In this document: piece by piece, positions 1 to 64,000 of the stretch
Numbering within the stretch: the first letter of the stretch is position 1
Layout of the letters: the number at the start of each line of letters is the position of its first letter
Assembly: GCF_900537175.1 (NCBI RefSeq)
Contig: NZ_LS999835.1
Span: forward strand, 385,001 to 449,000
Reading direction: 5' to 3'
Length of the DNA: 64,000 nt
Source: Lentilitoribacter sp. Alg239-R112
GTDB lineage: Bacteria > Pseudomonadota > Alphaproteobacteria > Rhizobiales > Rhizobiaceae
The notes under the pieces: model-generated
What the model was told of the DNA's origin: nothing
The model's database searches: none
What the model saw: only the letters and a program-made list of their open reading frames with translations
Translations under genes and position numbers: made by a program

Positions 1-830
<830 letters not shown>

Positions 831-1078
831 TTCTCATTGCTTATGTTCATTTTGCAAAGCAAAATGTCTCTTTAGTGGTTTAAAACGTGCGAGAAGCTTG
901 CGCTTCACGTGTGTTTTAAACTGATAAAGCAATAACATTAGCGTTTACGCCGAAACTCCTGAAATATCAGGATTACTAGTTTAACGTCGCACGTTGAGCC
1001 CATAGGGCGAAGCGCTCGACTTAAACCAACAAAAAAGGGATTTATCCCGCCAGCTTCTTATATAATCATTCCTTTTGC
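831..1078 (+). other. 23S-5S internal spacer with stem-loops
   Basis: This transcribed spacer holds no gene. A perfect 8-bp stem with an AAA loop (CATTTTGC/GCAAAATG, 848-866) follows the 23S end directly. A longer structure bounded by GTTTAAAAC (878-886) and GTTTTAAAC (913-921) follows it. A third element, 979-1030, is bounded by GTTTAA and TTAAAC and recurs after the 5S gene. These are probably rRNA-processing stems; that role is inferred from position and pairing. Confidence 0.6.
979..1030 (+). repeat. 52-nt spacer repeat, copy 1 (copy 2 at 1309-1360)
   Basis: Two 52-nt segments flanking the 5S gene (979-1030 and 1309-1360) start with GTTTAACGTC and end with GACTTAAACCAAC. By eye they agree at about 40 of 52 positions. 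Each can fold through GTTTAA/TTAAAC and has an internal AACGT-NNN-ACGTT hairpin. The matching ends and diverged centre suggest a conserved fold, plausibly an RNase III-type processing stem on each side of 5S. Confidence 0.6.
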
Positions 1079-1198
1079 CGACCTGGTGGTCATGGCGAGG
1101 TGGCTGCACCCGTTCCCATTCCGAACACGGCCGTGAAACGCCTCAGCGCCGATGGTACTTCGTCTTAAGGCGCGGGAGAGTAGGTCGCTGCCAGGTCT
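1079..1198 (+). rRNA. 5S ribosomal RNA
   Basis: The terminal helix is formed by GACCTGG (about 1080) and CCAGGTC (about 1191-1197). The conserved core CCCGTTCCCATTCCGAACAC lies between, with GAGAGTAGGTCGCTGCCAGG at the 3' side. Length is about 118 nt, as expected. It lies in the order 23S-5S-tRNA-fMet typical of alphaproteobacterial rRNA operons. Confidence 0.97.
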
Positions 1199-1439
1199 GC
1201 AAAAGGAATGTTTAATCTTCTCACAATCAACAATACAAACTATTACCAAACCCAGAATATCATTGGATCCTACCAATAACTTCGCTTTGGGTGAGGTCGA
1301 AAATGCTTGTTTAACGTCCCACGTTACGCCCGTAAGGCAAACTGAAAGACTTAAACCAACTAGATTGCATCTCTCTCGTTATCTTTGCTACGCAAAGTTA
1401 ACTGGCGAGGCAGCGTCAAAGCCTCTTCGAGGCCATTGT

Positions 1440-1516
<77 letters not shown>

Positions 1517-1898
1517 ACGCTTTTTATCAACGATAAAAAGTCATCATCTTAGCTAAGTAAACCGAACTTAGCGCGGCAGATCATTGGCAGAGCCAATGAT
1601 CGAGAGCCTTCTTAAAAACTCCTATAAAATAGAGATACTACATAACCAGATGTAGAAATAAATCAACAGCACTCATAACTTGCCCAATTAGCCTCGCCCA
1701 ATGGCGAGGTTTTTGTCATTGAGATGGATAACTAAACATGTCTAATACTACCTAATGACATCAGATAATGCGTAGTACGCTAAAGCAAAAATTTCAAAAA
1801 GCCAAACAAAAGTAGATATAGACTAAATCGTTGCTGTGGTCTCAAATGTGCCCATTGTAAACCTGTCGCCTAACAAATATCCGTTTGGGTTCAATCTA
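1517..1898 (+). other. Gene-free spacer after the rRNA operon
   Basis: No coding region is supported here. It holds three perfect stem-loops: CTTTTTATC-aac-GATAAAAAG (1520-1540), GATCATTGGC-aga-GCCAATGATC (1579-1601, no T-run), and a terminator at 1692-1714. The first two lie between the tRNA 3' end and the terminator and may act in 3'-end processing. The rest is AT-rich with no recognised signal. Confidence 0.55.
1692..1714 (+). terminator. Rho-independent terminator of the rRNA operon
   Basis: Stem CCTCGCC / GGCGAGG with a CAAT loop, followed at once by five T residues. It is the only strong hairpin with a T-run downstream of the 23S-5S-tRNA unit and faces the same way. Confidence 0.85.
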
Positions 1899-2936
1899 TT
1901 AAGTTGTTTGGCCGATTATCAGTTCAGTATCGAATTTGTGTTGTAGTAATTCATTTTTATTGGATTGTTTGTTAGCTATCCAATTAGCGGCTTCGACGCC
2001 GATATCATATCGCGGAGTTTTGGTTGTTGTGATCTGCAAAGGAAGCGCTTCTAGAAAATTTAGACCGTTGAATCCAGCGAGCGCCACATCGTTGGGAACA
2101 GATAATCCGTTTGCAAGACAGTGCATTAACCCACCCGCTGCGAGGTCATCGTTTGAATAGTAAATTGACTCCGGTGCTTGTGTTTGTGCCAATATTTCAG
2201 CTGTCAGAGAGCGACCATCTTGCATGGATAAAGCTTTATCGGATATTCGAGTTTGAGTAATCGTTCCGCCATTATCTAGAATATATGTTTTGAATGAATT
2301 GAAACGTTTTTCAGCCCTGAAGTCAGTGCCATGCAATCCGGCAATATATCCAAATCGTCTATAGCCTTTTGAGAGAAGGTGGGCAGCCATATTCTCACCG
2401 GCCTCTTCTTGCGAAATCCCAAAACTACCTGAAAGAGTGGGGCCATCTACATCCATAATTTCTGCAGTTCGCACGCCAGTTTGTTTAATAATCCGTCGCA
2501 AACCATCTGTATGTTCCAGACCTGCTAATATAAGACCCTGCGGTCGCCAAGATAATAAATCATATACAATTTTTTCTTCTCGTTTCAATGAATATTCAGA
2601 TACACCAAAAACAGGGCGTAAGTTATTTTTGTCGAGAGTATTACTGATTCCCGATAAAACTTCTGTAAAAACACGGTTTTGCAGAGTAGGAACAACCACC
2701 CCAACGAGTGGATTGTCATATTTAGCCATTCCACCCGCAAGACGGTTATGTACATATCCAATGCTTTTCGCGGCGTCTTCGACTCTAGACAGTACATCTG
2801 CTGAAATATAGCCAGACCCTCGCATAACACGTGAAACCGTCATCTGGCTGACGCCTGCGACTTTTGCAACATCGTGCATTGTTGGGGGGGTAGTGTGTTG
2901 ATTTTTATTGTTTTTATCCAAGATTAGGCCGCTCAT
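1899..2936 (-). CDS. LacI-family transcriptional regulator
   Basis: The N-terminus holds the classic LacI-type helix-turn-helix (TMHDVAKVAGVSQMTVSRV, about residues 18-36), followed by a periplasmic-binding-protein-like ligand domain of about 270 residues. The ATG at 2936 gives 345 aa. Starts further upstream would put three operator-like palindromes inside the gene, so they are unlikely. It is divergent from the operon starting at 3107, and those palindromes sit between them. By family habit it should repress that operon until a carbohydrate or acid-sugar ligand binds. The ligand is inferred from the operon (a four-carbon sugar acid or its intermediate), not from the sequence. Confidence 0.88.
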   Translation of the reverse strand: MSGLILDKNNKNQHTTPPTMHDVAKVAGVSQMTVSRVMRGSGYISADVLSRVEDAAKSIGYVHNRLAGGMAKYDNPLVGVVVPTLQNRVFTEVLSGISNTLDKNNLRPVFGVSEYSLKREEKIVYDLLSWRPQGLILAGLEHTDGLRRIIKQTGVRTAEIMDVDGPTLSGSFGISQEEAGENMAAHLLSKGYRRFGYIAGLHGTDFRAEKRFNSFKTYILDNGGTITQTRISDKALSMQDGRSLTAEILAQTQAPESIYYSNDDLAAGGLMHCLANGLSVPNDVALAGFNGLNFLEALPLQITTTKTPRYDIGVEAANWIANKQSNKNELLQHKFDTELIIGQTT

Positions 2937-2971
2937 ATTTTTGCATGTTTTGATAAAATTCTTATAGCACC

Positions 2972-3059
2972 TTGACATATGTTTGCACAAACATATATTT
3001 TGCTGCAAATATGTTAACGTAAACATATCTATTTGACTTCAATATGTTTGCGCTAACAT
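2972..3059 (+). promoter_or_regulatory. Promoter with three LacI-type operators
   Basis: Three related palindromes lie between the regulator and the importer operon: ATATGTTTGCACAAACATAT (2977-2996), ATGTTAACGTAAACAT (3011-3026) and ATGTTTGCGCTAACAT (3044-3059). The last two have the central CG step typical of LacI-family operators. A promoter TTGACA (2972-2977), 16-bp spacer, TATATT (2994-2999) overlaps the first palindrome. A weaker TTGACT/TAACAT pair (3033-3059) overlaps the third. The arrangement fits repression of the 3107 operon and autoregulation of the LacI gene. Confidence 0.7.
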
Positions 3060-3106
3060 TCTGAGGTTGACCAAAACACAAATGTTTAATCCACTGGGAG
3101 GATACC

Positions 3107-4195
3107 ATGAAAAAAATACTACTCGCATCTACCGTGCTACTCGCTAGTTTTGCAGTAACTGCGCCGGCTTCAGCTGAAACCCACCGGGCGGAATGCTTCG
3201 CACCAGCGTTTGAGACATCAACAATTTCATATGATGCAAAAGAAGGTCCATATAAAATAGCTTTTGTGAATGGTTTCGCAGGTAATGATTGGCGCATTCA
3301 GGCCATCCAATCTGCCAAAGCATGGGCGAACCGCGCAGACAATAAAGACAAAATTGAAGAATTCACTGTCGTGTCTGTTGGTAATGATAGCGCAGCCCAA
3401 ATTGCAGCGATCGACAACTTTATTGCTGCTGGTTACGACGCGATTACCTTTATTGCCGTAAATCCAACTGCATTTGAACCTGTGATCCGTCGTGCTCAAC
3501 GTGCAGGCACAATTCTGGTGCCATTTGATAACGTTCTAGATACAGATAAAATCGTACAAGTGAACGAAAGTCAGTTGGCATTGGGCACGCTTAAAGCACA
3601 GTCAGTGATGGACGAACTTGGCGGCAAAGCAAGCAAAATTTTGATGGTCAATGGCTTGCCTGGCAATTCAACAGATCGCGATCGCCGCTTAGGTATGATG
3701 AGCGTCTTTGAAAAGGTTGATGGACTTGAAATTGTCGAAGTTGTTGGTAATTGGGACACAGGTACAAGCCAAAAAGTAGTCGCAGATGCACTTGCTACAC
3801 ACGGCACATTTGATGCAGTTGTTTCCCAGCACGGTTCTGCCGGTACGATTAATGCGATGCAAGCTGCTGGCCACCCAATTGTGCCGATGGGCGTAGATGG
3901 CGAAAATGGAGTTCGGATGTTGATGAGCGAGTTAAGTATTCCCGGTATTTCTGCAAGCCAAGCACCTGCCATGTCGGCAATCGCATTGGAAGCTGCTGTA
4001 GAACTCTTACAAGGCCAAGAGCTACCGCAAACAATTTTTCTTCCGATTCCGCAAGTTAAATCGGCTGATCTGAAATCTGGCGAAAACTACTTCCCTGACC
4101 TGCCAAAGTCTTTCAATACAGGTACAGGTTATGCGGAATGCTTTGCGCCATTCACTCCAGATGAGCTTCTTGCTCAAACACCCGATAATAACTAA
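3107..4195 (+). CDS. Sugar-type ABC transporter substrate-binding protein
   Basis: This 362-aa protein has a clear Sec signal peptide (MKKILLASTVLL..., cleavage after ASA, residue 23). A ribose-binding-protein fold of the Peripla_BP_4 type follows (IAFVNGFAGNDWRIQAIQSA; FNTVLD-like hinge segments; MGVDGENG). GGGAGG five bases before the ATG is a strong ribosome-binding site. It is the first gene of the operon and should capture the substrate in the periplasm for the permeases downstream. The motif AECFAP occurs just after the mature N-terminus and again near the C-terminus, so the two cysteines could form a disulfide. The substrate is inferred to be threonate/erythronate or the lactone, from the catabolic genes. 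Confidence 0.88.
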   Translation: MKKILLASTVLLASFAVTAPASAETHRAECFAPAFETSTISYDAKEGPYKIAFVNGFAGNDWRIQAIQSAKAWANRADNKDKIEEFTVVSVGNDSAAQIAAIDNFIAAGYDAITFIAVNPTAFEPVIRRAQRAGTILVPFDNVLDTDKIVQVNESQLALGTLKAQSVMDELGGKASKILMVNGLPGNSTDRDRRLGMMSVFEKVDGLEIVEVVGNWDTGTSQKVVADALATHGTFDAVVSQHGSAGTINAMQAAGHPIVPMGVDGENGVRMLMSELSIPGISASQAPAMSAIALEAAVELLQGQELPQTIFLPIPQVKSADLKSGENYFPDLPKSFNTGTGYAECFAPFTPDELLAQTPDNN

Positions 4196-4205
4196 GAACA
4201 TTTGG

Positions 4206-4233
4206 AGGTCGACGATCACAAGGTCGTCGACCT
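4206..4233 (+). promoter_or_regulatory. Intra-operon stem-loop after the binding-protein gene
   Basis: A perfect 10-bp stem AGGTCGACGA / TCGTCGACCT with an 8-nt loop lies between the binding-protein stop and the ATPase start. There is no long T-run. Such hairpins usually protect the upstream message or attenuate read-through, making binding protein more abundant than the membrane complex. It also argues against the TTG start at 4202, which lies inside the structure. Confidence 0.65.
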
Positions 4234-4246
4234 ATTTATTAAAGCC

Positions 4247-5776
4247 ATGACCTCTGCACAACATTTTCTTGAGATGCGCGGTATCTCAAAGCATTTCGGC
4301 GCCACTAAAGCGCTTAATAATGTCAATTTTTCTTGTCGTTCCGGTGAAATTCACGCGGTATTGGGAGAAAATGGCGCAGGAAAATCCACGCTTATGAAAC
4401 TCATATCGGGTATTTTTAAACCTACAGAAGGAGAAATCTTCCTTGAGGGTAAAAAAATTGATCTGAAATCGCCCAAAATGGCTCGTGAAACTGGCCTAGT
4501 GTGCATGTTTCAAGAACTATCTCTTGTTCCTGATTTAACTGTTCAAGAAAATCTTCTGCTAAGTGCACGTGGCAGTGGCCTTGGCTGGCTCAACTCTAAT
4601 TCACTGACCGTAGCCCGTGAAGCATTGGATCAGATTGATGGAGAGAACATCCATTTCTCGACCCGTGTGGCAGATTTAACCTTGCCTGCTCGTCAACAAG
4701 TAGAAATTGCTAAAGCTATCATGATGCGCCCGCGGCTTTTAATCCTCGATGAAGCAACATCTGCGCTCAATTCAGGTGTGGTTAAAAAAGTTTTTAAACG
4801 TGTGCGCGAAGAACGTGATAATGGGACGAGTATCTTATTCATCTCTCATCGATTTCATGAAATCGAAGCTTTGGCAGATCGTATCTCAGTGTTTCGCAAT
4901 GGCCAATGTGTTGAGACATTTTCACAAGGCCGACATAACTACGGTGAAATTATCGATATGATGGTGGGGCAAAAAATCGATGAACTGTTTCCACCGAAAC
5001 CAGCACCGATTCAAGATGCACCAACGATGATGCAGATAAATGAGTTTAGCTGGGGTAATGAATTAAAATCCATTTCTTTAAATGTAAAGCAAGGGCAAAT
5101 TGTTGGATTGGGCGGCCTCGACGGACAAGGACAAAACACATTGTTACTTGGCTTGTTTGGGTTGTTAAAACATACGAAAGGGAAGGTACTTGTTGCAGGC
5201 AAAAAAGTTGATATCAACAGTCCCAAAAATGCCAAACATCCTGATATAGGTCTCGCACTGATACCCGAAGACCGGAAAACTGAAGGACTTATACAAGATC
5301 AAACAATTGCGGAGAACCTCGAACTCGCTGCTCAGGGTATTGCAGAACTAGATGCAAGTGATCCGACATTGTATCAGGCTTCATTGGATCAGTTGGAGCT
5401 AAAACATGGTGGGCTTGATCAGCCAGTTTCCTCGCTTTCTGGCGGCAATCAGCAAAAAGTTGTTCTGGCGAAATGGTTGGCACTAAAACCTAAATGCCTA
5501 CTTTTATCGGACCCTACGCGGGGTATAGATGTGAAAACAAAAACGCAGATATATGCAATTCTTCGTAAATTAGCCGATGAAGGAACAGCAATTATTCTAC
5601 TCAGCACAGATTATGAAGAGCTCATTCATCTGTGTGATGAGACCCATATTTTCTATGAAGGAAATATTGTTGCCTCACTTAAGGGTTCTGAAATGACGGC
5701 ACAGAATATTATCGCAGCATCGATGAACATTTCAACTCTTTCCACGGTGAACAAAATGGGGGAACAACATGCTTGA
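4247..5776 (+). CDS. Sugar-type ABC transporter ATPase (two fused nucleotide-binding domains)
   Basis: This protein (509 aa from the ATG at 4247) has two tandem ABC domains, as in RbsA/MglA. Domain 1 has Walker A GENGAGKST, a degenerate signature LPARQQVEIAKA and Walker B LLILDEATSAL. Domain 2 has a degenerate P-loop (GLDGQGQNT), an intact signature LSGGNQQKVVLAKWL and SDPTRGID. This alternation of degenerate sites is normal for the family. It powers import through the two permeases that follow. A longer reading from TTG 4202 was rejected because it begins inside a stem-loop. Its stop overlaps the next start by 8 bases, indicating coupling. Confidence 0.9.
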   Translation: MTSAQHFLEMRGISKHFGATKALNNVNFSCRSGEIHAVLGENGAGKSTLMKLISGIFKPTEGEIFLEGKKIDLKSPKMARETGLVCMFQELSLVPDLTVQENLLLSARGSGLGWLNSNSLTVAREALDQIDGENIHFSTRVADLTLPARQQVEIAKAIMMRPRLLILDEATSALNSGVVKKVFKRVREERDNGTSILFISHRFHEIEALADRISVFRNGQCVETFSQGRHNYGEIIDMMVGQKIDELFPPKPAPIQDAPTMMQINEFSWGNELKSISLNVKQGQIVGLGGLDGQGQNTLLLGLFGLLKHTKGKVLVAGKKVDINSPKNAKHPDIGLALIPEDRKTEGLIQDQTIAENLELAAQGIAELDASDPTLYQASLDQLELKHGGLDQPVSSLSGGNQQKVVLAKWLALKPKCLLLSDPTRGIDVKTKTQIYAILRKLADEGTAIILLSTDYEELIHLCDETHIFYEGNIVASLKGSEMTAQNIIAASMNISTLSTVNKMGEQHA

Positions 5777-6734
5777 TTATATGCGTAGTAATCGCAGAGA
5801 AATGATTGCAGCATTTGTGCTCATCGTTCTTCTGGCGACATATCTTGGAACCCACCCACGTGGCCCCTCAACCTATGTTATTACAATTTGGGCAAACCAA
5901 GCCACGATTTTGGGTCTTGCGGCAATTGCTCAGTTTTTTGCCGTTGTTGTTCGTGGAATAGATCTATCCGTGGGTGCGGTTATGGCGTTGACAAACACGC
6001 TTGCATCGCACCTTCTTGAAGGTTCCGCATTGGACATTTCATTCGGGATCATGGCCGTTCTTGCGGCAGGTGCTGCATGTGGTTTGCTCAACGGATTGTT
6101 GATTGTTTATGGGCGAATACAGCCAATTGTGGTTACCCTAGCAACGGCCTCGATTTTTGTCGGTTTAGCTTTATTATTGCGCCCAACACCTGGTGGGGCC
6201 ATAAACTATGATTTGGCCGACGCTATAACTTTAGACGTGTTTGGAATACCAACCGCACTGATTATTACTGCCGTTCTGATTTTTGGGTTTTGGTTACCCT
6301 TCCGCCGAACCGGCCTCGGATTAGGGCTGTATGCGCTTGGTTCATCCGAGCAAGCAGCTTTCCAATCTGGGATTAATACAAAAACTGTCCGCATTTTAGC
6401 CTTTGTCCTTGCTGGATTATTTGGAGGACTTGCAGGCTTATTTTACAGCTTTGTAACCACAACAGGAGACGCAGGTATTGCAGCCAATTTCACATTAAAC
6501 TCGATTGCTGCAGTTGTGCTTGGCGGCGTGCTGCTTAGGGGTGGTGTTGGTTCGTTAATTGGCGCGCTTGCAGGTGCATTTATTCTCAAGACAATTGCAT
6601 CACTTATGTTCTTCTCCGGCATCCCTTCGCTAGCGCAACCGCTATTTGAGGGCATGATCTTAGCTGCCGCAATAGCCATTGGTGGAGCGGATGTTTTGCG
6701 TGTACGTAATCGTTTGGAGATCTTTGGAAGATGA
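5769..6734 (+). CDS. Sugar-type ABC transporter permease (first)
   Basis: This 321-aa very hydrophobic protein of the RbsC type has about eight to ten membrane segments. It carries the family segment FFAVVVRGIDLSVGAVMAL early and AAVVLGGVLLRGGVGSLIGA late. Its start lies inside the end of the ATPase gene, and its stop overlaps the next gene by four bases (ATGA). With the following permease it should form a heterodimeric channel, whereas ribose-type systems often use one permease twice. Substrate specificity cannot be read from the sequence. Confidence 0.9.
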   Translation: MLDYMRSNRREMIAAFVLIVLLATYLGTHPRGPSTYVITIWANQATILGLAAIAQFFAVVVRGIDLSVGAVMALTNTLASHLLEGSALDISFGIMAVLAAGAACGLLNGLLIVYGRIQPIVVTLATASIFVGLALLLRPTPGGAINYDLADAITLDVFGIPTALIITAVLIFGFWLPFRRTGLGLGLYALGSSEQAAFQSGINTKTVRILAFVLAGLFGGLAGLFYSFVTTTGDAGIAANFTLNSIAAVVLGGVLLRGGVGSLIGALAGAFILKTIASLMFFSGIPSLAQPLFEGMILAAAIAIGGADVLRVRNRLEIFGR

Positions 6735-7678
6735 CAAAGGCAATTACACTAGACAGTCTCATGCCATATTTTGGCTGCATTGCATTGATCATGGTTGGAA
6801 GTCTATTTTTCCCGCAAATTTTGTCCGCAGATTACCTACTACAACAGCTTCAAATCGCTGCGTTCTTGGGTCTTCTTGCAACAGGTGCAACCATCGTTAT
6901 TTTACTTGGACATATTGATTTATCGGTGCCTTGGGTTCTAACAGGTGCCGCAATTATCTCGACAGCCTTAGTCGGATCAGGCGACCCCATATTAAGCGCG
7001 ATAGCTATACCTGCTGCTCTCCTGTTCGGTGCCTTTATCGGCATCATAAACGGTGTTGGAGTTGCCATATTGCGCATCCCATCTATGGTTTGGACATTGG
7101 CTGTAAATTCTATTTTACTCGGTTTAGCAGTGCTCAACACGGGTGGATTTAATCCTAAAGGTGAAGCAAGCCCCCTCATGGTCGGCATGGCTTCTGGCGA
7201 CCTATTTAGTATTCCATTGGGTTTTCTCTTGTGGATGGCAATTGCAGCCTGTTTAGCCTTTTTCTTGTTGCACACACCTTTTGGTCGATACCTGCGTTCT
7301 ATCGGATATAATGAAAAAGCAACGTTCCTATCTGGTGTCTCTACACCCTCGGTCATTTTCGTTGCCTTTGCCATTGCAGGTATGTGTTCTGCTCTTGGCG
7401 GAGTTTTGCTGGCCGGTTATGCAAATCAAGCGTACCAATCAATGGGCGACCCGTTTTTATTGCCCACCATTGCAGCTGTGGTTGTCGGTGGCACATCAAT
7501 CTTGGGCGGCCGTGGTTCGTTATTTGGCACCATTGGTGGAGTACTTTTTATTACATTGTTAACGTCAATTTTATCAGTAATGCAGATCAGTGATGCATGG
7601 CGCAATATGATCTTTGGTTTTGTAATTTTGGCTATGCTTTTGTTCCAAACATTGCGAAAAGGGCTGCACAATGAGTAA
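6731..7678 (+). CDS. Sugar-type ABC transporter permease (second)
   Basis: This 315-aa RbsC-type membrane protein, paralogous to its upstream neighbour, contains GHIDLSVPWVLTGAAII and AAVVVGGTSILGGRGSLFG, the same conserved family positions. It overlaps the previous gene by ATGA and the next by eight bases, so the operon is translationally coupled. It is the presumed partner of the first permease. I found no frameshift or missing segment. Confidence 0.9.
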   Translation: MTKAITLDSLMPYFGCIALIMVGSLFFPQILSADYLLQQLQIAAFLGLLATGATIVILLGHIDLSVPWVLTGAAIISTALVGSGDPILSAIAIPAALLFGAFIGIINGVGVAILRIPSMVWTLAVNSILLGLAVLNTGGFNPKGEASPLMVGMASGDLFSIPLGFLLWMAIAACLAFFLLHTPFGRYLRSIGYNEKATFLSGVSTPSVIFVAFAIAGMCSALGGVLLAGYANQAYQSMGDPFLLPTIAAVVVGGTSILGGRGSLFGTIGGVLFITLLTSILSVMQISDAWRNMIFGFVILAMLLFQTLRKGLHNE

Positions 7679-8633
7679 TATTCCTCGGTACATAGTTGTT
7701 GACCCGATATTTGAAACATTCATCGATACGTCCATTGTCCCAGAAGTAATAGCGGACGGGTGCGCATGGACTGAGGGTCCTGTGTGGTTTGAGAACGCAC
7801 TCTATTTCAATGATATACCCAACAAGCGAATGATGCGCTGGACGGAAACTGACGGTGTGAGCACAACACTTGCTAACAATGAGTTTGCGAATGGCAATAG
7901 CCTTGATATTGACGGACATATTGTATCTTGCGAACACGGCGGGCGACGCGTTATCAGACGAAACAACCATGTTGATTTAACAAATGTGCAAGTTGTCGTT
8001 GAATCATATCTCGGTAAAAAACTAAACTCACCGAATGATCTTGTCGTAAAATCTGATGGGTCCATTTGGTTCACCGATCCGCCATATGGCATAAATTCGG
8101 ATATTGAAGGGTATCCTGCCGATAGTGAAATTGGTGGATGTTATGTTTTTTGCGTGACACCTGCCGGTGATCTACGCGCGGTTGCTACCAATTTTGAAAA
8201 ACCAAATGGCCTTGCATTTTCACCAGACGAAAAACGTCTCTATATAGCAGATTCAGGAGCCATAAAGGGCGCTAGTTTCCCAGGCATTGATTACGAATTA
8301 CCACATCATATTCGAATGTATGATGTCGATAACTGTACCCTTAAAAATGATCGTATTTTTGCTGTAGTTGCTCCCGGTGTGCCGGATGGATTGCGCGTTG
8401 ACCAAGGCGGCTTTGTCTGGACATCAGCCCTAGATGGTATCCATTGTCTATCCCCAGAAGGCGCGTTGATTGGTAAGATTTTACTGCCGTCGCAAACATC
8501 TAATATTTGTTTTGGTGGGCCTGATGGAAAAACAATGTTCATCACATCATCTGACAAAGTATATCGTGTACACAGTCAACGAAGAGATGCAGCACACGTC
8601 ATAAAAGAAAAATTCGGAGACAGAAATGCTTGA
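7671..8633 (+). CDS. SMP-30/gluconolactonase-family lactonase
   Basis: This 320-aa protein has the six-bladed propeller signatures of SMP-30/gluconolactonase: CAWTEGPVWFENALYFNDI near the N-terminus with the metal-binding Glu, LNSPNDLVVKSDGSIWFTDP in the middle with the Asn/Asp metal site, and GVPDGLRVDQGGFVW. It has no signal peptide, so it is cytoplasmic. Between the importer and the tetronate enzymes its likely job is hydrolysis of an imported or intermediate aldonolactone such as threonolactone or erythronolactone. The family assignment is firm. The substrate is inferred from context. Confidence 0.85.
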   Translation: MSNIPRYIVVDPIFETFIDTSIVPEVIADGCAWTEGPVWFENALYFNDIPNKRMMRWTETDGVSTTLANNEFANGNSLDIDGHIVSCEHGGRRVIRRNNHVDLTNVQVVVESYLGKKLNSPNDLVVKSDGSIWFTDPPYGINSDIEGYPADSEIGGCYVFCVTPAGDLRAVATNFEKPNGLAFSPDEKRLYIADSGAIKGASFPGIDYELPHHIRMYDVDNCTLKNDRIFAVVAPGVPDGLRVDQGGFVWTSALDGIHCLSPEGALIGKILLPSQTSNICFGGPDGKTMFITSSDKVYRVHSQRRDAAHVIKEKFGDRNA

Positions 8634-9531
8634 TCAACAGACAGTTGCCGTTTTTGGCTTGGGATCGATGGGTTACGGCATGGCGTCATCATGCTTAAAT
8701 GCGGGATTTACAACATTCGGCATAGATATAACCGATAAACCGATGGAACAATTTCGCGCAGAGGGTGGCTCAACTGGAAATGTTCATGATCATCTATCGG
8801 AACTTGATGCTGTTCTTGTGGTTGTTTTAAATGCTGCGCAAACCGAGGCTGTTCTATTCGGTGAAAATGGTATTGCACCAAGCCTAAAGAAAGGCACTGT
8901 CGTTCTAGCATGTGCAACTGTGCCCCCAGAATTTGCAAAAAACATGGAAAACCGCTGCGCAAATCATGACGTTTTATATTTAGATGCTCCTATTTCAGGT
9001 GGGGCGGCAAAGGCTGCTAGTGGAGAACTGTCCATTATGGCATCAGGGTCGCCTTCAGCATTTACATCAGCAAAACCTGTGTTAGATGCGATCTCCGCAA
9101 CTGTATTTGAATTGGGTGATGCTGCGGGCGCTGGCTCGGCCATGAAAGCGGTTAATCAGCTACTTGCGGGTGTGCACATTGCAACCATGGCAGAGGCTTT
9201 AACTTTTGGCATGACCCAAGGCGTCACGCCGGAAAAATTTGTTGATGTTATCTCTCAATGCGCTGGCACGAGTTGGATGCTTGAAAATCGTGCACCACAT
9301 ATTGCGAATGGTGACTACACTCCGCTTAGCCAGATTAATATTTGGCCAAAAGACCTCGGCATTGTTCTAGATGTTGCAAAATCGGCAGGGTTTAGCGCAC
9401 CCATAACTTCGGCGGCATTACAACAATATATGGTCGCTGTCGGCATGGGATTAGGCAAAGAAGATGATGCTTCAATTGCAAAGGTTTATGCTCGAAATGT
9501 GGGCTTAAAATTACCTGGAGACAAAGCATGA
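8626..9531 (+). CDS. ltnD: L-threonate dehydrogenase-like NAD-dependent enzyme
   Basis: This 301-aa member of the beta-hydroxyacid dehydrogenase family has an N-terminal Rossmann motif VFGLGSMGYGMASSCLNAGF, the substrate motif DAPISGGAAKAASG near residue 121, and the catalytic-lysine motif GSAMKAVNQLLAG. In acid-sugar pathways with a DUF1537 kinase, LtnD oxidises L-threonate (C2) to 2-oxo-tetronate. The three following genes encode exactly the enzymes needed after that step, which supports LtnD over 3-hydroxyisobutyrate or tartronate semialdehyde reductase. A related four-carbon acid such as erythronate remains possible as substrate. Confidence 0.82.
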   Translation: MLDQQTVAVFGLGSMGYGMASSCLNAGFTTFGIDITDKPMEQFRAEGGSTGNVHDHLSELDAVLVVVLNAAQTEAVLFGENGIAPSLKKGTVVLACATVPPEFAKNMENRCANHDVLYLDAPISGGAAKAASGELSIMASGSPSAFTSAKPVLDAISATVFELGDAAGAGSAMKAVNQLLAGVHIATMAEALTFGMTQGVTPEKFVDVISQCAGTSWMLENRAPHIANGDYTPLSQINIWPKDLGIVLDVAKSAGFSAPITSAALQQYMVAVGMGLGKEDDASIAKVYARNVGLKLPGDKA

Positions 9532-10760
9532 AGCTTGGCTGCATTGGAGATGACTTTACAGGTTCAAGTGATCTAGCAAATACTCTGGCAAAAGGTGGTA
9601 TGCGGACAGTTCAGTATTCTGGTATTCCAAATGTAAATGCACAAGATTGGGTTGAAGCAGGTGTGGTTTCACTCAAATCTCGCTCGATTGCGTCAGAAGA
9701 TGCCGTTGCGCAATCTCTTGAAGCCCTTGAATGGTTGAAAGCGCAAGGTTGCACTCAATTTTTTTTCAAATATTGCTCTACATTTGATTCCACTAAAGAT
9801 GGTAATATTGGCCCCGTCGCGGATGCAATTGCAGGTGCATTGGATGCGCATAAAGTCATCGTATGCCCAGCATTTCCTGGTGCAGGGCGATCAATTTATC
9901 AAGGTCATTTATTTGTAAATGACACATTGCTTAATGAATCTGGGATGCAAAATCATCCGCTCACACCAATGATCGATTCAGATGTTCGCCGTTGGCTTTC
10001 TTACCAAACAAAACATCAAGTGGGACATGTGAGTATTGCAGCTGTGCACAATGGGGCAGACGCAATTAAAAATGCACTGGACGCAGCACACAAAAACGGC
10101 CAACGTCTTGTTGTTGTTGACGCTATTGCTGATGCAGATCTAAATGCCATTGGTCAAGCCGCTGCTGATCTGCCGTTTATTACTGGCGGTTCTGGTGTTG
10201 CTTTAGGGCTTCCCGCCAACTTTGGATGCACCGCTGGCCAGACCAAATGGACAGGGCAAACTGGCAAGGCCGCCGCATTATCAGGTTCATGCTCGATTAT
10301 GACACGACGGCAAATTGCAGCTCATAAAAAGGTTGCGCCCATATACGAGATTAATGCCGCTGATGTAATCAATAAAAACCTGAAGTTAGATGATGTAATA
10401 AAATGGATAATTGAGCAAGATGGTTTGCCTTTAGTATATAGCTCCGCTGACCCTGATGATGTCAAAGCTGTTCAAGCAAAATATGGCCTTAAACGCTCTT
10501 CAGAAGCTTTGGAATGTTTCTTTGCAGATTTGGCTTGTGGTTTGGTTGCCAATGGGGTTACGCGCATCATCACAGCAGGCGGTGAGACATCTGGCGCTGT
10601 TGTCGAGGCATTAAACATCTCGCAGTTGGAAATAGGCCCAGAGATTGCCGCAGGTGTTCCAGCTTTGCGCGCAAATTCTGATCTCGTTCTTGCGCTTAAG
10701 TCCGGAAATTTTGGGTCAGAAGATTTTTTTAACAAAGCCGACAAGGTCTTATCAAAATGA
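9528..10760 (+). CDS. otnK: 3-oxo-tetronate kinase (DUF1537 family)
   Basis: This 410-aa protein is a four-carbon acid sugar kinase. The N-terminal motif CIGDDFTGSSDLANTLAKGG and the C-terminal nucleotide-binding segment ITAGGETSGAVVEAL are diagnostic. Length matches the family (about 410-430). It phosphorylates 3-oxo-tetronate at O4 with ATP. It overlaps ltnD and the decarboxylase gene by four bases each, in the standard LtnD-OtnK-OtnC-OtnI set. The combination makes OtnK more likely than the related D-threonate/D-erythronate kinase DtnK/DenK. Confidence 0.87.
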   Translation: MKLGCIGDDFTGSSDLANTLAKGGMRTVQYSGIPNVNAQDWVEAGVVSLKSRSIASEDAVAQSLEALEWLKAQGCTQFFFKYCSTFDSTKDGNIGPVADAIAGALDAHKVIVCPAFPGAGRSIYQGHLFVNDTLLNESGMQNHPLTPMIDSDVRRWLSYQTKHQVGHVSIAAVHNGADAIKNALDAAHKNGQRLVVVDAIADADLNAIGQAAADLPFITGGSGVALGLPANFGCTAGQTKWTGQTGKAAALSGSCSIMTRRQIAAHKKVAPIYEINAADVINKNLKLDDVIKWIIEQDGLPLVYSSADPDDVKAVQAKYGLKRSSEALECFFADLACGLVANGVTRIITAGGETSGAVVEALNISQLEIGPEIAAGVPALRANSDLVLALKSGNFGSEDFFNKADKVLSK

Positions 10761-11404
10761 CAGAAAACCAGCTTCGGGAAAAGATATGTATATTGGCGAA
10801 ATCTCTTTTTGATAGAGGCTTTACACATGGTTCAACAGGTAATATATCCGCACGGTTGGATGATGGAGGGTTGCTTGTTAGCCCAACGGGTACGTCGTTC
10901 GGGCGCCTTGACCCGGGAAAACTGAGTACATTCGATGCGAGCGGCAGGCATATCGGTGGTGATAAACCAACAAAAGAAATGCCGTTACATTCTGCATTCT
11001 ATGATACACGCAGCACCGCTGGTGCAGTTGTTCATCTGCATTCATGTCATTCTGTTGCTTTGTCACTGTTACCGGGTGCGAACGAAGACAATTTCCTGCC
11101 TCCATTGACACCTTATGGAATTATGAAACTTGGTAAGGTTAAATTACTTCCTTTTTTTCTACCCGGTGATCCGGCTATGGGTGAAGCCGTTCGCGGACTT
11201 GCAGGCAAACGATCTGCAGTCATGCTTGCAAATCACGGACCAGTTGTCGCTGGCAAAGATATCGAAGCTGCATGTACTGCGATTGAGGAATTAGAAGAGA
11301 CCGCAAAACTTGCGATATTAACTCAAGGTCTTAATCCAAATAGACTTAGTCAAACTGATGTTCGAAATATAGTTGATGGCTTTAATGTGGAGTGGGATAG
11401 TTGA
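10757..11404 (+). CDS. otnC: 3-oxo-tetronate 4-phosphate decarboxylase (class II aldolase family)
   Basis: This 215-aa class II aldolase/adducin-fold protein has THGSTGNISARLDDGGLLVS at the N-terminus, the metal-binding HLHS motif near residue 93 (AVVHLHSCHSVAL) and the third histidine in ANHGPVVAG. In this pathway it decarboxylates 3-oxo-tetronate 4-phosphate to dihydroxyacetone phosphate and CO2, delivering carbon to glycolysis. It is coupled to the kinase by ATGA and to the isomerase by a TTGA overlap. An alternative fuculose-phosphate aldolase-like role is less likely given the neighbours. Confidence 0.85.
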   Translation: MTENQLREKICILAKSLFDRGFTHGSTGNISARLDDGGLLVSPTGTSFGRLDPGKLSTFDASGRHIGGDKPTKEMPLHSAFYDTRSTAGAVVHLHSCHSVALSLLPGANEDNFLPPLTPYGIMKLGKVKLLPFFLPGDPAMGEAVRGLAGKRSAVMLANHGPVVAGKDIEAACTAIEELEETAKLAILTQGLNPNRLSQTDVRNIVDGFNVEWDS

Positions 11405-12150
11405 TACAGTTTTCTGCAAATTTGGGCTTCCTTTGGACTGATAGAACTCTACCAGATGCAATAAGGGCCGCTAAATCTGCGGGATTCTCAGCCGTTGAAT
11501 GTCATTGGCCCTATTATACGCAGCCAGAACTTGTACGCAAAGCGCTTGAGGAAACAGGCCTGCCAATGCTCGGCTTGAACACACATCGCGGCGAAGCGGG
11601 ACAAAACGGTTTAACTGCTTTGCCGGACAGAGTAACGGATGCAAGAACAGCCATTGACCAGGCCGTTGAATATGCTGATCTCATTGACGCGCAAGCCATT
11701 CATGTCATGGCAGGCTTTGCAGACGGTGCAAGCGCTAAAACAACATTTGTGGCCAATTTACATTACGCAGCTGAAAAAACTGCGAGAACTATACTCATCG
11801 AACCTCTTAACCGACATGATGCACCAGATTATTTTCTTCAAACAACGGACCAAGCTTATGATATTATCGCAGAAGTGGCAGCGCCGAACTTAAAGCTGAT
11901 GTTTGATTGCTATCATGTGGGCCGGACAGAAGGTGACATAACAACGAGGTTAGAAAACCTCCTTCCACACATTGGTCATATTCAATTTGCATCTGTGCCT
12001 GATCGCGGCACACCCGACCATGGTGAACTCAATTACCGTGAAATATTTGCTACTATAGAAAAACTTGAATGGAACAAACCTATCGGTGCCGAATACAAAC
12101 AAACAGGACCGACCGATGATAGTCTGAACTGGATGAAAGACTTTTGCTAA
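11401..12150 (+). CDS. otnI: 2-oxo-tetronate isomerase (hydroxypyruvate isomerase family)
   Basis: This 249-aa TIM-barrel protein of the Hyi family has the metal/substrate positions LIEPLNRHDAPDYF, LKLMFDCYHVGRTEGD, HIQFASVPDRGTPDHGELNY and IGAEYKQTG. OtnI converts 2-oxo-tetronate to 3-oxo-tetronate, between LtnD and OtnK. Translation probably starts at TTG 11401, whose TTGA overlaps the upstream stop; no ATG lies nearby in frame. It is the last gene of the operon that starts at 3107, and no clear terminator was found after it. Hydroxypyruvate isomerase is the alternative, but the neighbours favour OtnI. Confidence 0.84.
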   Translation: MIQFSANLGFLWTDRTLPDAIRAAKSAGFSAVECHWPYYTQPELVRKALEETGLPMLGLNTHRGEAGQNGLTALPDRVTDARTAIDQAVEYADLIDAQAIHVMAGFADGASAKTTFVANLHYAAEKTARTILIEPLNRHDAPDYFLQTTDQAYDIIAEVAAPNLKLMFDCYHVGRTEGDITTRLENLLPHIGHIQFASVPDRGTPDHGELNYREIFATIEKLEWNKPIGAEYKQTGPTDDSLNWMKDFC

Positions 12151-12274
12151 ATATAGAAGAATCAAAAAGAGTTAGCACTTTCCCGTTAATCTCCAAATAT
12201 TTCTAATACACCTATTCTCACTTTGGAATAAGGCTTACCCCCTCATTCATATCAATTTAACGGCGACTTAGGTT

Positions 12275-13283
12275 CGAGACTGTGTGGAAACGTATTAGTT
12301 TTGTTGGTACTGGTTTGAATAGGCCGTTTGAGCTGTAATTTTTGGGATAGGCTATAGAAAAGCATATACTGGTTTTATTATGGTTCTCTATTGGTTTTTG
12401 ACGCTTGTTCTGGCTGTTTTCGCAGATATGTGCCGAATATCACGCAGCTTTGATTGCAGCGGTCAGGTTTTGTAGGGCGATGATGTTGAGGACGCGTTTG
12501 AAGTCATAGGCAAGCACGTGCAGGCTTGTTTTTGTGGCGACATTCTTGCGAGTTCGGGTCAGAAAGTGGCTATGTCCCATCCACGTTTTAAGTGTTCCAA
12601 AAACATGCTCAACTGTTGACCGCCGAATGCGCATTGCATCTGGCATTTTCTCCAGCTTGTGTTCCACATCATCCAATATTGCCTCATGATCCCAACGTCT
12701 AATGCTAGCTTTGATATCATCCATCCGCCGCTGTAACTTGGCAGGCGTGAAGTTCTTGTCACGATTATTATCAGCTTTGAACTTTGAACCATCAATGGCA
12801 ACAAGCTCACCGTTCTGAGCAGCATCCAGTAAACCTATCTGACGGCAAAGACATACAAATTGACTACAAACTTGGCCGATAGCTTTGCCACTATCACGGC
12901 GGAAATCAGCAATCGTTTTAAAATCAGGGATAAGACGACCTGTTAGCCAGATCAGTTCAATATTATGGCCTGCCTCACGCTCCAGCCTGCGACTTGAGTG
13001 GATACGGTTCAAATAGTCATAAACATAGATCTTCAACAAAACAGAAGGATGATATCCGGGTCGACCCGTATGAGCAGCACCTTTGAAACCCATTGCCGCT
13101 AGATCAAGGCCATCTAAAAAGCATCAACAGCGCGAACCGGATTATCTTCACCAATAAAATCTTCAAGATGATCAGGAAATAAAAAGCCTTGTTCTCGATC
13201 ATCACCCTCAATGAAACGCTTCATCCAATACCTCTTATTAACGAAACAAATATATCACATTCACCCGTTTCCACACAGTCTCG
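12275..13283 (-). mobile_element. IS1182-like insertion sequence, internally deleted
   Basis: A 1,009-bp element is bounded by perfect 18-bp inverted repeats: CGAGACTGTGTGGAAACG at 12275-12292 and its exact complement at 13266-13283. Inside is a damaged transposase on the minus strand. Intact IS1182 elements are typically about 1.5-1.8 kb, so some 500 bp or more seem missing. No convincing target-site duplication was seen. It sits between the convergent ends of the tetronate operon and the ROK gene. The perfect ends suggest it could still be moved in trans. Confidence 0.85.
12440..13224 (-). pseudogene. IS1182-like transposase, frameshifted and internally deleted
   Basis: The natural start is the ATG at 13224 (MKRFIEGDDREQGFLFPDHL). 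That frame hits a stop after NPVRAVDAF near 13115, where one base is missing in an A/T run. Reading resumes in another frame with LDGLDLAAMGFKG and continues to 12440. The first catalytic Asp region (LVAIDGSKFKA) and the last Glu region (RRSTVEHVFGTLKTWMG) are present. The roughly 170-200 residues normally between them, including the second catalytic Asp, are gone. The protein cannot be an active DDE transposase. Family assignment rests on the motif GRPGYHPSVLLKIYVYDYLN. Confidence 0.85.
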
Positions 13284-13323
13284 GCCCAAAGCGGACATTG
13301 GAGGAATCGCATACTTAGTTTTA

Positions 13324-14457
13324 CTAGAGTAGTATTTGCTGCTTGATGGGTAGTAGTGCTGCACCAAAAGAGGCTGCGTCACCATCGATATCTGACTTGA
13401 TAAGTGAAGGCCGAGATGGTGAACGTACTGTTGGGTCATGATCGCCAAACGGATTGGATGATGCATTGATCAGCATATCGCGTAATGCTGGGGGGGCTTC
13501 TCCTCCAAACACAATAGCTGAGGGGTCGGTGATGGCGGATAGTGCCCGGATTGTTAAGTTCAAATGTGGCGTAACTTCATCCACCCATTCTCTTACGCCT
13601 GGCATGTTAGGATCAAATTTTTCTGCCAATTCCCGTATCGAATTGATGTTGATTCCGTGATTTTTCAGGCGGATCAATAATTCGCCGAGCGCGGGCCTGC
13701 TTGTCATCTGGTCGGGTGTTAGAATTGTACCCAATTCACCTGCATTCATGTGCGCGCCGGTTAACGGGCGACCATCTATGATGATGCCTCCACCAAAGCC
13801 ATAATTGAAGGATAGATAGGAAAATGAAGCATGTGTTCGTCCTGCACCGACAAGCGTTTCTGCAATCGCGTTTGCATTAGCATTGTTTTCAACCCAAACA
13901 TGATCGTGAAGATGACCTGTTAGCTCCGGCAGCAGCGGGATATTGGCCCATTCGGAAAGTTGAGAAGATGTGTGAAATTTGTCTGGAGCGCCAAGTCTAT
14001 AACCTGTTATCGCAAAACCTACGCCGACAATTTTATTCGTCGGCACACTGTGTTCTTCGGCCAATCGTTCCATACTCGATTTTATACTCTTTATAACAAT
14101 GTCACGATTGTTCAGGTTTGTCGGTTCGACGTAAGTGTCAATAATCTGGGTGCAAGACAAGTTAACCAAGGAGAGTTGAATGGTATCCGTGTTGAGCGAA
14201 ACTCCGAAGGCAAATGCGGCATCATCAATCAGAGTAAGAGTTAGGCTGGGCTGACCAGGGCCGCTTTTTGTCTCCCTATCTGCTTTCAATAGGTTTTTTG
14301 AAATTAATGAATCTACAATGCGATGAACTGATTGTTGCGTGAGTCCCGTGTGTTTTGTAAGGATCGAGCGAGAAATCTCAGGATTTCTGTGTACGATATC
14401 TAACACCAATCGTTCGTTTTCTGTGGCAATTCTTCCTTGCCGATCACGCATACTCAT
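13324..14457 (-). CDS. ROK-family transcriptional regulator
   Basis: This 377-aa protein has an N-terminal winged helix (NPEISRSILTKHTGLTQQSV, about residues 30-50) and a C-terminal ROK sugar-kinase-like domain (VGVGFAITGYRLG; YGFGGGIIIDGRPLTG; NAGELGTI). The usual ROK zinc site (His after GEIG, then CxCGxxGC) is absent; the segment reads GELGTILTPDQMTSRPALGE. It may therefore fold or sense ligand without zinc. It is divergent from the PotABCD-type importer operon, with paired palindromes between, so it most likely represses that operon. The ligand is unknown, perhaps a glycerol phosphate or released alcohol given the phosphodiesterase. Confidence 0.86.
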   Translation of the reverse strand: MSMRDRQGRIATENERLVLDIVHRNPEISRSILTKHTGLTQQSVHRIVDSLISKNLLKADRETKSGPGQPSLTLTLIDDAAFAFGVSLNTDTIQLSLVNLSCTQIIDTYVEPTNLNNRDIVIKSIKSSMERLAEEHSVPTNKIVGVGFAITGYRLGAPDKFHTSSQLSEWANIPLLPELTGHLHDHVWVENNANANAIAETLVGAGRTHASFSYLSFNYGFGGGIIIDGRPLTGAHMNAGELGTILTPDQMTSRPALGELLIRLKNHGININSIRELAEKFDPNMPGVREWVDEVTPHLNLTIRALSAITDPSAIVFGGEAPPALRDMLINASSNPFGDHDPTVRSPSRPSLIKSDIDGDAASFGAALLPIKQQILL

Positions 14458-14629
14458 TTCAAATTCTATCTCACCAATACGTGTTACTTAACTGAAGAAA
14501 CATATTTCTACACTTAAAGTTATGAAATTAATAGCCGTAGTGTTTTTGCCAAAGTTAAGGCAGTTGATGCCTGTAAGACCGCATGTAATTTTTGGTTTTT
14601 TGTAAATAACTTGACTATCACTTTGAATT

Positions 14630-14670
14630 ACACATAAAGTGTCATATTAATTACACATTAAGTGTATAAT
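14630..14670 (+). promoter_or_regulatory. Paired palindromes and -10 box before the importer operon
   Basis: ACACATAAAGTGT (14630-14642) and ACACATTAAGTGT (14653-14665) are near-identical palindromic half-site pairs spaced 23 bp apart, about two helical turns. A TATAAT (14665-14670) begins on the last base of the second. A partial copy (ACTTAAAGT) lies near 14512-14520, close to the ROK gene start. The placement between divergent genes fits ROK operators. The -35 box is not clear; TTGACT at 14611 is too far for this -10. Confidence 0.6.
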
Positions 14671-14731
14671 TAAACTTCACACGGTAAAAAAATCACGACA
14701 AATGTGAAATTAGTGAAGTTGGGAGGACAGT

Positions 14732-15799
14732 TTGGCAAATATTGCTTTGAAGAATGTGACAAAGACATTCGGGGAATTTACAGCCGTGGATAATATCTCC
14801 GCAGAAATATCTGACGGTGAATTTGTTACATTATTAGGCCCATCTGGTTGTGGAAAAACTACACTTTTAAACTTGATGTCGGGTTTTTTAACTCCTGATG
14901 GAGGGGCCATTCAAATCGGCGGAGCGGATGTCACAAATGCTCCACCTGAACAACGCGACACAGCGATGTGTTTTCAGTCTTATGCTTTATTTCCCCATCT
15001 ATCTGTGAAGGAAAATATAGCCTTTGGATTACGTCAACAAAAGCTGCCCAGAAAAGAGATAGATGAGCGTGTAGCCGAGCTTGGCAGGCAGTTGGGATTG
15101 CAAGCTCAGTTTGCAAAGCTTCCAAACCAGCTATCAGGTGGTCAGCAGCAGCGTGTTGCTCTTGGGCGCTCATTGGCTGTACGACCAAGTGTGATTTTAT
15201 TTGATGAGCCGCTTTCCAACTTGGATGCAAAATTACGGGAAAGCGTACGTTTTGAAATTCGAAAAATACAAGCGGAAGCTAAGTTAACAGCGATTTATGT
15301 CACACATGACCAATCCGAAGCGCTGGCAATGTCGGACCGAATATTTGTGATGAATGCGGGGCGTGTTGAACAATCTGGTTCCCCAAGGGAAATCTACAAC
15401 ACACCAGTAACCAGATTTGTCGCTGACTTCATAGGTGCCGCCAACATTCTCGAGGGTGAAGTTATTGGAGCATCTGATAATGGCTCGTGGATTTTTGATA
15501 CCCAAATTGGTCAGCTGGCAGTTGAATGCAAGAAAAAGCCCGAGGCAAAAAAACATTACCTGTGTTGGCGACCCGAGGATGCCGTAGTTGATGCAAAACC
15601 GGGCAAGGGTGCTAACAGCAATTATCTTGAGGCCGATGTTTCAACGATCGCGTATCAGGGCGGGTTCACGGATGTGTTCGTTCATATAAATGATCTTGCG
15701 CAACGAATTCACGCCAGTGGAACATTTGAAATCTCCGATCAGAAGGCGAAATTCCAAATTCCACAAGATAAGATACGAATTCTGGAGCCGGTTTCATGA
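14732..15799 (+). CDS. PotA/FbpC-type ABC transporter ATPase
   Basis: This 355-aa single-ABC-domain protein has Walker A GPSGCGKTT, signature LSGGQQQRVALGRSL, Walker B VILFDEPLSNLD and switch His in YVTHDQSEALAMSD. A C-terminal regulatory (TOBE-type) region of about 110 residues follows. Translation starts at TTG 14732, preceded by GGGAGGA; the frame and spacing fit and no ATG lies close. It energises the PotB/PotC-like permeases that follow with a four-base overlap. The family covers polyamines, iron, thiamine, phosphonates and phosphodiesters; the operon's phosphodiesterase suggests a phosphodiester or related compound. Confidence 0.9.
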   Translation: MANIALKNVTKTFGEFTAVDNISAEISDGEFVTLLGPSGCGKTTLLNLMSGFLTPDGGAIQIGGADVTNAPPEQRDTAMCFQSYALFPHLSVKENIAFGLRQQKLPRKEIDERVAELGRQLGLQAQFAKLPNQLSGGQQQRVALGRSLAVRPSVILFDEPLSNLDAKLRESVRFEIRKIQAEAKLTAIYVTHDQSEALAMSDRIFVMNAGRVEQSGSPREIYNTPVTRFVADFIGAANILEGEVIGASDNGSWIFDTQIGQLAVECKKKPEAKKHYLCWRPEDAVVDAKPGKGANSNYLEADVSTIAYQGGFTDVFVHINDLAQRIHASGTFEISDQKAKFQIPQDKIRILEPVS

Positions 15800-16650
15800 A
15801 AATGAAAGATTGGCTCAAAGTTGTGTTGCTTCTGCTGCCGGGTGTTGGCCTGATCGTTTTCTTTATGGGCACTGTCGCCTACATTGCTTTTGCACAATCT
15901 TTCGGCCTTTACAATTTGTCTGGTGTTAGTGAGTTCTCAACTTCCTTTTGGGAGGCGATGGTCAGCAAAAAAGCCTATATGCGTTCCGTACGTTTCTCTC
16001 TCTACGTCGCAACGATTAGTGCGCTACTTTCTGTGGCCATCGCCTACCCAATCGCTCTTTGGTTACGAAAACCATTCAGGGGTTCAATCGCTGTGGGTGC
16101 TTTGTTAAAGGCACCGTTGCTGGTTCACGGCTTGGTTGCAGCCTTTTTGTTTATTAATATCATCGCCTATCACGGTCTGTTAAACCAAACGATGATTGGT
16201 CTTGGCATTTGGGATGAGCCAAGACGTCTTCAAAACGATAGGAATGCGATCGGTGTCATTATTCTCCAAACATGGAAGAATATGCCATTTGCGTTATTGC
16301 TACTCACAGGTGCTGTTCAGAGTATCAGCGACGATGTTCTTAATGCTGGAAGAGACCTCGGCGCAGGTGCCTTTGATCGATTTAGGAAAATCATTGCTCC
16401 GCTGACGGTATCTGCAATGCAAGCGGCACTTGTCATCATTTTTATTGGTGCTCTTTCCGATTTCTCATTCCAGACAATCGCGGGTCCGACGAACCGTCAA
16501 TCCATGGCTCAATATATGACTTATTTTAGTGATCTTGGCCGCTGGAACGAGGCTGGTGTTGTGGGTGTTACTCTGATGATCGTTTCATTCGTTGGCGCGA
16601 TAACGCTTACGCTCGCTGCGCGGTTTATTTTCGGAGGCAGACGGTCATGA
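15796..16650 (+). CDS. PotB-type ABC transporter permease
   Basis: This 284-aa protein with about six membrane helices carries the ABC permease EAA-type cytoplasmic loop (NAGRDLGAGAFDRFRKIIAPL) near residue 190. It overlaps the ATPase gene by ATGA and the next permease by four bases. It forms one half of the inner-membrane channel with the next gene. The substrate is not evident from sequence. Confidence 0.9.
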   Translation: MKMKDWLKVVLLLLPGVGLIVFFMGTVAYIAFAQSFGLYNLSGVSEFSTSFWEAMVSKKAYMRSVRFSLYVATISALLSVAIAYPIALWLRKPFRGSIAVGALLKAPLLVHGLVAAFLFINIIAYHGLLNQTMIGLGIWDEPRRLQNDRNAIGVIILQTWKNMPFALLLLTGAVQSISDDVLNAGRDLGAGAFDRFRKIIAPLTVSAMQAALVIIFIGALSDFSFQTIAGPTNRQSMAQYMTYFSDLGRWNEAGVVGVTLMIVSFVGAITLTLAARFIFGGRRS

Positions 16651-17474
16651 ACATGTCTCGACTTAATAAAATTCTTATGTTCAGTTTAATAACGGTTTGC
16701 GCACTGTGGTTAGTTATACCGTTCACGATGGCCATCCTCTGGTCGTTGGTCGACCCCGCCGAACCATGGACAGTAGATAAACTTATTCCACCGCAAATGT
16801 CATTCTATCGATGGACATATATGTGGGAAAATTCGTCGTTAAAACAGGCACTTTTCAACTCATATGCACTGGCACCAACGGCGGCAATAGCTACCTTATT
16901 ACTGTCACTTCCAACGTCATACGCACTGGGTCGATTAAAGTTTCCAGGTCGTGAATCGGTTAAGATTATCGCTCTCTTACCTCTGGTCATTCCGCCCTTC
17001 GTGACATCAATTTTCTTCTCATCCATTTTGTTTCAACTTGGCCTTACACACTCTCGGTTCTCCGCAATCGTCCTGGCACACACTGTCGTATTCATGCCTT
17101 ATGCCATACGCATTATGACAGTCTCTTTTGAACAGGTTAGACAAGATCATATCAATGCAGCCAGGGATCTTGGCGCACCCCTATTGCAGAGATGGAAGGT
17201 TGCCTACTTACCTGCACTTAAACCAGGCATTATGGCTGCTTTATTGATTGTCTTTATTCAATCAATCGAAGAGTTCGCGATCGCGTTTATCATTGGTTCG
17301 CCAAATCTGGTTACAATTCCAACACTTCTATATGCATCCTTGGGGCAGGATTTTGTCCGCCCAAATGCCGCTGTGTTGTCACTCATTCTCGTTGTCCCAA
17401 ATGTAATTCTCATGCTCTTTTTGGAAAGGCTTCTCAAGTCGGCCAATCCAACTATGAGTTCGGGAAAAGGATAG
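16647..17474 (+). CDS. PotC-type ABC transporter permease
   Basis: This 275-aa protein has about six membrane helices and the EAA loop INAARDLGAPLLQRWKVAYL near residue 170. It is homologous to the preceding permease but clearly distinct, as in PotB/PotC pairs. The ATG at 16647 overlaps the upstream stop, so the two halves are probably made in equal amounts. A 35-base gap separates it from the binding-protein gene. Confidence 0.9.
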   Translation: MNMSRLNKILMFSLITVCALWLVIPFTMAILWSLVDPAEPWTVDKLIPPQMSFYRWTYMWENSSLKQALFNSYALAPTAAIATLLLSLPTSYALGRLKFPGRESVKIIALLPLVIPPFVTSIFFSSILFQLGLTHSRFSAIVLAHTVVFMPYAIRIMTVSFEQVRQDHINAARDLGAPLLQRWKVAYLPALKPGIMAALLIVFIQSIEEFAIAFIIGSPNLVTIPTLLYASLGQDFVRPNAAVLSLILVVPNVILMLFLERLLKSANPTMSSGKG

Positions 17475-17509
17475 CGTGAATAATTCAAACAAACTGAGGA
17501 TATTTTGTC

Positions 17510-18610
17510 ATGAATAAGTTTCTTACTAGCATAGCGGCGATTGCCGTATCAACAACTGGAGCTTTTGCCTCGGACCTTTCTTCTATGTCTTGGGATGAGA
17601 TCGTGGCCCAAGCGAAAGAAGAAGGTTCTGTAACTTTCACTAACTGGTATCTTCAAGATGCCATGCGTGATGCGATGAAGCCATTTGAGGAGAAGTACGG
17701 CATCAAGGTTACTATTCCTGAAGGTAAAATGACAGCAAACAGAGATAAACTGTTAGCTGAAGCCAACCGTGAAAAAGGTGACTTTGATGTTTTCGCGTTT
17801 GGATTTAACGATTTTGAGGTATTGGATAAGGAAAGTCTATTTTTGACTTTAGATGCCTTGCCAAAAGATGATGGCCGCAAAACTAAGTTGGCTGGAATAG
17901 ATGGCGGAAAATTTGTCGTCGCATATTGGGGTAACCAAACAGGTATTTCTTATGACCCTGCAAAGGTAGCAGAAGCCGATTTGCCACAAACTCCAGCCGA
18001 ATTTGAAGCATTTTGGACAGCTAACCCCGGCAAATTTGGCTTCAACTATGAAAAAGGTGGCTCCGGCCCATCGTTTTTCCATAATGTACTTCGCGTCGTC
18101 GGCGATGTCGATCTTTCTAATGGTGATGATAGCGCAGAACGTGTTGCAGAACTTCAAGCGGGAATTGACTTCTTTAATAAGAATGCTGAAAACTATGTCA
18201 TTACCGCATCAAATGCAGACTCAATAACACGGGTGAGTGACGGTGAACTCTGGATGGCGCCGGGTTGGGAAGACCATGTTGCCGGTTTGCAAAAGCGTGG
18301 CGAAATACGCAAGGACATCAAATTCTATGTGCCTTCTTTCGGTATGAATGGTGGCGGTAACGGTGTTGCAATTCCAAAAAATTCACCACACCCTGCCGCG
18401 GCTCTTGTATTCATCAATTGGCTAACGTCAGCTGAAACACAAACAAGCTTCAATGCAAACTTTGGCACAGCGCCAATGCATGCAAATGCGGATGATTCAA
18501 ATGCACTTGTTCCGAATGATCAACGTGCATACACCCAGCCATGGGGTGCACAACCGCTCTTTGACAAAATAAACGAAACATTCATCGAGAATGTAATTCA
18601 AGAGCGCTAA
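17510..18610 (+). CDS. PotD/FbpA-type extracellular solute-binding protein
   Basis: This 366-aa periplasmic protein has a Sec signal peptide (MNKFLTSIAAIAVSTTGAFA, cleavage after residue 20) and a type-II binding-protein fold. Typical elements are TFTNWYLQDAMRDAMKPFEE, VAYWGNQTGISYDPAKV and GVAIPKNSPHPAAALVFINW. It is the fourth gene of the importer operon and determines specificity. Polyamine, iron and glycerophosphodiester binders all occur in this family. With a glycerophosphodiesterase next, a glycerophospho-alcohol is the best guess, by inference only. Confidence 0.88.
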   Translation: MNKFLTSIAAIAVSTTGAFASDLSSMSWDEIVAQAKEEGSVTFTNWYLQDAMRDAMKPFEEKYGIKVTIPEGKMTANRDKLLAEANREKGDFDVFAFGFNDFEVLDKESLFLTLDALPKDDGRKTKLAGIDGGKFVVAYWGNQTGISYDPAKVAEADLPQTPAEFEAFWTANPGKFGFNYEKGGSGPSFFHNVLRVVGDVDLSNGDDSAERVAELQAGIDFFNKNAENYVITASNADSITRVSDGELWMAPGWEDHVAGLQKRGEIRKDIKFYVPSFGMNGGGNGVAIPKNSPHPAAALVFINWLTSAETQTSFNANFGTAPMHANADDSNALVPNDQRAYTQPWGAQPLFDKINETFIENVIQER

Positions 18611-18630
18611 ATCTTCTCCCAAGTGCTTGT

Positions 18631-18658
18631 CTGGTTCGGGTCGAATGGCCCGAACCAG
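18631..18658 (+). promoter_or_regulatory. Intra-operon stem-loop after the binding-protein gene
   Basis: A perfect 10-bp stem CTGGTTCGGG / CCCGAACCAG with loop TCGAATGG lies between the binding-protein stop and the phosphodiesterase start. No T-run follows. It occupies the same place as the stem-loops at 4206 and 39319 and probably stabilises the 3' end of the upstream message or limits read-through. Confidence 0.65.
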
Positions 18659-18687
18659 GATTCCAATTTATTGAAAGAAAGAAAACT

Positions 18688-19440
18688 ATGTCAGAAGTTC
18701 GGCCTATTATTGATTCAAAATTAATTCTTCATAGAGGTGCATCGGCGTACGCGCCCGAAAACACATTGGAAGCGCTGCGTTTGGCGGCTGAGATGGGTGC
18801 AAAATGGATCGAAACTGACGTTCGCGTGTCGAACGATAATGAATTGGTGATGATCCATGATGAAGAGGTTGATCGCACGACCGATGGCAGCGGGTTTGTC
18901 GCACAAATGACCTTGGATGAAATCAAGTCTCTAGATGCTGGTGGCTGGTTTTCGGGAAAGTACAAAGGTGTTAAAATCCCGAGCCTTAAAGAATACCTTG
19001 AAACGTGCCTCAAGCTCGATCTTGGTTTGGTTCTCGAGCTTAAAGTGACACACGGATGGGAAGAGAGATTAGGCAATCAAGTTGCCAAAGCAATCAGGCA
19101 GATTTGGACTGGCAAACCTGAAAAACTTGTCCTTTCAAGTTTTTCAGAACGGGTGCTAAAAATCGTGGAGGAGCAAATTCCGGAATTTCCCCGCTGTCTT
19201 GCAGTGACAGCGGTGCCTGATGATGTTGAGCAACGCCTTAAGGAAATAAATGGCAAGATGATTCACTTACAACATAGTTTTGCCAATGATGAAGGATTAT
19301 CAAACTTAAAAAATGCAGGCTGTGAGTTCGCGTTTGCAACGGTAAATGATCCAACACGTGCAAGGCTTCTACTCTCTCAAGGAGCATCAAGCATTATGAC
19401 CGACAGGCCCGACATCTTCACAGCTTCTAATGTTGCATAA
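18688..19440 (+). CDS. Glycerophosphodiester phosphodiesterase (UgpQ-like)
   Basis: This 250-aa TIM-barrel GDPD-family protein has the HRG...PENT motif (LILHRGASAYAPENTLEA), the acidic metal ligands in WIETDVRVSNDNELVMIHD and a C-terminal TDRPD segment. It has no signal peptide, so it should act in the cytoplasm like UgpQ, hydrolysing imported glycerophosphodiesters to sn-glycerol 3-phosphate and an alcohol. A stem-loop separates it from the importer genes, and an AAAGAAAG-type ribosome site precedes the ATG. It ends the operon; no strong terminator was seen. Confidence 0.9.
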   Translation: MSEVRPIIDSKLILHRGASAYAPENTLEALRLAAEMGAKWIETDVRVSNDNELVMIHDEEVDRTTDGSGFVAQMTLDEIKSLDAGGWFSGKYKGVKIPSLKEYLETCLKLDLGLVLELKVTHGWEERLGNQVAKAIRQIWTGKPEKLVLSSFSERVLKIVEEQIPEFPRCLAVTAVPDDVEQRLKEINGKMIHLQHSFANDEGLSNLKNAGCEFAFATVNDPTRARLLLSQGASSIMTDRPDIFTASNVA

Positions 19441-19507
19441 TGAGTGAATTTTCTGAACGGTTGGAGTTTATAACGGAGTTATCTGAATGCGCCCAACAAG
19501 GGAGGGC

Positions 19508-19702
19508 TCAGGCTGATCGAAACATAAACTGCTTGCACTGCGTTGTCTTTGCCATTGAATGGGCTTCCATTAAAGCACCATCTAAGTCATCCGCAATAAA
19601 GCCTCTAAGATCGTAAAGCTCGACATGTTGGTTGTCTTCTTCATTGGTCAAGTGATTGGCAAGCTGTCGTGCGCCACCACGTTGCGAGGCTTTTAAAATC
19701 AT
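19508..19702 (-). pseudogene. Relaxase/mobilisation protein, N-terminal remnant
   Basis: The 64-aa reading MILKASQRGGARQLANHL followed by NEEDNQHVELYDLRGFIADD matches the N-terminus of MobA/VirD2-type relaxases of rhizobial plasmids and integrative elements, which are several hundred residues long. The reading stops shortly after TQCKQFMF, where homology appears to end abruptly near 19520. It carries none of the relaxase catalytic His cluster. It is best read as the scar of a lost mobile element between the phosphodiesterase operon and hemA. Confidence 0.7.
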
Positions 19703-19978
19703 TGCAACTGATACAGCTTATGGAAATGGCTCAGTATATAAATTGACGCTGCTAACAAGGGATGTAAAAATCATGTGGTCTAGGGGAGAAAAATCTGGAT
19801 GTATCTTTGTACTATCAAGCCTGTCGCTCACAGAAGTATTATTCCTGACCGAAATTAGATGCATAGAAACCTTTCTTATACATTTCAATATTGATGGCAA
19901 CCTCGGCTCTGTTTCACGTTTACGCCCGTTTATTTAGAATTTGTATAGACCTTCAACGTAATGCCGCTTTTGAAATTG
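19703..19978. other. Gene-free stretch upstream of the relaxase remnant
   Basis: No coding region is supported; short ORFs here look random and have no recognisable domain. The stretch lies between a relaxase scar and the 3' end of hemA. It may be residual DNA of a decayed mobile element, but nothing in it proves that. No terminator for the leftward operon was identified. Confidence 0.4.
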
Positions 19979-21274
19979 TCACCCAGCTTGATCCTTGCAA
20001 TTATTCCTCTCAAAGGGGAGTTGAAATTTTGTCCATACTGTGTGGAGTGCTTCGACAAATTTATCTATCATGACAGGAGTATGGTTTGGTGATAGCGTTA
20101 CTCGTAAACGTTCGGTGCCCTTAGCAACTGTTGGGTAGTTAATTGGCTGAACATAAATATCAAAATTGCTAAGAAGTTCATCTGCGACTGCTTTGCACAG
20201 GCGCGGATCAGCAATCATTATCGGTGTTATATGGCTTTCCGACGGAAGAAACGGTATTCTTGCCAAAGTTAATCGTTTTTTCAGGTATGCAACAGCGCTG
20301 TGCATGGCTTCACGCTCGTATGAGCTTTGCCGTAAATGTGCAATTGAAGCGCGCGCGCCAGCGGCAATGGATGGTGGCATGGTACTTGTAAAAATAAATC
20401 CACTGGCATGACTGCGAATTGCATCAATAAGTGCCGACGAAGACGCAATATAACCACCAACTACACCGTAAGCCTTGGCAAGCGTTCCTTGAATGATGTC
20501 GATTTCATTGTTCAACCCTTCCCGTTCGGCTACACCCGCACCTGTAGGACCATACATGCCGACAGCATGGACCTCATCAAGATACGTCATCGCATTGTAA
20601 CGCTTGGCAAGTTCAATAATTTTTGCGATCGGACCAATATCTCCATCCATGGAGTAAACTGATTCGAATGCAATTACCTTGCAACGCGACTTGGGCTGCT
20701 CCTTAAGTAGGTCCTCCAAATGATCAATGTCATTGTGTTTGAATATCTTCTTTTCTGATTTGCTGGCTGAAATACCCTGTATCATTGAAGCATGATTTTG
20801 ATCATCAGACAGTATCAGGCAATCGGGCAATAATCGTCCAAGAGTAGATAATGTGGCTTGATTTGCGAGATAACCGCAACCGAAAACAAGCGCTTTTGGT
20901 TTTTCATGAAGTATGGAAAGCTCATGTTCCAATGCAATAATATCTCCATGATTACCCGAGATATTCCGCGTTCCACCAGAGCCAGCACCATGCAGGTCGA
21001 TTGCTTCCTTCATCGCCTTTCTAACATTTGGATGCTGTCCCATTCCTAAATAATCGTTGGAACACCAAATAGAAATTTCCTTTGGTTCACCGTGAATAAT
21101 TGCTTCTGAGTACGGGAAATGCCCAACTTGCCTATTATGCTCCTGAAAATGCCTGTAGCGCCCCTCTGCAATCAGTTCGTTCGTAGAACTCATCATATGG
21201 TCATCATAAATCGTGCCATTATTCTGGGCATGTACTTTTTGTAAATGGGGACGACTAGATAGATCGGATCTCAT
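19979..21274 (-). CDS. hemA: 5-aminolevulinate synthase
   Basis: This 431-aa PLP-dependent alpha-oxoamine synthase condenses glycine and succinyl-CoA to 5-aminolevulinate, the first step of haem synthesis in alphaproteobacteria. Signatures are [63 protein letters not shown] and the PLP lysine (Lys267) in [15 protein letters not shown]. The ATG at 21274 adds about 26 residues before the usual N-terminus; an ATG at 21196 is an alternative. It lies 18 bases after ccmI, at the end of the cytochrome-assembly operon, so it probably boosts haem supply for the c-type cytochromes. It may be a second copy in the genome. Confidence 0.93.
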
Positions 21275-21292
21275 AATACCAGTTTCCGTTGG

Positions 21293-22222
21293 TCAGTTTT
21301 GCGCATAAGAAGATTCTAAAATTTTCTGAATTTGCGGTTGAATAGGATGGTCATCTGCAATGACCTGGCTAAGTTTTTGTAATTCTTCAACAGCTTCATT
21401 ATTACGATTAAGTCTATGCAGGAGAAGGCCTTTATACCAAAGAGCTTCTAAAGTATCTGGGGCATGTTTCAGGACTGCTTCTGTATGATTGAGTAAAACT
21501 GAATTATCTCTGGTGCCATGATCAATCGCTACGCGCAAAAAATCCAAACGAAACTCCATATCGGTTGGAAATGCTTCTGTCGCTTCTTCTAATAAATTGG
21601 GAATGTCTTCGTTGCGTCCAAGCACACGATAGCTTCTTAACAGCATAACATAATCCTGTCGGCTCCCGTCTCCGCCCTTTATGCGGCCTTCAAGCCGCCC
21701 AACCATCTTGGTGACATCCGGTTGCCCGTTCTCGTCCAGGAGCGCGTTAAATGGAGATGGCATTTCTGCGTCTTCTGCAATTGGAATACGCCCATCATCA
21801 TGGGGTGAAATATCTAAGTTAATATCACTCAATGACGCGTACTGACTAACTCCAACTGCAAGAGGTGTACAAATGATTACAAGCCCAAGAATTGATAGCT
21901 TTAACCATCTATTTGTTGAACCAAAACGGTATGGTAAATGGCTAAATCGATGGTTTCGGGCATTCTCTAGCGCATGTTCTGCATCTTTATATAGAATATT
22001 ACTTACTGATTTGTGCTCTTCACTATCAATTCGCCCTTCTTGGAAAGCGTGGTCATTCTCTCTTATTAAATTAAGTAAACGATTTTTTTCATGCACCCAT
22101 CTAGCGCTCGGATCTAATACTTCTAACCCAACACCAAGGTCTCTATGTTTAGTTCGCAAGAACGGCATAGATAAGAGAAACAGTAGACTAGATAGTAATA
22201 GGAAAATTAGAATCCAAATCAT
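21293..22222 (-). CDS. ccmI: Cytochrome c biogenesis protein CcmI (CycH)
   Basis: This 309-aa protein starts with a membrane helix (IWILIFLLLSSLLFLLSMPF). A cytoplasmic loop follows with RLLNLIRENDHAFQEGRIDS, a second helix near residue 110, and a periplasmic domain of TPR type (ALWYKGLLLHRLNRNNEAVE). That is the standard CcmI layout. It presents apocytochrome c to the CcmF/CcmH haem lyase. Two bases separate it from ccmH. Confidence 0.87.
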   Translation of the reverse strand: MIWILIFLLLSSLLFLLSMPFLRTKHRDLGVGLEVLDPSARWVHEKNRLLNLIRENDHAFQEGRIDSEEHKSVSNILYKDAEHALENARNHRFSHLPYRFGSTNRWLKLSILGLVIICTPLAVGVSQYASLSDINLDISPHDDGRIPIAEDAEMPSPFNALLDENGQPDVTKMVGRLEGRIKGGDGSRQDYVMLLRSYRVLGRNEDIPNLLEEATEAFPTDMEFRLDFLRVAIDHGTRDNSVLLNHTEAVLKHAPDTLEALWYKGLLLHRLNRNNEAVEELQKLSQVIADDHPIQPQIQKILESSYAQN

Positions 22223-22224
22223 GT

Positions 22225-22662
22225 TTAAACCTCCATCTCATCTAGGCGTTGCTCGTCAAGCACATCTTTTTGACTAGGAGGATCGCGATGCATTGCTTTA
22301 ATCAATCGGTAAGCAATGAAAATGAACAAAAAGCCAAACCCAAACGGAAGAACCCACAGGAATAGACTGGGGCCATTTGTAGCCGGCTCTAGCAAAACAT
22401 AGTCTCCATAACGGTCACGAAAAAACAGGATGATGGCATCATCAGTTGCCCCAGCTTCAATTTGTTCGCGCAGAAGAAACAACATTTCCTGTGCTATTGA
22501 GGCCTGGCTGTCCAGTATGTTCTCACTTTGACATACAGGGCACCGGAGAATTGAAGCGAGCTCACGTACTCGAGGCTCATTCTTATTTTCTGTCACGAGT
22601 TGTTGGCCACCTGCATGAACAGTCAGCAAGATACCTAACAAAATTGCTATTATGACTCTCAT
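22225..22662 (-). CDS. ccmH: Cytochrome c biogenesis protein CcmH (CycL)
   Basis: This 145-aa protein has an N-terminal signal/anchor, the redox motif LRCPVCQSENILDSQA (CxxC near residue 40), and a C-terminal membrane helix (LFLWVLPFGFGFLFIFIAYR). CcmH reduces apocytochrome haem-binding cysteines as part of the CcmF-CcmH-CcmI lyase. It overlaps ccmG by four bases. Length is typical for the short CcmH form, with CcmI separate. Confidence 0.92.
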   Translation of the reverse strand: MRVIIAILLGILLTVHAGGQQLVTENKNEPRVRELASILRCPVCQSENILDSQASIAQEMLFLLREQIEAGATDDAIILFFRDRYGDYVLLEPATNGPSLFLWVLPFGFGFLFIFIAYRLIKAMHRDPPSQKDVLDEQRLDEMEV

Positions 22663-23219
22663 GGTTTTACCCCAATTTTGGGTAAAATTTCTTGCAGAAC
22701 TCGCCTATTCAAAGGTCCAGTGTGACGCCATTGAACTATACCATCTTCATCTACAAAAAATGTTTCCGGCATGCCATATACGCCAAAATCTATACTTGTG
22801 CGGCCACGCGGATCGATGCCAGACGAATAGGGAAGTTGACCCTGAGTGCTAAGAAATTGTAGCGCGTTATTATTGGTGTCACGCGAGTTTACGCCAACCA
22901 TGACGAATTCTTTCGTGTTATTTGCCTTACTACCAAGCCAGATAAGTTCATCATGTTCCTGCCTGCAGCTTGTGCACCACGAGGCCCAGAAGTTGATAAT
23001 AAAGGGCTTACCAAGATAGTCTTCAGTTTTCACTAGACCTGTTTTTGTGAGCATCGGAAGTGAAAAGCCTGGAACCTCACGACCGATGAGAGCCGATGGC
23101 AAATAAGAAGGGTCCCGTGTCAAACCAACAGCAAATAGAACCAGCAAACTTACTGCAGAACCAGCGAGAACTACACGCCAATTTAGGATATATGATTGCT
23201 TTCTGGTTGCGCAGGTCAT
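22659..23219 (-). CDS. ccmG: Thiol:disulfide interchange protein CcmG/DsbE (CycY)
   Basis: This 186-aa membrane-anchored thioredoxin-fold protein has an N-terminal helix (WRVVLAGSAVSLLVLFAVGL), the active site FWASWCTSCRQEH (WCxxC), and the family segment YGMPETFFVDEDGIVQWRHTG. CcmG keeps the CcmH or apocytochrome cysteines reduced in the periplasm. ATGA-type overlaps on both sides bind it into the operon. Confidence 0.93.
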   Translation of the reverse strand: MTCATRKQSYILNWRVVLAGSAVSLLVLFAVGLTRDPSYLPSALIGREVPGFSLPMLTKTGLVKTEDYLGKPFIINFWASWCTSCRQEHDELIWLGSKANNTKEFVMVGVNSRDTNNNALQFLSTQGQLPYSSGIDPRGRTSIDFGVYGMPETFFVDEDGIVQWRHTGPLNRRVLQEILPKIGVKP

Positions 23220-25216
23220 TCAGCTGGCACCTCAACACTTTTGGGTAAGTGTACATTAGGCTTACGAAAGGCGACTGATTGTGTGAGTGATAGCATGCTA
23301 CCCGCAAGCACGATCATCCAACCGAGCCAAATCCATATAATTAACGGGTTCCAAAATATTCGCGCTGTTATTCCTCCGCTTTCAGATTCATTGCCCATGA
23401 CCATGTATAAATCCCCGCTGAAGAAACTATGTATCGCGATCTCCGTTGTTGTCATATTTCGAATTTTATAAAATCGCTTCTGGGGCTGCATCACAAAAAG
23501 CAAGTTCCCGTTTTGCGAGACACTGAATTCTGCTACGCGGCCTTGAAAATTTTCGCCGTCCGTATCCGCCAGATTTCGCAGAGTCACCGTGAAATCTGAA
23601 ATTTCAGTACTTTGTCCGATGTTTAAGAAAACTGTTTTTGTAGACTGGAAAAGACCGGAACCAATCATACCAGCTGCAATTAGCACGATACCAAAATGAA
23701 CAATCAGGCTTCCCATTCGTCGCCGGCTATTCGTCAGTGTTTCATAAATAGAAAGCCACAAGCTAATGCTCTTCAGGCGTTTTCGTGTTGAAACAGCGAT
23801 TGATATATCTCTGACAATGCAGGCTGCAGCGAAACCAACAGCAAAAGTTGCGAGAACTGTAATAGTGCGTGCAGCGGGCAAAAACATGCATGCAATAGCT
23901 AAGATAGAACCAAAAATTAGTTGCTTATATGATATGCGCCATAACCTTTTAAGTGTCATACCACGCCAAGGAATGGATGGCCCGAGCGCCATCAAAAACA
24001 TAAGCGCGACCATGACTGGCAAAATAACTATGTTGTAATATGGTGCGCCAACGGATACTTTCTGGTCAGAGACAACCTCAAGGAAAAGCGGATAAATTGT
24101 ACCGATAAATACGCATGTTGCTGTGAGTAACAGCAAGATACTATTGATCAGAATTCCGCTCTCGCGCGAAATTAGTTTTTCGACAATTGCTTCACTTTCA
24201 AGGAGCTGACTGCGCCAAATAATAAGGCCATAGCTGACGACCATGGCGACTGCCAAGAAGATCAACATGTAAGTGCCGCGTCCAGGGTCCACTGCGAACG
24301 AGTGCACAGACGTTAAAACACCTGAACGAACCAGAAAAGTTCCAAGTAATGTTAAAAGAAATGTTGTGGTAACAAGGAATACGTTCCAAGTTCGAAACAT
24401 ATGCCGTTTCTCTTGAACCATCATGGAATGCACAAGGGCTGTTGCAGTCAGCCATGGCATAAGGGAAGCATTTTCTACTGGGTCCCATGCCCAATAGCCT
24501 CCCCATCCCAATTCGTAGTAGGCCCAATAACCACCAAAAATAATCCCGGAGGTAAGGGCTGCCCAAGAAAACAAAACCCAACGGCGGACTGCCACGACCC
24601 ACTCTATTCCGCTATACCCGCGGATCAAAGCGGCAATGGCAAATGCAAATGGAACTGTAAAACCAACATAGCCCAGATAAAGTACAGGTGGATGAAACGC
24701 TAAACCGGGGTCCTGCAAGAGTGGGTTCAAGTCCTGACCATTTAATGGGGTAGGAGTGAGCGTGAGGAATGGATTTGAAAGAAAAATAATGAAAATTAAA
24801 AACCCAATTTGAACCGCACTAAATGTTGCAATAATCAAAGGCATAGAGAGTGGGAAATTTCTCCAATGAACACAGATCGCACTGAAAGAAAATACCGCCA
24901 AATACAACGCCCAGAGAAGTAGGGAACCTTCATGCGCGCTCCAAAGTGCAGAAACTTTGTAGAGCATAGGCAGGTTCAAATTGCTATTTTGTGCAACATA
25001 GGCTGCTGAGAAATCATTTGTGATAAATGCTCGAAAGAGAACCAAAACTCCAAACAACACCAATGCAGTATGAATACCCATGGCATTTCTTGCGGAAATC
25101 AGCGCAGAAAGATTTCGAGTGCGCTCTGCAACAGTTGCTACGATAAAAGCATAGATTGACAATATCAGCGCTAAAGATACAGCAAGTTGGCCAAGTTTTA
25201 GATAACTGATGTCCAT
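23216..25216 (-). CDS. ccmF: Cytochrome c haem lyase subunit CcmF (CycK)
   Basis: This multi-spanning protein (666 aa from the ATG at 25216) has the tryptophan-rich haem-handling WWD signature GWGGYWAWDPVENASLMPWL and the PPVLYLGYVGFTVPFAFAIA segment. C-terminal helices flank a periplasmic domain. It receives haem from CcmE and ligates it to apocytochromes. A GTG just before the ATG is an alternative start. The ATG overlaps the stop of the MocR gene (TGATG), tying regulator and lyase into one transcript. No ccmE or ccmABC lies in the window. Confidence 0.94.
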   Translation of the reverse strand: MDISYLKLGQLAVSLALILSIYAFIVATVAERTRNLSALISARNAMGIHTALVLFGVLVLFRAFITNDFSAAYVAQNSNLNLPMLYKVSALWSAHEGSLLLWALYLAVFSFSAICVHWRNFPLSMPLIIATFSAVQIGFLIFIIFLSNPFLTLTPTPLNGQDLNPLLQDPGLAFHPPVLYLGYVGFTVPFAFAIAALIRGYSGIEWVVAVRRWVLFSWAALTSGIIFGGYWAYYELGWGGYWAWDPVENASLMPWLTATALVHSMMVQEKRHMFRTWNVFLVTTTFLLTLLGTFLVRSGVLTSVHSFAVDPGRGTYMLIFLAVAMVVSYGLIIWRSQLLESEAIVEKLISRESGILINSILLLLTATCVFIGTIYPLFLEVVSDQKVSVGAPYYNIVILPVMVALMFLMALGPSIPWRGMTLKRLWRISYKQLIFGSILAIACMFLPAARTITVLATFAVGFAAACIVRDISIAVSTRKRLKSISLWLSIYETLTNSRRRMGSLIVHFGIVLIAAGMIGSGLFQSTKTVFLNIGQSTEISDFTVTLRNLADTDGENFQGRVAEFSVSQNGNLLFVMQPQKRFYKIRNMTTTEIAIHSFFSGDLYMVMGNESESGGITARIFWNPLIIWIWLGWMIVLAGSMLSLTQSVAFRKPNVHLPKSVEVPAE

Positions 25217-26703
25217 CACTTTTCCAGCCCTCTCAAACAGTCATCAATTCCTGATATGGAGCTTTCTATCTTGGCTTCGCTTATCGCGGCATACCCCATA
25301 ACAACAGTTTGTGAAAATGACTTGTTTTGCTTGGATATCCAGGCCCCGCCGGTCTCGGGTCTATATATGCCAATGCCATTTAGTAATGCGGACTTCTCCA
25401 ACAAAGAAGGACTGCCGTATTTAGCTGGTAAAGACCATGATATATGTATACCGGCTGTTTCGCCAACGATCTGACAATCGCCAAATAGGTTATGAAGACC
25501 AGAAACAAGGCAATCACGACGCTTCATATAAGCTGTTCGTATTCGCCTGAGATGACGGCGGTAGCCGCCGCTATGGATGAACTCAGCCATTGCAGCCTGT
25601 TTCATCCAGCCAGTACCATTGCTAATAAGCTGTTTCCAATCCCGTAGTGGATGCATGATCTTTGGATTGGCTATTAAGTAGCCTAACCGGAGTGCAGGAC
25701 CGAAAGATTTAGAAAAGGTGCCGAGATAGATAACACGCCCTGTTTGATCCAGCCCCCTCAACGAGGTCAGAGGCGCTCCATCGTAACGAAATTCTCCGTC
25801 ATAATCATCTTCTACAATATAGCTCCCGGTCTTTCTTGCCCATTCTAACAAGAGAAATCTTCGCTCAAGGGAAAGCGTTGAACCAATTGGATATTGGTGA
25901 GATGGCGTTACATAGACAATCCATTTACCTGTTTTGGGCAACTCATCGATTTTGATGCCTTGATTATCGACTTGCACTCCTTTGCTTGCGTAGCCCATCG
26001 CAGTAAACAGAGCCAGCGCTCCAAGGTAACATGGGTCTTCGTGCAAAAACCCATATCCTTTGTCTTTGAAGGCCATTGCAAGCAATGTCAGACCATCCTG
26101 CGTACCACTTGTAATCAATACGTTATCAAAATTGGTGGATATACCACGAGATGGGCCTACATGATCTGATACCGCGGCGCGCAATGTCTCCAGTCCCTCA
26201 GGGCCTCCATAAACCGACATAGAATCGGTTTGATGTCGCAGTTTGGTTTCAACAATTTTACGCCATTCACTCTTCGGAAATAGTTTTGACTCCGTCCTGC
26301 CAATCCAGAAATCAGCCTTGAGCCGCCGACCGTCCGCCCTTTCATGCTTATGAACCAGAAGGCGATCTATCGGACTAGTTTCATCATCATTCTCGCTGGC
26401 AAGAACCCTCTCACCTCCGACGGTGTTTCCTCTTTGTGAGCTCATGGCAGCTTCAGGCAGTATTGAGCTTACAAAAGTTCCGACATTGGCTTGAGTTTCA
26501 ATATACCCTTCCGCATATAATCTTTCATAGGCTAACACGACAGTATTTCGCGAAACTCCAAGCTGCTCGCTAAGTACTCTCGTTCCAGGTACAGCATCAC
26601 CGCTTCGCAATCTGCCCTCAAGAATCATCGCGCGAAGCTCTTGAAAGACTTGCGTTTGAAGTGTTCGTTTATCATCCGGATTTAGTGCTAAAACAACTGG
26701 CAT
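25216..26703 (-). CDS. MocR/PdxR-type transcriptional regulator (GntR HTH + aminotransferase domain)
   Basis: A protein of about 495 aa with an N-terminal GntR winged helix (SGDAVPGTRVLSEQLGVSRN, about residues 35-54) and a fold-type I aminotransferase domain. The PLP lysine is in YLGTFSKSFGPALRLGYL. The ATG at 26703 is chosen because a run GGGGGGGGAAAAG precedes it; an upstream in-frame start at 26736 lacks this. MocR regulators sense PLP, often with an amine or amino acid. It lies 140 bp after haoB and overlaps ccmF, so it probably controls the hao/ccm/hemA genes. No characterised subgroup (GabR, PdxR, TauR) is implied by the neighbours. The effector is unknown. Confidence 0.88.
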   Translation of the reverse strand: MPVVLALNPDDKRTLQTQVFQELRAMILEGRLRSGDAVPGTRVLSEQLGVSRNTVVLAYERLYAEGYIETQANVGTFVSSILPEAAMSSQRGNTVGGERVLASENDDETSPIDRLLVHKHERADGRRLKADFWIGRTESKLFPKSEWRKIVETKLRHQTDSMSVYGGPEGLETLRAAVSDHVGPSRGISTNFDNVLITSGTQDGLTLLAMAFKDKGYGFLHEDPCYLGALALFTAMGYASKGVQVDNQGIKIDELPKTGKWIVYVTPSHQYPIGSTLSLERRFLLLEWARKTGSYIVEDDYDGEFRYDGAPLTSLRGLDQTGRVIYLGTFSKSFGPALRLGYLIANPKIMHPLRDWKQLISNGTGWMKQAAMAEFIHSGGYRRHLRRIRTAYMKRRDCLVSGLHNLFGDCQIVGETAGIHISWSLPAKYGSPSLLEKSALLNGIGIYRPETGGAWISKQNKSFSQTVVMGYAAISEAKIESSISGIDDCLRGLEK

Positions 26704-26843
26704 CTTTTCCCCCCCGGATCTACTATAACTTAACATGCGACAATATGCATGGTGCCGGCTCCTCTCTTATTGTTGAGTCCGGCTCTAGTATTTGTATTTC
26801 GAAATAAGGAATCTACACGCATCAAACCAAAGTTTGGGAAAGA

Positions 26844-27875
26844 TTAAACTGGTAGTAATTTATAAACCCAGTAGCCGCCCGCCTGAAACACTAGTTTAGT
26901 CCCTGGTGCCAGTCCAACTCTCGCGCCATCAAATGGGAGCAGCAGGCCAATAATCGTCGACTTATCTTTGGCATCAGAGAGAAAGTATACACGTAAGCGC
27001 CCATCTGGGATCTTTACTGCGGCATAGGAAGCATAGTTATTTACTGCCTGCCAATCCTTAATCAGACGTGTTAAATCATGAGCATGGGCGTCACCTTGAA
27101 AATCCTTCATGGCCACCAGCAGCCTGTCACCCAATTCAGCACCAAGATCAAATATGTCGCGCAAGTGAAGAATAATATAAGTATCTTCATTTGCAGACAG
27201 CGCTCTCATTTGCGCAGCACCATAAATATCTTCTGAGACAAGCGCTTCACGAAAGTTCATCCATTGTTCGTTTGATGTTTCATTCTCAAAAACTTTAGGT
27301 TGCGCATAAGGAAGAATGGCTGAATCCAACCAGCCGTCTGGCATTTGAGTTGATATAATAGGAGTAACACCCGCCAACGGAACATTTACATCATCCATGA
27401 TATTTTGAATACGGTTCGATAATTCGGGAAAAGCAAGTACCGTCGCAGTCTTGGGCAAGTATTTTTCAAGCGCTGCAAAAAGTTGAAGTTCTTCCTTTGC
27501 ATAAATATCTGAGCGGAAAATTGGTTGATTAACGTGACTTTTCCAATTGACTACCAAAGGAGGTTTGCCCTCCATTTCAAGCGCTTCAAATGATGTAATG
27601 GCCGCTCTAATTCCATCCATCTTGAGGTCGTATCGTTTAATCGTGCCTCCCAGAAGTAGTTTGCTAAGCTCCTTTGTTTCCTCAGAAATATCGGCATCGT
27701 CGGCCAACTCCAGCCTAGGGCTTTCGATAGGCTTCTCATTAGCTTGATGTAAGAAAAACCAGCTGATTAGGATAATTGACGCCAAACCTAAAATGGTGAC
27801 GGTCGCAATATGCGACCGCCGGAGGGAGTGTTTTGCGATACTTGTTCTCTCATGACTTGCTGTTAAAAGAACCAT
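26844..27875 (-). CDS. haoB: Hydroxylamine oxidation protein HaoB
   Basis: This 343-aa protein (ATG at 27875; a GTG one codon earlier is possible) has one N-terminal membrane helix (VTILGLASIILISWFFL) and a large periplasmic domain with no cofactor motif. The ATG overlaps the TGA of haoA (TGATG), the conserved haoA-haoB arrangement of ammonia oxidisers, methanotrophs and some marine alphaproteobacteria. HaoB's exact role is unsettled; it is thought to assist or anchor the hydroxylamine oxidoreductase. The call rests on synteny, size and topology and on general resemblance, so it is less certain than haoA. Confidence 0.72.
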   Translation of the reverse strand: MVLLTASHERTSIAKHSLRRSHIATVTILGLASIILISWFFLHQANEKPIESPRLELADDADISEETKELSKLLLGGTIKRYDLKMDGIRAAITSFEALEMEGKPPLVVNWKSHVNQPIFRSDIYAKEELQLFAALEKYLPKTATVLAFPELSNRIQNIMDDVNVPLAGVTPIISTQMPDGWLDSAILPYAQPKVFENETSNEQWMNFREALVSEDIYGAAQMRALSANEDTYIILHLRDIFDLGAELGDRLLVAMKDFQGDAHAHDLTRLIKDWQAVNNYASYAAVKIPDGRLRVYFLSDAKDKSTIIGLLLPFDGARVGLAPGTKLVFQAGGYWVYKLLPV

Positions 27876-29449
27876 CACTTAGCCTCAAGTTCTTCGATGC
27901 GTTTCTTAAGTGCAGCTTTCTCGCGAAGCTGTGTATCTGCATCGCGGATACGCGCTAGGCTACGAACCAGTTTCGCCCAACCATCGGTGTAAGTAAAACC
28001 ACCCGGGTTCACATGAGCAAGTCCTTTGAAATGCCTCATATTATGTTGCTCCCACATTTCCGCGAATTCTACATCAACAGCGGTTGGGTTATTACCCTTA
28101 GTGAAAAAGAAGCTAAAGAAACCGCCAGGTCCGTCTTCATCCGGATGAGGTGGTGCCGGACGATTTGTGGTTTGTCCGACTAGAAGACCATCGGCATATA
28201 AACCATCCATGACTTCTCTCGCCTGTGAAACTAAGGCAATGCCTTGAGCCGTACCTTTATCAATAACGTCAAAGTAACTGCGAGCAAAACGCTCAGAATG
28301 GCATTGAGAACAGGTGGTTATCCAACTATCAAGTCGATCTGAATACCATTCATCATTAATGTTCTCTGCTGTTTCGGGCAGAGGATTGAAACCCCACCGT
28401 ACTTTGCGAACTACATTATGGCCGTATTCTCCATCATATTCCATATGGCAGGTCTGGCAGGTTGGCGCAGTTTGACCACCCTTTTCAAAAGCATCAGCCA
28501 ACGGTAGTTCCCAATCCCACTGATCACCTGAACTGTTGTAAATTGCGCCATGCCGGGAAAGCATAAAGTTTTCGAATTCATTATGATCGACACCATTATG
28601 GCATGTTGAACAAGCCTCTGGTTTTCGTGCTTCAGCTGCAGAAAACTTATGCCTTGAATGACAAGAACCGCAGGTGTTTTGCGTTGTGTGACACAGTGTG
28701 CAACCAACGGCAATTTCGCGTTCCTCCATGCCTGCCCAGATGGCTGTGTCGACGTTTGCCAAATATGACAGCGCATGCGAAGGACGGCCAGCTGGCCATT
28801 GGCCTTGAGGCCAATTCTGGGTATCGCGTTCTGATTCACGCTCGGCGAACTCTTTTACATGGCACTGACCACATGCTGCGGCATCCGGCATTTTCAGATC
28901 AGCCTGGTGATTACCTTTCTCAGCACCCACCCCAATATGACAATCGATACAACCAACCGAATTGAGTGGTTGATCCTTCTCTAACAATCCCATGGAACGA
29001 AGGTTGTTTTCGACATCATTGATCATGTCTTTTTTATAAAAACGAGAGTCCGTCGGATCCAGTTTACGGATTTCGTCCAGATTTCCATGCACGCTTCCTT
29101 TCCAGGAATGTACCCAACCAGGCGTCACCGATTCATGGCAGGCGACACAATCACTGCGTTCAACTTCAAAGTCTAACTCAGGCGGCACGTAGTGTTCGGT
29201 TGGATTTAGGTACATTGAAAATGGAATGGGTTCCCACAAATCAGACAACGCTCCTTCACCTGCACCCTGAGCGGGGTCTCGATAACGCTCAACAATTGCA
29301 TCATAAAGCACATTTGGCGCAACACTTTTCTCGAGATTAAGCGCCTCATAAAGTTCATCAGGAATGTCTGCCCGTGCACCGGAAGACGCCAACATTGCAA
29401 AGGTAGTGAACAAGACAATTAGCGTCTGAATACAGTTTCTATGAATCAT
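27875..29449 (-). CDS. haoA: Octahaem hydroxylamine oxidoreductase
   Basis: This 524-aa secreted protein has a signal peptide ending at ARA-DI (about residue 28) and exactly eight CxxCH haem sites, starting near residues 101, 167, 193, 250, 260, 280, 331 and 380. The spacing, with a tight pair at 250/260, and the C-terminal segment VNPGGFTYTDGW are those of HAO rather than pentahaem NrfA or tetrathionate reductase. Tyr487 in that segment is the candidate for the tyrosine cross-linked to the P460 haem; if so, it favours hydroxylamine oxidation over the reductive epsilon-type. A charged coiled coil (KAALKKRIEELEAK) ends the protein. The ATG at 29449 follows a GGGAGGGG site; a longer reading from 29533 lacks a signal peptide at its start. 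No dedicated c554 or cM552 electron acceptor follows. Confidence 0.88.
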   Translation of the reverse strand: MIHRNCIQTLIVLFTTFAMLASSGARADIPDELYEALNLEKSVAPNVLYDAIVERYRDPAQGAGEGALSDLWEPIPFSMYLNPTEHYVPPELDFEVERSDCVACHESVTPGWVHSWKGSVHGNLDEIRKLDPTDSRFYKKDMINDVENNLRSMGLLEKDQPLNSVGCIDCHIGVGAEKGNHQADLKMPDAAACGQCHVKEFAERESERDTQNWPQGQWPAGRPSHALSYLANVDTAIWAGMEEREIAVGCTLCHTTQNTCGSCHSRHKFSAAEARKPEACSTCHNGVDHNEFENFMLSRHGAIYNSSGDQWDWELPLADAFEKGGQTAPTCQTCHMEYDGEYGHNVVRKVRWGFNPLPETAENINDEWYSDRLDSWITTCSQCHSERFARSYFDVIDKGTAQGIALVSQAREVMDGLYADGLLVGQTTNRPAPPHPDEDGPGGFFSFFFTKGNNPTAVDVEFAEMWEQHNMRHFKGLAHVNPGGFTYTDGWAKLVRSLARIRDADTQLREKAALKKRIEELEAK

Positions 29450-29553
29450 GAATTCCCCTCCCGTCCCACAAGCTGACGCAGGACTATCAAGAGGCAATAT
29501 TACAATTGGTGCTCGAGAAGGAGGTAGATCCATGCCCCGAATAAATGATGGGG

Positions 29554-29625
29554 CCGGTTGTAATCAACCGGTACTTGCTACATCAAAATGGCATCATTAT
29601 AAAATTTGTGACTGTATAATTTCAA
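29554..29625 (-). promoter_or_regulatory. haoA promoter and leader palindrome
   Basis: Reading leftward, TTGAAA (29625-29620), an 18-bp spacer and TATAAT (29601-29596) form a good sigma-70-type promoter for haoA. Just inside the predicted transcript lies a perfect inverted repeat, CCGGTTG-TAAT-CAACCGG (29554-29571). It could be a repressor operator or a leader stem-loop. A second short stem, GCCCC/GGGGC (29534-29554), abuts it. The role is inferred from position. Confidence 0.6.
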
Positions 29626-29683
29626 AGTAGAACAGCCAGCGTTGAGTAGGTGTTTGACGATTGCCATGAAAATTCAACAACCC

Positions 29684-29725
29684 TTTATCATACCTTTATC
29701 ATACCTTTATCATACCTTTATTACC
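29684..29725 (+). repeat. 11-bp tandem repeat upstream of the small membrane protein gene
   Basis: Three exact copies of TTTATCATACC follow each other directly (29684-29716), plus a partial fourth (TTTATTACC). The 11-bp period places each copy on the same face of DNA, as in PhoB/OmpR-type binding arrays. It ends 25 bp before the ATG at 29751. An OmpR-family regulator is encoded at 30349. A slippage-prone repeat without function is the alternative. Confidence 0.75.
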
Positions 29726-29750
29726 TGAATCATAGAAGAGAAACTCCACC

Positions 29751-30137
29751 ATGCATAAACTCCTGCTCCTCATAATTGGCACGATTTATATTATTAACTC
29801 GCTCGTCATGTGGTTCACACCAATATGGTGGTACGAAACCGTTCCAGGCATTACAATGATGGGTCCATTTAATTTGCATTTCGTACGCGATATAGGTTTG
29901 GTCTACCTCATTTCTGGCATCGGATTAATCTATGGCATACGTGTGCCACAAGTTGCTATTTTCGCATGCTTATGGCCAGCTCTACATGCCTTATTTCATG
30001 CATGGATTTTTATCCAAAGAGGTATGCCATTTGATGTAATCGCTGCAACAAATCTGTTCCTGATTCAGCTTCCAGCATGGTTGAGTGTTTGGGCTGCGAT
30101 CCAACGCTTTCCTGCGCTGCAGGAAGAAGGACGTTGA
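29751..30137 (+). CDS. Small four-helix membrane protein of unknown function
   Basis: This 128-aa hydrophobic protein has about four membrane helices (LLLLIIGTIYIINSLVMWF; IGLVYLISGIGLIYGI; VAIFACLWPALHALFHAWIF; LFLIQLPAWLSVWAAI). The residues between helices include TPIWWYETVPGI, and there is a histidine-rich stretch HALFHAW. I do not recognise a characterised family. It starts after the 11-bp repeat array and is divergent from haoA and convergent with the response regulator gene. The conserved-looking Trp/His content could bind a cofactor or quinone, but that is speculative. Confidence 0.7.
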   Translation: MHKLLLLIIGTIYIINSLVMWFTPIWWYETVPGITMMGPFNLHFVRDIGLVYLISGIGLIYGIRVPQVAIFACLWPALHALFHAWIFIQRGMPFDVIAATNLFLIQLPAWLSVWAAIQRFPALQEEGR

Positions 30138-30348
30138 AGATATTCAGAACCTCGACGAAGATTGTCGCATGAATTAGATAACAATGATTGCTACTTTGGA
30201 GGTCGTGGTACGAGTAAGCGGATTTCATAACAGGCATCATCGTTTGTAAGCAAGATAATCCAACCTGACAATGCCGCTCTACATGCCTGCCAAACATAGA
30301 AGGGTGAAATGACAATGTACGGCAAATGACCAACTTGAATTCCAGATA

Positions 30349-31089
30349 TTATTCCCATGTTACATTTGCAACAAACATGTAACCAGCTCCATAAATAGTC
30401 TTTATGAGTTTTGGTGCTTGGGGGTCTTCATTTAGTTTTGAACGTAAGCGTGAAATGCGCACATCGATGGATCGATCGAAATTCTGTTCAGCATCAATAT
30501 CTAATGTGTTGAGTATTTGAGAGCGTGAAAACAATCTATTTGGACCTGATATAAACATTTTCATAATGTCCATTTCAGCTTTGGTTAATGGTGTGGAATG
30601 ACCATCGACATGTGTCAAAGAATAGTTGGTTAAATCAATTGTCCAGTCATCAAAGAATGCTTTAAGATATTTCTTACCGTATGTATCATTAATTACTGCA
30701 GGTGTGCTCGCCTTTTCCGTACGGCGTAAAACGGTTCGTATACGGGCAATTAATTCCGCAGTTTCAAATGGTTTTGAAATGTAATCATCGGCACCCATTT
30801 CAAGGCCTACTATTTTGTCACTTAATCCACGTCTACCTGAAATTATAATACTGGCAATCTGGTATTTGTCGTTCAGCAACTTAATAAGATCCAACCCATT
30901 TTGGTCCGGCAGTCCAAGATCTATTAGGCATAGATCCGGCTTAAATACTTCTAGCTCGATCTCAAATGCAGAAGCCGATTCAAAATGTCGGGCAGTAAAA
31001 CCATAACTCTCAACCGCGATACGGATGTTCTCAGCGATATCGCAATCATCTTCGACAATAGCGATTTTGTGTGCAAGTGCATTTTTCAT
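30349..31089 (-). CDS. OmpR-family response regulator
   Basis: This 246-aa protein has a receiver domain with the acidic pocket IVEDD (residues 11-15), phospho-acceptor Asp57 in LCLIDLGLPDQNG and Lys106 in YISKPFE. A C-terminal winged helix follows (FDRSIDVRISRLRSKLNEDP; LIKTIYGAGYMFV). It lies 31 bases after the hybrid kinase gene on the same strand, so the two form a pair. Candidate targets by proximity are the 11-bp repeat at 29684 and the region at 33173-33234. Confidence 0.92.
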   Translation of the reverse strand: MKNALAHKIAIVEDDCDIAENIRIAVESYGFTARHFESASAFEIELEVFKPDLCLIDLGLPDQNGLDLIKLLNDKYQIASIIISGRRGLSDKIVGLEMGADDYISKPFETAELIARIRTVLRRTEKASTPAVINDTYGKKYLKAFFDDWTIDLTNYSLTHVDGHSTPLTKAEMDIMKMFISGPNRLFSRSQILNTLDIDAEQNFDRSIDVRISRLRSKLNEDPQAPKLIKTIYGAGYMFVANVTWE

Positions 31090-31120
31090 GTAACGATCTT
31101 CTTTTTTATGTCCGTTGACA

Positions 31121-33151
31121 TCAGCTTAGTAAGCCTAGAATTGTTTTTGCAAAAACTTGAGAATCAAATGGTTTACGAAGGAGAGTGAATTCATTTTGAG
31201 CGTCTTTTATTATCGGGTCTTGTCGCGGTAAACCGCTTACCAATAATATATTTAGTTCCGGTTTGATTACACTCCATTTGCGCGCTAAGTCTAATCCGTT
31301 TTCCAAACCGGGCATAATGATATCGGTAATCACTGTGGTTATTTCTGGGACTTGTTCCACAAGGTTACAAGCTTCAATAGCACCATTTGCTTCGATATTT
31401 GGTATCCCAAGGGTGACTAGGTGATTTCGCATAAGTGCCCTAAGCTCCGGATCATCATCAACGATGAGGAACAACTGGTTACTTAAGTTCTTAAGTTGAG
31501 TTGGAGTCTCATTTAGTTTGTTTTGAGATGTACAGAATGGAATCTTCAAGCAGACCTGCCCGCCACCGTCTTGCGTATTTGACAGTTCCAGTTCTCCTGC
31601 GGATTGTTCAAGAAACGTATTTACCATGGAAAGCCCAAGTCCGGTTCCTTTCCCTTGTGGCTTAGTTGTAAAGAATGGCTCTTTTGCTTTAGCAATTACG
31701 TCTTCTGAGAAGCCATGACCGGTGTCCGTGATGTTAATACAAACAGTTTTCTTTTCATCTTCATCTGTGTTTTCAATCTTTGCAGAGACGGTAATTTTAC
31801 CTTCTCCATGGTGAGTTTCAATTGCATCTCGTGCATTAAATAAAACATTTAGGATAGCATCTTGAAATGCGCCTTCGTCTACCTGGCTGATGATTTCTTC
31901 ATCACCGAGTTCGAGGTTGATATTGATGGAGCTGGAAAGCGAAGCGGAAAAGAGTTTTACCAGATCTCGAAGCAAAGCAGATAAGTTCGTAATTTTAATA
32001 TCAAGGTTTTGGCGAAATAAGAAAGACATCAAATTATCAATTATGCGAGTACCGCGTCTAGCAGCCTGCTCTGTAGAGCGGATCAAATCGGACTGCGAGT
32101 TGTCTGCTGCTTTTTCGATACGTTCGAGATTACCCAAGATTACGGTCAAAATATTTGAAAAGTCATGCGCAAGTCCGCTGGTCAATTGAGCAGTTGTTTC
32201 CAATCTATTTGCTCTTAACTGCATTTCGTTGGCAGCAATTTCCGCAGACACGTTTAGAGACTGAACAAAAACACCATGTGTTACCCCTTCTTCATCTATG
32301 TCTGGTGAGAATGTTGTGCGCACGGAATGTATATCGTCTTCGATGCCTTCTACCCTGTAACTAAAAGTTATTGTGTTCCCCTGAAGGGCGGTTTCCAAAT
32401 TTGGTTGTATGTGTGCCAAAACTTTTTTGGGAAATACTTCTGTAATATTTTTATCAACGAGACTGTCTCGTTGGATTCCCATGACATCAGAAAATCGATT
32501 GTTGGAGAAGCGATAAATGCAGTGTTCGTCAATATAAGCAATATGAGCTGGCATTGCGCGCGTAATCTTGCGCATTCGCCCTTCTGAAACAAGCAATTCT
32601 TGTTTGGTTTTTTGAAGAGCGCGATTTGCTGCCTCTAGAGCGCGGTTGGTTTCTGATAATTGGCCGGTACGACGCAATAGCTTGTCAGATAGTTCATCGC
32701 TGCGTGCTCTAAGTACTTGTTCATTTCGCCAAGTTTCGGTGATGTCAGAATAAATAGTCACCCATCCTCCGCTTTCAAGTGGGTGCCCCTCAACTGATAT
32801 GCGTTGTCCATTTGGTCTGGTACGTTCAAAATAATGCGGTTCAAACAAGCGGGCACGTTCTATCCGTTCTGCCGCCAATAAGCCTACATCACCAGGCCCA
32901 AATTCACCGCGGCGTGCCAAAAAATAGTTCAGATCTGCAAAAGAAAGACCCGGGATGATAATCTCGTTAGGCAATTCAAATAGATCGATAAAACGTTGAT
33001 TGCAGGTTACTAATGTCATGTTTGCATTAAAAATCGACAAGGCTTGCTGAATGAGATTCAGGCCTTGTTCGATAACGAGATGATCGTTTGATTTATCTGT
33101 GGTTCTGGTATTGTAAACTGCTGGCAAACTCGAACCCTCCTTGTCCAACAT
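31121..33151 (-). CDS. PAS-domain hybrid sensor histidine kinase
   Basis: This 676-aa protein lacks membrane helices, so it should be cytoplasmic. In order it has an N-terminal PAS domain (about 30-130), a coiled-coil linker (LSETNRALEAANRALQKTKQ), a second PAS domain (about 200-310), a HisKA segment with the phospho-His in SGLAHDFSNILTVILGNLER, and an ATPase domain (NVLFNARDAI; DTGHGFSEDV; GKGTGLGLSM). A C-terminal receiver follows (LIVDDDPELRALM; Asp in VITDIIMPG). It forms a phosphorelay with the regulator downstream. Because it is divergent from the ABC/acyl-ligase operon at 33298, it may sense that operon's substrate. Confidence 0.92.
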   Translation of the reverse strand: MLDKEGSSLPAVYNTRTTDKSNDHLVIEQGLNLIQQALSIFNANMTLVTCNQRFIDLFELPNEIIIPGLSFADLNYFLARRGEFGPGDVGLLAAERIERARLFEPHYFERTRPNGQRISVEGHPLESGGWVTIYSDITETWRNEQVLRARSDELSDKLLRRTGQLSETNRALEAANRALQKTKQELLVSEGRMRKITRAMPAHIAYIDEHCIYRFSNNRFSDVMGIQRDSLVDKNITEVFPKKVLAHIQPNLETALQGNTITFSYRVEGIEDDIHSVRTTFSPDIDEEGVTHGVFVQSLNVSAEIAANEMQLRANRLETTAQLTSGLAHDFSNILTVILGNLERIEKAADNSQSDLIRSTEQAARRGTRIIDNLMSFLFRQNLDIKITNLSALLRDLVKLFSASLSSSININLELGDEEIISQVDEGAFQDAILNVLFNARDAIETHHGEGKITVSAKIENTDEDEKKTVCINITDTGHGFSEDVIAKAKEPFFTTKPQGKGTGLGLSMVNTFLEQSAGELELSNTQDGGGQVCLKIPFCTSQNKLNETPTQLKNLSNQLFLIVDDDPELRALMRNHLVTLGIPNIEANGAIEACNLVEQVPEITTVITDIIMPGLENGLDLARKWSVIKPELNILLVSGLPRQDPIIKDAQNEFTLLRKPFDSQVFAKTILGLLS

Positions 33152-33172
33152 TTACGGCCAAGTATGACCAAA

Positions 33173-33234
33173 AATAAAGTTATATCAACTTTATTAGGTA
33201 GGAATATTTGCTGTAACATTTCGCAACATTGTTG
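33173..33234. promoter_or_regulatory. Operator-like repeats between kinase and importer operon
   Basis: A perfect 9-bp inverted repeat AATAAAGTT-atatc-AACTTTATT occupies 33173-33195. Downstream, AACATT recurs 10 bp apart (33215 and 33225), and CAACATTGTTG (33224-33234) is palindromic. The region separates the divergent kinase and importer operons. The 10-bp direct spacing fits an OmpR-type regulator. Function is inferred. Confidence 0.5.
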
Positions 33235-33297
33235 AAATTTTTGTGAAAAATTTACCGCATATGGTGCTATTGTGAGTGTTTGGGAGGACACGCAGTT

Positions 33298-34104
33298 ATG
33301 CTATTGGAAGTTGACAATATTTCTCTATCTTTTGGCGGCATCAAGGCGCTCAGTGAGGTCAGTTTTTCGGTTGAAAAAGCTGAGCTTTTTTCGATTATCG
33401 GACCAAATGGAGCCGGAAAAACGTCTATGCTGAATTGCATTTCTGGACGATATACTCCCAATAATGGTTCCATTCGTTTCAAAGGTGATGAGCTCATTGG
33501 TCGTAATACGAGTGATCGCCCTGATATTGGTATTGGTCGTACATTTCAGAACCTAGCCCTGTTTAATCACATGAGTGTACTCGACAATATTATGGTCGGG
33601 CGACACCATCTCCTCAAAAATAATTTTCTGACTGGAATGGCGTATTGGTTTGGTGCACGAACCGAGGAGTTAGAGCACCGCCGCGAAGTTGAAGACATTA
33701 TCGATTTTTTGGAAATTCAACATATTCGCAACGCAACAGCTGGAACACTCTCTTACGGTTTGCGTAAACGGGTGGAGCTAGCCCGTGCTATCGCACTTAA
33801 ACCTGAGCTTGTTCTGCTGGATGAGCCTATGGCTGGCATGAATATGGAAGAGAAAGAAGACATGGCGCGGTTCATTGTCGATCTCAATCAAGAGCTGGGC
33901 ATGACTGTTATTATGATTGAGCATGACATGGGTGTTGTGATGGATATTTCAGATCGTGTCATGGTTCTCGATTTCGGTGCGAAAGTTTGCGACGGGTTAC
34001 CAGACGAAGTGATGCAGAATGAACATGTAAAAACGGCTTACCTTGGTGCTGATTATGATGAATCTCCACTTTCATCTAGTGGGCGCGTTGAGGAGGTGGT
34101 GTGA
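33298..34104 (+). CDS. Branched-chain-type ABC transporter ATPase (LivG-like)
   Basis: This 268-aa single ABC domain has Walker A GPNGAGKTSMLN, signature TLSYGLRKRVELARAI (LSYG in place of LSGG), Walker B LVLLDEPMAGM and switch His in MIEHDMGVVMD. The ATG at 33298 is preceded by GGGAGG; an in-frame TTG at 33282 sits on that ribosome site and was rejected. It is the first gene of a seven-gene import and activation operon. Confidence 0.9.
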   Translation: MLLEVDNISLSFGGIKALSEVSFSVEKAELFSIIGPNGAGKTSMLNCISGRYTPNNGSIRFKGDELIGRNTSDRPDIGIGRTFQNLALFNHMSVLDNIMVGRHHLLKNNFLTGMAYWFGARTEELEHRREVEDIIDFLEIQHIRNATAGTLSYGLRKRVELARAIALKPELVLLDEPMAGMNMEEKEDMARFIVDLNQELGMTVIMIEHDMGVVMDISDRVMVLDFGAKVCDGLPDEVMQNEHVKTAYLGADYDESPLSSSGRVEEVV

Positions 34105-36035
34105 TGAGTGCATTGATCAAAAAAGGTGATGGTCTGGATACTCTTCCTAAGCTGCTGGCTCACAATGCCAAACATGTTCCAGATGAAGTCGCATTGCGTG
34201 AAAAGACATTTGGTATTTGGGTTAGCCAAACCTGGAATGATTATAACAACAATGTCAGGCGTATTGCGTTGGGTCTTGTCGCCCTTGGAATCAAAACAGG
34301 TGACGTTGTTGGCCTTATCGGCGATAATCGGCCGGACTGGGTGGCAGGTGAAATAGCAGCGCAGGCGTGCGGTGCGGCGACACTTGGTCTTTACCGCGAT
34401 TTGATGGAACAGGAGCTTGCTTATCTCATAAATTACGCTGAGACGCGATTTGTGTTCGCTGAAGATGAGGAACAGGTCGATAAGTTTCTTAATCTGGATA
34501 AAGATTGTGCCTCTATCGAAAAGATTATTTATGAAGACCCGCGCGGAATGCGCAAATATGATGATCCGCGCTTAATCCAACTTGAAGAGCTTCGAAAGCT
34601 TGGCGATGAATTGCATGCGAAAAAACCTAATCAATATAACCAAATGGTTGAAGGTGTCGGCGGGAAAGATCTAGCGATTTTATGCACAACGTCTGGCACG
34701 ACATCTAATCCCAAGCTAGCAATGCTGAGTGCTGGTAGCATCATTGATCATTGTCATGATTACTTAATCGTTGATCCGAAAAACCATTTGGATGAATACG
34801 TATCCACACTTCCGTTACCCTGGATTATGGAGCAGGTTTATGCGGTGGGTATGTCGCTGATATCGCGCATGACGGTAAATTTTGTTGAAGAACAAGAAAC
34901 TACAATGTCTGACTTGCGTGAGATTGGGCCGACTTTCGTGCTTTTTGCGCCACGTGTTTGGGAAGATCTCGTGGCAACCGTGCGTGCGCGTATGATGGAT
35001 TCTTCATGGACTAAGCGTTTAATGTACGACATTTTTTCTGAAATTGGCATCAATGCTTTTGATGCAGGAAAAAACTCAAAGTTGGCGCAGATTGGCTTGT
35101 TCAGTGCTCTAAAAGATAGACTTGGTTTGAGCCATGTAACGTCCGCAGCGACAGGCGGCGCGGCACTTGGCCCAGATACATTTAAGTTTTTCCTTGCCAT
35201 GGGTGTCCCCCTCCGGCAGTTATATGGCCAAACTGAGCTTCTAGGTGCCTATACAATTCACCGCTTTGATGATGTAGATTTTGATACTGTTGGTGTTCCG
35301 TTCACTAACGATATTAAGGTTGAAATCAAAGATCCTGATCCCGAAGGGATCGGAGAAATTGTAACAACCCATCAAAATATGTTTATGGGGTATTACAAAA
35401 ATGAAGCTGCATCGAAAGCTGATATGAAAGATGGCTGGATGCACACCGGCGATGCTGGCTATTATAATGATCAAGGCCACCTTGTGGTGATTGACCGTAT
35501 TTCAGATTTGGCTGAAATGAAAAGCGGGCTTCGTTTCTCGCCACAATTCATTGAAAATAAGTTGAAGTTTAGCCCCTATGTGGGGGAGGCGGTGATCCTA
35601 GGCGCGGGGCGTGATTATCTGGCTGCCATGATTTGTATTCGCTATTCTATTTTAGCCAAGTGGGCTGAAAAGCGTCGAATATCTTTTACTACTTATACCG
35701 ACCTCTCTTCGCGTCCGGAAGTTTACGAACTAATCGAGAATGAAATTCTGGAAATCAACAAAACACTTCCGGAAGCTCAGCAGATAAAAAAATTCGTGCT
35801 GCTCTATAAAGAGTTGGACGCTGACGATGGCGAATTAACGCGCACGCGCAAAGTGCGCCGCAATGTTGTGGCTGAAAAATATGAGAACATTATTGATACA
35901 ATCTACTCTCAGAATGATCATGTAGATATTGATACGATGATTACCTTCCAAGATGGAACTAAGCAACGCATCCAAACAACAATCGCTGTTCGCGATCTTG
36001 ATAGTGATGGCACAATGCCAATCGCTGCTGAATAG
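34104..36035 (+). CDS. Long-chain acyl-CoA synthetase-like AMP-forming ligase
   Basis: This 643-aa ANL-superfamily enzyme has the P-loop ILCTTSGTTSNPKLAML, the aromatic/Thr-Glu motif LYGQTELLGAY, the ribose-binding Asp in GWMHTGDAGYY and the hinge VVIDRISDLAEMKSG. It has the long form typical of AMP-binding FadD15-like ligases. The ATG at 34104 overlaps the LivG stop and follows AGGAGG. It should activate a carboxylic acid to its CoA thioester at the membrane, perhaps trapping the imported substrate. The chain length or aromatic nature of the acid cannot be read here. Confidence 0.87.
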   Translation: MSALIKKGDGLDTLPKLLAHNAKHVPDEVALREKTFGIWVSQTWNDYNNNVRRIALGLVALGIKTGDVVGLIGDNRPDWVAGEIAAQACGAATLGLYRDLMEQELAYLINYAETRFVFAEDEEQVDKFLNLDKDCASIEKIIYEDPRGMRKYDDPRLIQLEELRKLGDELHAKKPNQYNQMVEGVGGKDLAILCTTSGTTSNPKLAMLSAGSIIDHCHDYLIVDPKNHLDEYVSTLPLPWIMEQVYAVGMSLISRMTVNFVEEQETTMSDLREIGPTFVLFAPRVWEDLVATVRARMMDSSWTKRLMYDIFSEIGINAFDAGKNSKLAQIGLFSALKDRLGLSHVTSAATGGAALGPDTFKFFLAMGVPLRQLYGQTELLGAYTIHRFDDVDFDTVGVPFTNDIKVEIKDPDPEGIGEIVTTHQNMFMGYYKNEAASKADMKDGWMHTGDAGYYNDQGHLVVIDRISDLAEMKSGLRFSPQFIENKLKFSPYVGEAVILGAGRDYLAAMICIRYSILAKWAEKRRISFTTYTDLSSRPEVYELIENEILEINKTLPEAQQIKKFVLLYKELDADDGELTRTRKVRRNVVAEKYENIIDTIYSQNDHVDIDTMITFQDGTKQRIQTTIAVRDLDSDGTMPIAAE

Positions 36036-36045
36036 GAGCAGAATA

Positions 36046-36939
36046 ATGAATACATCACTGTTAATTCAGCTTCTGGCAAATGGACTGATCGTCGGGATGC
36101 TCTACGGTGTCATCGCAATGTGTTTTGTGTTGATTTATAAATCAACGCAGGTCGTAAATTTTGCCCAAGGTGAGTTTCTTGTTCTTGGCGCTTGGGTTTG
36201 CTTAGCGATGGTTACGAAAGCTGAACTTCCTTTTTGGGTGGCATTTCCTTTCACATTGGTCTTTATGACCCTGTTCGGCATCATGATCCAGATTGTCGTT
36301 TTGCGACCACTCATCGGCGAGCCGATCATATCAATCATTATGGTAACAATTGCACTTTCAATCATTATGCAAGCGGCCCTAAACTGGATGTTCGGAAATT
36401 CCGCAGCTAGTTTCCCGCAAATTTTTCCAATTCAAACAGTTGCATTCTTAGGCCTTCAAATTGAAATGGCCTATATTATGAGCCTCGTCCTATCTGTCAT
36501 CGTAATGGGTGTTTTCTACGCTTTCTTTCAATATTCTAAATACGGATTAGCAATGCGCGCGACTGCCTTCGATCAGCAGGCAGCTCAAAGTCTTGGTGTT
36601 TCGGTTGGTCAAGTTTTTGCAATGAGTTGGGCGATCTCCGCAGTTGTTTCCGGCATAGCCGGGATCATTATCGGCATCGTAAGCGGCGTTTCATCTTCCC
36701 TAGCTGTGATTGGTATTAAAGTTTTTCCTGCGGTCATTGTTGGCGGGCTAGACTCGATTGTCGGCTCAATTGTTGGTGGCGTTATTATCGGACTTTTAGA
36801 AAATCTTGCTGAATTTGTGGATGGGCAATATCTGCAATGGGGCAATCTTTACACTGTTGCGCCGTTCTATGTGCTCATCATCATCCTTGTAATTAAGCCA
36901 TATGGTTTGTTTGGCACACGTGATATTGAGAGAATCTAA
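36046..36939 (+). CDS. Branched-chain-type ABC transporter permease (LivH-like)
   Basis: This 297-aa multi-spanning protein carries LivH hallmarks: LIYKSTQVVNFAQGEF near residue 30, RATAFDQQAAQSLGVSV in the cytoplasmic loop, and VIVGGLDSIVGSIVGGV. An AGGAGC-type site precedes the ATG at 36046; an upstream in-frame ATG at 35953 lies inside the ligase gene and was rejected. It pairs with the LivM-like permease that follows two bases later. Confidence 0.9.
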   Translation: MNTSLLIQLLANGLIVGMLYGVIAMCFVLIYKSTQVVNFAQGEFLVLGAWVCLAMVTKAELPFWVAFPFTLVFMTLFGIMIQIVVLRPLIGEPIISIIMVTIALSIIMQAALNWMFGNSAASFPQIFPIQTVAFLGLQIEMAYIMSLVLSVIVMGVFYAFFQYSKYGLAMRATAFDQQAAQSLGVSVGQVFAMSWAISAVVSGIAGIIIGIVSGVSSSLAVIGIKVFPAVIVGGLDSIVGSIVGGVIIGLLENLAEFVDGQYLQWGNLYTVAPFYVLIIILVIKPYGLFGTRDIERI

Positions 36940-36941
36940 AA

Positions 36942-38012
36942 ATGGCATCTACATCACTTCGTCCTTGCGGTGATTTCCGCACAAGTTACAAACAAGACCA
37001 GTATCTATTTCAGACAAAAGTAATCGGCTGGATCGCTGCTATCGCTTTATTGGCTTCGATAGCAGCACCTGCATTTGTAAGCTCTTATCTTATTAATGTT
37101 TTGATCTTGGTTGGCATATCCGGAATTGCGGCATTAGGTTTAAATGTGCTTGTTGGCATGACAGGACAGATTAGTCTTGGTCATGCAGCTTTTTATGGTT
37201 TCGGTGCTTTTACATCTGCCTACCTTGTGAGCCATTATAGTGTGCCCGTGCTCATCGCAATTCCACTGGCGGGCATTGCGACTGCAATTGTCGGTATGAT
37301 TTTTGGCTCTCCAGCTGCTCGCATTAAAGGTCTTTATCTAGCCATTGCGACATTGGCATCACAATTTATTCTGGAAGATTTTTTCTCTCGCGCCATCTGG
37401 TTTACCAATGGGTATGGCGTTGACGCCTTAAAGCCAGAGTTCTTTGGAATATCGCTTAATACCGACAGCAGTTATTATTATGTGGTTTTATTCTGGGCCG
37501 TTATTTCAATGATTGCCGTCGCAAATCTCAAACGTTCGCGAGATGGTCGCGCACTCGTCGCCGTGCGTGATCACTATCTATCTGCCGAAATCATGGGAAT
37601 TAATCTCACAAAATATCGTATTCTGGCATTTGGTATTTCATCATTTTTTGCAGGTGTTGCTGGAGCATTATATGCGCACTATATCGAATTTGTTTCGGTG
37701 GAAACATTTAGTATTGCGTTGTCGATAAACTTTCTGGCTATGATAATTATTGGCGGGCTTGGCTCTGTTCCTGGCGCGTTTTTGGGCGCAGCTTTTATTG
37801 AGCTTCTGCCGCAATTCGTACAGTTTGTAACAGGTTGGCTAATTAGTGTTTTTCCGATGATCTTTGGATCACTATCGGAGGGTAAATCCTATATTGAGCA
37901 AATCTCTATTGGCACGGTTATCATTCTATTTCTAATTTTCGAACCGGAAGGGCTTGCGCATCGCGTTGGGCAAATCCGTAAATCGATCAAGCTATATCCG
38001 TTCTCCTATTAG
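36942..38012 (+). CDS. Branched-chain-type ABC transporter permease (LivM-like)
   Basis: This 356-aa membrane protein has LivM signatures: GLNVLVGMTGQISLGHAAFY, GLYLAIATLASQFILEDFF, AVRDHYLSAEIMGINLTKYR and MIIIGGLGSVPGAFLGA. The hydrophilic N-terminus of about 25 residues precedes the first helix. It forms the channel with the LivH-like protein. A 65-base gap with an AAGGAGGAAG site separates it from the binding protein. Confidence 0.9.
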   Translation: MASTSLRPCGDFRTSYKQDQYLFQTKVIGWIAAIALLASIAAPAFVSSYLINVLILVGISGIAALGLNVLVGMTGQISLGHAAFYGFGAFTSAYLVSHYSVPVLIAIPLAGIATAIVGMIFGSPAARIKGLYLAIATLASQFILEDFFSRAIWFTNGYGVDALKPEFFGISLNTDSSYYYVVLFWAVISMIAVANLKRSRDGRALVAVRDHYLSAEIMGINLTKYRILAFGISSFFAGVAGALYAHYIEFVSVETFSIALSINFLAMIIIGGLGSVPGAFLGAAFIELLPQFVQFVTGWLISVFPMIFGSLSEGKSYIEQISIGTVIILFLIFEPEGLAHRVGQIRKSIKLYPFSY

Positions 38013-38077
38013 ACGGATCAACTCAGCGCTTAGTCTTGGGAGGACGGCGCTAAATCGAATATAAAAGGAGGAAGACT

Positions 38078-39313
38078 ATGAAGAATATTTCCAAGCTAAT
38101 CTCAGGTGTTGCATTGGTAGCACTGATTGGTAGTACATCTGCAAATGCTGACAGTGTATTTGTTGGTAATCTTGTTGACTTTACTGGCCCAACTGCTTTC
38201 GTTGGTAAACTTTACGGTACTGGTATTAAAGATGCTGTTGATTACATCAACAAAAATGGTGGCATCGACGGCACAACAATAGAGCTTGAGCAGATAGATT
38301 ATGCCTATAAAGTGCCGCAGGCTATCGCGACCTATAAGCGTTGGACGTCAAGCGGTAAAATGGTCGGTCTTCAAGGTTGGGGTACCGGCGATACAGAAGC
38401 ATTAATCTCATTTGTTGCTAAAGACAAAATTCCGGTTTGGTCCGCATCATATTCTGGCCACCTAACGGATCCATCCGGTGCGAACCCAAATACGAAGAAG
38501 CCAGCACCTTATAATTTCTTTTATGGTCCGAGTTATTCCGATGCATGTCGTGCAATGGTTCAGTGGGCACAAGAAGATGCAAAATCTAAGGGCATGGAAA
38601 AAGCAAAATTTGTGCACCTAGGCGACAATCACCCTTATCCAAACGCACCTAAGAAAGCATGCGGTGAATATGCTGCTGAGTTGGGTATGGAGGTTTTGAA
38701 TCCAATTGGTGTACCTATGAAACCTGGAGATTTTAAAGCTCAGTGCTTAACCATTAAAGAATCTGGTGCAAACTATGCATTTGTCGCAAATCTTGGTGGG
38801 TCGGTCGTATCGTTACTTAAGTCATGTAAAACAGTGGGTGCTGAAGTCACATACATGGCCAATATTTGGGGTGGTGATCATCTGACAATCGCGGCAGCGG
38901 AAGCTGTTGGTTATATTTTCCCTACGGCATCACCATTTTGGGAATCTGAGGTGCCTGGTATGAAGGTTATCAGAGAAATTTATGACCAAGGTACTGCCGA
39001 TAAATCGGCTAAACCTACACACCACTATGTCCGTGCAATTTGCAGCGCTTTCTACATGAAAGAAGCAATGGAATGGGCCAAGGCAAATGGTGGTTTAACG
39101 GGTGAAAATATCCGCAACGGTATGTATGTCAAAACAGATTGGGTACCGGCTGGTCTTGAGGGCGTGTGCGAGCCATCAACATGGACCGACAAGGATCACC
39201 GCGGCACAACAAACGTATCAGTTAATAAAGGTACGTTTGAAGGTGGCGAAGTGAAAATTGAAAAAATCGCCAATGTCAGCCTACCACGTCGTGATGACTG
39301 GATTGGTTACTAA
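38078..39313 (+). CDS. Branched-chain-type substrate-binding protein
   Basis: This 411-aa type-I periplasmic binding protein has a signal peptide (cleavage after SANA, residue 24). The mature start VFVGNLVDFTGPTAFVGKLY and the segment KDAVDYINKNGGIDGTTIEL are typical of the family. It is larger than LivK and resembles binders placed with acyl-CoA ligases. By context the ligand is an organic acid rather than leucine. A strong AAGGAGGAAG ribosome site and the stem-loop after the gene suggest high expression. Confidence 0.88.
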   Translation: MKNISKLISGVALVALIGSTSANADSVFVGNLVDFTGPTAFVGKLYGTGIKDAVDYINKNGGIDGTTIELEQIDYAYKVPQAIATYKRWTSSGKMVGLQGWGTGDTEALISFVAKDKIPVWSASYSGHLTDPSGANPNTKKPAPYNFFYGPSYSDACRAMVQWAQEDAKSKGMEKAKFVHLGDNHPYPNAPKKACGEYAAELGMEVLNPIGVPMKPGDFKAQCLTIKESGANYAFVANLGGSVVSLLKSCKTVGAEVTYMANIWGGDHLTIAAAEAVGYIFPTASPFWESEVPGMKVIREIYDQGTADKSAKPTHHYVRAICSAFYMKEAMEWAKANGGLTGENIRNGMYVKTDWVPAGLEGVCEPSTWTDKDHRGTTNVSVNKGTFEGGEVKIEKIANVSLPRRDDWIGY

Positions 39314-39318
39314 AATTC

Positions 39319-39348
39319 ATCCCGCGACCTGTTTAAAGGTCGCGGGAT
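39319..39348 (+). promoter_or_regulatory. Intra-operon stem-loop after the binding-protein gene
   Basis: A perfect 12-bp stem ATCCCGCGACCT / AGGTCGCGGGAT with a 6-nt loop (GTTTAA) starts five bases after the binding-protein stop. Only TTATTTA follows, so it is a weak terminator at best. The location matches the stem-loops at 4206 and 18631 and suggests differential expression within the operon. Confidence 0.7.
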
Positions 39349-39373
39349 TATTTACCTGATCGGAACCTGAACC

Positions 39374-40210
39374 ATGATGCAAGTTAAAGAAGAGACAATT
39401 GTTAATCCCGCAAAAGAGCGTGATATTATCTTGTCGGTTGATAATATTGAAGTCGTTTATAACGAATATGTGCTTGTTTTACGCGGATTAAGTCTTGAGG
39501 TCGAGCGCGGCTCTATTACCGCTTTGCTTGGTGCAAACGGTGCTGGTAAATCAACAACGCTTAAGGCCATCAGTGGTTTATTGAAATCCGAAGATGGCGA
39601 AATTACACGTGGTTCAATTACTTTTGATGGCCAGACTATCAGCAATCAGGAACCGGATTCTACAGTTCGTTCAGGTGTTTTTCAGGTCATGGAAGGCCGA
39701 CGAATTATTCAAGATATGACGGTGATGGAAAATCTTCGTTTGGGTGCGTTTACACGCAAAGACCGAGCAAATATTGCTGATGATATTGAGCTGGTTTATT
39801 CCTATTTTCCGCGCCTTAGAGAGCGTAATGGTCTTGCTGGTTACCTATCCGGCGGGGAACAGCAAATGCTAGCCATTGGTCGCGCGATGATGGCACGCCC
39901 AAAACTAATATTGATGGATGAGCCGTCTATGGGACTATCGCCTCTGCTGGTAAAAGAAGTCTTTGGCATCATTAAAAAACTCAACAAAGATTTTGGCGTT
40001 TCCATTTTGCTTGTGGAGCAGAACGCAGCAATGGCACTTAATTGCGCCTCACACGGTTATATTATGGAAAATGGAAAAGTTGTGTTGGATGGGACTTCGG
40101 CAGAACTGCGTGAGAACGAAGATATCAAGGAATTTTATCTTGGTGGTAGTGGAGAAAGAAAAAGCTTCAAAAATATTAAGTCATTCAAACGTCGTAAACG
40201 CTGGTTGTAA
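39374..40210 (+). CDS. Branched-chain-type ABC transporter ATPase (LivF-like)
   Basis: This 278-aa ABC domain has Walker A GANGAGKSTTLKAI, signature YLSGGEQQMLAIGRAM, Walker B LILMDEPSMGLSP and LLVEQNAAMAL. About 20 extra residues precede the domain and a basic tail (KSFKNIKSFKRRKRWL) ends it, unlike E. coli LivF. It partners the LivG-like ATPase. The next gene starts 13 bases later. Confidence 0.9.
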   Translation: MMQVKEETIVNPAKERDIILSVDNIEVVYNEYVLVLRGLSLEVERGSITALLGANGAGKSTTLKAISGLLKSEDGEITRGSITFDGQTISNQEPDSTVRSGVFQVMEGRRIIQDMTVMENLRLGAFTRKDRANIADDIELVYSYFPRLRERNGLAGYLSGGEQQMLAIGRAMMARPKLILMDEPSMGLSPLLVKEVFGIIKKLNKDFGVSILLVEQNAAMALNCASHGYIMENGKVVLDGTSAELRENEDIKEFYLGGSGERKSFKNIKSFKRRKRWL

Positions 40211-40222
40211 GGGGATAAAAAT

Positions 40223-41497
40223 ATGGCAAAAGCAAATGTTAATAAAGCAAATCCCCGGACTTGGATTGACCCACGTGAGCTTCGATCTGAAAATGATAGA
40301 AAAGCCGAACAACTTAGTAGATTACGCGATGTAATTATTAATGCGCGAAACCAACCATACTATGAAAAGGCTTTTCGCACAGTACCAGTTATCAATTCAT
40401 TTTCTGATCTGGAAAAATTACCCGTATTACGCAAACAGGATCTTATTGACATTCAACCAGCTGCTCCACCATTCGGCGGATTAATGGGGGATAGCAGCCG
40501 CGCAGATTATCTGTTTGTTTCTCCTGGACCAATTCACGAACCTGGGTTCATGGATCCTGATTTTTGGCGCTCGGCACGCGCGTTGCGATCAGCAGGTTTT
40601 AAACAGGGTGATATCGTTCATAATACGTTTTCTTATCATTTAACCCCGGGTGCTTGGATTTTTGATTCTGGTTCTCGTGCGATTGGATGCTCTGTCATTC
40701 CAGCAGGAAATGCGCCGATTGAACAACAAGTTATGGCTATTTTTCAATATCAGGCAAATGCTTATGTAGGCACGCCGGATTTTTTGAAAACACTTATTGA
40801 AGCATGTCAAGCTGCCGATCGCGGGCCAGTACCTTTCACCAAAGCCATGGTGAGCGGCGGTGCACTCACACCTGGTTTGCGCGATTTTTTCTTCAAATCG
40901 GGAGTTCAGGTTTTACAATGTTATGCGACTGCAGAATTAGGTCTTATAGCCTATGAAGTTGATATTTCTGGCCAGATGGTAGCTGATGAAGACGTAATTA
41001 TAGAGATCATTGACCCGGATACCGGATGTAGTGTGCCCAACGGCCAAGTTGGTGAAGTTGTTGTTACAACGCTTCGCAAGGATTACCCACTTATACGTTT
41101 TGGTACGGGTGACCTTTCCTCGTTTGTTGCACCCGAGTTTTGCAAGGCTGACCTTAATGGACGTACTGGCGCTATTCTTGCGGGCTGGCTGGGGCGAGCA
41201 GACCAAGCATCAAAGATTCGTGGAATGTTTGTCCGACCAAGCCAACTGACAGCTCTTTGCTCCCAAATTGAAGGATTGCAACGCGTCCGCCTTGTCATCG
41301 ATCGTGATAATGAAAAAGACGACATTATGCTATTTTGCGAAATGGAAGATGCCCCAGTGGAAGCGGTGGAAGGTGAGGTGCTAGAAAACATAGCACAGTT
41401 ATTTCGTGAGTTATGCCATCTAAAAACAAAAGTCTCTTTGGTTGACCATGGTACGCTTGTTGATGATGGCCGAGTAATCGTGGATATGCGCAGATAG
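40223..41497 (+). CDS. Phenylacetate-CoA ligase-like AMP-forming enzyme (PaaK family)
   Basis: This 424-aa protein is of PaaK length and layout. It shows YYEKAFRTVPVINSFSDLEK near the N-terminus, SPGPIHEPGFMDPDFWRSAR, YVGTPDFLKTLIEACQ, the core LQCYATAELGLIAYE and the C-terminal GRADQASKIRGMFVRPSQL. It should form acyl-CoA from an aryl or other carboxylic acid and ATP. As the last gene of an importer operon that already has a FadD-like ligase, it suggests two acids or two steps of activation. Exact substrate unknown. Confidence 0.84.
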   Translation: MAKANVNKANPRTWIDPRELRSENDRKAEQLSRLRDVIINARNQPYYEKAFRTVPVINSFSDLEKLPVLRKQDLIDIQPAAPPFGGLMGDSSRADYLFVSPGPIHEPGFMDPDFWRSARALRSAGFKQGDIVHNTFSYHLTPGAWIFDSGSRAIGCSVIPAGNAPIEQQVMAIFQYQANAYVGTPDFLKTLIEACQAADRGPVPFTKAMVSGGALTPGLRDFFFKSGVQVLQCYATAELGLIAYEVDISGQMVADEDVIIEIIDPDTGCSVPNGQVGEVVVTTLRKDYPLIRFGTGDLSSFVAPEFCKADLNGRTGAILAGWLGRADQASKIRGMFVRPSQLTALCSQIEGLQRVRLVIDRDNEKDDIMLFCEMEDAPVEAVEGEVLENIAQLFRELCHLKTKVSLVDHGTLVDDGRVIVDMRR

Positions 41498-41594
41498 GTC
41501 TTTATCTACGCAGTTTGTATGATTGAGGTTATTTGGCGTTCTCGCATAGTTGGCGCAGTATTGTTGTATGTCTGTTCTGCTATTGTAAGCTTGT

Positions 41595-42308
41595 TTAATG
41601 TTTAACCTTGCGTAAAGCTTTTAGATTGCGCTGTGGATCATCGACAAACCGCTCCGGCATTGATTCTATATGGATAATTCTGTCTAATCGGAAGTACCTG
41701 AAATCTTGTCGTAAACGACACCATGCCCCTATCATCCACCCTTCTGTAAACACAGTTAGGGAGAGTGGTTCGATTTCTCGTTCGCACCTTGTTTTATCTG
41801 GAGTTTTGTACAGTATCTTAAGCAACTCCCGCTGCTGGATTGCTTTGCGTATCATTGGAGTAAAACTCGGTGGTCGAGTGGCATTGCGTGCTACAAAAAA
41901 GGGAGCAGCTTGAAGCAACTCGCTGGCTTCTGCTGGTAATGTAGAGCTCAATTTGTCGCGTACTTCTTTGGCGGAGTAAGCAAGCTCTTCATCTGCGGCC
42001 TCGATTACAAATTTTAAACCGATTGCCACAGCTGAAATCTGATCAACCGTCATAGTCATTGGTGGGAGGTCAAACCCGGGACGCAGCATATAGCCGACGC
42101 CTGGCTCCCCATCAATTGGAACACCCGAAGCCTGCACATGAGCGATGTCGCGATAAATTGTGCGAACACTCACTTCCAACTGCTCAGCTAGATCGTCAGC
42201 TCGTGAAATTGATTGTGATCGCAGTAAAGCTATTAATCGAAACAAACGTTCAGCTCGACGCAATATTCTCTCCTGACATAATGGTGTCAGGAGTAGTAGT
42301 GTATCCAT
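41595..42308 (-). CDS. YafY-type regulator (HTH plus WYL domain)
   Basis: This 237-aa protein has an N-terminal winged helix (SISRADDLAEQLEVSVRTIY, about residues 32-51) and a C-terminal WYL domain. The namesake triplet is replaced by WMI in FTEGWMIGAWCRLRQDFR, with FRLDRI following. WYL regulators bind small or nucleic-acid ligands, and many YafY-like members control a neighbouring oxidoreductase. The ATG at 42308 may be too early; RRAERLFRLIALLRS, a typical start, begins about residue 17. It is convergent with the PaaK-like gene and divergent from the region leading to the SDR gene. Confidence 0.82.
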   Translation of the reverse strand: MDTLLLLTPLCQERILRRAERLFRLIALLRSQSISRADDLAEQLEVSVRTIYRDIAHVQASGVPIDGEPGVGYMLRPGFDLPPMTMTVDQISAVAIGLKFVIEAADEELAYSAKEVRDKLSSTLPAEASELLQAAPFFVARNATRPPSFTPMIRKAIQQRELLKILYKTPDKTRCEREIEPLSLTVFTEGWMIGAWCRLRQDFRYFRLDRIIHIESMPERFVDDPQRNLKALRKVKH

Positions 42309-42746
42309 TTCATCTAAACAAGGTGTGTATGCATAAATGGTTACTGACTTTCTTCCTTTTGGCCGTTACATTGTCCTCGTGTCGGGGGTAAATTGTAGGT
42401 TGTTATTTTCGTCAAGAATGCGTCTTGGTGTAGTGCCGCCAATTCGGCATATCTGTGGTTCAATTGCTACTTTTTTATTGATCTTTATGGCTGTGCATGA
42501 CGGGTTAGCTGCGCGTCTGGCAGCCTGTCCTTGGATCCACGTCGCTTTGTCGATGGCAGTGGGTGTATTTATAATTATCTAGGCATAAAGCTGTTGCTAG
42601 CCGATCCACTCGACTTAGCGTTTGAACAGTAGACAGACCGCAAAAGCGAGGCAAGCAGGCCCCTAATGATGTTTAATTTTGTACTTGGCGGAATGATTAT
42701 CCGAAGCGGTGCAAACCTTTTCGTTTCCAATTAGAAAGATAACGCA
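42309..42746. other. Intergenic region with a possible small lipoprotein
   Basis: About 440 bp with no firm gene. At 42329-42391 (+) a 20-residue reading MHKWLLTFFLLAVTLSSCRG has a hydrophobic core and a lipobox-like LSSC, so a tiny lipoprotein or truncated signal peptide is possible. An overlapping 81-aa reading at 42337-42582 has a hydrophobic C-terminal half but no recognised domain. Nothing recognisable lies between 42583 and the SDR gene. Confidence 0.3.
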
Positions 42747-43481
42747 ATGAAAACTTCCAAAATAGCAATAGTAACAGGTGCTTCGCGCGGGATCGGTGCA
42801 GCTATTGCAATGCGGTTAGCACGGGATGGGCTTTCAGTAGTTGTGAATTTTAATACCCAACAGGCGAGCGCGGAAGAAGTGTGTCAAAAAATTAGATCGG
42901 ACGGTGGAACTGCTATGCCGATAGGTGCCGATATTGCAACATCAGTGGGCTGTAAAACATTGGTGGAGGCTGTCAAGTCTGAATTTGGGGGCATAGATGT
43001 GCTTGTAAACAATGCCGGGTGGGCGTGTAGATCTTCACTAAAAAAAGTCGCGCATGACACAATGAGGCGTCAACTTTCGATCAACGTAGAAGGTATGATT
43101 ATGTTATCACAGTCAGCAACCGCCCACATGAACGATCACGGGCGTATTATCAATATTACCTCGATTGCGGCGGCTGGCGGACCAGATTTTACCGTTTACG
43201 GAGCTACCAAAGCAGCTGGAAATTCGATTACAAAAAGTCTTGCACATGAGCTTGGTCCAAGAGGAATAACAGTTAATGCTGTAGCACCAGCTGCTGTGGA
43301 GACAGATCTGTTTTATGAGGTCGGACTTGATAAATCGCGCGCGATAGGCCTTCAAAATACGCCACTTGGATTTGAAGGAAGTTGCGTGGATGTTGCAAAT
43401 GCTGTTTCGTTCTTCGTTTCGCAGGATGCAAAGTGGATCACAGGCCAAGTTCTAAATGTATGTGGCGGTAAGAGCCTGTAG
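42747..43481 (+). CDS. Short-chain dehydrogenase/reductase (FabG-like)
   Basis: This 244-aa classical SDR has the cofactor motif VTGASRGIGAAIA, NNAG in DVLVNNAGWACRS, the catalytic Ser in NITSIAAAGG, the YxxxK pair in VYGATKAAGNS and a C-terminal WITGQVLNVCGGKSL. It uses NAD(P)H to interconvert a ketone and an alcohol. An FabG-type acyl reductase or a sugar/alcohol dehydrogenase are both possible. It stands alone; the WYL regulator gene upstream is divergent and could control it. Confidence 0.87.
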   Translation: MKTSKIAIVTGASRGIGAAIAMRLARDGLSVVVNFNTQQASAEEVCQKIRSDGGTAMPIGADIATSVGCKTLVEAVKSEFGGIDVLVNNAGWACRSSLKKVAHDTMRRQLSINVEGMIMLSQSATAHMNDHGRIINITSIAAAGGPDFTVYGATKAAGNSITKSLAHELGPRGITVNAVAPAAVETDLFYEVGLDKSRAIGLQNTPLGFEGSCVDVANAVSFFVSQDAKWITGQVLNVCGGKSL

Positions 43482-43661
43482 GCAATCACTATTGATTTTG
43501 TCTGGTTCCCATCAGATTGTTTCTATTGGTGTCGGGTGAAGTGAAAATCAACACGTCGAACCAATACCAAATGCTCCATAGCAATTTTACGTATAGACTT
43601 TATGCATGGCTGTTTGTTTTAAATCAAAGAAATTGCTGGAAAATTCTTCTAGATTATTTAA

Positions 43662-43940
43662 ATGATGAACTCGGTTGATTCACCCATAAAAGTAAACAAC
43701 AAGCGTTTTCGGGCTATTGAACAAGCTTTTGCGCGCGATCTCTCAATGCAGGAGCTGCTCCAGCGTTTTCCTGAACTCCTTGTTGCGATTAACAAATATA
43801 AACTGCATTGTGCTGGCTGCTTACTTGCTCGATTTCATAATGTCAGCGATGCAGCAATTGAACATGGATGGGATGAGGACGAACTGACGAAAGAATTGAT
43901 CTTGGAGGTGGCCAGGGAATATGCGGGCCATTCCACATGA
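43662..43940 (+). CDS. DUF1858-type small cysteine protein
   Basis: This 92-aa protein has the DUF1858 layout: a helical MQELLQRFPELLVAINKYKL, then the CxxC-type motif LHCAGCLLARFHNVSDAA. Such domains are often found with hybrid-cluster and nitrosative-stress proteins. It is convergent with the Crp/Fnr gene, 11 bases away, and next to nnrS. This supports a redox or NO-related accessory role, which is inferred. Two consecutive ATGs (43662 and 43665) are equally good starts. Confidence 0.75.
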   Translation: MMNSVDSPIKVNNKRFRAIEQAFARDLSMQELLQRFPELLVAINKYKLHCAGCLLARFHNVSDAAIEHGWDEDELTKELILEVAREYAGHST

Positions 43941-43951
43941 TTGAAGCTAAT

Positions 43952-44653
43952 TTAATTTGTAATACCATTGGCAACCAACATAAGTTTATGTCCTTCCACC
44001 AGGGTGATTTTCTGCCGCCCAGATTTAATAAGTCCCTTATCTTCCCAGGCACTCAAAAGTCGAGATACAGTATGAAGAGTAGTTCCTGTCATCTCAGAAA
44101 TATCTTTTCGTGAAATAGGGAAGTCAATTAATATGCCTTCTTCGGTCTTTCGTCCTGTTTGATTTGCAAGCTTTAAAACGGCATTTGCAATACGTTGTTC
44201 GACTTTTTCTGTTGCTAACTCGACTACATGTTGTTGTGTCTCGATAAGCCGCTCACCGACAGTTTTGTAGGTGTTCGATGCAAATGTTGGGTACTTATCA
44301 GTTAACTCATCCCAAATTGCATCTGATATAACAAGCACAACACAATCAACTGCAGCAATTGCACTGGCGGGGTAATTTTTTTGGCCAACGGCTTTGGCAA
44401 TGCCAAATAATTCGCCACTGGTGATATATCTCATAACAACTTGCTCACCATCAGGCGTAAGCTTTGCAACTTGTATATAGCCATCCAATAACACATAGAA
44501 TTTATGGGCTTCATCGGCTTGAGAAAAAATTGCATCGCCTTTAGCAAAGTGCTCCGAGCGAGCTACACCCAATAGTTCGGCTAAGGCCTCGTGATCCATG
44601 TCAAGAAATGGAGGTAAATCCTTGATCAGCGATTGGTCGAGCGACATATTCAT
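43952..44653 (-). CDS. Crp/Fnr-family regulator, NnrR/Dnr-like
   Basis: This 233-aa protein has an N-terminal cyclic-nucleotide-binding-type barrel (FYVLLDGYIQVAKLTPDGEQ; MRYITSGELFGIAKAVG) and a C-terminal HTH (ISRKDISEMTGTTLHTVSRL). It lacks the FNR N-terminal cysteine cluster, so it does not sense oxygen through Fe-S. Placement between a DUF1858 gene and nnrS, near the nos operon, fits an NO-responsive NnrR/Dnr regulator. The sensing mechanism is not visible in the sequence. Possible targets are the FNR-like sites at 44666 and 54874. Confidence 0.82.
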   Translation of the reverse strand: MNMSLDQSLIKDLPPFLDMDHEALAELLGVARSEHFAKGDAIFSQADEAHKFYVLLDGYIQVAKLTPDGEQVVMRYITSGELFGIAKAVGQKNYPASAIAAVDCVVLVISDAIWDELTDKYPTFASNTYKTVGERLIETQQHVVELATEKVEQRIANAVLKLANQTGRKTEEGILIDFPISRKDISEMTGTTLHTVSRLLSAWEDKGLIKSGRQKITLVEGHKLMLVANGITN

Positions 44654-44665
44654 TTGTAATTTTCT

Positions 44666-44679
44666 TTGATCATACGCAA
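44666..44679. promoter_or_regulatory. FNR/NnrR-like site upstream of the Crp/Fnr gene
   Basis: TTGATCATACGCAA fits TTG-N8-CAA, with a full left half (TTGAT) and a degenerate right half (CGCAA). It lies 13 bases upstream of the regulator's ATG and about 150 before nnrS. It could mediate autoregulation, but one imperfect match can arise by chance. Confidence 0.35.
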
Positions 44680-44824
44680 GCCCAGCTCTTTAAACTCAGG
44701 TTATTAGTATCGTGTTGACTAACTATATATCTAGACCAATACTTGCCAACTGCAAGTGATAATCTTGCTCTAGAAATGCAAAGCGTTTTTGCAGATCATA
44801 TCTTGCTGTTCTCAGGTGGTATAA

Positions 44825-46003
44825 ATGGCAGAAAAAACAAATAGAAGTACTTTAACTATCCCACTGTTAAGTGTTGGTTTTAGACCGTTCTTTCTGCTTG
44901 CATCAGGATATACGGCTTTCAGCATGGTTTTATGGTTGCCTTATTTTCAAGGTGAACTGGAACTATACACCACATTTACTGTTGTTGATTGGCACATTCA
45001 TGAGTGGCTTTTCGGTTTCCTACCGGCAATTATAACGGGATTTCTTCTGACGGCAGTTCCAAACTGGACGGGTCGTCTGCCGATACGTGGTATATCGCTG
45101 GCTTTTCTAGTATCTATCTGGATTTTTGGGCGTATTGCCATCTCATTTTCAGATCTGATAGGCTGGCTTTTTACCGCACTGATCGACTGTTCGTTCCTGA
45201 TACTCGTTGCGCTCCTTATCGCACGCGAAGTAATAACGGGGAAGAACTGGAAGAATTTAAAGGTGCTTCTTCCGCTTTCAATCTTGGCACTGGCAAATAT
45301 CTTCTTTCATATTGAAAGTGCTTTTCATGGCAGTACTGACATCAGTAGACGTTTTGGAATAGCCGCGAGCATAGCCCTTATACTCCTCATTGGAGGGCGC
45401 ATTATACCAAGCTTCACAAGAAATTGGTTAGTTCGAGAGAACCCAGGAAAGCTACCTAAACCATTTGGAAAATTTGATATGTATTCAATTGTAATGAGCA
45501 TAATCGCACTACTATGCTGGATTGTGTTTCCAAATGTACTGGCAACAGGAATATTGCTTATTTTAGCAGGTGTTGTGCAGTTCATTCGGTTGTGCAGATG
45601 GGCGGGACACCGAACATGGTATGAGCCTTTGGTTGTGATTTTGCATCTAAGTTACTTGTTTATCCCGATCGGATTTCTTCTATTAAGTCTGGGTATATTT
45701 TTCCCCGAAACTGTTCCACTTGCTGCTGGCATTCACATTCTTGGGGTAGGTGCAATAGGAGGTATGACCCTTTCGGTTATGATGCGAGCATCACTTGGTC
45801 ATACTGGCCAAGACCTTAAGGCCTCTCCATTTTCGGTTTTAATATTTGCTGGCCTTGTGGTGTCTGTGTGTGCAAGACTTTTTCAAGCTTTGTCGATAGG
45901 CGATTATGAACTTATGTTCACCATTTCTGGTGTGGCTTGGATTTTCGCTTTTGGTGGTTTCGCGTTATCTTATGGTCCAGCACTGTTAAGACCAAAAGGC
46001 TAA
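44825..46003 (+). CDS. nnrS: NnrS-family haem-copper membrane protein
   Basis: This 392-aa protein has about twelve membrane helices and the NnrS signature VDWHIHEWLFGFLPAIITGF with conserved histidines. NWTGRLPIRG and GIHILGVGAIGGMTLSVMMR follow. NnrS proteins protect against nitrosative stress during denitrification and are commonly controlled by NnrR-type regulators, like the one divergently encoded here. It is convergent with the end of the nos operon. Confidence 0.92.
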   Translation: MAEKTNRSTLTIPLLSVGFRPFFLLASGYTAFSMVLWLPYFQGELELYTTFTVVDWHIHEWLFGFLPAIITGFLLTAVPNWTGRLPIRGISLAFLVSIWIFGRIAISFSDLIGWLFTALIDCSFLILVALLIAREVITGKNWKNLKVLLPLSILALANIFFHIESAFHGSTDISRRFGIAASIALILLIGGRIIPSFTRNWLVRENPGKLPKPFGKFDMYSIVMSIIALLCWIVFPNVLATGILLILAGVVQFIRLCRWAGHRTWYEPLVVILHLSYLFIPIGFLLLSLGIFFPETVPLAAGIHILGVGAIGGMTLSVMMRASLGHTGQDLKASPFSVLIFAGLVVSVCARLFQALSIGDYELMFTISGVAWIFAFGGFALSYGPALLRPKG

Positions 46004-46032
46004 CCTTTCTCGGAACATCAATCCTAATTGTG

Positions 46033-46051
46033 GTTTAGGGTGTACCTAAAC
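46033..46051. terminator. Possible bidirectional terminator between nnrS and nosX
   Basis: A 7-bp stem GTTTAGG / CCTAAAC with a 5-nt loop (GTGTA) lies in the 134-bp gap between convergent nnrS and nosX. No T-run follows on either strand, so it is a weak candidate. Confidence 0.35.
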
Positions 46052-46137
46052 ACCACTCGTTAAAGTGAAAGGCGGTCTGATTTGAAGCAATGATAAAATC
46101 GACCTTTGCCCAGTAGCTTTATCTATCGTTTACCCAT

Positions 46138-47088
46138 TCAACTTTGGTGCTTAAATTCTTCTCCGCTATTAAACTTAGCCAACAAGAGCGTATTTTGAAA
46201 TCGGACAAGCATGTCTTCAATTTGACTTTCATTCATCAAAGATGCGGCAGTTGAAATACCATCTGCGAGCGAAGCTGATTTATTTATGACACTTATGCTT
46301 TGCCAAAGGTTCTGGCCGGGTATTCCATGTTTGGGGTCCAAGATATGTCCAATATACCCATCGAATGTTGTGCCATTTACAGATGATGTTGCAATTGATG
46401 TGTCCGACAGCGGGACTATTTTATCTGCAATATCCCGGTCTGCATTCGATAAACTCACATTCCAAGGCTTACCTCGCTCATTTTGGCCAAGGGCTGAGAT
46501 TTCACCCATCTTTACAACCGCATTTCGCAAACCTTCTGATTTGAGAACCTGCACAATACGATCTGTTACGAAACCCTGAGCAATACCATTTAAAGTCAAT
46601 GCCATTGCAGGCATAGCAAATTGGATCACTTGAGTGGAATGTTCCACATTATCCCAACCCACTAACTTAAGTTTCTGTTCTAATAAATTGCGTGGTGGGT
46701 GGCCTTTATGTTCCGCATAAATCTGCCAAAGCGGCTGTATAGTTGGGTCAAAATATCCACCACTGGCGTCATGAATAAGGTCGATGGTTGAGAATAATGA
46801 TACTAGCTCAAGCGGGGGATTTTCCAGCAGACCAAATCGGTTTAGTCGCATCAATGCACTATTTGACCTGTAAAGACTAAAGATATCTTCAAGTCGATTT
46901 ACTTCATCGACTACGAGTTTAATAACTTGCTTCGCATCATGCTCTGCCATGTCTGAGATAATAAGCTGCGAGTCAGCCCCCAAAACAATGCCTTTCCAGT
47001 TTACTGGTTTAACGTGAGCCGAGTATGTTGAAGTTGCAAACGTCGCACCGGCAGCAATGGTTATGAATCGCCTTCGATTTATACTCAT
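46138..47088 (-). CDS. nosX: NosX, ApbE-type FAD:protein FMN transferase
   Basis: This 316-aa ApbE-family protein has an N-terminal Tat-like signal (SINRRRFITIAAGATFATS), the segment RLEDIFSLYRSNSALMRLN and the flavin/metal site YIGHILDPKHG. It attaches FMN covalently to a threonine in target proteins. Here the target is NosR, whose N-terminal domain has the acceptor sequence SGATVT. It overlaps nosL by four bases and is the last gene of nosRZDFYLX. Confidence 0.92.
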   Translation of the reverse strand: MSINRRRFITIAAGATFATSTYSAHVKPVNWKGIVLGADSQLIISDMAEHDAKQVIKLVVDEVNRLEDIFSLYRSNSALMRLNRFGLLENPPLELVSLFSTIDLIHDASGGYFDPTIQPLWQIYAEHKGHPPRNLLEQKLKLVGWDNVEHSTQVIQFAMPAMALTLNGIAQGFVTDRIVQVLKSEGLRNAVVKMGEISALGQNERGKPWNVSLSNADRDIADKIVPLSDTSIATSSVNGTTFDGYIGHILDPKHGIPGQNLWQSISVINKSASLADGISTAASLMNESQIEDMLVRFQNTLLLAKFNSGEEFKHQS

Positions 47089-47627
47089 TGAACGCTTCCT
47101 GTCGTCTGGTGATTAATATCAACGGGCCCTAGGACATATTCATCAGGAATATCATCAAGTTTTACGATGGTTCCGCCGTTCTCAAACTTAAAAGCCAGCG
47201 CACCCTCCATTGAATCAAATGGGATTGTTTCAGGCGCGCCCATGCCGCCCGTTGCGTTGCTATTTATTACGAAATATGCCTGATTTATATCTATCCATGC
47301 GTTGTCCCCCGGTGCTGCCCAGCTGGCAGCTTTAGACATGTCATGGACATAGATTGCTGCAATTTCAAAAGTTTCTTCGGGTAGTCGCGTATAAGCCACT
47401 GCATCGCGAACCTGTGAGAACCAGATTGGAAACTTTATGTTTTTGAGATGAATTTGAGCTTTCGGGCCTTCATGTTCAAGAATGTTCATATTGCAGTAAT
47501 GGCCAACTGCTTCTTCCGTCATTGCGATAGCATCTGGTACATTCGTGCTCGTGCTTTGACCACTACACCCTGTCAAAACAAGTGATGCTAGCAGCGCTGA
47601 AAATTGGGTTAGATGTTTTACATTCAT
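47085..47627 (-). CDS. nosL: NosL, copper-binding lipoprotein
   Basis: This 180-aa lipoprotein (lipobox LVLTGCSGQ) has the NosL copper motif VGHYCNMNILEHEGPKAQIH, in which the Cys and Met bind Cu(I). The ATG at 47627 overlaps the nosY stop (ATGA); a longer reading from 47681 lies inside nosY and would bury the signal peptide. NosL passes copper to the CuZ site of N2O reductase together with NosDFY. Confidence 0.92.
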   Translation of the reverse strand: MNVKHLTQFSALLASLVLTGCSGQSTSTNVPDAIAMTEEAVGHYCNMNILEHEGPKAQIHLKNIKFPIWFSQVRDAVAYTRLPEETFEIAAIYVHDMSKAASWAAPGDNAWIDINQAYFVINSNATGGMGAPETIPFDSMEGALAFKFENGGTIVKLDDIPDEYVLGPVDINHQTTGSVQ

Positions 47628-48454
47628 GGCTGAACCCTCTTTAAAATTACGGTTGAGATAACAAGTGCAACACCTGTCCAAACTAATGGGCTTAACATGG
47701 CAAATTTAGGCGCTAATGGCATTTGCTGCCCTCCTGAATCCAGCCCCGTCGAAAACCCCGATGTTTCGATGGCCGACATATTAAAAACTCGAAATGCATC
47801 GGCTGGATTGAGAAGAAGAAAGTATGGGAAGAGCACCTTTGCGAAATATCCATCGACACTTATGAGTAATCCCCCAAGCAACGCCAGATCATAAAGGACA
47901 ACAGTAAATAGCCAGATTGAGATGGCCACGGCAGCAGCGGTGCCTGTTTGGCGAACGCTCGTGCTTGCGACATAACCAATGGCGATGAATGTTCCACCCA
48001 AGATTATGCTTGTTCCAATCAGGCGGGTGAGATCAACTAAACTAGACCAAGGTGTTTCAGGATTGAAAAAAAATGAAACACCTCCAGCTGCGCCATAACC
48101 AATGATAACGGCGAGTGACAGGACAAAAAGGTGTCCCAAAAATTTTCCCAATAGAACGTCGGCGCGCGAAACCGGAGTTGCAAATGTTAACTGCAACGTG
48201 CCTTTATCTATCTCGCCGGCAATCGCGTCAAACGACAATAACAGGGCGATGAGAGGAACAAGATATACAGTTAACGTGGATAGGCTCGCTACTACAACTG
48301 TCAAACTGTCAGTTTTGGTGGCTCCCGTAGGTGCACTCCCCAGAAGAACAAGAACGAGTGCAAAAACCAATAAAATAACAGATGCCAGAACAACCCAACG
48401 ATTGCGAATGCCAATGCGTATTTCATTTTGGGCAATCGTAATAACAGAATGCAT
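47624..48454 (-). CDS. nosY: NosY, ABC-type membrane protein for N2O reductase maturation
   Basis: This 276-aa ABC-2-type permease has about six membrane helices (VVLASVILLVFALVLVLLG; LTVYLVPLIALLLSFDAIAG; and others) and the segment IDKGTLQLTFATPVSRADVL. It forms the NosDFY complex with the NosF ATPase and periplasmic NosD, coupling ATP hydrolysis to assembly of the copper-sulfide CuZ centre. One-base and four-base overlaps with its neighbours show tight coupling. Confidence 0.92.
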   Translation of the reverse strand: MHSVITIAQNEIRIGIRNRWVVLASVILLVFALVLVLLGSAPTGATKTDSLTVVVASLSTLTVYLVPLIALLLSFDAIAGEIDKGTLQLTFATPVSRADVLLGKFLGHLFVLSLAVIIGYGAAGGVSFFFNPETPWSSLVDLTRLIGTSIILGGTFIAIGYVASTSVRQTGTAAAVAISIWLFTVVLYDLALLGGLLISVDGYFAKVLFPYFLLLNPADAFRVFNMSAIETSGFSTGLDSGGQQMPLAPKFAMLSPLVWTGVALVISTVILKRVQP

Positions 48455-49362
48455 TACATATCCTCGCTTTGTTCAGATGCGGAAAAATGTCGATAAATTT
48501 CATCCAGGGTGGGAGTAAATATTTCGACATCATTGATGGCGTTTCCCAAACTCGATATCTCCGCCAAATTTTTCATTTTTGAAGATTGCGAACATGAAAA
48601 TTCCACAGATGAACCATTAATTCTTCGCCCCCCAAACTGCTCGTACACATTTTCGATCATGTCTGGTTTTGAACTAATTCTAATCCGAATGGGTAAGTTT
48701 GCTGCTGCCTGCAATTGGGATAACGAACCATTGGCTACCAAGGCGCCTTTACGCAGAATTGCCACTCGATCAGTTTTGGCTTCCAACTCGCTCAAACCGT
48801 GTGAGGATAAAAGCACAGCGGTCCCTTTGACTGATACATCCGAGATGATTTGATAGAATCGCTGCCGAGAGATCGGATCAAGACCTGATGTTGGTTCATC
48901 AAGTAGAAGCAGTTTGGGATCTCCAATCAGAGCCTGCGCTAACCCCAATCTCTGACGCATGCCTTTGGAATATGTTCCACATGGCCGATTAGCTGCTTCA
49001 ACCAGGTCAACTTTCTCAAGGGATCCGTTCACATCAGAGAACGAGGCTTTTTTTAATTTGGCGTAATAGGAAATGATTTCTCTGCCTGTCAGCATTTTTG
49101 GGAATGCTATGCTTTCCGGTAGATATGAGATTGCTCTTCTTGCGTCCTTGCTTCCAGGTAGGTGTCCCATAATTTCGACATTGCCACTATTTGCTGATAG
49201 AAAACCCAATACGATGCGAAATAGTGTTGTTTTCCCAGCACCATTGTGCCCCAGTAATGCGACACGTTCACCTGGCTTAAGCTCTATGGAAACCTCATTC
49301 AGCGCTTGTAACGACTTGAACTGCTTTGAAACACAATTGGTTCTAAGTATCGGGGTTACCAT
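48454..49362 (-). CDS. nosF: NosF, ABC-type ATPase
   Basis: This 302-aa protein has one ABC domain: Walker A GHNGAGKTTLFRI, signature YSKGMRQRLGLAQAL (SKGM-type as in NosF) and Walker B LLLLDEPTSGLDP. A C-terminal extension of about 90 residues is typical for this drug-export/maturation class. It drives the NosY channel. It shares one base with both nosD and nosY. Confidence 0.93.
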   Translation of the reverse strand: MVTPILRTNCVSKQFKSLQALNEVSIELKPGERVALLGHNGAGKTTLFRIVLGFLSANSGNVEIMGHLPGSKDARRAISYLPESIAFPKMLTGREIISYYAKLKKASFSDVNGSLEKVDLVEAANRPCGTYSKGMRQRLGLAQALIGDPKLLLLDEPTSGLDPISRQRFYQIISDVSVKGTAVLLSSHGLSELEAKTDRVAILRKGALVANGSLSQLQAAANLPIRIRISSKPDMIENVYEQFGGRRINGSSVEFSCSQSSKMKNLAEISSLGNAINDVEIFTPTLDEIYRHFSASEQSEDM

Positions 49363-50624
49363 TATATCCTACCTTGAATTCTTTTTGCCGCCATGCTTGC
49401 ATTAAAAGTAGGTTTCATACGAGGTTGCTCATCGATAACACCGCCTGGCAACAAGGATGGAAACTCTTTTTGTGCCCATTTAATGAGTTGAATTGCGGGG
49501 CTCCCCAGTAGTAATTTGGCGGTTGGTTGTGTCCATAATATTTGATCCATCGTATCGTTTGGTCGAAACGCTTGATCAGCGATATTATCGCCGTTTACAT
49601 CAAATGCTGCATGATCGCTCCAAAAATTACCCCGCCAATCATGATCGCGAGAGCCAACATATTTGACCTGAATGCGATTGCCGATAAATGAGTTTCCAAC
49701 GATCTCATTGCGTTCAGAACCTGCAGTAAAATGTATCCCTATCGGACAGCCTTCAAAGTGATTGTCTCGTAAAATATTTTTATTGGCGTTGTACATGAAC
49801 AGGCATTTCTTCCCGCCGTTTTGGATAACATTTCCTTTAACAATTGCTTTGTTGGCATAGTTGAGCATGATGCCATGATCGCGATCACCTATTGATAAGT
49901 TGTTTTCAATTTTGACATGGGTTGTGAACATAATGGCATAACCAAGGTGATTTCCAATTGACACATTTCCAGAAACTTCACTTTTGTCTGCATACATGTA
50001 ATGCACAGCAAATCGCAGGTCTTCGAAGCGGTTATTGGTAAATGTGTTCTCCCGGCTTGAATTGACAAATATGCCGTCGCGCCCATACTTAATTTTGTTA
50101 TTCTCGACCCGTGCGCCTGGCGCGTTCCAAACATAAACCCCATTACCTCGTCGGTTCATGCGTCGACCTTGCCGCCCAATTATCGTATTGTTTCGCACCA
50201 GTGCATTTCGTGCCCCATGAACATCAATGCCGTACAAATTGCCTTCTAAATAGTTATTCTGAATAATAGCATTTGCAGCTTTTTTCGTCAGTTGAACACC
50301 ACTATCTATGGTTTTATGGTTGGAGCCTGAGCCTGTCAGGTGCAAGCCTGAAATCACAACATCAGGAACATCAACACGGATAACAGAACCCGTTTCTGCA
50401 CCGATAATATTAACATCGCCATTTCCATGAATTTCAATGGATTTGGTAAGCGTAAAACCGCCCACATAATCTCCGGCCTCAAGAATTAATCGGTCACCAG
50501 AGTTCGCCATTTCGATGGCCCGCACCAATGCATTTTTTCCGGGTTTAACAATCTCATCTGCAGCCATAACAGATGTAGAAAGCAAAGTTACCCAAAATAA
50601 ACTAATTATGATGCGAGCTAACAT
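49362..50624 (-). CDS. nosD: NosD, periplasmic maturation protein for CuZ
   Basis: This 420-aa secreted beta-helix protein has a signal peptide (FWVTLLSTSVMAADEI) and repeated CASH-type rungs such as NAIIQNNYLEGNLYGIDVHG, NTIIGRQGRRMNRRGNGVYV and NRFEDLRFAVHYMYADKSEV. It carries copper from NosL to apo-NosZ. It begins 15 bases after nosZ. Length and order agree with other nos operons. Confidence 0.93.
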   Translation of the reverse strand: MLARIIISLFWVTLLSTSVMAADEIVKPGKNALVRAIEMANSGDRLILEAGDYVGGFTLTKSIEIHGNGDVNIIGAETGSVIRVDVPDVVISGLHLTGSGSNHKTIDSGVQLTKKAANAIIQNNYLEGNLYGIDVHGARNALVRNNTIIGRQGRRMNRRGNGVYVWNAPGARVENNKIKYGRDGIFVNSSRENTFTNNRFEDLRFAVHYMYADKSEVSGNVSIGNHLGYAIMFTTHVKIENNLSIGDRDHGIMLNYANKAIVKGNVIQNGGKKCLFMYNANKNILRDNHFEGCPIGIHFTAGSERNEIVGNSFIGNRIQVKYVGSRDHDWRGNFWSDHAAFDVNGDNIADQAFRPNDTMDQILWTQPTAKLLLGSPAIQLIKWAQKEFPSLLPGGVIDEQPRMKPTFNASMAAKRIQGRI

Positions 50625-50639
50625 TGTCTTCTCCGTGGT

Positions 50640-52559
50640 TTAGCTTGAGCGTGGCTCAACAAACATCCGGCCGCGCATTTCCATGTGAAGTGCATGACAG
50701 AACCACTGGCAGTAGAACCAGTGAACACCGGGTCGATCTGCAGTGAATGTGACAGATGCTGTTGCTTGCGGAGCAACTTCCATCGCGACTCCGTAGTTGG
50801 AGATACAGAAACCGTGCGTAACGTCATCAACATCATCAAGATTAGTGACATAGACTGTCACTTCATCTCCTTGTTTGACGGTGAATTTTTCAAGGCCAAA
50901 CACTGGGGCAACAGAGGTCATATACACTCTGACTTTGTTGCCATCGCGGATCACCACATCGTCAGATTCGATATCAACGCCATCTGCTTCTGCCTGAGCA
51001 ACCGCATCAGCAAAAACCGGATCTGCTCTGTCCCAAACATTAACAGGTTTCACAATGTCAGAGCGAACAATAATACTGTCATGTGGTTCAGCGAAGGTTG
51101 GGCCATCATGAACAACTTTCATATCATCACTTGAGATATCAATGAGCTGTTCGTTCTCTGGTTTCAGTGGACCAACGTTGATGAAGCGATCTTTTGAGAA
51201 CTTGTTCATTGAAATAAGCCACTCGCCGTCTGCATCGGCGGTTTCACCCATAGATGTAGAGTTATGACCAGGTTGGTAATGAACATCGACCTTTGAAATA
51301 ATCGGATCAACATCTTCACCGGCATAAGCCTTAACGGCCTTATCAATATTCCACTTCACAACTTGGCTATCGAGGAACAAAGTTGTAAATGCATTTCCTT
51401 TGCCATCAAATGCTGTATGTAGCGGCCCTAAGCCGAGCTCTGGTTCGCCTACAATTGCAGAACGTGGATCTGCATCGCTTGCAAACAAAGCATCTAGTTT
51501 AGTCACGTCGATAATTGATACAGTCGGAGATAATTTTCCTGCGATCATGATGTGTTTTTTATCCGGGGCTGCATTTACCCCATGTGGACTGTTTGGAATA
51601 GGAATATAGCGTGTATATTTCTTGTTGGATCCCTTACGACCGTCGATAACAGGAATGCCGTTGAGCATTTCTACATCACCAGAAGCGACCCCTTTTTCGA
51701 TCTCTTTGAGATTAAAGACAACCACATGATCAAGCTCACTCTCAGTCATCTCTGCAAGGTTCATACCCATCTCTGAATTGTAACTTGTAGAGAAAGCATA
51801 TTTCCCCTGATAGTCGCAATCAGTGTTATCTAAGTTCCCGGACACTTTGACTTGCCAGGCGACCTTCATTTCATCACCATCAATAGCGGTAAAAATATTC
51901 ACATATGTGGATGGATCATCGAGAATTTTACCATCATTGATAAGCGGAGCTTCATGCTCACCATTTGCAAACACATACCCCGTACGCGGATACTTTTGAG
52001 GGCGCATACCATGAATATCGTGCGCGTTTGGAATTTCGATAATTTTATCGCATTTCATCACATCGCAGCGGATGCGTGCAACACGCGTGTTGGCTTTGTC
52101 ATTAGCAAAAAGATAACGCCCGTCATATGTGCCTTCAGTGAATGACATATGCGGATGGTGAAGATCACCATTATCATAAGTTTTCATGCCTTTTGCAGCC
52201 AGGAACTCTTTTGTTTCATCTGTGAGGTTTTCAGTTAGAATTTTTAAGCTCTCGTTAGTTTGTCCCCAACCTGTTGCAGAACAACGATTAAAAACAGGAA
52301 TTCGCATAAGCTCGCGCATTGATGGAAACCCCAAAACTCTAACTTCACCTGATTGACCAGATGACCAGAACCCATAATATGGATCAAGTTCACCAGGTGA
52401 TAGATTTGCCTTTGGTGTTGCGGCATTGGCTTTCGTGACACCGACGTTCGGGAGCATATCTGTTCCCACTCCCGTTCCTGCTATCACTGCCCCTGCGGCA
52501 CCAGCTCCAAGCAATGTTCTGCGTGAAAAGCCTTTTTCTTTAGTTTCTTCGGCTGACAT
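50640..52559 (-). CDS. nosZ: Nitrous oxide reductase (clade I)
   Basis: This 639-aa periplasmic enzyme reduces N2O to N2. It has a Tat signal ([20 protein letters not shown]), so it is clade I. The seven-bladed propeller supplies CuZ histidines (in [52 protein letters not shown] and others). The C-terminal cupredoxin domain has the CuA ligands Cys617, Cys621, His625 and Met628 in [13 protein letters not shown]. All key residues I checked are present. It sits between nosR and nosD and requires NosDFYL for copper assembly. Confidence 0.97.
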
Positions 52560-52588
52560 AATATGTTCCCCTTTCCGAATGTGAACAT

Positions 52589-54817
52589 TTATGGATTTGG
52601 AGAAGCGCGACTGGCCTTTGCAGCCGCGCTGTCCGGTGGTAAATTTGCTAGTTTGTTTTTGCTTCTAAATTTTGCACGCTTCTCCTCAGAGATGATGCAA
52701 ACCGGGCATTTGGTTTTGCTTTGGTACAGCACCTGACAATGCAGACACTGATGGCATTCATTCGGGTTGATATGACCCTCTGGATGGATAGCTTGAACCA
52801 TGCATTCTTTCGCGCACCGAGTGCACGGGTCGCCACATTCTTTATAGCGCTTGAGCCAATCAAACATTCGTAGACGGCCTGGAATTGCTAATGCCGCACC
52901 AAGTGGACATAAGTACCGGCAATAAAAGCGCTCTATAAATAGTCCGGCGCCAAGCAGCGCAACAGCGAATAGAACATATGGCCAAGAGCGATCAAATTTA
53001 AGAATGATGGCCGTTTTAAACGGCTCAATTTCAGCATATTGCTCAGCTAATTCTAATGAATAGAGTGATAAGCCAAATAGACCTAAAAAGACCATATATT
53101 TGATTGGCCACAGGCGTTCGTGAATGCCCCACGGAACAATATATTGCGGGATTTTGCAGGCCCGAGCGATTTTGTTTGTTAGTTCCTGCAAAGCCCCAAA
53201 CGGACATAGCCAGCCGCAGAAAACGCCTCGGCCCCAAAATAGAAGGGATGCTGCAACTGAGAACCAAAGGATAAAAATCAACGGGTCCATCAAGAAAGCG
53301 GACCAAGAGAATTGAGATGTAAGTGCTGCAAAAAACGCCATAATATTAACGACTGAGAGTTGCGCATTTGCGTACCAACCAAGCACTAATAAAGTGAATG
53401 TTAGGAATCCAATTCTGAACCAATAGGTGAATTTTTCATGACGCGTAACTTGCATCTGAAAAAAGAACACACCGGTTAACACCGTGAGTGCTACAACAAG
53501 CAGTGCAACTTCGATCTGTTTCTGTTCCCAAATGCGTTTCCAAAGATGACTTAGTTCATCTGGGTTTGAAGAGGCAAAGCCAAGGTTTGAATTTGAATCT
53601 TCATGTGTTGGCTCAGTCCCTTTTACAATCTCAGTGTGTCTATCAGGAATTCGATAGCCAAGGTCAAACGTAATGAACGCCTTATCGATGGCGCCCACGG
53701 CTCGTTGTACAAGTAGCTGTAAACGGAATGGTTTTGTCGGTTCAAATTCCATATCAGCAGGAATTTTGAATATATCGAGTTCCGTAAATGATGGTGCATC
53801 ACTAGGTGCCAAACGACCCAAACGACGATGTTGTTTATCAAAAAAGCGAGCAGATTTATCACCCTGAATAAGTTGTATGCGATCGAAGATGCCTCCGCGT
53901 ACATAACCTGAACCTTTGAAAGAGTATTCGCCGCGACCCAAAACAAGAATTGCATCCTGACCATCATCAAGCCATTCAACTAAATTGTTATATTCATCAT
54001 CACCCAAGAGAGTACGCCCAATTTCAGGTGCGCTTATCAGTGCGACATGCATATCGATGAACGTATCTTCTGGATCTCCTTTATCAGGACGTTTGATCGC
54101 ACGCGCATCTCCACTATCAATAAAGGCTTGATTAATTTGACTGATATCTAGTTTAAGCGCTCGGGAAGATCCGTCCCCCGCTAACGTCTGCCAATTCGAA
54201 ATGGCTGCATTATCAGTAGTTGTGAGCGTCTTTTGAGGACCGCTGGATTTTAATTCCGGTTCCAATCCACCAAGTCCTAATTGACGAGCAACCTTCAATC
54301 CTGCGCGAACAATTGAATCATCAATCACCATTATGGTGACAGTCGCACCTGAAACAATATCCAGATCATGCGCGAAACCGCCTGCGCTTGCCTCTTTTAT
54401 CAGGTCCAGCCCTGCATATTTTTCGGTTACAGCCTGAATTTTTTTATTTGGAATGCCTATCAGGACGATAGGTTCTGAATGCTTGACTAGCTTTACACCC
54501 GTCACCTTTGCATTGTTATCAACACCCATAATAACGTGAATAGGCTTGCCTGAATATCCAGTTGTAGTCACAAAATCTGAAGTTAGAAAGACATATCCAA
54601 CAACTTCATTGTTCTTCATTGCGGGGATAACTGGCAAGTTGCTTTGTAACACACCCAGACTGCTTGCGCCTGGTACGAGCTCGGTCACGTCTATGTCATC
54701 CAAAAATTTAGTGACAATTGGCGCAGCAAAAGCAGATTGCAAACCTATCAATCCTAACATTAGAACTAAAAATAGTGCTGTTTTCAGTCTGCATAGATTT
54801 TCTTTAAGCGTGCACAT
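52589..54817 (-). CDS. nosR: NosR, membrane flavo-iron-sulfur protein for N2O reduction
   Basis: This 742-aa protein has a signal peptide and a periplasmic FMN-binding domain whose SGATVT motif (about residue 160) is the flavin attachment site served by NosX. Several membrane helices carry [13 protein letters not shown] and [11 protein letters not shown]. The cytoplasmic C-terminus has two 4Fe-4S motifs ([19 protein letters not shown]). It supplies electrons for, and supports expression of, N2O reductase. It is the first gene of the nos operon. Confidence 0.95.
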
Positions 54818-54873
54818 GTGAACCCATCTTCATTTCTGAAGACAAGCCTTATCAGTTCGCATAAATGCGTTCT

Positions 54874-54887
54874 TTGTGCTGCAACAA
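54874..54887. promoter_or_regulatory. FNR/NnrR-like site upstream of nosR
   Basis: TTGTGCTGCAACAA fits TTG-N8-CAA with half-sites TTGTG and TTGTT (complement). It lies 57-70 bases before the nosR ATG, a sensible distance for an activator at about -41.5. With an NnrR-like gene about 10 kb away, it is the best candidate site for NO- or oxygen-linked control of the nos operon. Confidence 0.5.
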
Positions 54888-55046
54888 ACTTCTTTCTTGA
54901 AAGCTGTTTGTTTGCAATTTCAATGTCTCATCAACCGATCTTCCTCTGATGGACTCCGCATCAATGAGGAAGATCGATATAGTATCGATTTATGAGTTCT
55001 TGGCCTTCGGAAAGGATTGCTCTGTAAAGCAACCTAGACCGACTCA

Positions 55047-55451
55047 TCATGTTGAGAATGATGGTGGGCCAGTTTGCGGAGCCCCTTCAAACCGAATAGA
55101 CTTTGATAAGTTTATAGTATTATCTGAAGGGGCAGTTGCCTTGAGGTTGCTGGCAACACGTGTAAACAATTCTGGTGAAATGTGCAGAGCTGCTGCTTTG
55201 ACAAGAGTGCAATATGGACAGCCTTTTGCGTAGGCATTTTTTTCACCGTTTTCTCCGCTAATGCAAATAACAGGAACGGTTCCATCTGGCAGCGTATAGG
55301 CAGACAGATCTGCAGTTTGTTCAGTCTCAGAGGCGATAACAGGCCTGTGTGCAAAGCTGGTCCATACCATTGCAATCGCGCAAAGGATTTTAAGTGCTTT
55401 ACAAATGTTTCTACCTATCTTCAATTGTATCCCGCCGGGTAGGTGTATCAT
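55047..55451 (-). CDS. DUF2946-like secreted or anchored cysteine protein
   Basis: This 134-aa protein has a hydrophobic N-terminal segment (ALKILCAIAMVWTSFA, about residues 19-34) followed by a short domain with LPDGTVPVICISGENGEK and a CxxC motif (GCPYCTLVKAAALH). This resembles DUF2946 proteins, often found near copper or haem transport genes. The function of that family is not established. It lies upstream of nosR in the same direction and 1 kb from zinT. A metal-related role is possible but unproven. The start could be further downstream. Confidence 0.6.
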   Translation of the reverse strand: MIHLPGGIQLKIGRNICKALKILCAIAMVWTSFAHRPVIASETEQTADLSAYTLPDGTVPVICISGENGEKNAYAKGCPYCTLVKAAALHISPELFTRVASNLKATAPSDNTINLSKSIRFEGAPQTGPPSFST

Positions 55452-55558
55452 ACATCTTCATACCGATATCATACCCAGATGGTGATTGAGTTTGTCGCAG
55501 CGCAAACAAAAATAATTTTGTAGGAATTGGGTTGCCGCCAGAATTACTTCACATTGGA

Positions 55559-56023
55559 TTAGGTTTGCCATGCTGGTGCGAAAAAAACATCATCAACCGA
55601 ACTTCCCAACATACTCTGTTTCGGAATTCTTAAGAACTCACGCGGGGTAGTTGTTGCGGCCATCAATGCATCGATGGGTGTTAATCCAACGTGCTCTACA
55701 AGGCGAATAACAGAGCTTTTGAGATCAATATGTGCACCTGCTAGAGACCCTTGTGAATTCACTAGCTTGCCATCATCAACTATAATCTTTTCACCATAGA
55801 GCGTAAAATGATCGGGACCAGCAATTGTCGACATAGCATCTGATACCAGAACCAACCGGTGGGGGATGGGACGGGCGCGAAAGGCGAGAGCTGTCATCCT
55901 ATCATCCACATGATAACCATCAGCGATTATGCAGCAATAAGCGGAGCTGTTGATAGCTGCGCCAACTATGCCGGGTGTGCGTGATGTCATTGGCGGCATG
56001 CCGTTGAAAAGATGGGTGATCGG
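55559..56023 (-). pseudogene. N-acetylglucosamine-6-phosphate deacetylase, C-terminal remnant
   Basis: The reading ITHLFNGMPPMTSRTPGIVG, then IADGYHVDD, RLVLVSDAM and GSLAGAHIDLKSSV, is the C-terminal half of NagA, which is normally about 380 residues. Only about 150 are left. Upstream of 56023 the frame continues with unrelated residues, so the N-terminal metal-binding half is gone. The last residues (FAPAWQT) are shorter than usual. The nagA gene here is decayed and cannot encode an active deacetylase. Confidence 0.8.
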
Positions 56024-56110
56024 TAATAACTGTTGGCAGAATGAATGCGAGTGATAAAGATATGCTTGCTGCCACCGAATTAATAAAAGTGTGGAATATA
56101 AAAATATGTT

Positions 56111-56127
56111 ATGTTATTACGTAACAT
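56111..56127. promoter_or_regulatory. Zur-like operator upstream of zinT
   Basis: ATGTTATTACGTAACAT is an inverted repeat (ATGTTA / TAACAT) inside a longer GTTATGTTATTACGTAACA match to alphaproteobacterial Zur boxes. It ends 46 bases before the zinT ATG. Zinc repression of zinT is the expected regulation. Confidence 0.6.
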
Positions 56128-56173
56128 GTAATATTATTACACTCCTTTCTAACAATTAAAAAGGTATGATAAG

Positions 56174-56833
56174 ATGAAAGTTTTATTCAATAAATACGTT
56201 GGTGCTGTCGCAATAAGTGTGATGGTGCTTTTTGCAGCGCAAGCACAGGAAACCAAAAAAACTGAACACTCAACAAAGCATAATCATGCTGAAAAAGTTG
56301 ATGATGTCTACCGTGGATATTTTGATGACAATCAGATTATGCCTCGAATGTTGGCAGACTGGAAAGGTGATTGGCAATCTGTCTATCCATTATTGCAAGA
56401 TGGTACGTTGGACCCGGTAATGGCGCACAAGGCCGAAAAAGGGGATAAAACGGCTGAGGAATATCGCGCTAAATATGAGGTTGGATACAGAACAGATGTT
56501 AATCGAATTGTGATCAATGATAATGATGTTGCATTTTATGAAAAAGGCAAGGTTTACAAGGGTATTTATAAAGATGATGGTTATGAAATTTTAAATTATG
56601 ACGCTGGAAACCGAGGTGTGCGTTTCATATTTGCGAAGGTTGAGGGAGATGCGGCAGCTCCCGAATTCATCCAATTTAGTGATCACCGTATCGCTCCGGC
56701 AGCTGTAGGACATTACCATCTCTACTGGGGGAATGACCGAGCTTTGCTTTTGAAAGAGCTAACTAATTGGCCAACTTACTATCCTTCTTCAAAAAGTGGT
56801 GAAGAAATTGTAGCCGAAATGACAGCGCACTAG
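56174..56833 (+). CDS. zinT: ZinT (YodA) periplasmic zinc-binding protein
   Basis: This 219-aa protein has a signal peptide (cleavage after AQA, about residue 25), then a His-rich stretch (KKTEHSTKHNHAEK) and the lipocalin-like ZinT domain. That domain starts with DVYRGYFDDNQIMPRMLADW and ends with the metal-binding HRIAPAAVGHYHLYWG. ZinT binds zinc (or cadmium) in the periplasm and supports ZnuABC under zinc starvation. A Zur-like box precedes it. No znu genes lie in the window. Confidence 0.93.
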   Translation: MKVLFNKYVGAVAISVMVLFAAQAQETKKTEHSTKHNHAEKVDDVYRGYFDDNQIMPRMLADWKGDWQSVYPLLQDGTLDPVMAHKAEKGDKTAEEYRAKYEVGYRTDVNRIVINDNDVAFYEKGKVYKGIYKDDGYEILNYDAGNRGVRFIFAKVEGDAAAPEFIQFSDHRIAPAAVGHYHLYWGNDRALLLKELTNWPTYYPSSKSGEEIVAEMTAH

Positions 56834-57029
56834 TAAAAGCTCGTCTCTTAAATACTGATTGGTCTGGCTGCGGTTCGTAGTTAGACCAATTGGTGTGCCG
56901 GATGGAGTATAAGGCGCATAGATGATCTGAACGTGTAAACTACAATCGTTTTAATGTTGCAAGAATGTCGTGTAGTTCACTTCATCTCAAACTTTAATAA
57001 AATGGCTTTTGGTTTGCTCAAGTATTTAT

Positions 57030-58226
57030 TTATGAGGTAATATTTTCAAATTCCTCTTTGATAATCTGTGCAATAAGTGAACAATCATCTTCCTCGAAAC
57101 TTAACGGAACGCGCATATCAATTAGGCGATGTAGGATCTCAAGGGTTTGATCCAGTTTTGGAGCCAAGGCGTAGCGCCAGCTATCATAGCGGCTGGTAAA
57201 GCCAACTGGATTAGCATCTCCAAACCACTTTAGCTCTACACCACGGTCTGCACAGTTTTTTATAAATTGTTTAATTTGAACATCAGACCATTCAGGTACT
57301 AAAAACTGAATGGAAGAACCAACATAAAGTTCCTCCTCGGGTCTTAAGGGTAATGTTAGGCTTGATACGTCGCGAAGGGCTTTTTCTAGTATTTGATAAC
57401 GTGCATTCCACCTCGCAATATTAAGTTCTAATTGTGAGAGCTGTGGACGCAATATTGCCGCTCGCAGATTATCCATTCGAGACGAGCAATTTGGCATATC
57501 AAAGCGTGCACGTTCGAATGCCTCCATATCAGGTCGCGCTTTATGTTTTTCATAAAGCATGTAAGAACCTGACAAGATAATAGCCCGCGCCATCAACTCG
57601 TCATCGTTGGTTGTTAAAAGCCCGCCTTCACCACTATTAATATGCTTGTATGTTTGCGCGCTGAAACAACTTATTGAGCCGAAATTTCCGCTTTTTATGC
57701 CATTCCATTCTGCACCCATTGTATGAGCGCAGTCTTCGATCATCTTCACCCCTAGGTCGTCCAGAATCTCTATCAGTTGTTCCATCGGTGCAATATGGCC
57801 GCGCATGTGCGATAGAAGCAAATATCGAGCACCGCTTATCATGAGTTTATCTTTTAAGTCATCAAGATCAATGGTCAGGTTCTCGGTGGTTTCTATATAA
57901 ACAGGTGAGGCGCCAACAGCTGCAATTGCACCTGGAACCGGCGCTAGGGTAAATGCGTTGGTTGCGACCCTGTCCCCGGGTTTAACGCCTATTGCCCTAA
58001 GTGCAATTTGCATTGCACCGCCGCCTGATGATGTTGCCAGACAATATTTGGTATCCTGATAAGTCGCATATTCTTCTTCAAGAAGATTAACTTCACTATC
58101 CTCACCTTCGACCATGTTATACCGATGTAGGCGTCCGGTTTTCATGACCTTAACGGCCGCAGAAATAGCATCTTCAGAAATAGCTTCTTGCTGGGTGAAC
58201 GGTTTTTTGAATTGAAGCTTTGGCAT
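57030..58226 (-). CDS. DegT/DnrJ/EryC1-family PLP aminotransferase
   Basis: This 398-aa protein has the family motifs CLATSSGGGAMQIALRAIGV, GDRVATNAFTLAPVPGAIAA and MIEDCAHTMGAEWNG, and the PLP lysine in SAQTYKHINSGEGGLL. DegT enzymes transfer an amino group to a keto-sugar or keto-cyclitol. With two Gfo/Idh dehydrogenases and two TIM-barrel isomerases upstream, it could aminate a 3-keto-sugar. It is separated from them by 169 bp including a possible terminator, so it may be an independent unit. Confidence 0.87.
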   Translation of the reverse strand: MPKLQFKKPFTQQEAISEDAISAAVKVMKTGRLHRYNMVEGEDSEVNLLEEEYATYQDTKYCLATSSGGGAMQIALRAIGVKPGDRVATNAFTLAPVPGAIAAVGASPVYIETTENLTIDLDDLKDKLMISGARYLLLSHMRGHIAPMEQLIEILDDLGVKMIEDCAHTMGAEWNGIKSGNFGSISCFSAQTYKHINSGEGGLLTTNDDELMARAIILSGSYMLYEKHKARPDMEAFERARFDMPNCSSRMDNLRAAILRPQLSQLELNIARWNARYQILEKALRDVSSLTLPLRPEEELYVGSSIQFLVPEWSDVQIKQFIKNCADRGVELKWFGDANPVGFTSRYDSWRYALAPKLDQTLEILHRLIDMRVPLSFEEDDCSLIAQIIKEEFENITS

Positions 58227-58299
58227 TGTTTTTCTTTCTTATTATCGCTGGTCTGATATGAGACGCTTTCGGGTTGAAAAGCAAGACGTTAAGTCAAAA

Positions 58300-58329
58300 C
58301 AAATTTTGAGCTTCGTCGAAGCGAATTTG
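58300..58329 (-). terminator. Possible terminator between Gfo/Idh gene and DegT gene
   Basis: On the minus strand a GCTTC-gac-GAAGC stem extended by CAAATT/AATTTG with a bulge is followed by TTTGTTTTG. The arrangement is imperfect. If real, it ends the upstream operon and makes the aminotransferase a separate unit. Confidence 0.35.
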
Positions 58330-58395
58330 AAGATTTGATCATGAATAATTACTTCGCATCATTTCCCAAAACATGATCCATGATAGGTGTTAGAA

Positions 58396-59547
58396 TTATA
58401 GGGATACCCAACTTGCATTGTTGATAGATGAACGTTGGCAGGCGTCGATGAATTTCATACCGTAAACACCATCTTCGATCGTATTAATATGGTGGCCTTC
58501 TGGCAGGCTCGCGCCGGTTTTATAAGCCTCGATGGCAATTGCAGCTTCTGAGTAAATTGTTGCAAAACCCTCAAGATATCCTTCAGGGTGTCCACCGGGT
58601 ACCCGACTAACACGATTTGCAATGTCGCTGGCGCCATTACCAGACCGTGTGATTAATCTCTTTGGTTCGCCAAATGGCGTATGCCAAAGATAATTAGGGT
58701 CTTCTTGTGACCATTCTAATCCGCCTTTTTCTCCATAGATACGTAGCGTAAGCGAGTTCTCGTTTCCGGGTGCCACTTGGCTGGCCCATATAGTCCCTCT
58801 AGCACCACCTTTGTAGCGAATATTAATGTGTGCATTATCATCCAGTTGGCGGTTGGGTACAAAACGAGATAGTTCCGCTGATAATTGCTCAGTCTCAAGC
58901 CCGGAGACAAAATTAGCTAGATTGAAGGCATGTGTTCCAATATCTCCTATTGCACCACTGCCTGCCATTTTAGGGTCTGAACGCCATGTGGCTTGTTTGT
59001 TATCATCATCAGCAGCCTCAGTAAGCCAGTCCTGAGCATATTCAGCGCGAACAATTCGAATGTTTCCCAACGTGCCATTGGCAATCATTTCACGTGCTTG
59101 GCGAATGACCGGATAGCCCGTGTAATTATGCGTAAGAATGAATAGTTTCTTGCTTTGATGGACCTTCTTTTCGAGATCTATTGCTTCGTCAAGATTGGTT
59201 GTAAGTGGCTTGTCGCAAATCACATGAATGCCAGCGCTCAGGAAAGCGCTCGCTATAGGCGCGTGTAAATGATTAGGCGTAACAATTGCAACAGCTTCAA
59301 TACCGTCCTTAAGATCAGCTTCATGGCGGGCCATTTCCTTATAATCTGTATAGCTACGATCATCATCAAGTCCCAATTCTCGGCCAGATGCCAAGGCGCG
59401 TTCAGGATTGGATGAGAGGGCACCGGCAACGAGTTTGAAACGATTGTCGATGCGCGAGGCTATACGATGAACAGCGCCTATAAATGCGCCTTGCCCACCG
59501 CCAACCATGCCAAGGCGTATAGTTTTTTTGGGGTTAGATGCGGCCAT
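58396..59547 (-). CDS. Gfo/Idh/MocA-family oxidoreductase (first)
   Basis: This 383-aa protein has an N-terminal Rossmann motif (IRLGMVGGGQGAFIGAVHR), the EKP-like motif as CDKPLTTNLDEA, and the C-terminal GSGAIGDIGTHAFNLANF. The family oxidises or reduces sugars and inositols with NAD(P). The ATG at 59547 follows AAGGAAC; a TTG eight codons earlier was rejected. It is third after two similar-type genes in this operon and pairs with the TIM-barrel gene upstream. Confidence 0.88.
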   Translation of the reverse strand: MAASNPKKTIRLGMVGGGQGAFIGAVHRIASRIDNRFKLVAGALSSNPERALASGRELGLDDDRSYTDYKEMARHEADLKDGIEAVAIVTPNHLHAPIASAFLSAGIHVICDKPLTTNLDEAIDLEKKVHQSKKLFILTHNYTGYPVIRQAREMIANGTLGNIRIVRAEYAQDWLTEAADDDNKQATWRSDPKMAGSGAIGDIGTHAFNLANFVSGLETEQLSAELSRFVPNRQLDDNAHINIRYKGGARGTIWASQVAPGNENSLTLRIYGEKGGLEWSQEDPNYLWHTPFGEPKRLITRSGNGASDIANRVSRVPGGHPEGYLEGFATIYSEAAIAIEAYKTGASLPEGHHINTIEDGVYGMKFIDACQRSSINNASWVSL

Positions 59548-59557
59548 TTTTTGTTCC

Positions 59558-60616
59558 TTACTTAGTGCCAATCATGCGGTGTATGGCTGCCATATCAGTT
59601 TCAGAATCTGCAAAATCATCAAATGCTTTATCTGTTAGAGGTATGGTATGTTTGCGGATAAATGGCGCACCTTCTGCGGCGCCAACTTCGGGATGTTTCA
59701 AACAACATTCCCACTCGAGAACAGGCCAACCATTAAATCCATATGTTGCAAGACGTGAGAAAATACCCGAAAAATCAACTTGCCCATCTCCTAATGAGCG
59801 AAAGCGGCCCGCGCGCTCTGTCCAGTTTTGATACCCGGAGTAAACACCTTGACGACCAGTTGGATTAAATTCTGCATCTTTGACATGAAAAGCACTGATG
59901 CGTTCGTGGTAGATATCAATGAATTCGAGATAGTCTAATTGCTGTAATACAAAATGCGACGGATCATAATTAATCATGCATCTTGGATGGTTGCCAACGG
60001 CATCTAGAAACATTTCAAATGTTATGCCATCAAAAACATCCTCACCGGGATGGATTTCATAACCTATATTGCAGCCTGCATCTTCATATGCATTTAAAAT
60101 TGGTGTCCATCTGCGTCCAAGCTCCGCAAATGTTTCTTCAATAAGCCCTTGTGGACGCTGGGGCCATGGGTAGAGATAAGGAAATGCAAGAGAACCTGTA
60201 AATGAAACAGATCCTCCAAGTCCTAAATTTTGACTTGCCTTTGCAGCAAACAGCATTTGCTGCACGGCCCATTCCTGACGAGCCTTCGGATTGCCTCGAA
60301 CATGTTCGGGCACGAAGCCGTCAAATTGTTCGTCATATACGGGATTTACTGCAACCAGCTGGCCGATCAAGTGGGTCGATAATTCTGTGATTTCAACACC
60401 AGCATCGGAACAAATACCTTTAACTTCATCACAATAGATTCTTGATGTTGCGGCTTTTTCAAGATCAAAAAAGCGCGTATCCCAAGCAGGGATTTGTATC
60501 CCTTCATAACCAAGACCAGCAGCCCATTTTGCGATTGTAGGCAATGAATTAAATGGTGCGGTATCGCCAGCAAATTGGGCAAGAAATATCGCGGGGCCCT
60601 TCATGTTTTTTGTCAT
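59558..60616 (-). CDS. Xylose isomerase-like TIM-barrel enzyme (first)
   Basis: This 352-aa protein of the sugar phosphate isomerase/epimerase (AP_endonuc_2) fold has metal ligands in IGYEIHPGEDVFDG, MINYDPSHFVLQQLDYLEF, SAFHVKDAEFNP and PVLEWECC. The family includes epimerases and lyases acting on keto-sugars. It begins 23 bases after the second Gfo/Idh gene ends and stops 10 bases before the first Gfo/Idh gene starts, so dehydrogenase and isomerase genes alternate. The exact reaction is not determined. Confidence 0.83.
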   Translation of the reverse strand: MTKNMKGPAIFLAQFAGDTAPFNSLPTIAKWAAGLGYEGIQIPAWDTRFFDLEKAATSRIYCDEVKGICSDAGVEITELSTHLIGQLVAVNPVYDEQFDGFVPEHVRGNPKARQEWAVQQMLFAAKASQNLGLGGSVSFTGSLAFPYLYPWPQRPQGLIEETFAELGRRWTPILNAYEDAGCNIGYEIHPGEDVFDGITFEMFLDAVGNHPRCMINYDPSHFVLQQLDYLEFIDIYHERISAFHVKDAEFNPTGRQGVYSGYQNWTERAGRFRSLGDGQVDFSGIFSRLATYGFNGWPVLEWECCLKHPEVGAAEGAPFIRKHTIPLTDKAFDDFADSETDMAAIHRMIGTK

Positions 60617-60639
60617 ATTTATCTCTTTCGAATAGTTGC

Positions 60640-61773
60640 CTACTTAAGCAATGCTTGTGCTGACTTTGCATCCAGTGCCGCCGGTCGATCGCACGTTGTC
60701 GATAATTCTATTGTTTGCCCGGTTTCGCCAGATTTTAAAATGGACGCCATCACATCCACGACGTGATGCGCAAATTCAAGTGAGCAACGTTGCGGTCGAC
60801 CTTCCTGGATAGCAAGTGCCATATCCGCTAAACCGGCGCCACGGTAATTGGATTGATGATTTCCAGAATTCTTATCAACGTAATTTTCTTTTTCGAATGG
60901 GTGCTCCCAATGGGGTAAAACCACTTCTTCACTTTCTTCGGTTAGCCTTAATTCACCTCCAAAGAAGTTCGGGTCAGGTACAAATAATGTACCTTTTTCA
61001 CCATATAGTTCCATATTGCTGTGGCTCTGCGCCCAAACATCCCAGCTCGTAATCAAGTTGATGATTGCACCATTATCAAACTCAAGCAAAGCATGGATTG
61101 TTGTTGGTGTTTCAACCGGTACTTTTTCACCATCACGAGGCCCGCAGGAAATTGTTCGTGTTTTGGAAGGTGATGATGTCATTGCCGTTACACGTTTGAC
61201 CGGACTAATAAGTTGGATCAAATTGGAAATGTAATAGGGTCCCAAATCTAACATTGGCCCTGCGCCAGGCTGGAAGAAGAAATCAGGATTTGGATGCCAA
61301 TGTTCCATACCATGGCTTTGAACAACTGCAGTACCTGAGGTTATTTTACCCACTGCTCCACTATCGATTAATGCACGTGCACGCTGGTGTGTACTTCCCA
61401 AAAATGTATCTGGAGCAGACCCGATACGAAGACCTTTTTCATTCGCAAGCTTTTTAAGAACATTACCCTCTTCTGTTGAGAGCACAAATGGTTTCTCTGA
61501 GTAAACATGCTTGCCAGCATTCAGAATTGCGCTTGATACTTCAACATGGGCTGCTGGAATTGTGAGGTTTACGATGATGTCGATATCACCTGCCATGAGC
61601 AAATCGTCTATTGACTCGGCACGAATATCAAATTCTTCTGCTCTTGCTACTGCCGCATTGTGATTGATATCGGCGCAAGCTCGAACTTGGATGCCTTTAA
61701 ACATCGGAACCAATTGCATGTAGGCAGCTGAGATATTACCACAGCCAATTATGCCAACACCTAGAGTTTTCAT
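60640..61773 (-). CDS. Gfo/Idh/MocA-family oxidoreductase (second)
   Basis: This 377-aa protein has a Rossmann start (LGVGIIGCGNISAAYMQLVP), EKPFVLSTEEG (the EKP motif), and the C-terminal domain segment PGAGPMLDLGPYYISNLI. It diverges strongly from the other Gfo/Idh protein, so the pair did not arise by recent duplication. It probably oxidises one position of a sugar or cyclitol with NAD. It is cotranscribed with the TIM-barrel enzymes on both sides. Confidence 0.88.
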   Translation of the reverse strand: MKTLGVGIIGCGNISAAYMQLVPMFKGIQVRACADINHNAAVARAEEFDIRAESIDDLLMAGDIDIIVNLTIPAAHVEVSSAILNAGKHVYSEKPFVLSTEEGNVLKKLANEKGLRIGSAPDTFLGSTHQRARALIDSGAVGKITSGTAVVQSHGMEHWHPNPDFFFQPGAGPMLDLGPYYISNLIQLISPVKRVTAMTSSPSKTRTISCGPRDGEKVPVETPTTIHALLEFDNGAIINLITSWDVWAQSHSNMELYGEKGTLFVPDPNFFGGELRLTEESEEVVLPHWEHPFEKENYVDKNSGNHQSNYRGAGLADMALAIQEGRPQRCSLEFAHHVVDVMASILKSGETGQTIELSTTCDRPAALDAKSAQALLK

Positions 61774-61806
61774 CTATCTTACTTTCGTTAAATTTCGTGT
61801 TGTTTA

Positions 61807-62559
61807 TTAAAATGATTTTGCAGAGGCTAATGAACGGCTAGCAAAACGATTATGATCATTTGGATTATCATGTTCCATGATAAATAATTTGGTGCCGGAT
61901 GCTTTAAGTGCGTCGTAAATTGTGGGCCAATCAACAATACCATAGCCAACGTCGGCCCAACCATCCTCGTCAGCGCACTCGCCTGCAGCAGCTATATCTT
62001 TTATGTGCGCAGCTGTGATGCGAGCATTATGTTTCTTGATGAATTCAATTGGATCACGACCGGCTTTCACACACCAGGCAACATCAAACTCGATCTCTAG
62101 ATTTGTGAATTCACTAAGCATGACTTCAATTGGTATTTGACCGTCTTCAAGCCTTAAAAACTCAAAATCATGATTGTGCCAACCAAACCCAAGTCCGGCA
62201 TCAATTAACGGCTGACTGAGGCCCTTCAATTTTTTTGCAAAATCGATCCAGTCTTCAGTGTTTTTTGGGCGATCTTCTTCAAGTAAGTAAGGCCCATAGA
62301 CTTTCTCAATGCCGATGGCCTTCGTGATGTCAATTACCCGCTGTGGGTCACTTTCGATAAGGTCCAATCCAACGTGGCTTGATGTCATCGTAAGATTGAT
62401 TTTATCAAGCAATGTACGAAATTCGCGTGGGTTAACATCCTCTAATAGTGCTCCAAAGCCTTCAACATTATTGTAGCCGAGTTTAGAAAGCATCTCGAGA
62501 GTATCTTCCAATGGTGGAAAATTTCTTGAAGAGTAAAGTTGATATGAAAAACCTGTCAT
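61807..62559 (-). CDS. Xylose isomerase-like TIM-barrel enzyme (second)
   Basis: This 250-aa AP_endonuc_2-fold protein has metal and substrate positions in GFGWHNHDFEF, LEIEFDVAWCVKAGRDP, ITAAHIKDIA and LFIMEHDNPND. It is the first gene of the operon and shorter than the other TIM-barrel protein. Proteins like this act on 3-keto-sugars or inosose intermediates in several Gfo/Idh-linked pathways. A precise role cannot be assigned. Confidence 0.83.
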   Translation of the reverse strand: MTGFSYQLYSSRNFPPLEDTLEMLSKLGYNNVEGFGALLEDVNPREFRTLLDKINLTMTSSHVGLDLIESDPQRVIDITKAIGIEKVYGPYLLEEDRPKNTEDWIDFAKKLKGLSQPLIDAGLGFGWHNHDFEFLRLEDGQIPIEVMLSEFTNLEIEFDVAWCVKAGRDPIEFIKKHNARITAAHIKDIAAAGECADEDGWADVGYGIVDWPTIYDALKASGTKLFIMEHDNPNDHNRFASRSLASAKSF

Positions 62560-62958
62560 GAGTATCCCTATGAGGCGTGTTTTTTATAATGTTTAATCTT
62601 ACGGCTGTTGTATAGTTTGAATGTTTTGTTCCCCTCGTTACAAGGGATGATAAGACCCGCAACTAATACATAAACGTGTGGTGAGCACTTTGTTGGTTGA
62701 TATATTTGAGAGTCGCGTGATTCTTTATATGTGATAATTGACATAAATGTCGAGTTGATTGAGCCTCGGAATTGGCAACGACCCGCCTCAAACTCACAGT
62801 GGGTTTATCTGCAAGAATAATATATTTACTAAAAATTAGGCACGGTCATAGTTTACTTTATAGAACCGCGCTAAATTCATTTAGTTTTCGAGTTTTTTAA
62901 CGAGTTCTGTACAAGAATTACATTGTTATGAAAATCAAGTGTTTGGTGGTAATCTAAA
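62560..62958. other. Divergent promoter region without a gene
   Basis: About 400 bp between the divergent TIM-barrel operon and the acetyltransferase gene. It must hold both promoters. A TTGACA at about 62739 is the clearest -35-like element, but no convincing partner was found. No strong operator, repeat or RNA gene was recognised. Confidence 0.4.
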
Positions 62959-64000
62959 ATGGTCGTACCTTCTATTGACGTGTTGCAAGCTGCTGCGACA
63001 AATCAGATTGAGGTTTCTGCACTGCGCAACTTTGATTTCAGTTCAGATGAATATGCAGTTCTTTATAACAATTCGAGTGCGTCGGTTTTTCAGCATCCAA
63101 TTTGGCTGTCGGAATTTTATACAAATCTGGCATCAGAACGAGAGGCCGAAGCTCTTGTCATCGTGGGGCGTGATGTTGTCGATAGTTCTTTGTTATTTGT
63201 ATTACCTCTCATAGAGCGTCATTTAAATTTTATTCGGCTAATCGAAGCGGCAGATCTTGGTGTGAGTGACTATTCATCTCCAATTGTTGCCCCGCAGTTC
63301 CTCGAAACTCATCGCCAATCTGACCAGTTTTTTCAATTGATAGCTGATGCTATCGGTCATTATGATGTTTTGCGTATCAAGCCGATACGCAAAGAAAAAC
63401 GTATGGCTTGGCGCTGCTTCTTCGATTTTGAGTTTGAGAAGCTAAACTTTTCTGCTCATGCAACATGTGTGAGCGCACCCTATGACGATTGGCGTTTTGA
63501 GGCTTTTGGGAAAAGTCATGCAAATTACATTGATCGAAAAAAACGTAAAATTGAACGATATGGAGATGTTAAATTTACACTCCTAAACAACGAAGCCGAC
63601 ATTGATGATGCCTTGAGCTTTTTAATTGCGCAACGGAAAGGTCGTTTTGAGGGCGATGAAATTCAAAACGATTATGTCGAGAATTTTTATAAATCGGTTG
63701 CAAAGCGCGGTATTAGAACAGGATACAGCAAAACGTACTCTCTAGACGTAAATGAAAGTACAATAGGTGTTGTTTTTGGTGTCGCTTATAGAAATTGCTA
63801 TCATTATCTTCTCATCGGTTGTGACTATGAAAGATTTGGAAAATTCTCGCCTGGATTTATCATGTATGATGAGATTATGCGTGATTGGGTAAATGCTGGT
63901 GGAGATACGTTTGACTTCACAATTGGGGATGAGCCGTTTAAGGAAAAATTTGCTGCGAAGTCGACGCAAATGTACCAGATTCTGCATGCAGGTAGTTTGA
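62959..64000 (+). CDS. CelD/BcsL-type GNAT acetyltransferase (3' end outside window)
   Basis: A reading opens at ATG 62959 and stays open for 347 codons to the window edge. The C-terminal half matches the Acetyltransf_6 (CelD-like) fold, seen as NYIDRKKRKIERYGDVKFTL, FGKFSPGFIMYDEIMRDW and the diagnostic FDFTIGDEPFKEKFAAKST. Proteins of this type are often linked to polysaccharide or cellulose synthesis genes, or act as FemAB-like transferases. The gene is divergent from the TIM-barrel operon. Its partner genes would lie beyond 64000. Confidence 0.8.
   Translation, partial: MVVPSIDVLQAAATNQIEVSALRNFDFSSDEYAVLYNNSSASVFQHPIWLSEFYTNLASEREAEALVIVGRDVVDSSLLFVLPLIERHLNFIRLIEAADLGVSDYSSPIVAPQFLETHRQSDQFFQLIADAIGHYDVLRIKPIRKEKRMAWRCFFDFEFEKLNFSAHATCVSAPYDDWRFEAFGKSHANYIDRKKRKIERYGDVKFTLLNNEADIDDALSFLIAQRKGRFEGDEIQNDYVENFYKSVAKRGIRTGYSKTYSLDVNESTIGVVFGVAYRNCYHYLLIGCDYERFGKFSPGFIMYDEIMRDWVNAGGDTFDFTIGDEPFKEKFAAKSTQMYQILHAGSL

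Follow-up and report, generated by a model that had tools for sequence, protein, structure and literature searches.

A conserved hydroxylamine oxidoreductase module in an apparent heterotroph and its MocR regulator, which may act as a hydroxylamine-sensing switch

Introduction

Among haem lyases, NrfEFG is a set dedicated to one multihaem enzyme, whereby NrfE serves a CxxCK haem. The known effectors of MocR regulators are amines which form external aldimines with pyridoxal phosphate (PLP), such as GABA for GabR, and the GABA carboxylate is bound by Arg207 and Arg430 of GabR. To our knowledge, no dedicated hydroxylamine sensor has been described. For Alcaligenes, the accessible parts of the dirammox reports describe the hydroxylamine cluster dnfT1RT2ABCD as being controlled by the MocR-family protein DnfR, and DnfA as possessing a diiron centre and as not homologous to hydroxylamine oxidoreductase (HAO). 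A literature search found nothing joining HAO with ccmF and hemA, the works retrieved for MocR and HAO concerned, by title, only Alcaligenes, DnfA or dirammox, and those retrieved for Ruegeria pomeroyi and hydroxylamine named no HAO in their titles or abstract openings. Here, a stretch of 64,000 nucleotides from Lentilitoribacter sp. Alg239-R112 (contig NZ_LS999835.1, positions 385,001 to 449,000), hereafter the window, was analysed and compared with these systems.

Architecture of the module

A first-pass annotation of the window had claimed an eight-gene module on a single strand. All eight ORFs were found and belong to the expected families, whereby haoA, haoB, mocR, ccmF, ccmG, ccmH, ccmI and hemA follow one another head to tail between 19979 and 29449 of the minus strand:

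29524..29556, minus strand: MocR operator predicted upstream of haoA, comprising two half-sites with a 24-bp period
27875..29449, minus strand: haoA, octahaem HAO (PF13447, 489.6 bits; eight CxxCH)
26844..27878, minus strand: haoB, HAO partner adjoining haoA (TIGR04392, 197.5 bits, just under the cut-off of 200)
26749..26781, minus strand: MocR operator predicted, more weakly, upstream of mocR (fifth in the window when scored with the final matrix)
25216..26736, minus strand: mocR, regulator with GntR-HTH and fold-type I aminotransferase (PLP) domains (PF00392; PF00155, Aminotran_1_2)
23216..25219, minus strand: ccmF, haem lyase of a second lineage (PF16327 and PF01578)
22659..23219, minus strand: ccmG, DsbE-type thioredoxin (TIGR00385, 135.3 bits; cut-off 123.15)
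22225..22662, minus strand: ccmH (PF03918, 104.4 bits)
21293..22222, minus strand: ccmI-like TPR protein (no Pfam match; 36% to the R. pomeroyi TPR protein SPO_RS20810 in the same position)
19979..21274, minus strand: hemA, 5-aminolevulinate (ALA) synthase (TIGR01821, 581.5 bits)

From the ORF coordinates, overlaps of 4 nt were identified for haoA/haoB, mocR/ccmF, ccmF/ccmG and ccmG/ccmH, and gaps of 107 nt, 2 nt and 18 nt separate haoB from mocR, ccmH from ccmI and ccmI from hemA, respectively. The longest haoA ORF would begin at 29533; the start at 29449 is preferred, because by eye it is preceded by GGGAGGGG and opens a signal-peptide-like stretch, and because the ATG at 29533 falls within the predicted operator. 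As a conserved part of the module, the divergent 128-aa ORF (29751-30137) was rejected, an R. pomeroyi ORF of equal size giving no match to it. The two-component pair at 30349-33151 was likewise discarded as a member, with only weak response-regulator/kinase matches in L005, L012 and L027 and merely 22-25% kinase matches at five loci of genome family f33. A foreign base composition was also dismissed, as the GC content of the module (43-46%) is that of the remaining window. On contig C3, ten flanking ORFs were assigned by Pfam to ordinary catabolic and housekeeping genes.

The enzyme and its host

HaoA aligns with the Nitrosomonas europaea HAO chains 6m0p, 4fas and 1fgj at 663-665 bits over about 497 residues. 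The alignment includes Tyr467, the cross-linking tyrosine for haem P460, whose equivalent is present in 16 of the 16 HAO rows aligned. With this residue and eight haem motifs, all CxxCH, the window enzyme is by sequence a Nitrosomonas-type HAO, and a special haem motif was discarded as an explanation of why an additional haem lyase is present. HaoB matches its R. pomeroyi counterpart at 43%; its AlphaFold model (pLDDT 70, pTM 0.58) has the PglB C-terminal domain as best PDB match (E 0.0086), with nothing below 0.001. In the window genome (3.9 Mb, 99% complete) neither AMO/pMMO (PF02461) nor the cytochrome c554 domain (PF13435) was matched, which is consistent with the earlier description of the host as an apparent heterotroph.

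Conservation and distribution of the module

The first-pass annotation had proposed a search for haoAB conserved beside mocR-ccmFGHI-hemA in other genomes, and this search recovered the exact gene order in R. pomeroyi DSS-3, where it resides on a 491-kb megaplasmid, and in the Rhodobacteraceae-like genome G685, as well as rearranged or partial versions in three more. The latter belong to the window's own order, the module being permuted yet linked in G289, split across strands in G031 and partial in G141. As the order is identical in R. pomeroyi DSS-3 and G685, the module is not a product of chance. At the R. pomeroyi locus (SPO_RS20840-SPO_RS20805) eight identical genes follow each other in identical order, with HaoA at 74%; there, ccmE, a truncated haemoglobin, DUF2189 and cbb3 oxidase genes come next, whereas the window locus stops at hemA. 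The presence of hao in R. pomeroyi has probably been noted already in older comparative papers. Only one of 394 Rhodobacteraceae-like genomes carries the module, besides one 47-residue match, and in G685 it adjoins an IS240-type ORF. Such a patchy distribution, together with the megaplasmid location, bears out the idea of a portable, apparently mobile unit.

The MocR subfamily and its predicted operator

The window MocR, a GntR HTH joined to a PLP aminotransferase domain with its lysine, scores 409.8 bits with the PdxR model (cut-off 320) and has 7pq9 and GabR 4n0b as best solved relatives. Eight HAO-linked MocRs were united in one clade (support 100/98) with seven MocRs from family f33, which stand beside a mocR-ccmFGHI-hemA-ccmE block without hao; the f33 proteins nest among the HAO-linked ones, several forks there being weakly supported. 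Within nine HAO genomes the hao-adjacent MocRs reached 431.8-592.8 bits and other MocRs at most 207.5. Of 119 HaoA rows, 19 pair with a MocR row by exactly equal length of the longest contig (control mean 0.47, maximum 4). At 27 of 28 loci of one HAO set no linked MocR lies in the DNA covered, the exception being L026; there and in G238 MocR stands beside haoAB, with ccm and hemA absent from the DNA read. On these sequence comparisons, it is the MocR subfamily which tracks HAO, not the ccm-hemA block.

A 24-bp direct repeat, TGGACCCAT-N15-TGGACCCAT, was identified in the region preceding mocR or haoA; it ranked first in leave-one-out scoring at all seven loci. In R. pomeroyi DSS-3 the two predicted sites lie at 14853-14885 and 17608-17640 of locus L030. 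The window site upstream of haoA (29524..29556) is the best among 127,936 window positions, again leave-one-out, and the best in 344 kb of its own genome with a matrix that includes the site. The haoA-promoter scores were 11.6-19.5 in the five readable MocR loci, and none of the 31 comparison loci exceeded 10.7; the gap between the two classes is narrow (11.6 vs 10.7). Second sites are weaker (ranks 2-5), that of G685 lying inside an IS-type ORF, and at L026 no operator was found beside the hao-linked MocR. The part tracking HAO best, which the first-pass annotation had not singled out, is the MocR subfamily together with its DNA repeat.

The ccm-hemA block with and without hao

The module CcmF matches that of the R. 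pomeroyi module at 62.5% and the other CcmF of the window genome at 38.5%. Since this genome possesses a separate CcmF and two further ALA synthases over the cut-off (three in all), the ccm-hemA genes of the module are a second set. Against NrfE models the module CcmF scores over the cut-off with PRK10369 (413.7; 394) and under it with TIGR03145 (527.8; 927.3) and TIGR00353 (549.2; 569.05). The first-pass annotation took this set to serve one octahaem enzyme. This is not supported, as the same block occurs without hao at seven f33 loci and hemA is absent at two of six hao-ccm loci. What stands of the proposed hydroxylamine unit is a real, order-conserved and patchily distributed module; its ccm-hemA block is not HAO-specific. 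No HAO was found for the seven f33 loci by a HaoB search of the genomes and by inspection of 14-20 kb around the block (G141, of the same family, has hao elsewhere), and in six of the seven genomes the block supplies the sole matched CcmF.

It is conceivable, though we consider it unlikely, that mocR-ccmFGHI-hemA-ccmE forms a general regulon for haem and cytochrome c assembly, whose MocR senses vitamin B6 status or a haem precursor, e.g. ALA, and which haoAB merely joined because an eight-haem protein profits from it. The hao-less block itself, its cbb3 oxidase neighbours at the two loci checked by Pfam, the cbb3 genes downstream in R. pomeroyi and the PdxR score of the window MocR all agree with this. 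The MocRs of G238 and L026 speak against it, since the DNA read there has haoAB beside them and neither ccm nor hemA, as do the hao-ccm loci devoid of hemA. The PLP pocket weighs in the same direction: its residue set Y-D-Y-S-K-R is complete in all eight HAO-linked MocRs and in none of the seven beside the hao-less block, although there the HTH invariants (21/21) are kept, as are HemA (156/172) and CcmF (204/222) residues. Hence the MocR accompanying haem genes only has a decayed pocket while the ALA synthase keeps its own; were MocR a B6 or ALA sensor for haem supply, the reverse would be expected. On the other hand, the pocket was probably lost only once in f33, within a single lineage, instead of seven times, and six of the seven f33 MocRs retain the PLP lysine. 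An intact pocket by itself does not point to hydroxylamine, as complete pockets are usual among MocRs (S, K, R and D being kept in 11 of 11 others).

A model for hydroxylamine sensing

As best explanation, to which a probability of roughly 0.6 is assigned, a MocR regulon for hydroxylamine oxidation is suggested, in which the PLP of MocR serves as hydroxylamine trap. It builds on the genes present and their conserved linkage, on enzyme and PLP sites that are intact, on the operator repeat and on the pocket loss beside the hao-less block. Its regulon part is well supported by these comparisons, which further suggest that MocR may be a hydroxylamine-sensing switch; the sensing chemistry is proposed. 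Weighing against the explanation are the narrow gap between the promoter classes, the weaker second sites, the 27 HAO loci showing no linked MocR in the DNA covered, the lack of an operator at L026 and the two hao-ccm loci devoid of hemA. In a host without AMO to make hydroxylamine, MocR would govern a regulon oxidising it, whereby HaoA, by analogy with known HAO, would convert periplasmic hydroxylamine to NO, with HaoB as its usual partner. CcmFGHI and the extra ALA synthase would raise haem c assembly while the eight-haem protein is being made, and MocR, bound to the 24-bp repeats in front of haoA and mocR, would tie enzyme supply to haem supply. Hydroxylamine is assumed to attack the MocR internal aldimine, yielding a PLP oxime, and the thus altered MocR would switch both promoters. 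What we infer is that MocR binds DNA, in which direction it regulates, that hydroxylamine is its ligand and how this reacts, and where the electrons and NO end up.

More tentatively, and at slightly less than even odds, the HAO-linked MocRs may represent a new class of small-molecule sensor which detects free hydroxylamine via an oxime on bound PLP and drives octahaem HAO together with haem-attachment machinery in heterotrophs feeding on, or detoxifying, hydroxylamine leaked by others, the block without HAO having kept the DNA-binding half with a dead pocket. If true, such a sensor would explain MocR regulators in two different hydroxylamine systems and provide a marker of hydroxylamine use among non-nitrifying bacteria. 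The operator predicts regulon membership, the hao-less block offers a natural control and, with the marine bacterium R. pomeroyi in culture, the sensor idea is directly testable.

Less probable than a general haem regulon is that MocR controls the module in response to an amine or amino acid from a hydroxylamine-releasing pathway. That GABA and other MocR effectors are amines would fit this. So would the ligand of DnfR, which the accessible part of PMC11440038 describes as still to be identified. On the other side, no common amine-catabolism gene was noticed across the HAO-MocR loci read, and both Arg207 and Arg430 are replaced in all eight HAO-linked MocRs, the Arg430 column being uncertain; as none of the 26 MocR rows, HAO-linked or otherwise, has Arg207, its absence is no pointer to hydroxylamine either. 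That the cluster is fortuitous or decaying, without common function, is highly improbable: the patchy distribution and the lack of the module in most relatives searched would fit it, but order, active sites and operator are kept between orders.

Comparison with known systems

With the haoA-haoB pair of ammonia oxidisers and methanotrophs the window locus shares eight CxxCH motifs, the Tyr467 equivalent and an adjoining haoB; it differs from the ammonia-oxidiser cluster in that its genome has no matched AMO/pMMO or c554 and in that hao is linked to mocR, ccm and hemA. As for NrfEFG, an extra haem lyase of the CcmF/NrfE family stands beside a multihaem enzyme gene, but the client motifs are all CxxCH and the block occurs also without hao. 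The window MocR has the GntR HTH and PLP aminotransferase domain of GabR and PdxR, yet its linkage is to hao, and neither gab nor pdx genes were noticed among the annotated neighbours of the loci read; unlike in GabR, the GABA-carboxylate arginines are missing in HAO-linked MocRs, Arg207 being missing in the other MocRs compared as well. With dirammox, as far as the accessible descriptions of DnfR go, the locus would share a MocR-family regulator over hydroxylamine metabolism, although DnfA is a diiron protein non-homologous to HAO and the window enzyme is an HAO. DnfR is counted as an independent parallel in favour of a MocR regulon of hydroxylamine oxidation.

Gene order and genomic setting of the hao module

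The hao-mocR-ccm-hemA arrangement described in the first-pass annotation was confirmed, as all eight genes locate to the minus strand and either overlap by 4 nt or are separated by short gaps. The module and further features of the window are:

19979..29449, minus strand: haoA, haoB, mocR, ccmF, ccmG, ccmH, ccmI and hemA
26844-27878, minus strand: HaoB, for which a low-confidence model shows weak likeness to the C-terminal domain of the oligosaccharyltransferase PglB (E 0.0086)
29680-29725: short tandem repeats of the ATAAAGGTATG type, separating haoA from a divergent ORF
30349-33151, minus strand: genes for an OmpR-type response regulator and a PAS hybrid kinase, located upstream of hao
12440-13093: DUF772 transposase-type ORF, approximately 7 kb away from the module
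43952-54817: denitrification genes, comprising a Crp/Fnr regulator, NnrS, nosR-, nosZ-, nosD- and nosL-type genes, an ApbE (NosX-type) gene, and ABC transporter ATPase and permease genes that correspond to nosFY by position

HaoA aligns with the Nitrosomonas europaea HAO over its mature length (663-665 bits) and possesses eight CxxCH motifs together with the tyrosine equivalent to Tyr467. It is the single HAO copy of the genome (3.91 Mb, four contigs, 99% complete), in which no match was found for AMO/pMMO or for a cytochrome c554 domain. The genome encodes a second CcmF (contig C1) and two ALA synthases over the cut-off besides the module's hemA, hence the module constitutes an additional haem-c assembly set and not the only one. 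The N2O reductase (nos) set, NnrS and the Crp/Fnr regulator, located 14-25 kb from the module, would suit onward reduction. No counterpart of the OmpR-type regulator/kinase pair was matched at the alphaproteobacterial hao loci compared, and the R. pomeroyi annotation shows none within 15 kb. At other alphaproteobacterial loci (L054 5781-9926, L002 948-5099, L024 540-3112), haoA comes after a b6-like cytochrome gene and one encoding a small protein with a single CxxCH, as if HAO came with its own bc-type complex; only the cytochrome b of L054 was Pfam-confirmed, all else being assigned by eye.

Conservation of the module and the haem block without hao

The idea of a portable unit is supported by the 491-kb megaplasmid of R. 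pomeroyi DSS-3, which carries all eight genes in identical order, followed by ccmE, a truncated haemoglobin, DUF2189 and ccoNOQP. Identities to the window are 74% (HaoA), 43% (HaoB), 50% (MocR), 62% (CcmF), 50% (CcmG), 50% (CcmH), 36% (CcmI) and 62% (HemA), while the window CcmF shares only 38% with the other CcmF of its own genome. The same order plus ccmE, adjoined by an IS240-type ORF, was found in G685, a genome which we take to be Rhodobacteraceae-like from a 16S probe. Within the window's order, HaoB is present in five of 297 genomes (the window's own counted), the other four being G141 (haoA-haoB-mocR-ccmFGHI), G289 (mocR-ccmFGHI-hemA-ccmE-haoA-haoB), G031 and G238. In G031, haoB faces an opposite-strand mocR-ccmFGHI-ccmE block and haoA would fall past the contig end. 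G238, a genome with pMMO-type genes, carries haoAB with mocR on the opposite strand and no ccm gene within the 17 kb read. HaoA is rare, occurring in six of 385 genomes of the class including the window's own (four, own counted, near full length with at least 54% identity) and in two of 394 Rhodobacteraceae-like genomes, one being a 47-residue match. Across the 28 HAO loci of a named genome collection, where several contigs end early, a linked MocR was seen once (the gammaproteobacterial locus L026) and a ccm block at none.

When the window CcmF was searched against the 297 genomes, the matches fell into two classes, the upper one (48-52% identity, >640 bits) comprising G000, G031, G289 and eight genomes of one family (f33), and the lower one (at most 42%) the other matches listed. 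All three upper-class genomes outside f33 possess hao. Of the seven f33 loci read, six come from genomes in which HaoB was not matched and one is an additional locus of G141, whose hao lies on another contig; all seven carry mocR-ccmF-G-H-I-hemA-ccmE, and hao was not seen in the 14-20 kb covered at each. Pfam identified a Crp-type regulator, ccoN and ccoO behind the block at locus L109 and a ccoP-type gene at L115, the remaining tails being judged from ORF size, with one contig stopping before the tail. In six of the seven genomes this block holds the sole matched CcmF; G141 has two. Thus the haem and ccm genes form a separate unit able to serve other cytochromes, and the earlier view of a haem set dedicated to one enzyme was not borne out.

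MocR as link to HAO and its predicted operator

Against the window MocR, the hao-adjacent MocRs of nine HAO genomes reach 431.8-592.8 bits, and no other MocR of these genomes exceeds 207.5 bits, the G141 copy of f33 type included (288 bits by tblastn); G419 and G523 gave no match at E 1e-20 and G420 a single one of 95 bits. Eight HAO-linked and seven f33 MocRs form one clade (100/98), in which L026 is basal. Pairing the top 120 HaoA homologues with the top 120 MocR homologues from a 5.8-billion database, own rows left out, by identical length of the longest contig gave 19 pairs, as compared to a mean of 0.47 (maximum 4) with lengths shifted by 1-60, which is indirect evidence that these pairs lie on the same contigs. 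Judged from the genomes compared, MocR is the link to HAO.

The f33 mocR promoters have TGGACCCAT-N15-TGGACTTAT in common. When a matrix trained on these promoters alone was scanned with spacings of 23-25, one of the two top-scoring pairs of each locus scanned fell at a promoter, namely that of haoA in the window (14.2 kb scanned) and that of mocR in R. pomeroyi, G685, G141, G289, G031 and G238, always with a spacing of 24; none was found in L026. In leave-one-out scoring, which is not fully blind since the sites were those chosen by the f33-matrix scan, all seven predicted sites ranked first over all positions on both strands (window: 1 of 127,936), no shuffled sequence (10 per locus) reached site-level scores, and 24 scored highest among spacings of 19-30 at each site. 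A weaker second site occurs in the paired promoter at all five loci where both are readable, ranking 2 in R. pomeroyi (overlapping an annotated hypothetical ORF), G685 (within the IS240-type ORF) and G238, 4 in G289 and 5 in the window. Best scores upstream of haoA were 11.6-19.5 at five loci with MocR (window: 19.5 by a matrix including itself, 18.2 leave-one-out), as compared to a highest score of 10.7 and a mean of -0.5 at 31 comparison loci (30 without MocR seen, plus L026).

The PLP pocket and a putative sensing mechanism

The pocket was defined, in the numbering of the GabR alignment, by Y205, D279, Y281, S311, K312 and R319. All eight HAO-linked MocRs keep the full set, as do 114 of the 120 top-scoring MocR homologues (own counted), and the other six homologues each carry a single conservative change. 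In all seven f33-block MocRs Y205, Y281, S311 and R319 are gone, and in one also the lysine. Eleven other MocRs of the same genomes all keep D, S, K and R, Y205 being kept in ten and Y281 in seven, so that f33 is the exception. The HAO-linked set has 21 invariant HTH positions, and the seven f33 MocRs retain every one of them; of 81 invariant PLP-domain positions, 43 are retained and 10 lost in all seven. The neighbouring HemA and CcmF retain 156/172 and 204/222 positions invariant over four and six HAO-linked rows, respectively, hence the decay specifically affects the effector domain of MocR. G141 possesses both kinds, intact at hao and without the lysine at the stand-alone block. The loss is most likely a single event in a single lineage; a dead pocket at the hao-less block fits the sensor idea. 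The position of GabR Arg207 is Gly in the eight HAO-linked MocRs and Arg is absent from all 26 MocR rows, which therefore says little about the ligand.

Taken together, a MocR regulon would couple HAO with a reusable block for haem-c assembly, a reading given a probability of about 0.85. That hydroxylamine may be the direct ligand at the MocR PLP is held more tentatively, at slightly below even odds. Hydroxylamine itself forms oximes with PLP. O-substituted hydroxylamines give stable oximes with enzyme PLP, according to PMC11557217, and this chemistry would make a PLP regulator beside HAO a natural sensor. A parallel comes from Alcaligenes: DnfR, a MocR-family regulator whose ligand is described in PMC11440038 as still to be identified, controls the dirammox cluster there, and hydroxylamine production is gone in a dnfR point mutant.
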